Positions 1 through 64,000 of a stretch of 64,000 nt of DNA are shown in pieces. The first letter of the stretch is position 1; every line of letters starts with the position of its first letter. The position numbers and the translations under genes are program-made. The stretch spans positions 16,813,035 through 16,877,034 of the forward strand of contig OY848918.1 of NCBI GenBank assembly GCA_963693285.1, written 5' to 3'. This stretch comes from Xestospongia muta (taxonomy: Eukaryota > Porifera > Demospongiae > Haplosclerida > Petrosiidae). A model generated the notes under the pieces. It saw only the letters and a list, made by a program, of their open reading frames with translations. It was not told the origin of the DNA and made no database searches.

Positions 1-224
1 TAATGTCATCAAAAGGAGTATTTAGAGAATGCAAGCCACAATAATATATAGGGTCTATTTACAATTGAGTTCATGCAGGTCAATTAAAAAGCACATTCAT
101 ACTATTATATTTGTGAATGACATAATTCAATAAAGAATGAACATATATAAGGTAAATTTAATGTCTACTTTAAGTATAAGATATCACTATAATGACCCTA
201 TATACTTGACTACTCTTTACTTAC

Positions 225-2086
<1,862 letters not shown>

Positions 2087-2238
2087 CTGAAAAGGAACAG
2101 TCACTATTACATCTACATGTCATTATACATTCCTTCAATTTTTGAAGTAACAATGCATATCAATAGGCAATGTACAAATCCCTGTAGTTGTGTACTATAT
2201 TATAATGTACCCTATTGATGTCTTTTGTATTAGCATAC

Positions 2239-4264
2239 CTGATAATGTTCTAATATGATTTCTCTCACCCATTGTTTTCCTAACATATCCATAATGACAT
2301 CTATAGAACAACAATATTAATAAATTGTTCTGTATAAAGTTGATATTAAAAAATTTATACCATGATTAAAATCAAATAAACTGTGATGTAGGTTTATAGC
2401 ACAAAAGTTATGTTAAGTAACATTAATATTGACAACAAAAGTAAAGTAAGCATACATAGATTATTAAACAAATAATATTATTACCTGCTGGGTTGTGTTC
2501 TTCAAGTTGAGGCAATATGAAACCTCGTTTAAGAAATTCACTCATTAAAGCCTCAACAAAGAAACTGTATGCTTTCTGGGGTACTCCATGATAAGCTACA
2601 TTACCATCACTGAGTAAAATCAGTTTATGAAACATGTAAAATATCTCAAATCATGGCTGATGTATTGTGAGAACAACAGTTCTATTGGAATACACAAGAC
2701 GGTTTAAGTGACTGAGCAGTTCAATTGATGCAGTAGCATCAAGACCTGTGATAAATAAATATATATTATAAAAATATTACATATTACATATTGTATATGG
2801 AGCTATCTATAAAAAGGGCTACTGAAATTCCTTAGATAACCTGTAAGTATCAGGTTAACTATACATAATATACTACAACACATAGATTTATAATATGATT
2901 ATAAAGTAATGCAATTAATTCTTTGTTAATTATATTCATGAAGTTGATTTACATTTCCTGTATCAACTAATAACATTTATATTTCCTGTATCAAATAATT
3001 ACACTAATTTATACTGGTCATGTTACAAGGAAAGTGTCACCTCAACATGAATGCACTTAACAAGTGTACCAATATTGCTATACTGTTAATTTAAAATAAA
3101 ATAAAATTTAATGATACATCTATTAATTGTATGTGAATTAATATGTATGCAATTGGGGCTAATTTATATATATATATATATAGTGTTATCATTTATAATG
3201 TACATGTACATACACGTCTATAAGGAATACTTGTCATTGTTATAACATATCTTACCTGATGTTGGTTCATCTAAAAAGATGACCTTAGGCATTGTGAGTA
3301 GTTGTAATGCAATCACTAATCTCCTCTTTTGTCCACCACTAAGTCCAGGTCCAGAAGCCCCACCTACTTTTGTGTCTTGGACTGAAAGGAGACCAGTCTA
3401 AAGACAAAATAACATTCAAATGTACATGTAATGTATATTGTATTGTACAGGTACTGTAAGTATATATAAATTGACACTTGAAACCAATTTATACATGTAA
3501 ACATAGCATTCACATGTAGAATATATTGTATGTGTATATATATGTATGATAGTTCCATTATACTATATGTGTTGTGCATATAAAATCATATTATATAATG
3601 TTACATACTTACCACCTTCATAACTTGTTCTACTCTCTCAAATTTCTGTCTCCAAGTCATTTTACCCGGTATCTTCATGTGAGCAGCCAAAGTTAAGTTC
3701 TCTCTATAAATCAGCATTCATTAAAATATCATCTCAAGTCATATACTCACCTAACAGTAAGTTCTTCATAATAAGGTGTGGCTAACTGTAACACATATCC
3801 AGTGTTAGCTATATACTTCTGTCGTACTTTATCCAGTGAATGTCCATTAACATATATCTCACCCTATAAACATACATGTACAATATTAAATATCTATTAA
3901 ACAGTTAATTACTGATATGTTCCCAGTATTTCGTCTTCCAGTAAGCAAATCTAAAAATGTTGTCTTCCCACATCCAAAAACATGTAGCAATCATATGATG
4001 TTATAAGAATTGATAAATAAAATCATGTGACTAATATAATTATAGTCCATAACATAACATTGATATTGCTAGTGTATACCACATACGTGTACTGACATGT
4101 TGGTAACATTAAAGTCAAATAATAAACATGCATTTTGTCATGTGATAGTCACCTGATGGTCCCATGATACCAACAAGTTCTCCCGGATTAAAATAGAGTG
4201 ATATTCCACGTAGAATCTCCTTACATACTCGACCACACCCACAATAACCAGGAATAGGTTGAGT
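2239..4264 (-). pseudogene. duplicated, degenerate ABCG nucleotide-binding exons (copy A)
   Basis: This is a second copy of ABCG exons 6-12, colinear with 6398-8438. It still shows the Walker A start (GIMGPSG), the signature LSGGQKRR and Walker [11 protein letters not shown]. Two lesions are directly visible. At 2651-2653 the codon after the H-loop THQP is TGA, where copy B has CGA (6811-6813), a CpG-type transition. At 3975-3976 the splice acceptor before the second half of Walker A reads TG instead of AG (copy B 8149-8150 is AG). The copy also has no upstream exons 1-5, which were removed by a deletion at about 4311-4322. It cannot encode a working ATPase as it stands. The intact downstream membrane exons would need splicing that skips this block. 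Confidence 0.85.
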
Positions 4265-5064
4265 CTATAGAGGAATATCAAATATACATGTATATACACA
4301 GACTACTTGTCATATATATGTAGTAGCTAATAATAAACTAGTCAATATTTTATGTAAATTAACAATTACTACAGGTAAGTTGGTCTTTCATTATTTAGTA
4401 ATATTTTTTATTTGTAGTTACATGTATTTTAGAATCATGAACATCATTAAAAAGTCATTTGAAAAATGAAAATTGCAGACTTTAAATCTTTTAATGTATG
4501 AGAGATGTTGTACAGTGAAGTCTTTTAAGTGGTATATATTGTACATGTCAGTGATGTCACTAGTTTACCTGTTCAGTTTAACTCTTAGTTAGGTACTAGA
4601 AATACCTCGAATAAAGTAGAAATAATGATGGTTATAATCAAAGCACTGGTCAGTCTAAATTGTCTTTTTCATGTTCTTGTCTCTTCTAAACACATTGTAT
4701 CTTAGTTGCTATGTATTAATGATAGACCACACCTCTAAATATTAATTAGGTTTAATATTTCCTGATTGCACCGAATACTTCCTATAGACTAAAAGTAGAT
4801 GTTCCTTTTATTAATAATTATTGGAGGTGTGGCTACTAAACCATGATGTTAGTGCTTATCAAGATATTGCTGTTCCACTTACTTATCGATATAATTGGTT
4901 TGGTCATTACCAGTACCTCTGTCTCTCCCCCTCTGTCTCATAATTAGAATCATTCTAAACAGAGGACATCAATTAGGAGCTGGACTGACAGTATGATAAC
5001 TTGTGGGTGTGGTTTACAAGGATTGTCTATTTTCCACATAAGGTAAAGTCTGATCTTTGCGTAG

Positions 5065-5528
<464 letters not shown>

Positions 5529-6147
5529 GTGTGGGTGTGGTTTACAACCACAGTAATATTATAACTTAATCTTTTATCTTTGTTTAATAGTATAATTATT
5601 GATGTTAGTGTGAGTAACCAGTGCTACCTGACTAGTTCAGGAGGAAGTTGATGAACTGTTAATTAATTCTCAAACTTGTTAACACAGCTTTGATAGAATA
5701 AGATGTCATAAGTGAATATCTGAAGACCAAAGAAAGGGACATTGATGTACTCAATGACACAGCAAATGGAAGTGAAAAAAGACAGAAAATTGAAACTACT
5801 AATATTATTCCATTACATATTAATTTTAACAATTGCTCATTCATATCTATCAAAATAAACATAACTTTAAAAATATGATAAATTAACTGATTTACAGAAA
5901 ATTGAAAGATAAGGCAGCAATTTCAGATAAATTGATTGTTATAACATTGGAAAATATAACCTCAGAGAATAATATATAAGAACTTGTACACCTTCCATAG
6001 AGGTGTGTAAGTTATTTATTGACCTGAAATGGAGCAATCTTGGGATAGCATGGTACAACTAGTGATAATACGAAAGACACCTGGATGTTTGGGTAAGTTT
6101 ATAGTAGTAATGTTGATGTTTTTTAATATTCAACAAACAAAAGTTAT

Positions 6148-6153
6148 TTTATT
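6148..6153 (-). terminator. polyadenylation signal after the truncated ABCG copy
   Basis: AATAAA on the minus strand lies 12 nt after the TGA that closes the truncated exon 13. It is in unique sequence beyond the duplication breakpoint, so the truncated copy may have gained a 3' end here. Use of the signal is inferred. Confidence 0.4.
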
Positions 6154-6164
6154 CGCCGAACATT

Positions 6165-7320
6165 TCAAGAGTTAGACATACTTTCAAAGTCCTTCACACG
6201 AGCACGTTTTATAGCCCACTTTATTAAATCTTGTTCAGTTGAATTCTGAAAAGGAACAGTCACTATTATATCTACATGTCATTATACATTTGCTCAATTT
6301 TTGAAGTAAAAATGCATATCAGTAGGCAATGTACAAATCCCTGTAATTGTGTCTTATATTATAATGCGTCCTATGGTTGTATTTTGTATTAGCATACCTG
6401 ATAATGTTCTAATATGATTTCTCTCATCCATGGTTTGCCCAACATATCCATAATGACATCTATAGAACAACAATATTAATAAAATTGTTCTGTACAAAGT
6501 CGATATTAAAAAAAATAATACTCTGATTAAATCAAATAAACTGTGATGTAGGTTTATAACGCAAAAATTATGTTAAGTAACATTAATATTGACAACAAAA
6601 GTAATCTATGCATATTTAGATTATTAAACAAATAATATTATTACCTGCTGGGTTGTGCTCTTCAAGTTGAAGTAGTATTAGACCTCGTTTAAGAAATTCA
6701 CTCATTAAAGCCTCAACAAAGAAACTGTATGCTTTCTGGGGTACTCCATGATAAGCTACATTACCATCACTGAGTAAAATCAGTTTATGAAACATGTAAA
6801 ATATCTCAAATCGTGGTTGATGTATTGTGAGAACAACAGTTCTATTGGAATACGCAAGACGGTTTAAGTGACTGAGCAGTTCAATTGATGCAGTAGCATC
6901 AAGACCTGTGATAAATAAATATATATTAAAATAATATTACATATTACATATTGTATATGGAGCTATTTATAAAAAGGGCTACTGAAATTCCTTAGATAAC
7001 CTGTAAGTATCAAGTTAACTATACATAATATACTACAACACATAGATTTATAATATGATTATAAAGTAATGCAATTAATTCTTTGTTAATTATATTCATG
7101 AAGTTGATTTTATATTTCCTGTATCAACTAATAACATTTATATTTCCTGTATAAATTAATTATATTAATTTATACTGGTCATGTTACAAGGAAAGTGTCA
7201 ACTCAACATGAATACACTTAACAAGTGTGCCAATATTGGTATACTATTAATTTAAAATAAAATAAAATTTAATGATACATCTATTAATTCTATGTGAATT
7301 AATATGTATGTACTTGGGGC

Positions 7321-7354
<34 letters not shown>

Positions 7355-9767
7355 TTATCATTTATAATGTACATGTAAATACATGTCTACAAGGAATACT
7401 TTTCATTGTTATAACATATCTTACCTGATGTTGGTTCATCTAAAAAGATGACCTTAGGCATTGTGAGTAGTTGTAATGTAATCACTAATCTCCTCTTTTG
7501 TCCACCACTAAGTGCAGGTCCAGAAGCCCCACCTACTTTTGTATCTTGGACTGAAAGGAGACCAGTCTAAAGAAAACAATGACATTCAAATGTATATGTA
7601 ATGTATATTGTATTGTACAGGTACTGTAAGTATATATAAATTGACACTTGAAACTTAACAATTTATACATGCAAACACAGCATGCACATGTAGCATATAT
7701 TATATATGTATATATATGTATGATAGTTCTATTATACTATATGTGTTGTGCATATAAAATCATATTATATAATGTTGCATACTTACCACTTCCATAACTT
7801 GTTCTACTCTCTCAAATTTTTGTCTCCAAGTCATTTTACCAGGTAACTTCATGTGAGCAGCCAAAGTTAAGTTCTCTCTATAATTCAGCATTCATTAAAA
7901 TATCATCTCAAGTCATATACTCACCTAACAGTAAGTTCTTCATAATAAGGTGTGGCTAACTGTAAGACATATCCAGTATTAGCTATATACTTCTGTTGTA
8001 CTTTATCCAGTGAATGTCCATTAACATATATCTCATCCTATAGACATACATGTACAATATTAAGTATCTATTAAACAGTTAATTACCGATATGTTGCCAG
8101 TATTTCGTCTTCCAGTAAGCAAGTCTAAAAATGTTGTCTTCCCACATCCTAAAACATGTAGCAATCATATGATGTTATAAGAATTGATAAATAAAATCAT
8201 GTGACTAATATAATTATAGTCCATAACATAACATTGATATTGCTAGTGTATACCACATACATGTACTGACATGTTGGTAACATTAAAGTCAAATAATAAA
8301 CATGCATTTTGTCATGTGATAGTCACCTGATGGTCCCATGATACCAACAAGTTCTCCTGGATTAAAATAGAGTGATATTCCACGCAGAATCTCCTTACGT
8401 ACTCGACCACACCCACAATTACCAGGAATAGGTTGAGTCTATAGAGGAATATCACATATACATGTATATACACAGACTACTTGTCATATACATGTAGTAC
8501 TTGGAATACTTGTACATGTATGTACATGTATGTTTAAGATTTACCTGAGCTTCATATTTATTATCAGTACTATCATAACTAAAATAACTAGGCCGCCTTG
8601 ATACTAAACTTGAAGTCACTGATAAATCCATCTAATGAATTAAAGCATGTATATATTGTAAGAGTACATTTTACTCAATAGGATTAGTGACAAATATATG
8701 TAATATAGAATGTTACTATAATATACATTTTTTTGTCATTCTGTACCTTCTCTGTGTCTTGTGATATTTCAGTATGTGATGGCTGTACACTTTCTTCATA
8801 AGTAGATACAGATTTCAAATGTGGTGAAGATGGTTTATCAGATGTATTAAGCTATAAAATGTCACATATTATATAGAAAACAATAAAAGTAATCAGACTG
8901 TCTATACTAGTACATTATATAATAGTACTGTACTATAACGGTACAATACGATATAGTAGAGTACAGTATGTATTGTTATAAGTAAGTACTCTTACAATAT
9001 TTTTAATACATATACTTTTATAGTACTCTATAGTACTACTTACTTTAAATGAGTATTTGCTTATGTGAAGAGAAGGCATGGAGCCTACACCAAATCTTCT
9101 TTTGCTACCAAGTTTTGTCACAGAGCCTTTGCTATCTTTAAGCATCCATGATTTAGATGTACTATGTTCACTTTGAGAGGATAGTTTACGCTCATTATGA
9201 CTTACAGACACTGGAACATGTTCAAAATCAAATGCTATATATAATAATAGATAGTTGCTATTAATGTACATGTTACACATGTAACTGTACATGTTGTACA
9301 TATGAATATATTGTAATTATAATTGATATGAAAATGTATCTATCTAAAAAGCAAAGCAATATTTATCTATCATTATTACATCATGATACATGTCTACATG
9401 TACATGTTTATATATGTCAGTATAATATATAGTGTACATGTACATTATAACATTCACACTATAAACAGTATGAATACATACAACAGAGGGTGTGGTCACA
9501 GGATCATCATTTTGGAATGGTTTCTCATCTTCATTCTCTTTAATTATCTCCTCATGAATTATTGCTGGTTGAGATGGACGACAAAAATTTTTCAAGATAT
9601 TTGGTGTAGCTATTTAAAAAATATAATTATCATGTGACTACTATATAATGATCACATGACTTACATGTGCTAGAACAAGGTCTTAAGAGGAACTGACCAG
9701 TCCAATCTATAGGTCTACATATTGTACTTTTAGCACTATGAGACCTTTTAAGTGCTAAGGAAGACAT
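6165..9767 (-). CDS. ABCG-type transporter, N-terminal extension and ATP-binding domain (copy B)
   Basis: Thirteen minus-strand exons start at ATG 9765-9767 (MSSLALKRSHSAKS). Exons lie at about 9665-9767, 9482-9609, 9044-9234, 8747-8851, 8545-8631, 8327-8438, 8087-8148, 7925-8037, 7787-7877, 7425-7566, 6645-6905, 6398-6459 and 6165-6245. The first five encode a Ser/Lys-rich cytosolic extension of about 200 residues. The rest encode the ATP-hydrolysing domain: GPSGCGKTT split across an intron, [18 protein letters not shown] and an intact THQPRFEIF H-loop. Phases agree except at the exon 2/3 junction, where the donor is uncertain. The last exon leaves homology at 6171 and ends in TGA at 6165-6167 (FESMSNS, stop), with AATAAA 12 nt beyond. 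On its own it encodes an ATP-binding domain without membrane helices. Splicing from exon 12 to 2086 would restore a full half transporter in frame. Confidence 0.82.
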
Positions 9768-9891
9768 TTGTTAACAGAATCTATGAACTGTTAGTCCATA
9801 TATCATCTATTTATCTGTCTATCTCTTGTTGTTAATCTATCTGTTCATTTGTCAATATGTCTGTAGTCTATCTTTATATGTCCATTAATCT

Positions 9892-9921
9892 ATCCATCCA
9901 TCCATCCATCCATCCATCCAT
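9892..9921. repeat. CATC tetranucleotide repeat
   Basis: A short perfect CATC/CCAT run lies just 3' of the terminal exon that ends at 9922. Confidence 0.9.
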
Positions 9922-10054
9922 CTAATCACTTCGGTTAATAGGTACATTATTTTCCTTCTCATCCTCAGATTCATGAATATTATTGTCCAATACAAAAGAT
10001 ACAGTGGTAGTGTCTGTTTTCTCATCTTTCTCCTTCTTAGGATAAATGTCAACA
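9922..10054 (-). CDS. terminal exon of an unidentified gene with an acidic tail
   Basis: On the minus strand an AG acceptor at 10055-10056 opens a frame of 43 codons plus TAG (9922-9924). It begins VDIYPKKEKDEKTD and is rich in Glu, Asp and Lys. It starts 155 nt upstream of the ABCG start codon and on the same strand, so it is either the 3' end of a separate gene or an alternative 5' exon region. The intron upstream is interrupted by a piggyBac-like terminus at 10062. I do not recognise the protein. Confidence 0.4.
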
Positions 10055-10061
10055 CTATATT

Positions 10062-10144
10062 TTAACCCTTTAAGGCCCAATGTTGCAGATTTGCAACATT
10101 TGACAAGTTACAGTTAGTGCCCAATGTTGCAAACACAAGCAACA
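10062..10144 (+). mobile_element. piggyBac-like element terminus with palindromic iterons
   Basis: A TTAA is followed by CCCTTTAAGGCCC and then two iterons (10076-10100 and 10120-10144, period 44). Each begins CCCAATGTTGCA; the first contains the palindrome TGTTGCAGATTTGCAACA. The layout (TTAA, CCCTT, spaced palindromes) parallels the better supported piggyBac end at 12130. I found no matching inverted terminus, so this may be a solo end or a fragment. Confidence 0.45.
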
Positions 10145-10149
10145 GAGAC

Positions 10150-11115
10150 AGTCTCTTCTAAACCACATACTGGAAACTAGAGAAGACAAGAAATTGTATA
10201 TTATTCGTACATGTATACATGTATTATTAAAACATGTACAGTATATATGACATATACATGTAAATGTACTAGCTAATAATGAAATAGTCAATATTTTATG
10301 CAAATTAACAAATTACTACAGGTAAGTTGGTCTTTCATTATTTAGTAATATTTTTTATTTGTAGTTACATGTATTTTAGAAGTCATGAACATCATTATAA
10401 AGTCATTTAGAAAATGAAAATTGCAGACTTTAAATCTTTTAATGTATGAGAGATGTTTTACAGTGAAGTCTTTTAAGTAGTATATATTGTACATGTCACT
10501 AGTTTACCTGCTCAGTTTAACTCTTAGTTAGGTCCTAGAAATACCTTGAATAAAGTAGAACTAATGATAGTTATAATCAAAGCACAGGTCAGTCAAATTG
10601 TCCTTTTCAAGCTCTTGCCTCTTCTAAACACGTTGTATCTTAGTTGCTATGTATTAATGATAGACCACACCTCTATATATTAATTAGGTTTAATATTTCC
10701 TGATTGCACCGAATACTTCCTATAGACTAAAAGTAGATGTTCCTTTTATTAATAATTATTGGAGGTGTGGCTACTAAACCATGTAAGTATCTTATCAAGA
10801 TATTGCTGTTCCACTTACTTATCGATATAATTGGTTTGGTCATTACCAGTACCTCTGTCTCTCCCCCTCTGTCTCATAATTAGAGTCATTCTAAACAGAG
10901 GACATCAATTAGGTGCTGGACTGACAGTATGATAAGTTGTGGGAGTGGTTTACAAACACTGTCTACTTTCCATATAAGGTAAAGTCTGATATTTGCTTAG
11001 TAGTAGTATTATTTTATGTGTAGGGATAATGATTTCATTCTGTTCTACTTAGCTCTGTCTTTGTCTCTCTCTTCTAAGATTTTTCTAAGTGGTATGGATA
11101 TTCTATTCACGACTT

Positions 11116-11168
<53 letters not shown>

Positions 11169-11386
11169 CCTCTCTTTCCCACATTCACTGATACACACAC
11201 TCATTATCACTAGAGAATATCAAATAGGACTATTCCTAAGATATGTTATAACATCAAGTAAGATATGTTATAACAGTTGAACTAACTGTTGAAACGTTTG
11301 GTGAATAAAAATGAAATATTTGGTTGGTGGATATTATAACGTCAATTAATCGAATTGACATTATAATTAATGTATTTAGTATTTGA
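10150..11386. other. gene-free stretch
   Basis: This holds the upstream flank shared with 4322-5190, a CT microsatellite, and many short TACATGTA palindromes at 10200-10265. I see no supported exon in it. Confidence 0.6.
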
Positions 11387-11653
11387 TATAACGTATTTAA
11401 ATTCATAGCTGGATCCTTAACAAGTGCCTTACTTGATAATGATCCTAATTCTATAGTTAGTTTATACACACTTGCATATTGCTGTGTATTCCTACTTCAT
11501 TTTAACCACTACAACACAACCACTAGTACTGAATATAAGAAGTTTCTAATCTTGAGTGCTATCATAATATGTGTGACTGCAGCTGATCTGTTTAGTACCT
11601 TGCTTTTTGCTAGTCTTGTAATCTTTCTCTTCTCTTTACTTTATAAACAGTAG
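11387..11653 (+). CDS. possible terminal exon of a membrane protein
   Basis: An open frame of about 88 codons ends at TAG 11651-11653. It has hydrophobic segments resembling transmembrane helices (SLYTLAYCCVFLLHF, FLILSAIIICVTAADLF, LLFASLVIFLFSLLY). It has no in-frame ATG, and a possible acceptor AG lies near 11413-11414. It may be the last exon of a multi-pass protein or chance low-complexity coding. I do not recognise a family. Confidence 0.3.
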   Translation, partial: YNVFKFIAGSLTSALLDNDPNSIVSLYTLAYCCVFLLHFNHYNTTTSTEYKKFLILSAIIICVTAADLFSTLLFASLVIFLFSLLYKQ

Positions 11654-11711
11654 TCTGGGTTTTAAATAGAATTTAATGTCATTTAATTAATGATAGAAAT
11701 ATACTCTAAAG

Positions 11712-12129
11712 CAAGGAGTTGTCTTATCTTGTAAATGTTATCATAGTCATCCTTGGTACAATTGGGCTGCTTCTTTGCATCGTTGAGATAGAAAAACTTC
11801 ATCAACTGTTCAAATGTTCTTCCAGACATAATGGCACTGAGCTTTCATTATAAAATGACCATATGATACTCCAGTAAGATCTGTTATCCAAAAATTCTTG
11901 CATAAAATTAGATGTAAATATGTATAAGCATATATTTATATGTATTATGTGTAAACAATAGTAAACTAGTACATGGCTAAAAATACCACACTGTAGGGAA
12001 CCCTATTATTGCTTCTATTTTTTATGATTACATTTCTTATGTTGTAATCACTAATTCTATTCAGTTATATAACAGCATATTATTACCATTTTATATTATA
12101 AAAACACTTCAATAACATACTTAGATATC
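11712..12129. repeat. direct repeat flanking the piggyBac pseudogene (left copy)
   Basis: Two blocks (11712-11770 and about 11950-12129) match 14297-14536 closely in the same orientation. The left copy has about 180 extra bases in the middle. Both copies end directly at a TTAA (12130 and about 14537). Confidence 0.8.
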
Positions 12130-14296
12130 TTAACCCTTACAGAACCAGTGTCACATATTTGTGATGCTACTACCATCTGTGTGAGACCAATGTCACAAAT
12201 ATGTGACCGGCAAGTTTTCATCCTGAGACCAATGTCACACATTTGTGACAAGATAATAATTTGCTATTTTATATTACTTACCTTAGTTTAAACTGCATAT
12301 TTATCATTCGTCATTTTATTAATATTCATTAATATTAACTTAATAATTATTAATTAATAAACCCGCATAGAGGAGAGGCTGCTTGTATCAATACCAATCA
12401 GTAAACAACATGGGATGCAGAATTACAACTGAACAAATTCTGGAAATTTAGAATGAAGAGCTAGATGTAGGACTAAACATGGAATGTGGAGAAGATGAAG
12501 AAAGTGACAATGATGTAGATAATACGTTTTTGGAAGAGAGGATTTGAGATGACCTGGAGTACAATGAAGACAGTGTTTTAGATAATAGTTTTGGAGAATG
12601 CACTGGATACGATAGTAGCAGTAATGAAGGTGGTGATATTGAGAATGACACTGGCAATAGTTATGAACAGTCATGTGTTAGAGGGTGTGGTAAACATGGT
12701 ACAATTAGAACACGAGCAGGACATGGTACTGTTAGAGGTTGTGGTAGAGGACGTGGTACAGATGGTAGAGGTCATGGTATACTTAGGGAAAGTGATACTG
12801 ATCAACAAAATAGTTCTGATACTAGTAGAGGAGATGTAGATCCTAGAAGAAGACGTGATGCAACTGGTGGACGTGGTTTACAAGGACGTGGTAGAAGAGA
12901 ATCCACAACACAAGATATCAATTTTGATTGGGCGGTAATTTCTTCAGGTTAGATTTTATTTCCTAACAAAATGTATATTATGATTACAGACGATCTAGAA
13001 TCAGGGCAATACCTTACAAATGAAACGTGTGGGAGCACTGTGGATAGATCTTGTCAGTTTCCTTTGCAGTGCTTTTCTCTGTTTTTCAGCAAAGTTGTGT
13101 TGGATTTCCTTACAAAGAACACAAATGAGTATGCTATGAAGAAAATTAGTACTTATGGAAACCTGTAACTGTTAAAGAAACGAAAGGTTTTATAGCTACC
13201 ATCCTAAATATGGGAATAGTAAAAATTCCAGACCTAAAAGATTACTGGAGTACTGATATCACCACTAACTTCCCTTTCTTTCATTCTGTATTCTCCAGAA
13301 ACAGATTTTTCAAATATATGGTGTGTTACATGCTGGAGAAAAAGATGGTAGCACAAAAAAGGGAAAATCCAACTTTTCCTTGATTTATTACTCCCAACAA
13401 TTAGAGCAGTATACAAACCAAGAAAACATATAGCAATAGACGAATCAGTTATAGCATTCAAGGGAAGAGTTGCTTGCCTTTAATACCTAAAGGGGAAACC
13501 ACACCCTTGGGGAATAAAGGCATATGTCTTAGCTGACAGCAAGTCAGGGTACGTGCATAACGTTGTCATATACTATGGTAAAGAGACTGAACTAGTTAGA
13601 GAGGATCTACAACACAATACTAGAGTTGTTCTAAGCCTTTTACATGACCTTCATCATAGGGGGTATGATCTATACATAGATAGATTTTATAGTAGTCCTC
13701 AACTTGCTATGGAGTTGGACACTATTGGAGTTACTGTAACAGGTAGCTTATCTATATCTTACCAAATATACTATTACTTTCAATTAGGTACTGTAATGTC
13801 CAATAGAAAAGGACTTCCACTGGCTGTGAAATTAAAGGCCAAGAAACCAAGGGGTACAGTAGAAGCATATCATTCAGGCAAAATTTTGTGCCTATCCTGG
13901 ACTGACAAACGCAATGTACTAATGTTGTCTACAAAACACAAAGCAGGAATGATGCAAGTTCAGCCCTGGTAAGTTGTAAGGATTACATATAATTGTTATA
14001 CATTATATATAATTGTTATTATTATTATTATTATTATATTATTATTATATTATTTTTTTTATTATTGTTTTGTATACTTACTAGGCGTACTTCAAAATTT
14101 CAGGAAAAAACCAGTAGTGGTGGTTGACTATAACAATCACATGCTGGGTGTAGACAAACTGGATCAGTTGATGTCCAACTATAGTTTCCTGCATAAATCG
14201 CTGAAGTGGTGGCATAAAGTGTATTTTTGGATGTTGGAAATTGTTGTAATAAATTGATTAGGGATGTACACTGACTGGAAGGCCTTTACTACTAAG
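12130..14296 (+). mobile_element. piggyBac-family DNA transposon, decayed
   Basis: A TTAA followed by CCCTTACAG at 12130 marks the left end. Three 25-bp iterons follow at 12141-12165, 12183-12207 and 12225-12249, a 42-bp period. Each contains a GTCACA...TGTGAC palindrome with a 4-base centre (the first has a final T). A broken transposase follows. No inverted GGGTTAA end is visible on the right, so that side appears truncated or rearranged. Confidence 0.75.
12410..14257 (+). pseudogene. piggyBac transposase pseudogene
   Basis: The transposase cuts and pastes the element at TTAA sites. An acidic N-terminus with RG-rich repeats (12410-12950) has early stops. The catalytic region is recognisable: MGIVKIPDLKDYWSTD, AIDESVIAFKGR, GIKAYVLADSKSGY, LYIDRFYSS, SNRKGLP and VVDYNNHMLGVDKLDQ. 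Catalytic aspartates are present in IDES, IDRF and VDYN. The frame is shifted near 13310-13380, there is TAA in VACL-stop-YLKGKPHPWG, and a stop at the C-terminus; the usual cysteine-rich tail is absent. Two GT-AG bounded insertions (45 nt near 13743-13787 and about 135 nt at 13969-14103) interrupt conserved motifs exactly and look like introns. It is not functional as written. Confidence 0.88.
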
Positions 14297-14536
14297 ACAA
14301 GGAGTTGTCTTATCTTGTAATTCATATCATAGTCATCCTTTGTACGATTGGGCTGCAATAAACAATAGTAAACTAGTACATGGCAAAAATTACCCCACTG
14401 TAGAGAACTCCATTATTGCTTCTATTTATGATGATTACATTTCTTATGTTGTAATCACTAATTGTATTCAGTTATATAACAGCATACTATTACCATTTTA
14501 TATTATAAAAACACTTCAATAACATACTTAGAAAAC
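14297..14536. repeat. direct repeat flanking the piggyBac pseudogene (right copy)
   Basis: This is the right copy of the repeat described at 11712-12129. It begins within a few dozen bases of the end of the transposase homology. It is either the element's own 3' region or duplicated target flank. Confidence 0.8.
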
Positions 14537-14559
14537 TTAAGTCATCAAACAAACATTAC

Positions 14560-15090
14560 AATGACTGTATGAAAAAGCAGTTATGTAATTACAAATCAAA
14601 GATAGATGAGATCAGTTATATTACATATCACACAAAAAGTCCTGTCTGTCGCTAAAGTTCTATCACATTTAAATCCACTTTTGTGAATGGTAGTAATGAA
14701 TCATATAAACAATATGTGTATTACAACATGTAATATACATTGTTTGTTATACTATACATGTACTAATGGGGTATATACATATTTCTTTCAGTGACACAAT
14801 AATTTATGTTATAAAGTTATGTAAAATTTAATTTTCTCTTATTATTTCATTGTGTTACACTCCAGTTGTTATACATGGAGGCAATATACTGGTAACCATT
14901 AAGTTAATATTTTTATATATTCATTTAATGTTTAATTTGTTATCACATTGCATTTCCTTGAATGTATTTTATTAATTCTTGATGTAATCAAAACTACATT
15001 GATGATAGTAAATACAGTTACCTCCACAGGATTCAATAGTTTAGTTTCATAAATTGTTTTGGCTATATTGTTGCTTTGATTTTGTAGTGT
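14560..15090. other. gene-free AT-rich stretch
   Basis: I see no supported exon, RNA gene or recognisable repeat end here. Confidence 0.5.
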
Positions 15091-15099
15091 CTAGGTATC

Positions 15100-15903
15100 C
15101 ATCAGATACCACTTATTGATTTTATCTAGTAATTACTCATGTAGACTGCTTCCAGGATTTCCCAACACCAAAGTCTACGTCTACACCATTTTTATTGCAT
15201 TTACAAAGGTCTTGGCAATTTTGTCAATGAATTATTGCTTCAAAGTTTACATATTGATAACAGACTTAGTTTGCTTTAGGATTGTGGTAGGTTTTCAGAT
15301 ATATCATTTTTATATGCAAGTGATACAGTGACATTAGAAGGAACTAGTGAGAAATTTTCCTCTAAAAAGGCAATAAAACTCCTAGAAAAGCAGTGACATA
15401 CCTTTCAATATATTATTTATGATGATAGCAAGTGTCAGAATGTTTCTAGGTTATAATGAAGAACAAATTAGCTCTTTTAATTAAATATGTATATCATTGT
15501 CCTGGTATTAATGCTATGCTAACTGGAGTCATTAAGGACACACTATCTCAATTTATTCTACTAATATGAAAGCTAAGAGGATATTGCAAAATGATGGAAC
15601 TATCAGTAAAACAGTTTTTATGAGAATTTTTGCTGAAAATGTAGATAAGTATATATGTCATGACCTGCTTTAAAACCATTAGTCAATTCTGAAGACAGAT
15701 TGGATTGTAGATGTTTTATATTATCTATGGTGACACATTATTGGAAACATCCTGTTTCATCTACTATAGATCTGTTTACTAAAACACATGCTATTCTCAA
15801 TTACTCTACTAATATTATAATTAAAAAGCACATTAATTTGCCACTGTGTGAATGCATACATCTTCTTAAAATAGTTACAAGTGTCTGTCATTTTCTAAAA
15901 TGA
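15100..15903 (+). pseudogene. degenerate, unidentified plus-strand coding region
   Basis: Several coding-like segments in different plus-strand frames follow one another: SDISFLYASDTVTLEG near 15295, LTGVIKDTLSQF near 15520, NMKAKRILQNDGTISKTVF near 15567, and a 67-codon frame at 15700-15903. Stops and frame changes separate them. They read like one decayed protein, perhaps from a mobile element. I cannot name the family. Confidence 0.3.
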
Positions 15904-16569
15904 CAAACTTTTAAAATTTTATGAGAAAATATGTTACTTAAGGTTTTTCTAAAGACCACATGTGACTTGATTTAATCTTGAAGATCAGGGATTTTCTCAT
16001 ACTTTGATGGGATAACTATACAGTAACAATCACAGCTTCTCTCTTTTCTGAACTTGCAATTACACTATTCCAACAACAACAAAATTATAATACCAAAAAA
16101 TTAGCAACAATATAGTTATATGATGAGTTACTGCCAGTAGTTCATATGTAGGGATTGTCTGACCAGAGTCAATGGTGTCTTATTGTAAGACTCAACCACT
16201 TTGTAGATCTTTGATTCATGAACTGTGTTGTTTGGTTTGTCTCTCCTTTAGCTGATACAATAACACAAACTATTCAGTCATACCATAATTACAGTAGATG
16301 TTGTTGATGAATGTGCTGACATTGCACTACAAGAAGGTTAGTCAATCTATTACTATTGTTGTCAAGGTTACACTAGATGGGAGAGCAGTATAGATACAAT
16401 TGAAAAGGAGAAAATTGCTTACTTTTTTAACATTAGATGTGGGTATGATTCCTATAGATTGCTTCTAATACCAGTGCATTCTCTTTTCACCATTACAATT
16501 CTACTTGGAGTCAATGTCAACAAATGGATACAGAGGACTCTCTCTTTGTGATAGAGTAGTAGCACTCAC

Positions 16570-16830
16570 CCAATCCTTCTCCAAATGACCGTATCATGTT
16601 CCATAACTAACCAAAGTGTACTAATTGTATAATATGTGTCTGTTTTGACTTGTACATCATTAGGTACTGCTTCATCTAGATCTGTGGGATGCTGCTTAGT
16701 TTCTCTTACAAAGAGATACGTCTTCATTAATGCATCATCCACGTTCTCTTCAAGAGCCTCAACAATACCGCTGTCTAGTATTATAAATACCTCTGTGTGA
16801 TGTCGTGTTCTGAGGTGTCTACTTCACCTT
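16570..16830 (-). CDS. exon-like open frame, unidentified
   Basis: The minus strand is open for about 85 codons (includes LDSGIVEALEENVDDALMKT and TLWLVMEHDTVIWRR) and ends at a GTGAGT donor (16564-16569). The base composition is less AT-rich than its surroundings. A start and the neighbouring exons are not clear. Other weak minus-strand frames lie at 16850-17041 and 17252-17434. I do not recognise the product. Confidence 0.3.
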
Positions 16831-17449
16831 GAATTACTTTACTTGATTTTTAAATTGTCAGTAAATGGAAGTAAAATGAGAAATAGTAAGAAGTTAATGA
16901 GCTCCATAGAGTAATTGTAATCTTCAAAGAAGTAGTCATTGTTAAATATTTATCTATAGAAAGAATGTGGCAATGCTCATCAGGAATGTCACATTTACTT
17001 CTTTCCAAAAATTGAATTATTAAGTATAGATACTGACACATTTATATATATACATAAAATACCAAAGAATTGGATAAATTTAACAAGCTGTATGAGATCA
17101 TCTTTGATAATGGTATGCTGGATTGATGCTTACCAGCTCTGATTCTTTTCGCTGCTCGTAGGGTTTTCATATTTTTTAGCCATATGTTGGACCAACCTCA
17201 TTATAATGAAAATGAAACATATAATTTTATTTTTGCTATTTTAGGATATTGTCAATATCTTTGAGACAGCTGAGCTGACAAGTCTTTAGAGCTCACTCTA
17301 AGACAACCTGAACTGGTGTGATTGATTAAATGTTTGTCACTATAGTAACTTACACACTTACTGCTTCCTTTTTTGTGGCCATAAATTTTACAAACAGGTC
17401 TATTTCCAAAATCATGCAAAGCATTAAAGTCCATAAAACAATTAGTAAC

Positions 17450-18600
17450 AGTTTTCTTACAATCATACTCTTATTTCATTATTAAATGTTATGTTATTTG
17501 TCCTTCACTACTGTTTGGACTAACGTGCTATATTCGAAAAAAATGTTAATTACATTTCTCAAATGAATCAGCTTGCAATGAAATTAATTTCTTAACCAAA
17601 TAATCGAATATATGCTTCAAAGATGATATATTTGATAGAAGAGTACAATCAGAATAGAGTGTCTCATTGTAGTAAACTAGACATGTAAACTATTTCATCT
17701 GGTCCAAACAAGTTGCTTTATTATAAACTCTAATAAATGATGAAAGTTAAAATGTAGTATGATATGCTACTTAAAGATGTACAGTCAAAGCAGGAAGTTT
17801 CCTTGACCGACTTGTCTCACAATTTATACAGTACATGTAATATGAAGTGAATGTGTATACCATACTACAGTTTTACTATAAGTAATTGATAATTTTTTAT
17901 CTTATGATTCTGTCCACTTTTAGAATACGTGCCACAAACTCTGTCAGATAAAATAATTATTGTAAAATGCTAACATTATGGTTTTATTGAATCATTTACT
18001 AGCTTCAATTTTAAACTACTTTTAAAGAAAGTGAAATAGCTAAATAAAAAATAATGTGAAAATACACCAAAAACAAAGTATATAGAAAAATTAATGTTAT
18101 CACAAAAAGGTTTTTAGTAAAGAATATCTAATAATCATTAATAATGTTACTGATGCTAAGGAAAGTAGAAATATCAGTCATCTAAAGGAAAGACAGAAAC
18201 GTCTTAAAATACAGATTATAGACAAAGTATGCGTAAGTTGACTATCATTATTATTTTATATAGATTTTATATTGATGAGAATATTACTGCATATGTATAA
18301 TAATAGACATTAATTTTTATAGCGTGTTAGTTGAAAACAGTAGCTATTGTCTTCATCAAAATAATTTACAAAATAAATGAAATATGACTGAGCCATATTC
18401 AATTAACTAGCTGAAATGTTGTACCAAAGGCTAACCAATTAAAGGTGATTATGATATGACTATACAATTACTTCATATTACAGTTCAAGTCCTTTACACA
18501 CAAATACAACTTAGAGCTAATACATGTACTAGTTCCAAGTTGGACTACATGGAACATTCTATTCATTGGAGAGAGAATTTCACTAACAATTCTAAATAAT
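17450..18600. other. gene-free AT-rich stretch
   Basis: I see no supported exon or recognisable repeat here. Confidence 0.5.
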
Positions 18601-18707
18601 GTTTTTACCTCAGGTCAGAGTTATATTTCTTTAAGATGTAGAAGGTGTAGTCCCTTCACCTGTGGAGACAGAAAAAAGATAATAAAAAATATATACAAGT
18701 TTTGAAC

Positions 18708-18748
18708 ACTTCTTTATAACAATTAATAATTAATTGTTATAAAGAAGT
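18708..18748. repeat. perfect 41-bp palindrome (hairpin 1)
   Basis: Two 20-bp arms starting ACTTCTTTATAAC meet at a single central base. It lies in the putative intron of the death-domain tail, about 50 bp from the last exon. Confidence 0.9.
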
Positions 18749-18756
18749 ATTCAAGT

Positions 18757-18793
18757 ATAATGATTGTTGTTAATTATTAACAACAATCATTAT
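18757..18793. repeat. perfect 37-bp palindrome (hairpin 2)
   Basis: Two 18-bp arms starting ATAATGATTGTTG meet at one central base. It lies only 8 bp from hairpin 1 and has an unrelated sequence. Confidence 0.9.
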
Positions 18794-19689
18794 CCTTGTG
18801 GTGGGAACATGAGAAAGAATGAACATGTAACAGTGACCAATTTCATTGAATTCATGGTTTACATTAGCTACTGTCAAGTGAACTGCTTACTTATTTTAAG
18901 TTTTTGACGAATATCAATGGCAAGAGCTTTCTTCTGAAGAGCTCCTTTAAGAATATTATCCCATGAAGCAGGAGTTGGTTCATTATCTGTCATAGTTTCT
19001 CATTCTTATTGAGTCATGTAACTGAGGATCAACATCATTTTATTGAATTCTGGACTGTTCCTAGATCATATATGTTGTATTAGCTAATACTTTAGACATG
19101 TCAATAAAGACAATTGATAAGAAAGAGAAAAGTTAAATTTCAACAAAATAAGCAATAGTTAATAGTTATTACTATGTATATCAGTGTAAATGGGTAATTT
19201 ATAACTCTACATGGTTTTACTATTGCTTCTTATAAGACCTATCACTATATAATTTGTAAATAGTAAACCTGCTGTATTCTTAGTGAATAAATTATACAGA
19301 TATCCATATGTAGTTGTTGGGACCTTCCTTTGGTCTTGTTGTTGCACACACATTCAGTTTTATATGAGCACTGGTAATTGTTTATTGATAGTATTGCTTG
19401 TAAAATCTAGGCAATAAGCACACATGCACAGGACACAGTAACATGGTATTTGCACTATACATATCTATAGATCTTTCCTAAGAAAAGTTGCTAGTGATAG
19501 ATATTTGTTAGCGAAAAAAAATTATTATAAATATGAGCTACCCTAATTACAAAACAATGTATCTAAATTAGTTTAGTTTTTTATATACAAAAGTTTTTAC
19601 AAGTATGATATAACTGAAAGCAGTCAGTAGGACACAAAGCTAGTTTATTGAAGCATGTGTCACCTATGAAAACTATGAGGCGTCTTTAC

Positions 19690-20339
19690 CTTCTTCAGTA
19701 TAGTACATAACATACAATATCTCTGTTTTGCCATGTTTGTAGATAATATAGTGTCTCATCCAATCTCTGTAGTCTTGTTCTGACATTGGTAGAAAATGCA
19801 ACATTTGGAGTTGTCTTGTCAGGTCTTGAATAATTTCATGACTAAAATCTAAGTGAATCATTGAAGTATTTACAATAGATGTATCTAATAAACAGAAAAA
19901 TACGCTTTACCAATAATATACCAAACAAAACATTCGTTACTGTAGTAGATATATCATCTCCTTTATTTTCCTCTTCTAATTTATTCTCATCCCAAATTTC
20001 AACATTCAAACTTGTTGTAGAATTACTACAGTTAGATCTGCTGTCAGAATATTCTTCATTGACATTTATGTTATCTGACAGAATATAATTATTATCATGT
20101 TGAGATGATTCCTCAAGCTCTTCAACACTTGTAGGTGTGTCAAAACTTGTATCTAGATTTTTTGGTGAATTGATGTTCACTACATTTTCTCGTGATTGTT
20201 CATTACTTAAATCAATACCTAGTCTCTTACCAGGATATATAGCTCCAAATCTGTCGTATAAGTGTATATAAAAAGATGTAGGAGTAAGCTCCTCTGGACA
20301 AAAAATTCTACGTTTGTTAGATATTAGAACAAGACTACT
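19690..20339 (-). CDS. unidentified minus-strand exons, Ser/Asn/Asp-rich
   Basis: The frame 20339-19911 is open for 143 codons between an AG acceptor and a GTAAAG donor. It begins SSLVLISNKRRIFCPEEL and continues into an acidic, Ser/Asn-rich low-complexity stretch. A second exon-like frame (19841-19690, includes LTRQLQMLHFLPMSEQDY) follows, but the splice phase between them does not match with the obvious sites. These could be upstream exons of the death-domain tail at 18.6-19.0 kb, or a separate gene. I recognise no domain. Confidence 0.4.
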
Positions 20340-20454
20340 CTAATTAAAAAAAATATATTATTGATGAATGATGTTAATTATTTCGCTTAAATAGAATACA
20401 TTCTGGCATTGAACACTACAGCTGCTTACTACTGATTATGAATGACAGCAAGTC

Positions 20455-20598
20455 ATGGAGTTACCAAGATCTAGACAGAGACAAAAGGTCAATACTAGGA
20501 CGAGGAAACCTCCTGCGGCACGGTCATTGTTTTCTCAAAGCAGCAGGACAGTAGACCGCCTGCATCAACCTGTTGGATCTATTTCAACTACTAGATAG
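20455..20598 (+). CDS. short basic open frame of 47 codons
   Basis: ATG 20455 to TAG 20598 encodes an Arg-rich peptide (MELPRSRQRQKVNTRTRKPP...). The stretch is visibly richer in GC than its surroundings, which is why I list it. It could be a first exon of the plus-strand frame at 21085. No family is recognised. Confidence 0.25.
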   Translation: MELPRSRQRQKVNTRTRKPPAARSLFSQSSRTVDRLHQPVGSISTTR

Positions 20599-21084
20599 GC
20601 TTGTACAAATGTAGGAAAGTGTTACTATTACTGTTGTTATGTTATCATAGTTAAGTACGTTTTAATAATTGTGTCTTGGTAAATATTGACATTGATGTTA
20701 TTGTCATTATTGTCCCTCAGGTCAATTACAATGTATATCATGTGAGTTGGATAAAACAACATCAACAATAAATTAATATTAATTAATGTTCTATTGTTAT
20801 GTTTGTAGTCTAGCATTTTGATCTCAGTATACAAAATGCTGAATATACAATATTCTTAAGGGTGTGGTTTAGTAAGCTAGCATCTTAATGTCGATTTTGA
20901 ATATTAACTATTGTTCATATATGTTCACTTGTCTTTGCTATATTGTACAGATATTATTGGCAACCTGGTCATATTTAGCAACCTTTGTCCTGATTCACCT
21001 GACCAGTTAACTACTTCTTCCCATCAGTAGACCACTGACAACAACATTGTTGTAGATATTCTTCAAAGTTTTTAGTAGTCTAGC

Positions 21085-21279
21085 ATGGAAAAGCAGTTTA
21101 TAGAAGTTTGTAGCAAACTTGAAAATATTCATGATATAATGGACAACCTTGAACAGTGGCAAAAGTCACTGAAAGATGAAATGAAATCAAATACATCTGT
21201 TACAAGTTCAAGTTCTACGTCTACACCTGATGTTAAATCTAGGATTTGTGGTTGGTTAACAGCTACCTCACTACAGGTT
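21085..21279 (+). CDS. possible coiled-coil exon
   Basis: ATG 21085 opens MEKQFIEVCSKLENIHDI, then a Ser/Thr-rich stretch, and reaches a CAG-GTTAAG donor at about 21279. The heptad-like spacing of hydrophobic residues suggests a coiled coil. The surrounding 20,640-21,080 and 21,300-22,080 hold nothing I can support. Confidence 0.3.
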
Positions 21280-22089
21280 AAGTGTATATTATAAGTGCAG
21301 CCATGTGGATACAATTTGCATCTTAATTCTCTTTAATCTAGAATAAGATATGACATGTCCATTCTACGTTTAATGAAGAAAATAAGATCAATCCTTCAGA
21401 GGAGTAAGTAATGATTTCATTAGTCGCAACATTTTGTATATGTTCACAGAATTGTCAGCCAACACAATTGTAAGTTGTTGAGAAGATTATACATACAATT
21501 GGTAGTGGGAAATTCAATGATGAGATCATTAGAAGTAATTTTGTTTACCAATATGAAGTATTCTATTTTTTCCATTTTGTGAAGGAGGTTGTGCAACAAA
21601 ACAAAAAATAAGCTGGTTATTAATTATCCCTTTACGTGAGCTTTATGAACCCTTATAACAGGTTTCTTTTATATTGGAGGCAAAGTAATATGATATTGTA
21701 CTACTGAAATGTCCTTTTAATCCTTCCATTTGCGAATTAATTGTATGGGCATTTACGGTCAGTTCCAAATTTTTTTAAACCATTAGGCAATCAGCAAGTG
21801 TCTTTACATTTAAGCAACATGCGTGCATTTTTAAGGCAAAAAAATTTAATTTCTAGTACCTTTTTACGATGTTTGGTGACCTCTAAGAATATTTTAATAC
21901 TAAATCTACAATTATACTCAAGTCAGTCATTGATATCTGTTGAGGGTTTTGGTCACTGTAAATTTTTAAAACTAACTTGTAGTTAGAAGATTTAAGGTTA
22001 TATGATAACTTTTCATGTGCATTATATAACTGATTATATGATAAGTGATTATAATTAAATTGTATAGACAGATGATTAGAAGTTTATGC

Positions 22090-22512
22090 TTGATTAACTT
22101 TCTTTTTCTTTTGTAGTATCAATGTTTGCCACATAATGCTTGTGAAATAACACAAAGCAATTGTCTTCACTTCCTATGTGACAAAGAAATTTGTTACATT
22201 CTTTACAATACCACATTGTCTGCTGTCGTCTTGACATGTATTATTTGAAAAAGAAGCATTTCTGAGATTTCTTGCTACCTCTCATAGGGATATGATGATG
22301 GCAAAAACATACACTCGATGATGTTCTTGATGATTGTCCTCTTCGTTTTGAGACTTGTAGTCTCCAGTCAGATCTTTAACTAGTTTTACTCGAAATTCTT
22401 TAATGGTTTTGTATGGGGTATCTGTGAAATCATGGTTCAATACAAACATGATTGTAAGGGAAACATCAGAAATAAACCAGAAAAGGTATTTGTCCATGTA
22501 GGTGCTGAACAC
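22090..22512 (-). pseudogene. piggyBac transposase C-terminal remnant
   Basis: The minus-strand frame 22512-22282 resembles the C-terminal helical part of piggyBac transposase (DKYLFWFISDVSLTIMFVLN, then TIKEFRVKLVKDL). Downstream, in another frame, comes a cysteine-rich zinc-binding tail (MWYCKECNKFLCHIGSEDNC then FVLFHKHYV). The catalytic core is absent. It is unrelated in position to the element at 12-14 kb, which lacks exactly this tail. Confidence 0.6.
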
Positions 22513-22807
22513 ATAGATATCTTTATAACTATATTAATGGATTATCTTTTGTATGTAAAGTTTCCATGATTAGCAATTATATACTTGGATGTTATAAACT
22601 TACTCATTTTTAGCAAGAAAATAATAAGAAAAAGTACAAAAGTACAGCTAATGAAAAGTAGAAAAATTATAAAATGGTATCACAAGTACAATAATTAAAA
22701 ATGTAAGAGTAATGTTAAAACAACAGAAATAATGGATAACCTAAAATGTAAAATTAAAAAGTTTAGAAAAGATTTAAAAATTTAACTCAACAGTACTAGT
22801 CAATCAA

Positions 22808-23133
22808 CTATTTCACTCCATACTTTGACTGTACCTCTGTTTTAGCTAAAAACTGTCGGATTTTCATTGCTGTTGAGGGATGCTTAACAACAGGACCTTC
22901 AACTGCAGTCAAAACAACATTCCAAGTACAGGTTGATGGAAATGCGTCCATCCAGCTTCGTAGAACAGCGATAAGTTTGGCTGTGTTATCTTCATTGCTT
23001 CGACGCAAACCACCTAAAAACCGATTTTCCACTTCTAATGCAACACCAATCTTGTCCCAATCATATTCAATATCAGTCAATAGACTGAGCAAATCCAGAA
23101 ACTTTGGTTGTTTCTCAGCAATGTGAGTAATAT
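22808..23133 (-). CDS. death-domain last exon of the left-arm gene (intact frame)
   Basis: An acceptor CACTACAG opens DITHIAEKQPKFLDLLSLL and the frame runs 107 codons to a stop (KYGVK, stop). Death-domain hallmarks are WDKIGVAL, NTAKLIAVLRSWMD, STCTWNVVLTAVEG and the final helix AMKIRQFL. Death domains bind other death domains in apoptosis and innate-immune signalling. The exon is clean although the exon before it is broken, so it may be only recently orphaned. Phase 1 matches the preceding donor. Confidence 0.85.
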
Positions 23134-23276
23134 CTGTAGTGGAAACACACATTTAAAATACTGTACGTATTATAATATTACAATATTATAACTTTTGTTG
23201 TCTAAGTTTCATAATATTTTATACATATACAGTCAATAAGATATGTGTTAATGCTTTATTACTAATTATAACTAAC

Positions 23277-24759
23277 CCAGTGATGTTGCACTGCTGACAG
23301 AAGATCCATCCTGTATCCATGGTAATTGTCGTGATGGGTCAATATCTGCTGTTAAGCGAGCATCTCTGCAACAAGTAACGATTTCTTTATCTTCATCTGG
23401 ACGACAAAGATGATTAGGGACAAGTGGACATATTCAGCATAGGAAACGTTCCTGAGGTATGGAGAGAACCGGTTTATACTGGAATTTCGTTACGACATCT
23501 CCAGTGCATTCGAGAATGGCTTGTCTGAGAGCTGAACATTTTACACTGCGGCCAGTGTAATATATCTCCAACCAATAAATGGAGTCGACTAGTAAAACTT
23601 TTCTGTGCTAGTCCAATTTTCAAGCACTCACTCTTACTGACAACCATTGACTCAGTAGTTTTCTGAAGATCCTGTAACTCTAGTTGAAACAGGAACCATC
23701 GTGCTGGAATTTCTGCTTCGATGTAAGACTGGCATACAATTCTGCGAATAGTATCTGCAATCTTCTTTTCATGCTCATCTCTGGCAGTTGCATTAACAGG
23801 GAATATTATTTGCTTTTCAGTTTCGCAATAATTTACACGCACATCGCTAAACTGCTTTAATGTAGACCACAAACGAACATTCTTTTGCTCCAGAGACTCA
23901 CCCACGCATCCATTACTTTATCAAAAAATGTGCCAAGAACAAGAAGGGAAGGCTTAGGATGTGAAAACTTAACGTGAATTTTGCGCAAGTCAGGCTGATC
24001 TATGGATGCTAGCGAACGGAAGGAAGACTCAAGTAGTTGTAAGTTGGTTAATCTGTCTCTCCACTGGTATGCCAAGTTGTTGACCTTTGAAGCTAAAATA
24101 GAATTTAGGTTGGTCATCAAGCTTCTCATTTAGCTTTTGTGTAAGTATATTGACTGGATTATAACGTAGCAATGACGGAGCTATGTCCAGGAATGCTGCT
24201 TGTCCACCAGAGTCAATACAGTGTATCCAGTGGGTGTTATTAAGATCAGGTGACTCATCTACAATAGGTAAGACTTTCACTATCTCATTAGCAACTGCTG
24301 AAACAGGTTGAGGAAGTGACTTGAGAGAAGGAACTGAGGTGTCTTCATTAGATTGTGGTTTATCCATTGATGAAGAAGAATCTTGTGATCCATCATCATC
24401 AGATGATGACTCACTCTCATCATTATGAAGTATAATGGATTCAGATGAAGTAGACTGGAGCCCACTTTTTACTGTCTTAGCAAGCATGTCTTTGAAATAT
24501 GACCGATCTACTTTGCCCCAAAAGTGGGTGCTGGATGAAGTGGATCTAGATCCAGTAATAAGACTGGTGGTCTCTACCTTTCTTATCTCAGGAGCAGTAG
24601 TCACAGGAGTACTATCGTGATTCTCTGGAGGTGGTTTATCTAGCAAAAGGTTCATAACAGATGACTTCCCTGTTCCTGGAGCTCCTGACATTGCCAACAT
24701 TGAGTATTTTGCTGTAATTTTTCCTTCATCAAGAGCTTTGTCAAGCAACTTAGAATAAT
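23277..24759 (-). pseudogene. Roc-COR exon of the left-arm gene with four lesions
   Basis: The exon opens DYSKLLDKALDEGKI, then Walker A GAPGTGKSS, a Ser/Asp-rich insert and the G3 motif DSGGQAAFLDI. Compared with 52300-54378: (1) one extra base near 24045 brings TGA into frame at 24029-24031; (2) one missing base near 23915 restores the frame; (3) about 600 bp of COR are absent at a junction near 23605, where KIGLAQ joins directly to VLLVDSIYWLEIYY; (4) TGA at 23434-23436 falls inside the conserved CxxC. The donor at 23276 is intact. Confidence 0.85.
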
Positions 24760-24789
24760 CTGTAGGAAGATGAAAGAAAGAGAACAAAA

Positions 24790-25637
24790 CTTAATAATGA
24801 AAAATTTTTGCCTTTTATTGAAACAAAACAACTTAGTGTTGAAGTATACTACTTGTCATATGAAGCTATTACAATGATGAACTGATATGATAGTATTACC
24901 ACTAGACATCACAAAAATGTTTTGCATTGTATAATTGACAATAAATAAACAGATTCTACTAATGACTATTTGAGTACAAATCAGAATATATAACACATTG
25001 TCGAGCAATTAGCTGTTCATATACATACTATAGTTCCAAGTCTTCATATCTATCAGATATCATGTGACATCTAACTGTCACTGCTGTCTTACTCATAACC
25101 AAGCCACAGAGAGTACAATTCCAAAAAAATGCTTGAGGATAAGTTTTGACTTGTGGTAGCTTACATGCTAACATACTGATAATTATATTGAGATTGGCTA
25201 TAATTCTAATTCCAAATGACCATATAATAATATTACTTATATCAAGGGCTGAGGATGACATAAGATTACAATTTGTACACCTGTGGTTTGTAATGCTATA
25301 TAATAGTTTAAAATGTATTCTAATAAAAAACCATCATCATTACTATCTTGTATATAATCTACAAGTATGCTTTGTTTGTTATCAAGCTTTAGAGATCAAT
25401 GACATTGTTATATCAATACTATACATATGTTACTAATATATGTATCATAATGTAACATCAAAATATGACAATATTAAAAATATACTAAAGAAGATGACAT
25501 TACAAGTATGTACAAACATACTTATGATCTATTTAATTAGCTGGATTGATGAGGTAGTAGTATCATAAGATACTCATACTCATATACTAGTATTACTTAC
25601 ACTATAAGTACATGTCTATTGTGATGAACTATATTAC
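24790..25637. other. intron of the left-arm gene
   Basis: AT-rich sequence with no recognisable element. Confidence 0.6.
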
Positions 25638-26585
25638 CTTTTTTGGCTTCTTCAATCAAATGTAATATAGTAGCTCTGTTCTTGTCATAAAGTTTAACTT
25701 TGTCTGCAGCTGTTCTACCTTTATTGTTCTTAATGGTAGCATCAGCTCCATTTGATAAGAGTAATTTGATGCATTCCATTTCACCCTCAGAGCATGCGTC
25801 ATGTAATGGGGTGTCACCATACTATATAATGAAATAATATCACATATCATAAACATTGAAAAGTTAATTAAATATATTGATATATTATAAATATAATAAT
25901 GTCAGTGTTTACTAATAACTCATTTATTAATTTACACAATAATCATACATATATATGAAAACATAGGACATGTCCTTCCAGTCATATTATCATTATGTTA
26001 TGAACACAAAGTATCTACTCATTACATCAAGTATATTATAACTATGTATAATTACTGATATTAACTATGTTATCTCATAGAACATGATGTGTTGTTTACT
26101 AATGTTGGATATTTATACCTCATAACTGCTCAATGAGGAAACTTGTTTGGTAAATAGGGTATGCAGAGAAGACTATATCATTAAAGCCATTAGAATTATC
26201 AACTCAATGATATTATTATATCTGATATACAGTAAATAAACATAATTAGAGTAATTGTTGTCAGGTAAATTTCTTATTATCAATCTTAGGTTATCACTTA
26301 ACATATGCTTTTACTCTAACTAGCTTCATGTTCATAACTTACACATTACTACCATAATATAATGTGTTCAAATGAAAACATTACATGACAATTGATGATG
26401 ATGTGTACAAAAGTTATAATATCTATGACAACATTCTTTATACATAATTAAAATCCATTATCAATTATTACATAAATGGAGTGTCAAAAACAATAAAACT
26501 GATAATAAGAGCTATGTGACGAAAAATACAAAAAATGATACATAACACACAAACAAATTTTAAGAGAATGTTTGCATATTAATAG

Positions 26586-26700
26586 TTGCTTTGGGTCCAC
26601 CTTGAACAGGAAGTCATAAAGTCAGTTTATGAGAAGCTCAATGATTGACCTTATGTTACCAAATTCCATTGACTTCTTGTTCAAGATGGACACATAGCAA
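26586..26700. repeat. 115-bp inverted-repeat element (small MITE-like hairpin)
   Basis: A 31-bp arm (26586-26616, containing CCTTGAACAGGAAGTCA) pairs with 26670-26700 (TGACTTCTTGTTCAAGATGG) with a few mismatches, around a 53-bp loop. It lies in a left-arm intron between the last two ankyrin exons. No target-site duplication is obvious. Confidence 0.6.
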
Positions 26701-27224
26701 TCATTTCAATGCAACCTCTTGTTTGAAATTCGTTTGCATGTTAGGTACAATTTCATATTTATGGTCACATATTAATATGTCTCAGGTGTATCTTTCACAG
26801 TACAAAATACAATGCTTATTGAATACAAAATACAGTCATGTATAATAATGACAATATGCTTAATAATGAAGATACTTACATAGTTAATGGGGTCCAGTGA
26901 TGCACCAGACTTTATTAGCACATCAGCTACATCATTGCGGCCTTTGGCAGCAGCATAATGAAGGGGAGTATCATTGTCCTACATAAAGTAGATATCATTA
27001 TTTATGATCATTTCACTTCATAATATATAGCTACAACTAATGGTACAATATAAAGGGTAGGTAAAATAATTCAATGTTTATAAACTAATGTGTATAGAGA
27101 GGTTGATAATTTATGTGATGTCAGCAGTAGTATTCATGATAACTAGCTATGATATGTTTGGAAATTAAAATGTCATATTATGACACATACATATCTTTTA
27201 CCTAGAGATTTACAAAGTTGTAGA

Positions 27225-27805
27225 TTGTTGAATTTTGTTTGTTATTTGATTTATTCTTGTTGATAATAATAATAATAAAATTTATCAAAACAATGTTATG
27301 TTAGTGGAAGTTTGGTTTATAGAAAAATGTCGACATTCTATATAAGAAACAATTTTTACAACACATAATTGGTTGTACTTGATGATAGATCATACTGTGG
27401 ATAAATTCATATTTTCATGTTTTGTGATTAGAACAGTAATTAAATGAAAATTTCACAACTTTTATAGCTTTAATACTTATTAATCAAAAGGATGTACTCT
27501 ACAAACCATAACTGTATTCTTGAGGTAATCAAGGAGTAAGCTAGGACTAATGTGGTAAGACTTTTTGTGAACAAAACATGGAGAAATAATATATACTGTC
27601 ATGATAGCAATGTAAGTACATATCTTAATATCAGAGATCACATTCTATATAATACCCTATTTTGTTGGCTGGTTGTTATTGGCAACACTTAATTTCTCAG
27701 TCAGTTTTAAGTAGGTTCATTTATTATTCACAGTATGTATTGCTGATATATAGTATCAATAATTATTAAGGAAATTATATCATATAAAGACTTTATTGAT
27801 TAGGG
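27225..27805. repeat. direct repeat within the left-arm intron, copy 1
   Basis: About 580 bp match 30390-30985 in the same orientation. The right arm has only one equivalent (about 41,890-42,480, inverted). The left arm therefore carries about 2.8 kb (27,215-30,040) that the right arm lacks. Confidence 0.8.
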
Positions 27806-30389
27806 AAGTAAGAAAGAAGTCCACAATGTCAAATAAATAATAGCAATTACCAAATGGTACCCAAAGTGATACACTTTCCTATTTGATTAATAAGAGTTTT
27901 AATAGCAAAAGAAAGATCAAATTGTATTTGTTCTGCATTTGGAATAGAGGGGAGGGGTCTGTAGATGTAATCAAAATAAAAAGTATTGCTGAGAAGCCAA
28001 ACAAACATGTCAAGACATTGTAAGGTAGTTGTTATAAAGAGAAACATAATGGCCCTACTTTTTAACATAATTTATTAATAATTTCTATAAAATGAATGCA
28101 TTCTTCTTGATGATTTAATGCATAATTAACGATATGCTGCATTAAGAATTTGTGTTTGAGGCATGTTTTACATTTGTAGCCATAACATAGTCAATTGTGT
28201 AATATGTGATGTCTCTGTACAAGCTAAGACACTTCAAACACACTATGAGACTATATGACATGACATGATCCAGTCTTGTGATCTATACTGTAAGCTCATG
28301 TAAATATGAACAATTAAACCACAATTTAGTTGTTTTGTCATATACTCTTTGACAAGAAAGAAAGATTTTCACAACGCTTAGAGCCTTTGTGATCACTTAA
28401 TAAGGATCTGTACTCAAAGCATAATCCATCCAATTAAAGTTTAGTTAATTGTAAGTTTGTTAGTATAACAGATTAATCTAAACAATCAACAGTCAGTACT
28501 TAGTTGTTTTACAATATTACTGAATTGTCATTGACATAGATATGACTAATTAAGAGACAAAAGACACACAAAGAATTTTGATAATTTGTTATAAACATTC
28601 TTTATGTTTTGTGACTTTGTTTGTTTCTGTATGTGTTAATTCATTATATGATATACTTGTCTTAATATAAAATACAAAATAAGTTGTAATATATATGTGA
28701 TAAATAACACTGTGAACAAATAGTACAATGGTTTGATTAAAAAAGACTATGTAGCAAATGTCTAAATATCTAGTCATACTATCAGTACAGAGGAAGAGGT
28801 ATAGTCATTTAACTTATATAGGTTTGGGACAGTCCTAGACTTTCAGAATGCTTTTGAATATATATAAAGTAGGTTTTGCTTACCGTGGCATGCTGTCATT
28901 GTTTGATTTTCTCTTTTTACTAATTATATATACATGTTGGGAGTGTCACAGAATGTTTAATCTCCACCCAAAAAATCTAATACTCAAATTGTCTAATCCC
29001 AATATGTCTAATCCCAAAATATCTATAGAATGTACTAACTGAACAAAGAGTCTAACCTCAATAAGCTGCAATAAACAGAGATTTACATATAGCACAAATT
29101 TAAATTATGTCTGACTTTCCACTAGTTTATTGCAGTCTCTTGACGTACAATTTTCAGGCACTATTCTCCATGTATGTTACTTCCACTTGGTACAGAGCTT
29201 ATGGAGAAAAAGTACAGAACATTGGTCTAATATAAAATTACATGAAAGCATATTTTATTAGACGCTTGATTCAAAAGACAGCAGCTATAACATTTGTGCT
29301 ACTAAACTTTGTATGAATAGCTTGGAATGCTATAACAGCAGATATACCAGATGATGATTGAGTGAAAGCATTTGATGAATATTTTGAAAACATTTGAATA
29401 AAGAGCTAATTCACACTAAGAATGTTGAATTATTTAATTATAAAGGTCTATGCATTCGAACATACAATATTTATAGTTGCCACAAAAACTTATCCTACAT
29501 CTTCTAACTTTTAAAATTATTCCAGAGAAAGCAGGCAACTAGATAAATAACAATTAGTATATTGGAAGCAGATGAATCAGAGAGCTAACAGAAAGAAGGT
29601 TATGAAAACAGAGGAAAAAATGCAACTTTTACAATCAGAACTAACCAGTGGTGAGAGGACCTTAGACTCATATATATATGGTAATAGTCATTGTGTACTT
29701 TCTATTGAGAACTGAGATATGTGCCATTTCGAAAGTATTTGATGCGAACAATAGCGAACGTTTTTGTAACAGCTTCTGATGTCTAAAAGAGGCTTCCCTG
29801 TTTTACAATTAAACTGGATGGGGCTCTGTATGGAACCTTCCTCAAATAAAGGGTTTAATCAAGTTAGCAATAAGGAAGCTACTAAGAAATCTTATCACGA
29901 CCGCATAATCTAACCATAGTTATTTGACAGTTGGTGAAGGTATGTAATTATTGTAAATATGGACCTGAATAGGTTGAAGGTATTGTTATTAAGGAAAGTG
30001 GAAGTCTGAGATTTGTGGTTAAAATGGCTAATGGTATAATAGCTAAATATGATAGGAATTAAGTATACACAATATCAGGTGTTAAATGAAAAGGAAGACT
30101 AATTATTATCAATATATATCAGGTAACCTACACTATCTAATAATATGAGTATTGACATCATTTTGTTACATTCATTCTATTGTTAGTTCTCTTTTATTCC
30201 ACATAACACTATGTAAGCAAAAATGCATGTTTAAATTTTATGCAACAAACCTGACTATTAAATGTTAAAGTATACTCAAGTATGCAATATCATATTTGTC
30301 TGCACAAGCTAAGGCACTTCAAATAGACTATGAGGCTATAGGACAAGTGATCTACATGACTTGCATAACATATATTATAAAAATTATAA

Positions 30390-30985
30390 AATGTTGTAGA
30401 TTGTTGAATTTTGTTTGTTATTTGATTTATTCTTGTTGATAATAAAGAAATAAATTTATCAAAACAATGACATAATGTTAGTGAAAGCTTGGTTCATAGA
30501 AAAATGTCCACAATGTGTACAAGAAGTAATTTTTAACAACACGCGCTTGCTTGTAGTTGATGATAGATCATATTGTGGATAAATTCATATTTTCATGTTT
30601 TGTGATTAGAACAGTAGATAAATGAAAATCTCACAACTTTTATAGCTTTAATACTTATTAATCAAAAGGATGTACTCTACAAAACATAACTGTATTCTTG
30701 AGGTAATCAAGGAGTAAGCTGGCACTAATGTGGTAAGACTTTTTGTGTAGAAAACATGAACAAATAATATATACTCTCATGATAGCAATATAAAGTACAT
30801 ATCTTATTATCAGAGATCACATTCTATATAATGCCCTTTTTTGTTGGCTGGTTGTTATTGGCAACATTTAATTTATCAGTCAGTTTTAAGTGGGTTTATT
30901 TATTATTCATAGTATGTATTGCTGATGTATAGTATCAATAATTATTAAGGAAATTATATCATATAAAGACTTTATTGATTAGGGA
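30390..30985. repeat. direct repeat within the left-arm intron, copy 2
   Basis: This copy is colinear with the right arm. The sequence between the two copies (27,810-30,040) has weak coding-like fragments, but nothing I can name. Confidence 0.8.
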
Positions 30986-32305
30986 AGTAAGAAGACTCTA
31001 TTAACAACATGTACAAGCCATCAAACAATGACATTGATTAGACTTTTGACTTAGTGACTATCATAGTTAGCTTTTATTATCTGATGACAACAATGAAGGT
31101 AGTGCAACATACATTACAAACTACTGGTACATCGTACTTATAGACTGAGTGTAAAAACATTACCATGTATTGGAATCTACAACTTAGCATATAGAAGTTT
31201 TGTTATATTATTTCTTTGTCAAAATGGACTCTGTACAGGTTGGTTGAGTTACTAGAGTAACTATTACATAACAATCTAACATTGTACAACAGGACTTGTT
31301 GACTCCACCCACACAGAAATATACAGTACTTGGAATACCATATTTGTCACATGACTTGTCAACACAGACTCTTTATATATAATTTTAAGTGTACACTGTG
31401 CTTGTTTCTGTGAAAATTCATGTATTCTATTCCTTAAAATTTGTGTTAATTACTTCATATTACTTACAGTTTAAACATATATTGGAATGTAATCTCCACC
31501 ATAACTTTATAATCATGAATGTTTTAAGGAGTTCTGTTTATATAGTGTTAGAATGATGACAACAAGTTGTTGAATGTATTTATTTATAATATAATATCAA
31601 TACATATAAAGATCTATTAGACCATATGTTTGTGATTTCACTGATCCACTATTAAACACATGAAATCAATATATTCATCAGTGGACATTAAAAGTGATGA
31701 TTCTTTGTTACTATCACTCATAAAAAGCATTTGTTATATATAGTACAAAAGGTTTCCATATTTCCTGAGTCAACCAGTAATGTGTAATAAATGGGAATGC
31801 ATTCAAGACTACTTTGTTTATATTTATTAAGGTTTCCATTATTCATAAGTCCAATGTTCCACTGTACTGATACTGATAGACTTACATGTACTTAATATGA
31901 CATTTGTCATGTTATTTGGCAAAACTACACATGTTGTGCTAAAAATTTTGAATAAACTGTTGTGTATATGTGGTTGCTATGAGGCCATTTTGTACATGAT
32001 TTTTAACAATTTTGGTTACTAAGTACTTTTATGATTGGTCTTCCTGGATACCAAGTATGATATACATCTAGTACAATATGCATGTATGAAATGATTCGTT
32101 TTGAAACTATTTAGAGGAACATGAGTGATTTTCCCAAATTAGGTCACATTTATTATATTCTCCAAATTCCTATGATTGGTTTATAATTATAAGGTTTGCT
32201 ACAATTAATTATTACTATTTTACTTAATTATTACATTACAATGTAAAAGAGAGTAGTCTATTGTACAATGTACATTGCACAAGAGTTGTTGTCTTCATGT
32301 AGATA

Positions 32306-32902
32306 CCGTAGTTCCCTGAGTAAACACTCATGGGTGCTTACTGTTCATTTGGAATTTGAAAGGAGTGAGCGCTTACACGTGATTTTTCAAAAAAAGTTTG
32401 TAGTAAGCACCAACTTATGAATAATTAATTAACATGAATATTCCATATACATGGTGTAGAAGTGGAAGCTGTCAAAGCTCTGAGAACTCACCTGGAGTGC
32501 AATGTATCTGCTATAGCAAAGAAGTATGATGTAGACAAAAAGCATATTAGAGAATGGGATAAGCAGTTTGACAAGCTTCTTTACTCACAATAATGATACA
32601 CTGTACAGTCAAGGACAAACGAAGATCCTCCATTGAGCAAGATTGTTTAGAAATGCCTTGTGAGCTGACCTTTTCAATTCCAAACGGAACAAAAGACAAC
32701 AAAACTGAAATATCTAAACTTAGCAAATTGCTAGCCTAACATTTGTCTTTGCTCAACATGTGATAATAATCACAATAACCACAAATCTAAGAGGGTGGGA
32801 TGGGGGTGGGTGCTTGCATGGGGAATTGACATTTTCATTTAAGGACATAAATAGGGGGGTGGGTGCTTGCATAGAGTTGGGCGCTTGCTCGGGGAACTAC
32901 GG
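32306..32902. mobile_element. pogo/Tigger-like non-autonomous element, left arm
   Basis: Terminal inverted repeats (CCGTAGTTCCC at the left, GGGAACTACGG at the right) are flanked by TA on both sides, the target of Tc1/mariner/pogo elements. Inside, a plus-strand stretch near 32459-32585 encodes an HTH-like fragment (EVEAVKALRTHLECNVSAIA, then KKYDVDKKHIREWDKQ), typical of pogo/Tigger DNA-binding regions. The catalytic part is missing. The same insertion occurs at the mirrored place in the right arm, so it predates the inverted duplication. Confidence 0.75.
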
Positions 32903-35680
32903 TATTATGTAACAGACAAACACAAACATTGAAGTATAAAGACTTGACAATATCAACCACTAAACATATTATAAACTAAAACAAGTAACTTGTTTTATAA
33001 GATCCTCATAACTTAACTTTGTACTAAATTATAATCATAATATGAGGTACTAATAAGTTTAAATTACAATATTAAACACTAACCTGATCTAGTGCATGTA
33101 TATTGGACTTGTTTTTAATTAGTATTTCTGCTATTTCAGCATTAGATGCCCAGTGTAATGCTGTTCGACCACTCTGAAAAAGAAGAAATATAAAGTTAAT
33201 ACTAGATAACTAACAGTATACTATACATTGTACATAAACAAGTACTATCATAACATGTGGTCAATATCAGTGGAGGTTCGTGTTGTTTATTCTCTCTTAT
33301 GACTATTATTAGTAGCTCATATCATGTCATGTCAATGTAGTACATTCAACAAACACTATATTATGAGCTACAAAACTAACATGTTTAGGAAAGACTACTA
33401 ATACATGTGTAAAAATATGGTGAAAACAAGTCTGAATTAATGATGATAAAACCTCATACAATAATACAAAGGTTGATATCAACTATATATGAGTTACAAA
33501 TGTCATAATATAACATATTACTACAAGTATATTGTGTACAAGTATGTCATGTGTTCTTTTCTAAAACAATCTCTTTATCAAAGAAGATATTATTTCAAAA
33601 GTTATTACAAAGGTAAATAAAGCTGTCATGTGGACATGCAGCCACTAGAGTAGGCTTCTACTATAATCAGAAACATTCTTGCCAATGAAAGGACATCATA
33701 ATCAATATGGATGCAGGACCAGGGCTATTGATACTACTCCCAAGGGTGTAAAGGTAAAAAGGATTGAAGGTAGAAATCCTCCCAAACGTGGTCATAGTAA
33801 TGACTTTGCCTTGTCGCCAATGAAGTATTGTGAAAAGGATCAAATAAATATAAAGAGAACAACGATAATTCTTACAAATCATATTATAGTCAAAAAACCA
33901 ATGACAATATGACTGAAGAGCTTATATACTAAAGTATATACATCAACTGACACCATAGTAACAATGAACAGTAACAAGGACACACTAATTAAATATAAAC
34001 AATAAAAAAAGACAACAAAGAAAACAGACTAGGAACCAATCGTCCAATATGGTATATGTACAGAATTATTGTACAAGTCAAATGACATAATACATCATAT
34101 AAAATATCTTATTTGCTCATAGAGATGTAATAATGACACTAAATTTTAGAATACCATTCAAAAATTTAAACATTATTACATGACATATTACATTTATACA
34201 GTTCACATGTATACATATACATGTACATGTACAATGTATACATATATACATTACAACAGTATTGTTACTGTATATGAACACTTACATTACTAGTGGAATT
34301 AGGATTGGCATGGTTTTGCAAAAGAAATGACACAACTTTAGCATGTCCATTTTGAGATGCTATCATCAGTGGTGTATACTGGAACTATATAAGAGTAGAT
34401 GACAATGTTTATTATTAACAAATGATACTTTCAATAAAGGAAATATTGTCACAATCTATTTAATTAGTAAAATTATTTTAAATATCACAATAGTATCAGT
34501 ACTATTAGTATATTAATTAAATATTAGTTGTTGTTAATAAACTATATTGGTCATACTCAGGTAATGAATAATTTGTTAGTGTTATTACAAATGTATACTT
34601 CACATTACATATCTTATGATCAACTTACAAGATTAGTTACATTACTTGACAGAACATGTCACTGTAAAAACTGTCTAATAATAGTGACTATAATTTTGGG
34701 ACTAATAGCATTACATTCTGATTACTGAAATATCAATGAAAATTGTACTCTCTGTCACTATGTTTAAAAGTAAATAAAACTATTTTCATACTATATCTAG
34801 GACTCTATGATGTGTCTACTGATAAGTTCTCTACTTACAAGATCAAAACAACCATGGTCATCTAGTTGTCTAATAGCTGATGACTCTTTAGTTGTTACTA
34901 AGACATATTGATATAATATTCAATTCATTGTTGTATTATATAAATTACTTATTTTGTTGTGATCTTTAGTATTGATTGTCTAGGCAAAAATAAAGTCCAT
35001 TATATCCTTTATCAACTAATACCTCTCTAACTAAGAGACTTGTAACATTATTTAACACAAGAGATATGTACGAAAGTTTATTAAGCAATTGTCTATGGCT
35101 GTATGGAGGATAATAGAGAACCTTTTCAGAGGCAGTTCTAGGAATGGTGTTAGGGGGGAACTGTAAGTTTAGGACCATGCCCTTTATTTTGTGCATGTGC
35201 AATTTAGTAACAGTGGTATTAGATTATAGCTCAACCAACATCATACTATAATGATGATACAGTGTGTAGTGATGTGATAATTATTGGATCTTAGACTTAT
35301 TTATAAAAACACACTGTATATGAAAAATAGGCTTTACTGTTGAGATATATACTTAAATATTGAGAGCTAGTAACTTACCCAGTTTGGAATATGATAGTTT
35401 ACATCACCACCTTGTTCAATAGTAGATTTGACTTCTTCAATGTTTCCAAGTCTAGCTGCCCAGAACAGCTGTTCATTCTATTATAAAGACAACATGTATC
35501 ATGTAGTGTAGTATAGTGAGTATACAGATCAGCCCTTATAACTAAAAGATCATCTTTTAGAAAGATACTCTGTCTATACAATAACACTGATATGTGAGTT
35601 TAGTTACTATCACAGTGATATATAGGGATAATGACATAGTAATAGATAGATTATAGACTTACTAGATCATGCTGAGACAT

Positions 35681-36810
35681 TTTGAAAAGTGTAGGCTCTT
35701 AGTTGGTCACTGTTCCTATGTCAGGTGTCTATAGACAATATAGGAAGTAGGTTACATAGATAGTAATAACTATATACTACATTGGAATGAGGAAACTCTA
35801 CTAACTAAATCAACTGTAACCTAATTATAGTAAGATAGAATATACTGTCTGTCTACTAACTACTACTATATGTAATAGATATACACTCACACTATGTATG
35901 TACTGTACACTATATGATATCATTGGATACTAATAATATTCAACGCTTTAGTAGTAGAATAGAATATCAAAGTAATATACTAACCTGTTCTTGTCTTCAG
36001 TGTGTAACTGCGTTTGCTTAGAGGTTGTTTATGGCAACTTTTAACCACGCCTACTGATTAGTGTGTGGGGACATCCGGTTTTGAGGCTGGGTGGTTTTAA
36101 CCATGCATGTGGAGAAGACAAATATTAATATGTTAAGGATTCGTTTGACTGTATTACTAATTCAATCAAACTATGACTCAGTAGACAAACATTAAGTACA
36201 ACTGTGTTATTGACCTATAACCTAGTAAGTTACTTCATCAACTGTAATATCATATATGTGGGTATGTTCATTTAATATTGTTCACTTGTATTGTTGTGTT
36301 NNNNNNNNNNNNNNNNNNNNNNNNNNNNNNNNNNNNNNNNNNNNNNNNNNNNNNNNNNNNNNNNNNNNNNNNNNNNNNNNNNNNNNNNNNNNNNNNNNNN
36401 NNNNNNNNNNNNNNNNNNNNNNNNNNNNNNNNNNNNNNNNNNNNNNNNNNNNNNNNNNNNNNNNNNNNNNNNNNNNNNNNNNNNNNNNNNNNNNNNNNNN
36501 AGGTTAGTATATTACTTTGATATTCTATTCTACTACTATATAAAGCGTTGAATATTATTAGTATCCAATGATATCATATAGTGTACAGTACATACATAGT
36601 GTGAGTGTATATCTATTACATATAGTAGTAGTTAGTAGACAGACAGTATATTCTATCTTACTATAATTAGGTTACAGTTGATTTAGTTAGTAGAGTTTCC
36701 TCATTCCAATGTAGTATATAGTTATTACTATCTATGTAACCTACTACTTATATTATCTATAGACACCTGACATAGGAACAGTGACCAACTAAGAACCTAC
36801 ACTTTTCAAA
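35681..36810. promoter_or_regulatory. presumed shared promoter region between the head-to-head genes
   Basis: The two start codons (35680 minus, 36811 plus) face away from each other. The last ~300 bp before each start are nearly identical in the two arms, so both genes probably use the same kind of promoter. 35988-36300 is unpaired sequence with no mirror copy, followed by the gap. No TATA box or other element is clear. This is an inference from layout. Confidence 0.4.
36301..36500. other. assembly gap, 200 N
   Basis: Exactly 200 N, probably a placeholder of unknown true length. The right arm of the inverted repeat begins at the very first base after it. The symmetric junction is therefore not read through, and the orientation of the two arms depends on scaffolding. 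Confidence 0.98.
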
Positions 36811-39800
36811 ATGGCTCAGGATGATCTAGTAAGTCTATAATCTTTCTATTACTATGTCATTATCCCTATATATCACTGTGATACTAACTAAACTCACATA
36901 TCAGTGTTATTGTATAGACAGTATATCTTTCTAAAAGATGGTCTTTTAGTTATAAGGGCTGATCTGTATACTCACTATACTACACTACATGATACATGTT
37001 GTCTTTATAATAGAATCACCAACTGTACTTGGCAGCTAATGATGGAAACATTGAAGTAGTCAAATCTACTATTGAACAAGGTGCTGATGTAAACTATCAT
37101 AAACCAAACTATGTAAGTTACTAGCTCTCAATATTTAAGTATATATCTCAACAGTAAAGCCTATTTTTCATATACAGTGTGTTTTTATAAATAAGTCTAA
37201 GATCCAATAATTATCACATCACTACACACTGTATCATCATTATAGTATGATGTTGGTTGAGCTATAATCTAATACCACTGTTACTAAATTGCACATGCAC
37301 AAAATAAAGGGCGTGGTCCTAAACTTACAGCTCCCCCCTAACACCATTCCTAGAACTGCCTCTGAAAATGTTCTCTATTACCCACCATACAGCCATAGAC
37401 AATTGCTTAATAAATTTTCGTACATATCTCTTGTGTTAAATAATGTTACAAGTCTCTTAGTTAGAGAGGTATTAGTTGATAAAGGATATAATGGACTTTA
37501 TTTTTGCCTAGACAATCAATACTAAAGATCACAACAAAATAAGTAATTTACATAACACAACAATGAATTGAATATTATATCAATATGTCTTAGTAACAAC
37601 TAAAGAGTCATCAACTATTAGACAACTAGATGACCATGGTTGTTTTGATCTTCTAAGTAGAGATCTTATCAGTAGACACATCATAGAGTCCTAGATATAG
37701 TATGAAAATAGTTTTATTTACTTTTAAACATAGTGACAGAGAGTACAATTTTCATTGATATTTCAGTAATCAGAATGTAATGCTATTAGTCCCCAAAATT
37801 ATAGCCACTATTATCAGACAGTTTTTACAGTGACATGTTCTGTCAAGTAATGTAACTAATCTTGTAAGTTGATCATAAGATACGTAATGTGAAGTATACA
37901 TTTGTAATAACACTAATTAATTATTCATTACCTGAGTATGACCAATATAGTTTATTAACAACAACTAATATTTCATTGATATACTAATAGTACTGATACT
38001 ATTGTGATATTTAAAATAATTTTACTAATTAAATAGATTGTGACAATATTTCCTTTATTGAAAGTATCATTTGTTAATAATAAACATTGTCATCTACTCT
38101 TATATAGTTCCAGAATACACCACTGATTAAGGCATCTCAAAATGGACATGCTAAAGTTGTGTCATTTCTTTTGCAAAACCATGCCAGTCCTAATTCCACT
38201 AATTATGTAAGTGTTCATATATTGTAACAATACTGTTGTAATGTATATATGTATACATTGTACATGTACATGTATATGTATACATGTAAACTGTATAAAT
38301 GTAATATGTCATGTAATAATGTTTATATTTTTGAATGGTATTCTAAAATTTAGTGACATTATTACATCTCTATGAGCAAATAAGATATTTTATATGATGT
38401 ATTATGTCATGTGACTTGTACAATAATTCTGTACATATACCATATTGGACGATTGGACTAGTCTGTTTTCTTTGTTGTCTTTCTTATTGTTTAAATTTAA
38501 TTAGTGTGTCCTTGTTACTGTTCATTGTTACTATGGTGTCAGTTGATGTATATACTTTAGTATATAAGCTCTTCAGTCATATTGTCATTGGTTTTTTGAC
38601 TATAATATGATTTGTAAGAATTATCGTTGTTCTCTTTATATTTATTTGATCCTTTTCACAATACTTCATTGGCGACAAGGCAAAGTCATTACTATGACCA
38701 CGTTTGGGAGGATTTCTACCTTCAATCCTTTTTACCTTTACACCCTTGGGAGTAGTATCAATAGCCCTGGTCCTGCATCCATATTGATTATGATGTCCTT
38801 TCATTGGCAAGAATGTTTCTGATTATAATAGAAGCCTACTCTAGTGGCTGGATGTCCACATGACAGCTTTATTTACCTTTCTAATAACTTTTGAAATAAT
38901 ATCTTCTTTGATAAAGAGATTGTTTTAGAAAAGAACACATGACATACTTGTACACAATATACTTGTAGTAATATGTTATATTATGACATTTGTAACTCAT
39001 ATATAGTTGATATCAACCTTTGTATTATTGTATGAGGTTTTATCATCATTAATTCAGACTTGGTTTCACCATATATTTACACATGTATTAGTAGTCTTTC
39101 CTAAACATGTTAGTTTTGTAGCTCATTATATAGTGTTTGTTGAATATACTACATTGACATGACATGATATGAGCTACTAATAATAGTCATAAGAGAGAAT
39201 AAACAACACGAACCTCCACTGATATTGACCACATGTTATGATAGTACTTGTTTATGTACAATGTATAGTATACTGTTAGTTATCTAGTATTAACTTTATA
39301 TTTCTTCTTTTTCAGACTGGTCGAACAGCATTACACTGGGCATCTAATGCTGAAATAGCAGAAATACTAATTAAAAACAAGTCCAATATACATGCACTAG
39401 AGAAGGTTAGTGTTTAATATTGTAATTTAAACTTATTAGTACCTCATATTATGATTATAATTTAGTACAAAGTTAAGTTATGATGATCTTATAAAACAAG
39501 TTACTTGTTTTAGTTTATAATATGTTTAGTGGTTGATATTGTCAAGTCTTTATACTTCAATGTTTGTGTTTGTCTGTTACATAATACCGTAGTTCCCCGA
39601 GCAAGCGCCCAACTCTATGCAAGCACCCACCCCCCTATTTATGTCCTTAAATGAAAATGTCAATTCCCCATGCAAGCACCCACCCCCATCCCACCCTCTT
39701 AGATTTGTGGTTATTGTGGTTATTATCACATGTTGAGCAAAGAGAAATGTTAGGCTAGCAATTTGCTAAGTTTAGATATTTCAGTTTTGTTGTCTTTTGT

Positions 39801-42800
39801 TCTGTTTGGAATTGAAAAGGTCAGCTCACAAGGCATTTCTAAACAATCTTGCTTAATGGAGGATCTTCTTTTGTCCTTGACTGTACAGTGTATCATTATT
39901 GTGAGTCAAGAAGCTTGTCAAACTGCTTATCCCATTCTCTAATATGCTTTTTGTCTACATCATACTTCTTTGCTATAGCAGATACATTGCACTCCAGGTG
40001 AGTTCTCAGAGCATTGACAGCTTCCACTTCTACACCATGCATATGGAATAGTCATGTAAATTAATTATTCATAAGTTGGTGCTTACTACAAACTTTTTTT
40101 TGAAAAATCACGTGTAAGCGCTCACTCCTTTCAAATTCCAAATGAACTGTAACTGCCCATGGGTGCTTACTCGGGGAACTACGGTATCTACATGAAGACA
40201 ACAACTCTTGTGTATTGTACATTGTACAATAGACTACTCTCTTTTACATTGTAATGTAATAATTAAGTAAAATAGTAATAATTAATTATAGCAAACCTTA
40301 TAATTATAAATCAATCATAGGAATTTGGAGAATATAATAAATGTGACCTAATTTGGGAAAATCACACATGTTCCTCTAAATAGTTTCAAAACGAATCATT
40401 TTATACATACATATTGTACTAGATGTATACCATAATTGGTATCCAGGAAGACCAATCATAAAAGAACTTAGTAACCAAAATTGTTAAAAATCATGTACAA
40501 AAAGGCCGCATAGCAACCACATATACACAACAGTTTATTCAAAAGTTTTAGCACAACATGTGTAGTTTTGCCAAATAACATGACAAATGTCATATTAAGT
40601 ACATGTAAGTCTATAAGTATCAGTACAGTGGAACATTGGACTTATGAATAATGGAAACCTTACTAATAAAAACAAATAGTGTGGTCTAAAATGAATTCCT
40701 ATTTAATACACATTACTTGTTGACTCAGAAAATATGGAAACCTTTTGTATTATATATAATGAATGGTTTTTATGAGTGATAGTAGCAAAGAGTCATCACT
40801 TTTAATATCCAGTTTAGTGTTGCCATGATATATAAAAATCTATATCACATATCATGGATATTTATATCACGATATGTCACATATCATGATAAATTTTGAA
40901 ATTTTTATATTTGTAATAAATCAACAATTCTCGAACAGAAAAATTAACTGGTCTGCATGTTGTGGTGTTAAACAGTTTCTTTTTTCAGTAATTACATTAC
41001 CAGTGGTACTGAACAGGTGTTATGATGGAACACATGTAGCGACAAATGAAAAAAAAATTACGCATGATTCTACTCACGAGCCTATTTAAATAGGTGTGTT
41101 TTATATCAATAAAAAGTAATTTATATCGTGACTGTTTATACCGCGATATATCAATATTATCAATTATTGCGGCAGCACTAATCCAGTTAATGAATATATT
41201 GATTTCATGTGTTTAATAATAGATTAGTGAAATCACAAACATATAGTCTAATAGATCTTTATATGTATTGATATTATATTATAAAAAAATTCACTCAACA
41301 ACTTGTTGTCATAATTCTAACACTATATAAACAGAACTCCTTAAAACATTCATGATTATAAAGTTATGGTGGAGATTACATTCCAATATATGTTTAAACT
41401 GTAAGTAATATGAAGTAATTAACATAAATTATAAGGAATAAAATACATGAATTTTCACAGAAACAAGTACAGTATACATTTAGATTATACATTTAGAATA
41501 TAAATAGTCTGTGTTGACAAGTTATGTGATAAGTATGCTTTTCAAAGTACTGTATATTTCTGTGTGGGTGGAGTCAACAAGTCCTGTTGTACAATGTTAG
41601 AATGTTATGTAACTGTTACTCTAGTAACACAACCAACCTGTACAGAGTCTATGTTGACAAAAAAATAATAATAACAAAGTTTCTATATGTTAAGAAATAG
41701 TTTCCAATACTTGGCAGTGTTTTTATACTCAGTCTATAAGTATGATGTACCAGTGGTTTGTAATGTATGCTGTACTATCTTCATTGTTGTTATCAGATAA
41801 TAAAAGCTAACTATGAGAGTCACTAAGTCAAAAGTCTAATCAATGTCATTGTTTAATTGCTGGTACATGTTGTTAATAGAGTCTTCTTACTTCCCTAATC
41901 AATAAAGTCTTTATAGAATATAATTTCCTTAATAATTATTGATACTATATATCAACAAATACATACTGTGAATAATAAATGACATACTTAAAACTGACTG
42001 AGAAATTAAATGTTGCCAATAACAACCAGCCAACAAAATAGGGCATTATATAGAATGTGATCTCTGATAATAAGATATGTACTTTACATTGCTATCATGA
42101 GAGTATATATTATTTGTTCATGTTTTCTACACAAACATCTTACCACATTAGTCCCAGCTTACTCCTTGATTACCTCAAGAATACAGTTATGGTTTGTAGA
42201 GTACATCCTTTTGATTAATAAGTATTAAAGCTATAAAAGTTGTGACATTTTCATTTATCTACTGTTCTAATACAAAACATGAAAATATGAATTTATCCAC
42301 AATATGATCTATCATCAAGTACAAGCAAGCACCTGTTGTAAAAAATTATTTCTTGTACACAATGTGGACATTTTTCTATAAATCAAGCTTCCACTAACAT
42401 AACATTGTTTAAGTAAATTTATTACTATTATTATCAACAAGAATAAATCAAATAACAAACAAAATTCAACAATCTACAACTTTTTATAATTTTTTATAAT
42501 GTATGTTATGCAAGTCATGTAGATCACTTGTCCTATAGCCTCATAGTCTATTTGAAGTGCCTTAGCTTGTGCAGACAAGTATGATATTACATACTTGAGT
42601 ATACTTTAACATTTAATTGTCAGGTTTGTTGCATAAAATTTAAACATGCATTTTTGCTTACATAGTGTTATGTGGAGTAATAGAGAACTAACAATAGAAT
42701 GAATGTAATGAAATGATGCCAATACTCATATTATTAGATAGTGTAGGTTACCTGATATATATTGATAATAATTAGTCTTCCTTTTCATTTAACACCTGAT

Positions 42801-45800
42801 ATTGTGTATACTTAATTCCTATCATATTTAGCTATTATACAGCTATTGTATTATACTAGTTATAACTTGTTAATAATCTAAATTTTATGGAGCATGTACT
42901 TAGCAAATCACTTACTGTCATATATTGTATTATGAGACTGTATTGTAAATCTATAGGTAAAAGATATGTGACATAATATGACAAACATTTTAATTTCCAA
43001 ACATATCATAGCTAGTTATCATGAATACTACTGCTGACATCACATAAATTATCAACCTCTCTATACACATTAGTTTATAAACATTGAATTATTTTACCTA
43101 CCCTTTATAATGTACCATTAGTTGTAGTTATATATTATAAAGTGAATTGATCATAAATACTGATATCTACTTTATGTAGGACAATAATACTCCCCTTCAT
43201 TGGGCTGCTGGCAAGGGCCGCAATGATGTAGCTGATGTGCTAATAAAGTCTGGTGCATCACTGGATGCCATTAACAAAGTAAGTGTCTTCATTATTAAAC
43301 ATGTTGTCATTATTATGCATGACTGTATTTTGTATGTAATGTTGTTATTAATTCATGTAATTATGTAGTCATTTGTTGTTTTGTCACCTCATATAACTTT
43401 ATATATGGATTACACAAGACATAAAATCAAAATCATTCTAAATTATTGAGCATGTGGAAAGCAAAACCACACACAACATATATGTGACATACCTTCCACT
43501 TTAACCAATACATAACTAGAATACATTGCAACATTAATAAGAATCGTTGTGGATGATTATGCACTTTTTGAGCATGGAGTTCTCTATGGTATCATAGGCA
43601 TTAATTGATTCTATGAGAAAACAGTATTCATGATGATTATGAACTAGTTGAGGATAACGACGGTCGCTGGAATTCAGTACAATATCAACTGATTCCATGA
43701 GAAACAATATTGTCAACTTCTTTATATTTCTCTAGTAACAACTTAACTTTACCTTTGCATGACGTAAACCAAACTTTAAAGGCAGAGCCTATAGGTCCGA
43801 TAATCAGACTCGTTATTTTCCAACAATTGGTCTGGCAATCGAAACCACGCCTCAAAAAGTAAAACCACACCCACTCAATAAACATTTTTAATGATAAATG
43901 AACTGTAATCATAGATACTGCAATGAAGTGTCACAACTTATCAGTAATGATATAACAAGTTCGACAGTACATATATTTTCATCTAAACAGGAGCAGGAAA
44001 TTGTTTCTGGACTGACTTCAGCATTGTCTTCATTAATAAGAGAACCTTTAATTTCAGAATCAACAACATTGGCATCAACAAACCACTTCAAAATAACTAA
44101 GATATTTACTAATAAGTATGCTGTGTAATGAAGTACTTATTTTTCTTTTTTAGTGGGCATTTTCTTCATAAAAGGTATAGGCTTACCATGATTCTGACAT
44201 TTCCTTGGTAGACCTACAACAGTTAACCTTTGGCCTTCCACACTTCTTCAGTCTTGGTGGAATCATGATTGTAGCCAAACCTGTATGTATCACCATTGTC
44301 TTGTTCAAGTAAAAGCACCTCTTACCATTTAAGCATTCATTAGTATAAAATTTGTCTGATCCATCTTGATCTATTAAATTCATTGTTTCCCATTACATGG
44401 GTGGGCCCATGCGGGCAGGCAGATTCAATTAGTTAATAATGTGGTGTTCATTATTGTTTATTTTTTCGCATTCTGGCAACGTTATTACATACCACAGCAT
44501 TGATTTTTAATCACAATTGAGACTTGACCTCTAATGGTGGCTTACTGTCAGAAATCCATCCCAAATTCTTGGAGTTCGTCAATGAATCAATTTTAATGCC
44601 CACATCATTTAACAAAACAGAACAAACACCACTGAACAACAGAAGAGAGAATGACAGGACAAAATTTTACTGTACAAAAGAAGGAGCATACAAATAAACA
44701 TACAACAGAAGGAAATGAGAATAAGAGATTCAAGGAATGTTAATATTTGGAGTTCATCCAGCCAGAGAATGTAATTGTACAACAGAGAATAACTATACAA
44801 CAGAAGGAACACATGAAAATGAGTATATGTATAAGAGAGCCAAAGAATGCATTTATTGTACAACACAGGGAACATAAGAAAAGGTACATTGTATAAGAAA
44901 GAGTCAGAGAATGATATTGACCACAACAAAAGGAACATTTACAGAAGTAAAAAGTATAAGCGAGATAGGAGGAGAAAAAGAAATGTATTATGTACTTCAG
45001 TACATTAAAATTATTTCTTTTTGGTAAACAAACGAATTCTTTTGATACTGGTAACGAGCGTAACAGGAAAACATGACGATGGCCATCAATGTACCAAAAT
45101 GTCTGCACAGCAACCGAACAAGCTTAGTACCAGATGTATCTACCTCATCAGCATTGAACTTCAGCCCTTTTGATGTAATGAAACTTATGATGTCATTGTA
45201 TAATTTGTCCTTTCGATTCCTTTCTGTGATTGGCTGTAAACTGGAGTCAGGTGGTTGATGCTCCTGGAGATACATTTGTCAGGCGGAGTCCATTGAAACA
45301 TCAAAAGCATTGACTGTTGACTCACGTGAGACAGACGTTGTTGTACTTTCAGTTTTCCCATTCACACATACACAATACTTTTAAAACCTGCCAAAAGATG
45401 ATATGACAGGCTGAATGAGCAATGCTGAATCAACAGGGTCCAAAGAGTCCTTCTAAGGTCCAACATTCGATGACAATAGTTCGTAAATATGAGGTGACGA
45501 CCCAGGTATTTTCGGCCGTATTACAGAGGTGAAGAAATCTAGAAACGTATACTCAAGTTCTGGGATTTGAGTAATCATCCAGGGTATCAGCATTCTCTTA
45601 AAAGACGGCAGAAAAACCGAAACATTGGCAAAATCAGCCATTATATTTAAACAAAAATAATGAACAAAACCTAATAATGAAGCGGCAGGCCATGTCACGC
45701 AGGTGGGTAATGGGAAACAATGAATTTAATTGGAATGGCCTTATCATCAGTTAAATAAACTTATTTCCAGCTGGACATTGCTGCTTTATGGTACTAAATA

Positions 45801-48800
45801 GAGGAAGATAACAAGACTTACACAATGTCTTGAATTTGCCCTGCACTCACATTTGGTTAGATCTCAAACCATTCCCTTTGTTTTGTAGTCTTTACAACCG
45901 AATGAGCACGAGAGATTAATACTATGATAGCGTAGGTCCTCGTTTGCCCCTTCTACTTTCTTTGGCACTCATTTTCTAGCAGCTTCAAGAGTTCTTGAAA
46001 CTCTGTGTACTAGCTGTACAGCATTTGTTCTCTTATTACGTTTTTTTTTCTTTCTATCTCGGCATAAGACGCAAACGTTTCACCAACAACAAACGACATT
46101 CTTTCATAAGTGGCCATGATTGATGTTGGTGTAGTGTTACGTTTATGAGGCGTAGTTTGGTTTGCCGGACCAATAGCTACAAAGTAACGGGTCCTGTTAC
46201 TGAACCTATAGCCACTGCCAACTTTAAACGAGTTACTAAATTTAGCAGCCATAAACAATTATAGAATTATAGAATCTATTGAAAGTGTCTTACTTTCCCA
46301 ATCCTGCTCAACTTACTTTTACCAATTACAGAAATGTCAACATCCCAGTGATTCAATTGATCAATAAAACTTGTTATTTGAATTGTGGTCAAGTCAATGA
46401 AACAAATGTCAATTCATGCTGGAACTCGTTTTCCAATACCAAGGCACATGCTATCACTTGCATCAATCCAAGAAAACTCTGATAAATACCCAACAAGTGT
46501 GACATATTTTTTTACAACTGATTCTACAGCTACTCAAGTAACAATATTTGACAACCAAGGTACAATTGGAAGTACCAAAGTATTGAATAAATGACAATCT
46601 CAGCCCACCTTCACTACAATGTATCTTATTATATTTACCAAATACAATGTGAACAATCTCAAAGTTTAGATCTAATGAGTACAATCAATCAACTGGTGTA
46701 TATTATATACTTGGTGCAACATTAGTGTCATTTTGACAGCTCTCGACACAGGCTGGTACTATTGTAAGAGGGAATAAAGAGTTGTGGATACAATATTATA
46801 AAACATAGTTGATCAAAGACATTATAACATTACCAGGCATTAATGTTATCAGATTTATGCCTAGGTCTGTAAACAAATATTTATCTGGTGGTAAGTACAA
46901 CAGGCTCATTGTTGTGTTATTTGTAAAGCCTGTTTATCTGGCTAACAGCTTCAACTGAATCACCAATAATCCACAAATAGAGAATTAGTTATCTACTCTA
47001 ATACTTTTTACTGAGTGCATTTGTTAAGCAACTTCAGGCAAATTTTTTCTGTTAGAGCATTCAAATTGGGCCCAGTTTATAGGGCTTCTTCGTGCACTTA
47101 TTGACTAAAGGACATGTCGCTCCTTTAATCTATGCATTTCAGCACATACAAGATTATTCTCAATGTTCAACCATCAGTTAACTACATCACATTCCAGTGG
47201 AACACTGAAAATGCTAATGGTTTTAACAACTTTCCTCCATCATCTTAAACTTCTACTGACATCATATGGCTCAATCGCAATATTGGTTGCACATTATATA
47301 TTATTCAAACCAACTTGGAATGGCATGCCAGAGTAAGTGAGAGGGTAGAGAGGGCACCTATAAACCTTGTCTACAAAATATTATATATAACAAGTACATA
47401 GGTGAAGTAGACTGTGGGGATCTGGTCCATGGCTATTACAATTGTAAAATCAAATCACACAAGTTATATAAATATATAGTCTTCATTCTGTTCAATGTTA
47501 CCATCATGAATACATACATTTTACACAAACGCTATCACAACCAGCAACATTTAAAACATAAAAGAGTTCTATGTTCAGCTAGCAAAAGAGTTGATAGGTA
47601 ACTATTGTAGTTGACTAAGATGTGGTGACAGTTGAAGACCTATTCATCAACTATCTCTTTGTCATTTTCCTATGAAGAGAAGAGATGACAACAACAAGTT
47701 GAAAAGAGGTCAATACTCTTACCACAATGCAGTTCACCACACTCATGTTGATGGTTCCTGTCACTTCCTGGTATTATAGAGAGTGTGATGTTTGGCTTTT
47801 TCATACTGGTGATACTAAAGATTGCTTTCTAATTTGGCACACATTGGCTACAACAATCACGACCAATTGTCACTATTGTATGAGCAGAAACAGAAAAATT
47901 TTAATGTATACATACTGCTTAATAATACTCTATAGTTCAAAAACCTACGTTATTTCGAGTGTTTCTAGGTTTGAAAAGACATAACAATGCCTTCAGTAGT
48001 ATGTATTGCAGCTTAGATTCAGCGATCCACTTGCTTTAGCTTGGTGTACGAAAAAGTGCTTTACTCTCACGCTACTATATCTCCGTCGTAGTAATGTCTA
48101 CAGCCAACTTTCAAGATATAGATGTCTACTTCTCGAACTCATCTTCCTTCTGAACGAACCTTCTCTATACCAATCTGCCTAGTTCTTTCAGTAAAACGCA
48201 CTCTTTGCTGGTCAACCTAAAAGGTCATTTTCTAATTTTTCTTGAAATAAATTTCGCTGTCACGTGTATTTGCGCCATTTTGCGGTTTAATAGAATTTCA
48301 CATATAATCGGTTAATCAAGTGGAAGGGCAACAAAGACATTGCAAGGATACTATCACCCAAAGCTGTCAATTTTAATAGAAAGATTCAAGATTCAATATC
48401 ATGTCGTCAACAGGGAGAGTAGTTGATGTTGATGAAGAGTAAATTTCTACATTTGTCGCAGCACTAAGGCAGCTTATGGAATTTTGTGATACATTTCTAT
48501 GGGATATTTGAATGTTGCAACAGTGTCTATGGGTTTGAAGTTAATCTTACCTTTCAGGAGTGGATACAGCTCAACATAAGGATACCACTGGTCTCATAAA
48601 GGCCACTGTCTCCATTCCCTGTTACTGTTGTAAGTAAAAAGGTCTCTGCTCCTAAAACTTCACATTCACCTACATAAAACTATTAGCCTCAAGGTACCAA
48701 ATCAAATGAAGTTGTGTATAGAGAACGTATTCATAACATAGTTCTATCAAAGCTATCCTCCATCATATTTCTGTAGGAAAACTTTCCTACCAGTTGTGAT

Positions 48801-51800
48801 TTAAAATAAGAACAGATAGAGAACAAAACTACTCAAGCCAACAAAGGAAGTCTGACCATTATTTGGAGAATCAGAAGGAGTTCTAGCCATTACCTGAGGT
48901 ATCGAATGTTTATTCTCTACATTTAATGTAACTACTCATACTAAAGAAGGATGTCTGGCCTTTATCTGGGGAATCAAAGCTCATTCTTTACCTTGATCTC
49001 AACTACTCAAGATTAGAAAAGGAAGTCTGGCCATTTTCTATGGAATCAAAAGTTCATTTTCTACCTCAAACTCAACTACTCAACTCTAGAGAAAGCATTG
49101 TGGCCATTATCTGGGGAATCAAAGTTCATTCTTTACCTCTAACTCAATTACTCAACCCTAAAGAAAGAAGTATCTGCGGAATTAAAAGTTCATTTAGTAC
49201 TTTCAAAATACTACTCAGCCCTAAAGAAGGAAGTCAGAAGTTCATTCTTTACCTCGAATACAATTACTCAACTCTAGAAGGAAGTCTGACCATTACCTGG
49301 AGAATAAAAATCAATCTATACTTCTAACGCAACTACTCAACCCTAGAAGGAATTTTGAAAAAAATATTATCATGAATACCACTGCTGACAACACATAGAG
49401 TAATAACCTCTCTATATACATTAGTGAAATAATATTGAGTTATTTTACCTATCCTTTGTAATGTATCATTAGATGTAGCTGTATATTCTATAGTCAATTG
49501 ATCATAAATACTGACATATCTTTTATGTAGTTCAAGAGAACTCCTCTTAACTGGGCTGCTTACTGGGGCAATTCTGAAACAGCTCATATACTTATTAAAG
49601 CTGGTGCATCACTGGATCCTATTGACAAAGTAAGTATTTCCATTATTTAAATATGTTGTTATTATTATTCATGACTGTATTTTGTATGTAATGTTGTTAT
49701 TAATACATGTAATTATGTAGATATTTGTGGTTTAATCATCTCCTATAAGTTCTTATATGAACATTCCTAAAATAACTACACAGATGAAAGTGATTATTGT
49801 AATAGCTAATGCTAACACAAGATGACATAATGACTACAAAAACTAAAGTGCCAATTTATTCCCTTAGAAGGTGATGCCTACTTTAATTACTTTACTAGCA
49901 AGTCAGCTGAATATTGGGAGAACTTTGACAGATTTTCTATCCATAGAACAAATTGATTTTGGTTGCAATAGATATACAAGTAGTACCTTCATTTATTATA
50001 AACATTTGAAGGTTAATTCAAGCAAGCTTTAATAGTTACAGTTAGACAAAATTTACAGTATAGGCTATGTCACAGATTTATAACATCAGGATATTCCTAA
50101 TGATTATTGTTATCACATATTCATCACATCTGCCAACTAAGGGATATAATTGAAATATGTTTGCTAGTGTCAGATATTATAAGGAAATCATTGCTTCAAT
50201 GTATAGTATAGTACTAATGTGTTTATAATTGTGTATCTACTTGTTGTTTTATCATCTAACATTGATTGTTTTATCATGTAAGCAATATTAACAAACTAAA
50301 AATAATAAATACTCTATCAACTCTGATTATTAACTGTGCTTATAATATAATCATTATTACATCTGTTGTTTGTTTAGCTGAAAGCTCTTTACTCTAGTTA
50401 TATAGGTCTTGGTAAAATCGAACAATCATAAAGAGTTATGTTGAGATACCTTTAGTGCTTTTTATGTCTCTAACAATCAGTGATATAGTAGACTATGTTA
50501 TCATTATTGTATTATAGTGTGCTTTAACAATGCTATGAACTTAAACATTGGTTGTCTGCTGGTATTACAACATTTGTAGTTTCTGAATTCAACTTGCTGC
50601 TAATCACAGAGACAGTAAGTAGCTTTGGGTTCTAAAAGTGCAAAAGCCTTCATTGAGAAGCAGATTTGCAAAACTAAGTAAAAAGATAAAACAATGACAG
50701 CATACCACTTGAGGTCTGTCTATTTGTTTATGTACATTCAACTACTACCTATTATTACAACATATGAGGTGCTAATAATACCATATATAAGCTAAAATGA
50801 CATTACCTAACATATGTCACAATATAAACAACATGTCTATACAACCCTAGCACTAACTATAATTAGAGTCAGTGTCATCACTATGTTTATTCCATGATAT
50901 AAATTAAATGTTTTGACATTCTAAGTGATAGCATAGAGAATGTACAAGGATACTGTTTATTACTTGCAGAAATATGCTCTGATATTTACATTGAGAGAAT
51001 AATTAGACTTGTATAATAGATTCTTCAGTTTGTTAGTGACTTCTTACAACATGACATATGAGTGAATCTTTACAAACTACTGCTTGTATTAATCCTAACA
51101 TTTTATATAACTATACTGGCATCTTTGTTGTGATGATTATTGATTTGTCCTGCTAGTGGTCAGCATAATCAACAGTAGACATCACTTACAAAGTAGTTCA
51201 CTCAGTATTGTCACTACCAGATCTTTAGTGTGTTAATTTAATTTATTTTATGGTACACACCTTAGTAGCATTATACTATATACATTCCTGTAAATAGTTT
51301 ACATTGAATGTTTAATCTACAATAAATTATGCACTTCCTTTAAGTCTAGTATTTTACAGTATTTGTGTGAAAACTGTATGCATTACAATTTTAAAGATGT
51401 TTTTGAATCCCCTTCCCACTATTATTCAAGCTCTATCATAAGATATGTTTATTATAGATGTTCATCTTATAATTTCTTTTATCACATAGGATGGACTTAG
51501 CCCCTTACATGATGCCTGCTGTAAAGGGAATGTAAAATGTGTTGAAATATTACTGATATGTGGTGCAGATGCAACCATAAAGAATAATAAGGGCCAAACA
51601 CCTGCTGACATGGTAAAACCTGATGATGTCAATAAAGAGAAAATTCTACAACTAATTGACAAGTCACTACATGGTCAGTGTATAGTTCTATACTAATGTA
51701 GTTCATTGTTATTTTCTGTACATTAGAATGTACTTACAATAAATGTCAATACAGTGATAATAATGTAACCTAGTAACATGATGTATACTGCTAGTAATAA

Positions 51801-54800
51801 CAGTGTCACTTTATACATGACTATACAATCTGTACAAACTGATAATCAAGGATTACAAGTAAACACTCAGTACTATGATCAAACACTTGTCTTGACTTCA
51901 CTAGTCACATATGTATGTATAAATTATATTGAAAGTAGTCATATGAAAATGTACTGTATTAATAACAGATCAAACAAATTATTAAGTACAGATATTGTTT
52001 GGTAACCTATTGAAAGTTATTAAGAAATCATTGTTTTGACTGTTAAAGATATGTTAGTTATAATAAACAGATTAATATCATAACATGGCTTTGAAGATAA
52101 TTGACATTCCATTTATCAAATTATAAACTACAGAGACTCATACAGTATAATGTTATGACATAATACATTCACACCAGTTGACAATGCAATCCTTAACCAT
52201 GAGTGTACCATTATTATTGTATCAATATGAAGGCTAACATATAGTGTTATACAGTATCACAGTAATAGTTATATAAACATTTTCCTATTTCCTTTATAGA
52301 TTATACTGGTTTACTTTACAAGGCACTCAAAGAAGGCCGAATTCGATGCAAGTACTCTAAGTTATCACTGTCTGGAGCTCCTGGGACAGGAAAATCATCT
52401 ATCATGAAACTTTTATTAAATCTCCCACCACCTACCCTTCATCATAGCACCTCTGTAGCCACTGCTCCTGAAGTAAGAAGAATAGAGACTGCAAGTCTCA
52501 TTGCAGGAAGTGAGTCAACCGATTCGTCTTTTACCAGTCAATTTTGGGAAGAAATTAATACTCCATATGTAAAACGTATGATTGCCAAAGCCATTAAAAT
52601 TGGAGTCCCATCTTCTTCTGTTGATTCCACTACACAACATGAGGATAGCAACAGTTCATCTGATGATGATGGTTCACAAGAAGAAACACAACAAGACCTC
52701 GATCAAGTCACCTCAGTTTCTCCTTCAAAGCCAACACCTCCACCTGTTGCACAAACAGTAAATGAGATTGCTGAAATCATGCCTACTGTAAAAGAATCTC
52801 CTGAGCTATTCAACTCTCATTGGATTTATTGTGTAGATTCAGGTGGACAAGCAGCCTTTTTGGATATTGCTCCCGCAATATTACGCTACAGTCCAGTTAA
52901 TATTCTCACACAAAAGCTAAACGAGAAGCTTGAAGATAAGCCAAAATTTTTTTTCAACTTTAAGGGTCAAGAGATTGGAACCCCTGTAGAGCGAGAAATC
53001 ACTAATTTACAACTACTTGAGTCTTCTTTTCGTTCGCTAGCGTCTATAGATCAGCCTGATTTGCGCAAAATTCACATTAAGTTTTCACATGCAGCGCCTT
53101 GCCTTCTTGTTCTTGGTACGTTTTTTGATAAAGTAACAGAATGCGTGGGCGAATCTTTGGAGGAAAAGAACGCTCGTTTGTGGTCAACCTTAAGTCAATT
53201 CCGAGGTGTGTATATGAATTACTGTGAAGCCAAAAAGGAAATAATATTTCCTGTCAACACAACAGCCAGAGGTGAGCCTGAAATGAAAATTGCAGAGAGA
53301 ATTCGTACAATTGTTAGCCAATCTTATATTGAGGCTGAAATTCCAGCAAGATGGTTCTTGTTTAAGCTTGAGTTAGAGGATCTTCAGAAAATTACCAAAT
53401 CAATGGTTGTCAATAAAAGGGAATGCTTTAGGATAGGCTTGACTCTTGAGATGGATCGGAAAGACATCGAAGCTTCGTTACTGTACTATCATGATTTAAC
53501 CATTTTCTTGTATTTTCCAGCTGTGTTGCCTGATGTGGTTTTTCTGCACCCACAGCCCCTTTTTAATAAGCTCTCAGAATTAATCAGTATTTCTTTTGCT
53601 GATGCTGTTACCCAATTAGAAGAAATGAACATAGTTCTTCCCGGAAATGCTCATCTTCAGCTCAAGGCTGAAGGTATTTTTACACGAGAGCTACTCAATC
53701 GTCTTCCTGATGGTATTTCACCTGATTTTACACCAGATGATTTCTTTAAATTAATGGAGGATATATTCGTGATTGCTCCATTACCTGAAAAAGGCAAGTT
53801 TTTTCTACCAAGTGTTTTACCCACAACCTCATGTTTAGATGGTATTAGAGATCCATTTAATAAAAGCATTGATTGTTTTGTTTTCACATGGGATACAAAG
53901 CCAATTCCTCAAGGTCTTTTTCCTGCTTTGGTTGTGGGTCTCCTTAAACGACATGTCACACCACATTTTAACCTTCATCAACCGTCAGAGTATGAATTGC
54001 AGTATCGTAATGCTATTCGCTTAACATGTATTGGTCCTGGAGGAGCAGTTTTACTTGTCGATGCTATCTACTGGATGGAGGTATACTATTCTGGTCCTCC
54101 AACAAAGTGCTCTACTATCATAGATGTCATTCTTGAAGCAATCAAAGATGTAGTCACAAAATTTCAATATAAGCCATTTCTCTCAATGCCTCAGGAACGT
54201 TTCCTTTGCTCTATTTGTTCACATCCAGCAGACCATCTGTGTCGTCCAGACGAAGACAAGACAATACTTACTTGCTGTAAAGATGGCATGTCAACAAAAG
54301 ATATCAATCGAGCACGACAGCTTCCCTGGATTGATAAAAACGTAGCTACTGCTACTGCTAGAGTTAAGAACGAACTTGGTAAGATAATTTACTTAAGAGT
54401 GTGTACACCTAATTTATTCCTTGGTTTTATTACGCTTTACTGTGATTGCTTTAATCCAAAGGAGACATGAATGATCTGAACTTGTGTTATTACTGTGTAT
54501 GTAGACATTGATGCCCATATTAGTACAATAGTTGACAGAGGAGATGTACCAGAGAATTTTGTATTGTTATAAGAGAGTGAGAGTGAAGGAGACAGAAGTA
54601 TATGTGTCTTTTATTGAAACTATGAATGTATGATAAAATAAATGAACACATTTAGAATGTCTTTTCACAAGTATAATGTATATTTATGCATTTCATAATG
54701 ATATTATAAGTTCAATCTGAACATAGTTCAATGTCAAAGATGCTATGTCTGTCTTTTGTATTGACAACAATCTTGTAGACATCCTCTTTTTATTATAATA

Positions 54801-56159
54801 CTATATTATTAATTAATAGTCTTCAGATTATCCTTATTAAGATGATGACATTCAATTGTGTAATCTGTTAAGATCAAAGAAAAACTGTTAGTGAATACTG
54901 CTTTAACAGTTGCAACTATCGTACAATCCTTAGAGGACAGTTGTGACGAATGATGACATCACTGTCTCAATTTAATTAACGGATATTGCGATTATGTGAC
55001 GTTGTCTTCGATATAAATATTTCTGACTGTAACAGTAACTCTTTCAGGAATGTTTTAAACGTATTTATAGCTTAGCTATTGCGGCAATAACTGTATGATA
55101 AGTTTTTTGATTGTCAGATAAAGCATTCTGTTCAAACAAACAGGTCTTCTTTGTACGAGGTTTCGTGGGTATGATGAGTTTTCCAAGTAATATTGATGTT
55201 TTCAAGCTTCTTTTGCAAAAAAATACACTAAATGTTTGATATATAGAGCATATTTATTGTCATTTCATTATTATTTTAATTAAAGTGGTCATCGCCTATT
55301 GAAAGTATTTAAGGCATCAGTAGAGCAAACCTGCACAATGATTTGTAATTCAGCCATTGTTTATTGCACAATCATGTGTTTTCACAGTCCTTGCTTAATT
55401 GTGTCTCTAAAAATAACAATGTCACTAGCATGAAAGACTGAAAGTAGACACTTTAGTTATGTACGTGTACTCTTCATGCATCTCTCCCTTCCTGTTTGTC
55501 TGTCACACTTGAATGTATTGACAATATTTTTATGTAGAATCATTTTCTGCTTATATGCATATAGAAGATTCAAGAAGCTCATTGTCAGTCACAGGCAAGT
55601 CCATTTATCCTTTTCAAGCATTACTTTTGTAAAGTATGACATGACTATCTTACTATTACAAAGCCTGTTCATCTCATAAGACTATAATTATGTAGTCATC
55701 TGATACAGACTAACCATCTCATTATATATAATTACTGGTACTTCTGTTTTATCTCTTCATTCTATAGATAATACTCTAAATTCTGAAATAGGTAGAAGGG
55801 CATTAGTTCAATGTACTGATATTATTGCTGAGTCAAATATTGATCCTATTGCCCTAGCCAGGAAACTGTACTCAAAAGAAGTTATTTCTGAGAATATTTA
55901 CAAAAAGGTTAAGGACAAGGAAACAAGAGAGACAAGTTCTGATCGACTTGATAGGATTCTTGATGATGTAAAGGATCATGTCAAACACAATGCTAGCACT
56001 TTCACAACTTTCCTAGATATTTTAAAAGATGACAGTTTAAAACAACATGACCTAGCTGACATAATAATGTCAAAATATAAAGGTATTAACATTAATTTTA
56101 ATTCTTATGAAATTTATTAATTACTTATTGTTTCAGAATTGGCTACATTGAAGTGTTAA
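36811..56159 (+). CDS. ankyrin-Roc-COR-CARD-like protein, right arm (intact, 1,034 residues)
   Basis: Exons: 36811-36828, 37014-37112, 38108-38206, 39316-39405, 43180-43278, 49531-49629, 51490-51673, 52300-54378, 55768-56082, 56137-56159; total 3,105 nt, in phase throughout. Residues ~7-229 are ankyrin repeats. Exon 8 holds a Roc-like GTPase: Walker A GAPGTGKSS (255-263), a Ser/Asp-rich insert (~330-390), G3 DSGGQ (409-413), and LGTFFDK (~501-507) at the G4 place. COR follows (IPARWFLF at ~577, YYHDLTIFLYF, FFLPSVLP), then a cysteine motif CSIC...HLCRPD...TCC (866-889). Residues ~923-1027 form a CARD-like death fold; the tail is ELATLKC. Cytosolic, probably a GTPase-switched signalling adaptor resembling DAPK1 without kinase. 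Exon 8 starts at 52300, upstream of its first ATG; the Walker A lies in that part. Function is inferred. Confidence 0.85.
39587..40184. mobile_element. pogo/Tigger-like non-autonomous element, right arm
   Basis: This is the mirror copy of 32306-32902, with the same CCGTAGTTCCCC ends and TA flanks, here in reverse orientation. It lies in the intron after the fourth ankyrin exon. Confidence 0.75.
40815..41180. mobile_element. hAT-like non-autonomous element with 8-bp target duplication
   Basis: The ends TAGTGTTGCC and GGCAGCACTA are inverted repeats with one mismatch, close to the usual hAT terminus. ATCCAGTT (40807-40814) is repeated exactly at 41181-41188; 8 bp is the hAT hallmark. The mirrored position in the left arm (about 31,680) is an empty site. 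The 366-bp interior is rich in ATATC/GATAT and has no transposase. Confidence 0.85.
43019..43420. repeat. exon-bearing segment duplicated within the right-arm gene, copy 1
   Basis: About 160 bp upstream of ankyrin exon 5, the exon, and about 140 bp downstream match 49370-49770 in direct orientation. Confidence 0.8.
44135..46258 (-). pseudogene. decayed ZSWIM/MULE-like element protein
   Basis: The C-terminal end is clear on the minus strand at 44380-44140: TGLATIMIPPRLKKCGRPK then, after a one-base shift, LTVVGLPRKCQNHGKPIPF. That basic GRPK...LTVVGLP tail is typical of SWIM-zinc-finger/Mutator-like proteins. The N-terminal part (46258-45850) opens MAAKFSNSFKVGSG and is followed, after frameshifts, by a fragment like the N-terminal module of ZSWIM proteins (SRTLEAARKRVPK-like reading, then a Cys-containing KDYKTKG segment). 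Frames at 45698-45453 and 45275-44997 may belong to the middle. It lies in the 6.2-kb intron that separates the two duplicated ankyrin exons. Confidence 0.5.
44640..44990. repeat. imperfect minisatellite
   Basis: Several imperfect tandem units of roughly 60-75 bp share phrases such as GTACAACAGAAGGAA and AGAGAATG. It interrupts the decayed ZSWIM-like element. Confidence 0.6.
46279..47300 (+). other. possible decayed extracellular-receptor fragments
   Basis: Plus-strand fragments in varying frames include LTALDTGWYYC at about 46736-46770, the shape of an immunoglobulin-domain end (DxGxYxC), and NYITFQWNTENANGF near 47195, the shape of a fibronectin type III strand. Stops separate them. This is weak evidence from short motifs only. 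Confidence 0.25.
47300..48820. other. intron stretch without a recognisable gene
   Basis: An 85-codon frame at 47727-47984 shows no family signature. Nothing else is supported. Confidence 0.5.
48830..49350. repeat. degenerate minisatellite
   Basis: At least six imperfect units share the phrases CAACTACTCAA, GAAGTCTGGCCATT, GGGGAATCAAA and GTTCATTCTTTACCT in that order. It lies directly next to the duplicated exon 6 segment. Confidence 0.75.
49370..49770. repeat. exon-bearing segment duplicated within the right-arm gene, copy 2 (ankyrin exon 6)
   Basis: This copy of 43019-43420 creates an extra ankyrin exon (49531-49629, FKRTPLNWAAYWGNSE...) that the left arm lacks. Intron parts are conserved, while the exon has changed heavily from its source. 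Confidence 0.8.
49780..51480. other. intron of the right-arm gene
   Basis: AT-rich sequence with no supported exon or repeat. Confidence 0.6.
54505..54572 (+). CDS. alternative last exon giving a CARD-less isoform
   Basis: An acceptor (GTATGTAG) follows the exon 8 donor by 126 nt and is in the same phase as the CARD-like exon. It encodes DIDAHISTIVDRGDVPENFV then LL and stop. With it the protein would be 944 residues, ending after the cysteine motif. An AATAAA lies 64 nt beyond. Reading straight through the donor instead gives a stop at 54470. Confidence 0.5.
54637..54642 (+). terminator. polyadenylation signal, short isoform
   Basis: AATAAA lies 64 nt after the stop of the alternative last exon. 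Use is inferred. Confidence 0.4.
54700..55767. other. intron between the Roc-COR exon and the CARD-like exon
   Basis: I see no further exon. A 67-codon frame at 55476-55679 has no support. Confidence 0.5.
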
Positions 56160-56232
56160 AGAGTTTGCAAATTTTCAAGTTACAAGTATACATAACCATT
56201 TTAGATAGTTTACACTGTTATAAGATAAACAT

Positions 56233-56238
56233 AATAAA
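56233..56238 (+). terminator. polyadenylation signal, long isoform
   Basis: AATAAA lies 73 nt after the stop codon at 56157-56159. Use is inferred. Confidence 0.45.
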
Positions 56239-56554
56239 TATGTTAATGTTTTCTTTGTTATTGTTACATCAGTTATTGAAATGTCTATTCTTGGAAATGT
56301 CCCAATTATATAACTGTATGTATATGATATATTTATTTTTATTATATATCATGTATTGTGACACATTTTTTGATGGATATTAAATATATAATGACCCTTA
56401 ATGACCGTGCTTGTTCGATATTTACTAAACTTTCATCGATATACAGAAAGATCCATACAGAACCCTACCAATTTATTTGCAAAACATAAAAGACACTAGT
56501 TAATTTTTCTTTATTGCGAAATACAGTATGGTTTCTATTGAACACTAGTTCCAA

Positions 56555-57080
56555 ATGGCACAGTTTCTCAGTGAGTGCTCTAGAAGTATTGCTGCAGCAC
56601 ATATAGCAGCTACAATAATAATGATTTTGATAGCTATGTGTGTGGATGTGATCAGAATTGTTTTTTTTTTGATAATAAAGAAAGTATTACTGGGTATTAC
56701 AACACTTATCACTGCTACTGCTACTACTTCCACAATTTCTATTATCAAATTCAACTAACTCTTCTATTGTCTTCTATCATTTCTTACTATTACTGCTGAT
56801 ATTGTTACAAGATTAACTGCTACACCAACTACTGCAACTGGTATTCCTCCATTTTAAGAAAACCAGGACCAAGGAGCAACATCTCTGGAGCAGAACCTGT
56901 CCATTATTTTAAACAACCACGTACTGATACAGTAAATAATGAAATATTGCATCAAGCAAATCTTTATGGTCAGCAACATCTTCACTCTCATGATGTCTAT
57001 CTTCAGCAACATCCTAGAACTTTAGGACATGATTTTGCAAACTTAAACTTAACCTCTGAGAACTCTATAACTTTCTTATA
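56555..57080 (+). other. possible single-pass membrane protein fragment
   Basis: MAQFLSECSRSIAAAHIAAT opens a frame with a hydrophobic stretch (IIMILIAMCVDVIRIVFFLI). It stops at 56756-56758. A second open stretch at about 56867-57080 (GPRSNISGAEPVHYFKQ...) is hydrophilic and resembles a cytoplasmic tail. The two are in different frames with no clear splice sites. No family is recognised. Confidence 0.25.
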
Positions 57081-57388
57081 GTAGCAATCAACATGGCTTT
57101 GTTAGCTTACCGTTTAATCCAAGTTATTGGTGCACAAGTTAGTCATTTTACAATAATACTTTTAGCAAAGTAAGTTCTTGAGATAGGTTTCTTCTTTCTT
57201 CATTCTTCTTCTTTCTTCAAATTTCTTCATCTCTCAGACAATACGAACTGCATTTTCTATGGACAAGGTAAATTTGCTCAGTTATTGAAAATTCAACAAA
57301 ATGATCACTCACTTGATTAATTAGTTCCAAACATCAAACACACTGAGCCATTGTGCTAATGAGAGCATTATCAGTTATATGGATACAC

Positions 57389-57671
57389 CTCTATATAACC
57401 TGGAAATCTGAGGGCAGTGATGATGATTTACCATTGTCAACCTGTGATGCTATTTCCCTGACAACTGACATTCATGGTAAGGGATACAATTCTTTTGGCA
57501 ACTACAATTCGTACTTATTTAGACAGCTATTTCAAACTGGTTTCAGAAGCTGTGATACTGTTAGGCTAAACAGAAAAGGAATACCTGAATGGTTATAAAA
57601 GAAAAGAAATGGTGAAATGACAACATACTACAATGAAATGGATTGATAAGAAAGTTGTGGCTAGCTTTTTT
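57389..57671 (+). pseudogene. piggyBac transposase remnant joined to a COR fragment
   Basis: LTTDIHGKGYNSFGNYNS, LFRQLFQTGFRSCDTVRLN and RKGIPEW followed by GEMTTYYNE match the middle of piggyBac transposase. The DNFY aspartate is absent (GNYNS). There is a stop after PEWL and a one-base shift before KWIDKKVVASFF. That last piece runs in frame into the COR homology. Confidence 0.7.
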
Positions 57672-59181
57672 ACTAGTGACGATGATATCTTCATTATTGC
57701 TCCTTTACCAGGGAAAGGCAAGTTCTATTTACCCTGTGTTTTACCTACTACTTCTAACTTGGAGAATATAAGAAGCTCCTTCGTAATGTCACAGATGCTC
57801 TTGTTTTAACATGGGATATGAAGCCTGTACCTCAAGGAATCTTTCCTGCTCTAGCTGTTAATCTTGTTAAGCGACAAAAGTCACCAAAATTTGATCTTTA
57901 TCGACCTCAAACATCAGAGGGGCCATCAGAGGAACTACTACAATATCGTAATGCTATCCAGTTACTGTGCCTTGATTTAGGAGGAGGAGTTTTGCTTATT
58001 AATGCTATCTACTCTGAAGATATCTACTACAGCATCCTTTCAGAAAATTGCTCAGCTTTTCGAAATGCTGTTGTCAAAGGCATTGGAGATATTGTTAAAA
58101 AGTTTCAGTATATGTCAATTCTTTCATCACCTCAGGAACATTTCTATTGCTCAATATGTTCTTCTTCCAATCATTTTTGTCGTCCAGATGACAAAAAGAA
58201 GATACTAACTTGTTGTAGAAATCCTCAATTAATAGCAGATATTGATCCTTTACGACAATTACCTTGGATTACACAGGGTGTGGCAGTAGGGAAACTACAA
58301 TTACAAGGTTAGTATTTACTTACTTGAACTTTTGTGTAGAAATATTCTGCTGAAGGCTAAGTTATGTTTGCATTAACTTACCTGCATACCTAAAAATGCA
58401 TTTATATGTAAAATATTATACCACCTGTCAAGAAGGAATTATGAAATTGTTGTGAATGCAAACATGTCATTTGTCCTGATGAAAACATGAGAAACAGTAA
58501 TTCATTTAGATAACCATTATTCAAATATTGCAATAAAACCAATCAAGAGTCCTTTGCAGAAAAATATAAACAATGTGACAGAATATCAATATAGAGCCAT
58601 GCTTTCATGTAGCTATATAGCACCTTATCAACTGTTACCTCTTTTACTAAGAGATTATTAACAATATGTTCTTACTGTATGTAGCTATTAATTATGTTTG
58701 CTCCTTTTGTTTTATTAATACTTTCATAGACAACAAACCAGAGAAGCATAAACTCCTCAGGCTTCTTTCTTCAGTAAATCCAAAGTAGCAAGAGATAGGA
58801 GATCTACTTGGAGTTGACCCTAACACTATTGAGGGGTTGTATCATTCTACTTACTCTGACCAAGTGAAGATGTCAAAGATGCTGCAAAGTTGGTTGGATA
58901 ATGAGCCTACTCCAGCAACTTGGGATAATATCATTGATGTCATAGATGGTCCTCTACAAAATAAATCACTTGCCAATGAAATTTGTCAATATCTTAGCAA
59001 AGACTCAAGTATGTTATTAATATATATTACAACAATATGCTAGTACATGTGATTTTAAGTAAAAATAATCTGTTTAAAAAATAAATTGTTTTAGTACTAT
59101 CTTAGCACTTCAATTTTGTGCATTATAATTTCCATAATGTCTCATATTATTACAGATACACCTCCTAGCAGTACTACATAA
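57672..59181 (+). pseudogene. third COR/death-domain copy, broken
   Basis: Exons 57672-58307, 58730-59008 and 59156-59181. The first starts DDDIFIIAPLPGKGKFYLP, like COR in the right-arm gene (53,755 on), shifts frame near 57,780, then continues to the cysteine motif (CSIC...FCRPD...TCC). The second is a death domain (EIGDLLGVDPNTIEGLYHS, LQSWLDNEPTPATWDNII); TAG at 58786-58788 replaces the expected tryptophan of NPKW-QEIG. The last exon encodes TPPSSTT and stop. The 5' half (ankyrin, GTPase) is missing, with a piggyBac remnant in its place. The exon 8 donor of the right-arm gene has the right phase to splice onto this death domain. Confidence 0.8.
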
Positions 59182-59510
59182 TAGCTGCTACATGTAGGCA
59201 ACATAAAAGGTACGTTTTAAAATTTGACAGGTCAATTAACAGTTAAATGTATTATAAATCAAGAGGTGTTTCACTTTTTTACTACAAAAGTCATAATATT
59301 TACAAATAGTCAGTACAGTATTATGTGCATCAGTCCATCATTTTGACAATGTGATTAAATAAATAATTTTAGGTGAAATAATTGTTAGTAATGTTTTATA
59401 CCAGCAAATCATTTAAGACCAGTTATTAATATTTTTTCTTTTTTTTTTCTTTTGTAGATACATATTGGACTCATACTTCCCCTTTACATTGTTTAGCTAT
59501 AGAAAAAGAC

Positions 59511-59516
59511 AATAAA
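59511..59516 (+). terminator. polyadenylation signal after the third copy
   Basis: AATAAA lies about 330 nt after the stop of the last exon. Use is inferred. Confidence 0.3.
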
Positions 59517-60507
59517 TTTAGAAATGAGATTTTTTCTTCAACATTTTAGAAATAATATAATTATTTTGCATTTTGTGTTATTAGTTGACCTGATTTAAAT
59601 AAAATAACTTAACTTATAACTTTGTGATTTAATTGGAAAGGCCTATAAGTACAACATGTATTCTAGCTGTTCATACCGCAAATAATTATCTACCCACACT
59701 GATGTGTAGTGTTGGTGTTTTCTATAACCTGTACATCACAAAGTAGTGAGTTATTTCTCCTGTTATATATAGCTGTTTATACTGTTAACATAAGAATGCA
59801 GTGAAAATGTCTTACTCTGCATACAAATTTGTTATAAGTGAGTGGTTTATTTTTCCACTCCTCAGCTTAGAAAGGGACTGTAAAGTATGCAGTGGAAGAC
59901 AATCTGATAACAGAAAACAAACCAACATCAAATGTGACATTATGTGATATTGATCTATGTATACATCCATGTTTTAAGAAGTATCATATGCTCAAAAAGT
60001 ATAAGTAAATTTATCCTTTGTTAGTTGAACAAATTGTTTCACACACTTAACAATCATTTATTTCTACATCATCATACCTGTTAACATAGTCAGGTATAAG
60101 GCATTCACAAGACAATACACTTGTACACAATCAAACACACTCAATTGAACCCTTATGCAAAGTCTTATCTGCTGTTTCTGTGACATTCTACCTACCTACC
60201 CTGCAATCAACTCAAATATCATAGTCAACTAAACCTAAGTCAAACATGGCAAGGTCAAAGGTATCTTTGACGCGTGCAATTCATTTAACTCAAAACTCGG
60301 CTCTGAATAGGGCATGGGGATAATAGGCAAATAAAGAGTATTTTAAAGAACATGACATTTTTTACATATCCCAACAGTTCAATCTTTACTCTGTTGCATG
60401 TACATTCAGTAATGTGTTTGATATACAGAAACAAACTTTTTCAGCCTACTTCAATTTTCTTATAACTAAGTGATTCCTATATAGCATTCATTGTGTTGTT
60501 TACTCAG

Positions 60508-60604
60508 GTAAAGCTAAGAGTTCAGTTCATTTATCTGAAGATCCATTATGTGAGAATATTCTTTCTTTGTTGAAAAGTCAACATTCTTATTTATTTATCT
60601 CTAG
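60508..60604 (+). other. exon-like stretch, unidentified
   Basis: A TTTACTCAG acceptor and a CTCTAG-GTAAGT donor bound an open stretch (includes LSEDPLCENILSLLKSQHSY). A second possible exon follows at about 60829 (WQDSNTPEFVKIRDILVV). No start, stop or family was found. Confidence 0.25.
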
Positions 60605-61319
60605 GTAAGTTTTCATGTACTTTTTGTTCCATTTAGCCAAATAATGTGAACATATATACTTAACTAGTTTTAATTAGTTAGAAGTTATAGTCAAAACATA
60701 CTTTGCTTTTGATTAATAATTATTGCAAATTTAGTTAAATAGAAGTAACACTCAATTCCTCACAATTTAGGCCAAAATGGTTAGTATTTCTGGAACAAAA
60801 TTTTTCACAATGATTTTATTCACTGTAGATGGCAGGACAGCAATACACCTGAATTTGTAAAAATTAGGGATATTCTTGTAGTAAAGTTAGTAAACTGTTG
60901 TACTTTTTGAAGTTGTAAGTATAGAACAGTAGGTATTAACAACCATTTACTTGCTTATCAAATTTCTCATTCTTATTTTCTTGTAATGCTATCTTCACTT
61001 TGCAATAAATACACATTTTGTTCTCATATCTATATTGGTGATGGACAACTATACATTGCTGTTTGAAGTAATATTAATTCATGTCTATTTTATGGTTTTG
61101 TAATGTGGTGATAATTTTATATAACAATCCTTTATTGCATTTCTATTCTTTATTTAAAAATGTTAAATCCTCTTAACGATCCAGTATTTTATATATGCCT
61201 TCCAGTGATACCTTTCAGAGATTTGTACTAAATAACCATTATTTAAATGAAATGTTCATCAGTGCAAGTCCTTGCTGATCTGGGTGTATTATTCAATGAC
61301 ACGACTCCTTTAAGCTAAG

Positions 61320-61790
61320 ACAGTAAAACATGCAAATTGACATTTATAGCCTGAAACATTATTTTATGTTAAATTGAAACAATGCATTAGTTATAGCATA
61401 TTAAAGTGAAAATAACAAATTATTGTTATTATTATAGTTTGTATCATTAACAAATTATGTTAATATGACATGAATTTACAATTGCATTTCTCAATTTAAC
61501 ATTTTGTGTCAATTCAACAAATATTCTTTTGTTATAAATTATAAAGGTCACTGTAACACATTAGTGTCATTATAATAGTTTGCTGCTTTAACAATTTATG
61601 TTAATATAACAAGTTACTTTTTTACAATGAAAACATGCAAACTGGCAATTATAACATGAAACAATATTTTATGTTAACTTAAAATAATGTGCTTGTTATA
61701 GCATATAAAATTGAACATAATAAATTATTATTAAATAGTTTATTATATTAACAATTTATGTTAATATAACATGTTTCTTTTTCAATGGAA
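61320..61790. repeat. AT-rich tandem repeat
   Basis: Units containing AACATGCAAA, then a TATAGCATAT phrase, then ACAATTTATGTTAATAT recur at about 61325-61480, partly at 61560-61620, and at 61626-61780. The rest of 59,200-62,900 has no supported gene. Confidence 0.7.
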
Positions 61791-62924
61791 ATAAACTAAA
61801 GCTCAAGGCAACAACTAAGAACTTCAATAAAAATGAAAAAGGGAATATTACAAGAAGTTGAGTTCAATAATTATCCACATTGCTGCCAAATATTCCAAAT
61901 TGACTGACAACAAATCTATGGCACAGACAGAAAAAGACATTTAAATTAAACAAATCTATTTATCATTCATCTACTTGCTAATAATAAGATATATGTCAAT
62001 TGTTTAATGTCATACCCACTTCTTTCTCTACATGTCACAATTTTACAACTCCCTATTAGTGTACATCAGTCTCTTGATAATCATTATATTACACTCATTA
62101 CTATTATATAATTACATGTACTTATTTTCATATGAAAGAACCTCTTGTTGTTATTACTAACAATGGTACTGATTTCATTAAAAGGCAATCTATAACTTTT
62201 GCAAATAGTTATTGCAATATACTTTATAATATAAAGGTCACTATTTTGTTACAGGTTATCATAAACGTGTTCCAAAGGCTTGTCCAAATCAAAGAAGCAA
62301 TCATGTACTCTCTCAATTGAAAGGATTGTTTATGTGATAATAACAATACTAGTGTATAAGGATTGTAATTTACTCTATTTTCAACTAGTTTACACAGTCT
62401 GTATGCCAAGTTAACACATTTGATAACCAGTTTACACTCAATTGTACTATTAGGTTTACAAACTCATGTACTATATATGTACTATGTAAACAGGGCTTCT
62501 GATTGTTTACAAATGCCATTACACAATTCTATATGTATCTACATTAGTCTAGTACTTATACTAATAATGTCATTGAACTAACTACAACGAGTGATATCTA
62601 GTCTTGGGATAATGACAATAGATACTTTAATTCATCTCACTACCAACTCATAAACCTTCACGTTGTCATAGCTACAAAACATAACAACACAGCTATATCA
62701 TCAACTGTATTATTCTCCTTGAGATGATCTAACTCTTCTTTATCAGGACAAGCTATTTTTTTAAATTAAAACACAAAAGACACTCAATAGCAAAGCTAAT
62801 ATAAAGAGCATCAAAAACAATAGAAAAAATAAAATAGGAGGTGAAGGATTTATGATAAATGATGATATTAACAGGTGAATGAATGATAAATATGAACAAT
62901 ATGTATGCTATATTCCTGATAATT

Positions 62925-64000
62925 TTAAAATAAATAAGAAATATTTTGCTTGAACTGCAGAGTTGAGATCTTTAATGATGAGGGAAAGAAATTCCACAGG
63001 GAGGAAGCACTGATAAGGAAGAAGTTGATGGTAGTAGAAGATCTGGAGAAGGGCAGATTCAAGTTTAACGGGTGGAAACAGCATAAATTATAAGAGGACT
63101 GGTTTTGAAATGAAAAGGAGCTGCCAGGAATGTAGAGCTTACTAAAGATGAACTTGTATAAAAGGACAAGCTTGGATGTTGTTCTACAGGAGAATAGAGA
63201 AGGAAGATTGAAGAGTTTTAGAAGTACAGGATAATCAGAGGTCCAATTTTGACTGCAGAGTTTTAGGGCAAAATGTTGAAGTTTTTTCAATTTGTTGATG
63301 TTAGAATGGAAAATGGATCAAAACAAAGAAGCTGTACATAGGGATTGGAAGGATTAATGTCTAATACAATTTAATAAGAACAGAAGAAGAAGAATTATAG
63401 TAAAATTGACAATAGTTGTAGCCAAGCAGTTTCTTGGCCTTAGAACAAGTTTCATTTATGTGAGTAGACCAGGAGAGGTTATAGGTTAGAGTAACACCTA
63501 GGTACTTAAATGAAGAGACTAATTCAAGAGGTGATCCACCAAGAAGAAGAGAAGGAAGAGTAGAAAAGGATGTAGGAGACTTCCTGGAAATGAACATGTA
63601 TTTGCTTTTTGAGTGATTATAATAGTTAGTTGTTTAGATTTAATCCATGAAGAGAGAATATTAATGTTACATTGTGCAAGTGAAAATTCTAGAGATGATT
63701 TGAAGGGACATGATATGAAGAGATTATCAGCATGTAGGATGATGGATATAGTTGAGGAGAAAGGTAACTGGAATATGTCATTTACATACAAAATGAAGAG
63801 AAGTGGTCCAAGATTCGAGCCTTGAGGAACGCCAGATAAGATGGTAGACTTAGAAGAGGAACAGCCATCAACAACAACCTGCTGAGATTGAAGTGTGAGA
63901 TAGCTTTGAAGCCAAAAGATAAGGTGATGAATAATGTCAAGTGAAAAAATGTACATCAAGAAGGGATTGATGTGGAACTGAGACAAATGCTTTAGTTAGA
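62925..64000 (-). mobile_element. non-LTR retrotransposon (LINE), 3' half, decayed
   Basis: Minus-strand reverse-transcriptase homology runs off the right edge. Visible are SGVPQGSNLGPLLFILYVND, the catalytic box as HADN instead of YADD, the thumb motif FKYLGVTLTYNLSWSTHI, and a C-terminal region (KKLQHFALKLCSQNW, SASSLWNFFPSSLK) ending at 62925. A frame change near 63,600 and a stop at 63,361 break it. The type is CR1/L2/Jockey-like. It is not active as written. Confidence 0.85.

Follow-up and report, generated by a model that had tools for sequence, protein, structure and literature searches.

Among the systems described, the closest to the genes analysed here are the LRR-ROCO genes of brown algae and the ANK-NLR genes of fungi. 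Brown-algal LRR-ROCO proteins are proposed immune receptors in which the concave face holds sites under positive selection (M1/M2, M7/M8); in their genes, 72-nt phase-2 LRR exons form tandem arrays and are spliced alternatively (PMC11378527, which cites Zambounis et al. 2012). In fungal ANK-NLRs (Podospora Pa_3_8560 and others), five ankyrin positions are positively selected and, with one exception, fall on the inner helices and the beta-hairpin; non-self recognition has been proposed for these proteins, which have a NACHT/NB-ARC switch and repeat-number polymorphism inside one gene (PMC4986451, in part). The Roc-COR tandem is also found in the animal Roco proteins DAPK1, LRRK1, and LRRK2, and in the latter two ankyrin repeats lie N-terminal to it (PMC6337361, in part).

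The window, that is, the whole stretch of 64,000 nucleotides from the giant barrel sponge Xestospongia muta, contains two inverted ankyrin–Roc-COR (Roco) genes, right (+) and left (-), whose 5' halves are the two arms, within an array on chromosome 2. These genes share a predicted Roc-COR, one repeat per exon, and positively selected sites with the brown-algal LRR-ROCO genes (PMC11378527). However, they are animal genes present as many whole-gene copies, and the repeats in e1–e4 are ankyrin repeats, one per phase-0 exon of 90–99 nt, thus an assignment to the brown-algal type was rejected. They differ from the fungal ANK-NLRs in having Roc-COR, few repeats per gene, and diversity between genes, and from DAPK1, LRRK1, and LRRK2 in that neither the ankyrin part nor the Roco frame gave a kinase, LRR, or death domain when scanned with Pfam. 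No description of a sponge ANK-Roco array was found among the papers listed by the literature searches, and the words ankyrin, Roco, and immune are absent from the main text of the X. muta genome note. The reading preferred here, with a probability of about 0.7, is that both genes of the window belong to a large array of Roc-COR genes with N-terminal ankyrin repeats and selected binding faces.

Gene models, Roco identity, and the array on chromosome 2

The range highlighted in the first-pass annotation, 33084–39405, spans e0–e3, but both genes extend outward beyond it (Table 1). After e4, one or two extra ankyrin exons precede the junction with the Roc-COR exon, which is in phase 1 at all four loci examined. 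Codons 2, 4, and 5 of e0 vary across nine full copies, and the insert in the intron after e3 is carried by 15 of 26 copies.

Table 1. Positions of the features of the two ankyrin–Roco genes within the window.
Feature	Position	Strand	Remark
Right e0, predicted start-codon exon, MAQDDL	36811-36828	+	
Right e1, first ankyrin repeat, hypervariable	37014-37112	+	
Right e2, ankyrin repeat, hypervariable	38108-38206	+	
Right e3, ankyrin repeat, hypervariable	39316-39405	+	90 nt
Insert with terminal inverted repeats, intron after e3	39587-40184	+	
Right e4, ankyrin repeat, hypervariable	43180-43278	+	
Right e4', second e4-like ankyrin exon	49531-49629	+	type found at two further loci
Right e5, last ankyrin exon	51490-51673	+	phase-1 donor
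Right Roc-COR (Roco) open frame	52300-54467	+	phase-1 acceptor ahead
Assembly gap, midpoint of inverted repeat	36301-36500	no strand	200 N
Left e0, MSQHDL	35663-35680	-	
Left e1	35379-35477	-	
Left e2	34286-34384	-	
Left e3	33084-33173	-	
Left e4	26880-26978	-	
Left e5, last ankyrin exon	25638-25821	-	phase-1 donor
Left Roc-COR region, disrupted	23287-24759	-	several in-frame stops; part of right protein unmatched

The palindrome formed by the two arms was set aside as a biological feature and is not relied on, since its midpoint is the assembly gap and the X. muta genome note gives the contig order within chr2 16.1–18.9 Mb as not known. Both facts would also suit an assembly artefact, with the arms being two alleles, or misjoined copies, of a single locus. 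Nevertheless, this is very unlikely, as dS between the Roco exons of the two arms is about 1.5 over 243 codons and the exon pattern is repeated across the array; moreover, an artefact would touch the palindrome and not the divergence pattern, although haplotype copies are possible among the other loci.

A COR domain, whose position after Roc marks membership of the Roco family, is supported for the Roco part. The right Roco ORF gave no Pfam match at E 0.001, and among seven homologues scanned the COR-A cut-off was passed by two, P0089 and P0091 (53% identical), and narrowly missed by one, whereas four had no match; three of these four, P0002, P0003, and P0004, nevertheless carry a precomputed PF16095 label. 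A Foldseek search with the Roco model (mean pLDDT 50; about 60–88 in the COR part) gave E values of 7e-6 to 8e-5 against LRRK1 and the Roc-COR of C. tepidum, with TM scores of about 0.25–0.38. A P-loop-like GAPGTGKSS is present, in a part where model confidence is low and where Roc reached a Pfam E of 0.23 in one of the seven relatives. Weak AAA-type Pfam matches stayed below the cut-off in the ORF and its relatives, and neither NACHT nor NB-ARC matched up to E 1 in the ORF or the seven relatives; NLR identity was therefore rejected, the fold search pointing to Roco.

A search for the array gave at least 75 matches across chr2 15.99–18.72 Mb (best 40 of 724 candidates scored), and long paralogue matches in the 5' region are 91–97% alike. 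The three ankyrin exons searched, e4, e3, and e1, occupy at least 40 places each (best 40 of 170, 66, and 139 candidates, respectively). At least 61 Roco matches were scored, 59 of them on chromosome 2, where 37 lack internal stops and 22 contain them; only 15 of the 26 e3 copies are followed by a scored Roco at a distance of up to 25 kb. The internal stops, together with the disrupted left Roco, might suggest relaxed constraint, with the exons of decaying duplicates simply drifting. This is hardly credible, since all 74 ankyrin exon copies read have no stop and intact AG/GT borders and frames, the conserved codon class of e2, e3, and e4 has an omega of 0.06–0.23, and drift alone could not exceed the intron rate.

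Divergence between the arms and among paralogues

A recount of e0–e4 in both arms returned exactly the 135 codons, 25 amino-acid differences, and three silent codons counted before, with 36 nucleotide differences in total. The bases that differ are 15 of 99 in e1 and 7 of 99 in e2, as given for the second and third exons of the first-pass annotation (six codons differ in e2, every one replacing), 3 of 90 in e3, and 9 of 99 in e4. The introns near the exons are as little diverged as had been described, with 5 differences in 185 bases (about 4 claimed), 0 in 67, and 6 in 240, and the aligned parts of the introns and 5' flank differ at 106 of 4283 positions (2.5%; 1.3% to 7.0% in single pieces). 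Non-synonymous changes, 32 at 315 sites, exceed this intron rate (Fisher p = 3.7e-10; two arms), so that the exons do diverge faster than the introns, but the excess of dN over dS is not significant in the arm pair (dN/dS 2.39, p = 0.14) and, therefore, the claim is not proven by the two arms alone.

The comparison among paralogues was based on matches of at least 200 nt, and the copies analysed, all from a single individual's primary assembly, are part of the places matched, a further group of which lies at 19–21 Mb. Codon counts used 11 of 12 e1 copies, copy 18709666 being excluded for a 6-nt in-frame deletion, and nine entered dN/dS and site models after two more had been dropped for missing flank. 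The same analyses used 17 of 18 e2 copies (one partial copy excluded and one for its flank), whereas 14 of 18 were kept for e4 (three e4'-type copies excluded and one for its flank); two of the 26 e3 copies are identical, which leaves 25 unique ones in exon-only trees and simulated nulls.

Whole-exon dN/dS (2.30, 0.53, 1.29, and 1.08 for e1–e4) is modest because the majority of codons are conserved, and fails as proof of selection in e2 and e4. Site models preferred a positively selected class (omega > 1) in all four exons under two tree choices, with 2dlnL values for e1–e4 of 47.6, 20.5, 92.6, and 78.2 under the first and of 32.8, 25.7, 77.5, and 41.3 with exon-only trees, in agreement with the diversifying selection on the binding face that had been proposed. 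This test is liberal, since 5 of 32 null sets exceeded 5.99, and the fit for e1 is not stable, with omega0 at either 0.997 or 0.000. The simulated nulls, computed for e3 only (32 sets, including 16 with five-block reshuffling), reached a maximum of 16.8 vs. the observed 74.3, and the e2 value is not far above that maximum. The signal of omega > 1 at ligand-face sites is strongest in e3, e4, and e1 and weaker in e2. The ratio of dN to the divergence of 150-nt flanks is 1.50, 2.01, 4.06, and 0.96 for e1–e4, so e4 fails the intron comparison at this scale.

Across the paralogues, the same set of repeat positions is variable, namely, 1, 2, 3, 5, 10, 13, and 14, according to a numbering of the ankyrin repeat assigned to the codons in this analysis, and these positions fit an omega well above 1. 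At 21 DARPin-type positions the mean amino-acid diversity is 0.607, and at the 108 other positions it is 0.163; with 20,000 shuffles, the permutation p of 5e-5 is the lowest attainable. This supports the placement of the variable residues on the predicted ligand face, with the rest of the scaffold conserved, and they are not spread over the structural core; most of the positions previously named on that face are indeed variable, but position 33, also named, varies little. DARPin libraries are engineered, with randomised positions on the concave surface that we take to be 2, 3, 5, 13, and 14, all variable in the sponge. Unlike DARPins, the sponge repeats also vary at positions 1 and 10, and scarcely at 33.

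Silent diversity and exchange between paralogues

Diversity peaks over the exons: the outer 30-nt bins of e3 reach 0.186 and 0.101 vs. 0.015 and 0.020 in the adjoining intron. The introns are nearly uniform only near the exons, and past ~60–90 nt some flanks are strongly divergent, with bins over all rows of up to 0.27 (e1), 0.23 (e2), 0.35 (e3), and 0.42 (e4); the "good row" values of this profile omit 1 of 10 rows upstream and 2 of 9 downstream for e1, 5 of 18 and 1 of 18 for e2, and 1 of 15 and 2 of 14 for e4. Segregating sites at codon position 2 of e3 (7/30) are no denser than in the flanks (35/136 and 39/148), and hence a few codons of e3 are saturated and the exon overall is not.

That few codons hold the changes, and that the second position of the 22 variable codons is A in 55% of cases, would fit a mutation-generating process targeting these codons, e.g., adenine-directed copying or somatic hypermutation. 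Such a process is highly improbable, as pairs with the same amino acid at these codons share the codon in 696 of 715 cases, leaving 19 synonymous differences (a count that shared descent also reduces), and A-rich neighbour codons in e3 are invariant; moreover, a single third base accounts for at least 80% at 13 of the 22 codons. Adenine-directed mutagenesis was weighed and then dropped, and the codon pattern is what is put forward against a diversity-generating retroelement.

Silent diversity in e2, e3, and e4 is higher than that of the introns close by and, thus, exchange between paralogues contributes. A stronger form of this idea, in which older, divergent paralogues supplied the exon differences through gene conversion or exon shuffling and amino-acid selection is weak or absent, gains from the dS of e2 (0.34), which far exceeds the divergence of the downstream intron (0.032), from the recognisable core types of e2, from the lack of significant correlation between exon and flank distances in e1, e3, and e4 (e2 distances do correlate with the upstream flank; r 0.35, p 0.001), and from incompatible site pairs that are commoner within exons than within introns in four of four exons. 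A PHI-type test likewise indicates recombination in e1, e2, and e4, which weakens the tree-based selection tests. Nevertheless, conversion as the main cause is unlikely, since e1 has its dN/dS above 2 although its conserved four-fold sites show no diversity in 400 pairwise cells, the variable codons are restricted to ligand-face positions, and the block-reshuffled nulls of e3 peak far below the observed value. Upstream and downstream introns are likewise mostly uncorrelated with each other, therefore exchange is not particular to exons.

Proposed role of the array

In the preferred reading, the ankyrin stack would be a ligand-binding sensor and Roc-COR, by likeness to other Roco proteins, would be a GTP-controlled switch. 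New specificities would come from duplication, from short stretches being exchanged among paralogues, and from selection that favours altered binding faces; with less certainty, the ligands might be non-self molecules of microbes, symbionts, or other individuals' tissue. Sponges host dense microbial communities. They also tell self from non-self tissue (PMC5450542).

Protein differences concentrated on the predicted gripping surface are expected where new targets must keep being recognised, and an immune, arms-race, or self/non-self role of ANK-Roco genes is suggested. It is possible, if doubtful, that the array serves as a natural, germline-encoded repertoire of DARPin-like receptors, in which exchange and selection remake the face of a shared ANK-Roco scaffold, perhaps for graft recognition or symbiont discrimination. 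If so, the brown-algal ROCO-based repertoire would have an animal counterpart, with ankyrin exons replacing LRR exons. A large array that combines a conserved scaffold with a hypervariable binding face under selection offers a concrete candidate for recognition, in which the codons for testing are named. The same faces might instead bind varied endogenous partners, e.g., in adhesion or development, which would accord with the function of human Roco proteins in cell signalling (PMC6337361, in part). This is rather unlikely, as high copy number, a uniform scaffold, and a diversified face would be the usual signs of a recognition repertoire.

Divergence of the two arms and of the chromosome 2 array

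The two arms, which are the 5′ halves of two ankyrin-Roc-COR (Roco) genes, were recounted and yield 135 codons with 25 replacements and 3 silent codons, exactly as the first-pass annotation had counted them. Its claim that ankyrin exons diverge faster than introns is also borne out, since non-synonymous differences (32/315 sites) exceed those in introns and flanks (106/4283; p = 3.7e-10), with synonymous differences at 4/90 sites (p = 0.29 against the intron rate). However, dN/dS between the arms, at 2.39, is not significantly above 1 (p = 0.14).

The 4.3 kb of the arm finds at least 75 matches across 15.99-18.72 Mb of chromosome 2 (best 40 of 724 candidates scored), the long ones at 91-97% identity and short ones as low as 84%. 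Single-repeat exons e4, e3 and e1 each find at least 40 places, including one e4 place on C3, and e1 places reach 21.0 Mb among the matches listed. All 74 exon copies read (12 e1, 18 e2, 26 e3 and 18 e4) retain AG/GT borders and contain zero stops. On two other chromosomes, C3 and C14, many ankyrin frames that stay open for about 550-2770 codons lie in clusters and probably form a separate ankyrin family. Wnt matches at three loci of the genome are in keeping with an animal source.

Pairwise diversity among paralogues (30-nt bins), replacement (dN) and silent (dS) rates over the divergence of the adjoining 150-nt flanks, and silent diversity at conserved four-fold sites
Exon	Before	Exon bins	After	dN/flank	dS/flank	Silent
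e1	0.000	0.237, 0.023, 0.068, 0.309 (final 9 nt)	0.095 (nine rows); 0.029 (two rows with another flank type left out)	1.50	0.65	0
e2	0.043	0.194, 0.234, 0.107, 0.366	0.042	2.01	3.77	0.164
e3 (26 rows)	0.015	0.186, 0.026, 0.101	0.020	4.06	3.16	0.089
e4	0.055	0.147, 0.168, 0.031, 0.109	0.052	0.96	0.88	0.105

Farther out, the flanks are non-uniform, with all-row maxima of 0.27 downstream of e1, 0.23 upstream of e2 and 0.42 downstream of e4, and a bin of up to 0.35 at 181-210 downstream of e3. Nine full copies of the start-codon exon e0, of which one has a small insertion, differ at codons 2, 4 and 5, the flanks being similar.

Probable selection on residues and exchange between paralogues

A home-made M1a/M2a site test, run on FastTree topologies with scaled branch lengths, preferred a class with omega > 1 in all four exons, with exon-plus-flank and with exon-only trees. 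For e3, the one exon with simulated nulls, the statistic was 74.3, whereas it rose no higher than 16.8 in 32 simulated data sets lacking positive selection, in half of which the tip labels had been permuted in five blocks; 5/32 null sets exceeded 5.99 and, thus, the nominal p-values of this test are too small. In 22 variable codons, pairs sharing an amino acid were identical in codon in 696/715 cases, and a single third base reached 80% or more in 13/22, a pattern that favours selection on residues over indiscriminate local mutation.

With the T of TPLH numbered 6, diversity is highest at repeat positions 1, 2, 3, 5, 10, 13 and 14 and at an extra residue in e1. DARPins, designed ankyrin binders, are randomised at positions 2, 3, 5, 13, 14 and 33; mean diversity is 0.607 at these positions and 0.163 elsewhere. 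Position 33 departs from this pattern, being randomised in DARPins and little varied in the sponge repeats (0.19). For fungal ANK-NLRs, variation is reported on inner helices and beta-hairpins (PMC4986451).

Some results speak against a reading by selection alone, and exchange seems to be involved as well. Silent diversity of e2, e3 and e4 is above that of near introns. Exon and flank distances show no significant correlation, save upstream of e2, and for the most part the upstream introns do not correlate with the downstream ones either. Recombination is indicated by a PHI-type test in e1 (p 0.006), e2 (0.001) and e4 (0.016), with no such signal in e3 (p 0.72). The uncorrelated exon and flank distances, together with the PHI-type signal, suggest that variants have also been exchanged in pieces between paralogues, for which the insert with terminal inverted repeats is a presence/absence marker. 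Uniform near introns beside diverse exons might, speculatively, reflect conversion combined with selection against exon homogenisation.

Gene structure, the Roco part and proposed function

Both arms contain a start exon of six codons followed by ankyrin exons e1-e4, in whole codons with AG/GT borders throughout. Past e4, the left gene continues with e5, the last ankyrin exon, and the Roc-COR region. In the right gene, one more e4-like exon comes first, then e5 and an open frame of 733 codons. At 4/4 loci examined, the donor of e5 and the acceptor of the Roco exon share phase 1, which supports ankyrin and Roco exons joined in one predicted transcript. The head-to-head arrangement of the two genes is not secure, because a 200-N gap sits in the middle of the inverted repeat and the window (16.813-16.877 Mb) lies in a chromosome 2 stretch (16.1-18.9 Mb) of unknown contig order, according to the X. 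muta genome note (PMC12398682).

The Roco part was recognised via homologues, with 2/7 passing the COR-A cut-off, and via fold matches of weak coverage that a low-confidence model (mean pLDDT 50.3) gave to two Roco proteins, LRRK1 and that of C. tepidum. In the left Roc-COR region, six stops interrupt the frame examined and one more lies in a second piece, and residues 392-593 of the right Roco protein, which fall between the two left pieces, have no match there; the left gene may be a pseudogene or the source of a shortened protein. Among 61 Roco matches scored, 59 are on chromosome 2, 37 of these without internal stop. Two Roco types stand side by side in 15.9-18.8 Mb: 14 copies resemble the right gene (at least 79%), whereas 21 show 66-68%. 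The arms are 97% alike in their 5′ part but carry Roco exons of different types (dS about 1.5; 243 codons), and thus the sensor and Roco parts have different histories. Three left-type Roco exons gave dN/dS of 0.22, 0.36 and 0.79 over 250 codons, the left copy being disrupted further on.

Roco proteins and repeat-based receptors offer an analogy on which the ankyrin face is proposed to act as a ligand sensor and Roc-COR as a GTP-controlled switch. The closest described system is that of the brown-algal LRR-ROCO genes (PMC11378527), which share one exon per repeat, concave-face selection and a Roc-COR partner, whereas repeat type, exon phase and lineage are unlike.

Features of the two genes and other elements in the window
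Position	Strand	Feature	Remark
39587-40184, mirror in left arm		Insert with terminal inverted repeats CCGTAGTTCCCCGAG	In 15/26 gene copies
24759-23287	-	Left Roc-COR region, disrupted	
27815-30034		About 2.2 kb of left arm, unmatched in right arm	Between near-copies 27353-27814 and 30531-30993
40811-41190		Right-arm segment	Missing from left arm and several other copies, found in others
57666-58309	+	Third, partial Roco-like piece downstream of right gene	49-67% identity to right Roco
2014-3784 / 6173-7958; 4364-5252 / 10311-11189		Direct duplications, left end	Mostly 91-97% identical, one piece 83%
1788-1914; 5160-5316		Long GA/TC simple repeats	
13484-13972	+	ORF with DDE transposase match	Pfam DDE_Tnp_1_7
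63519-63995	-	ORF like retroelement reverse transcriptase	Judged by eye
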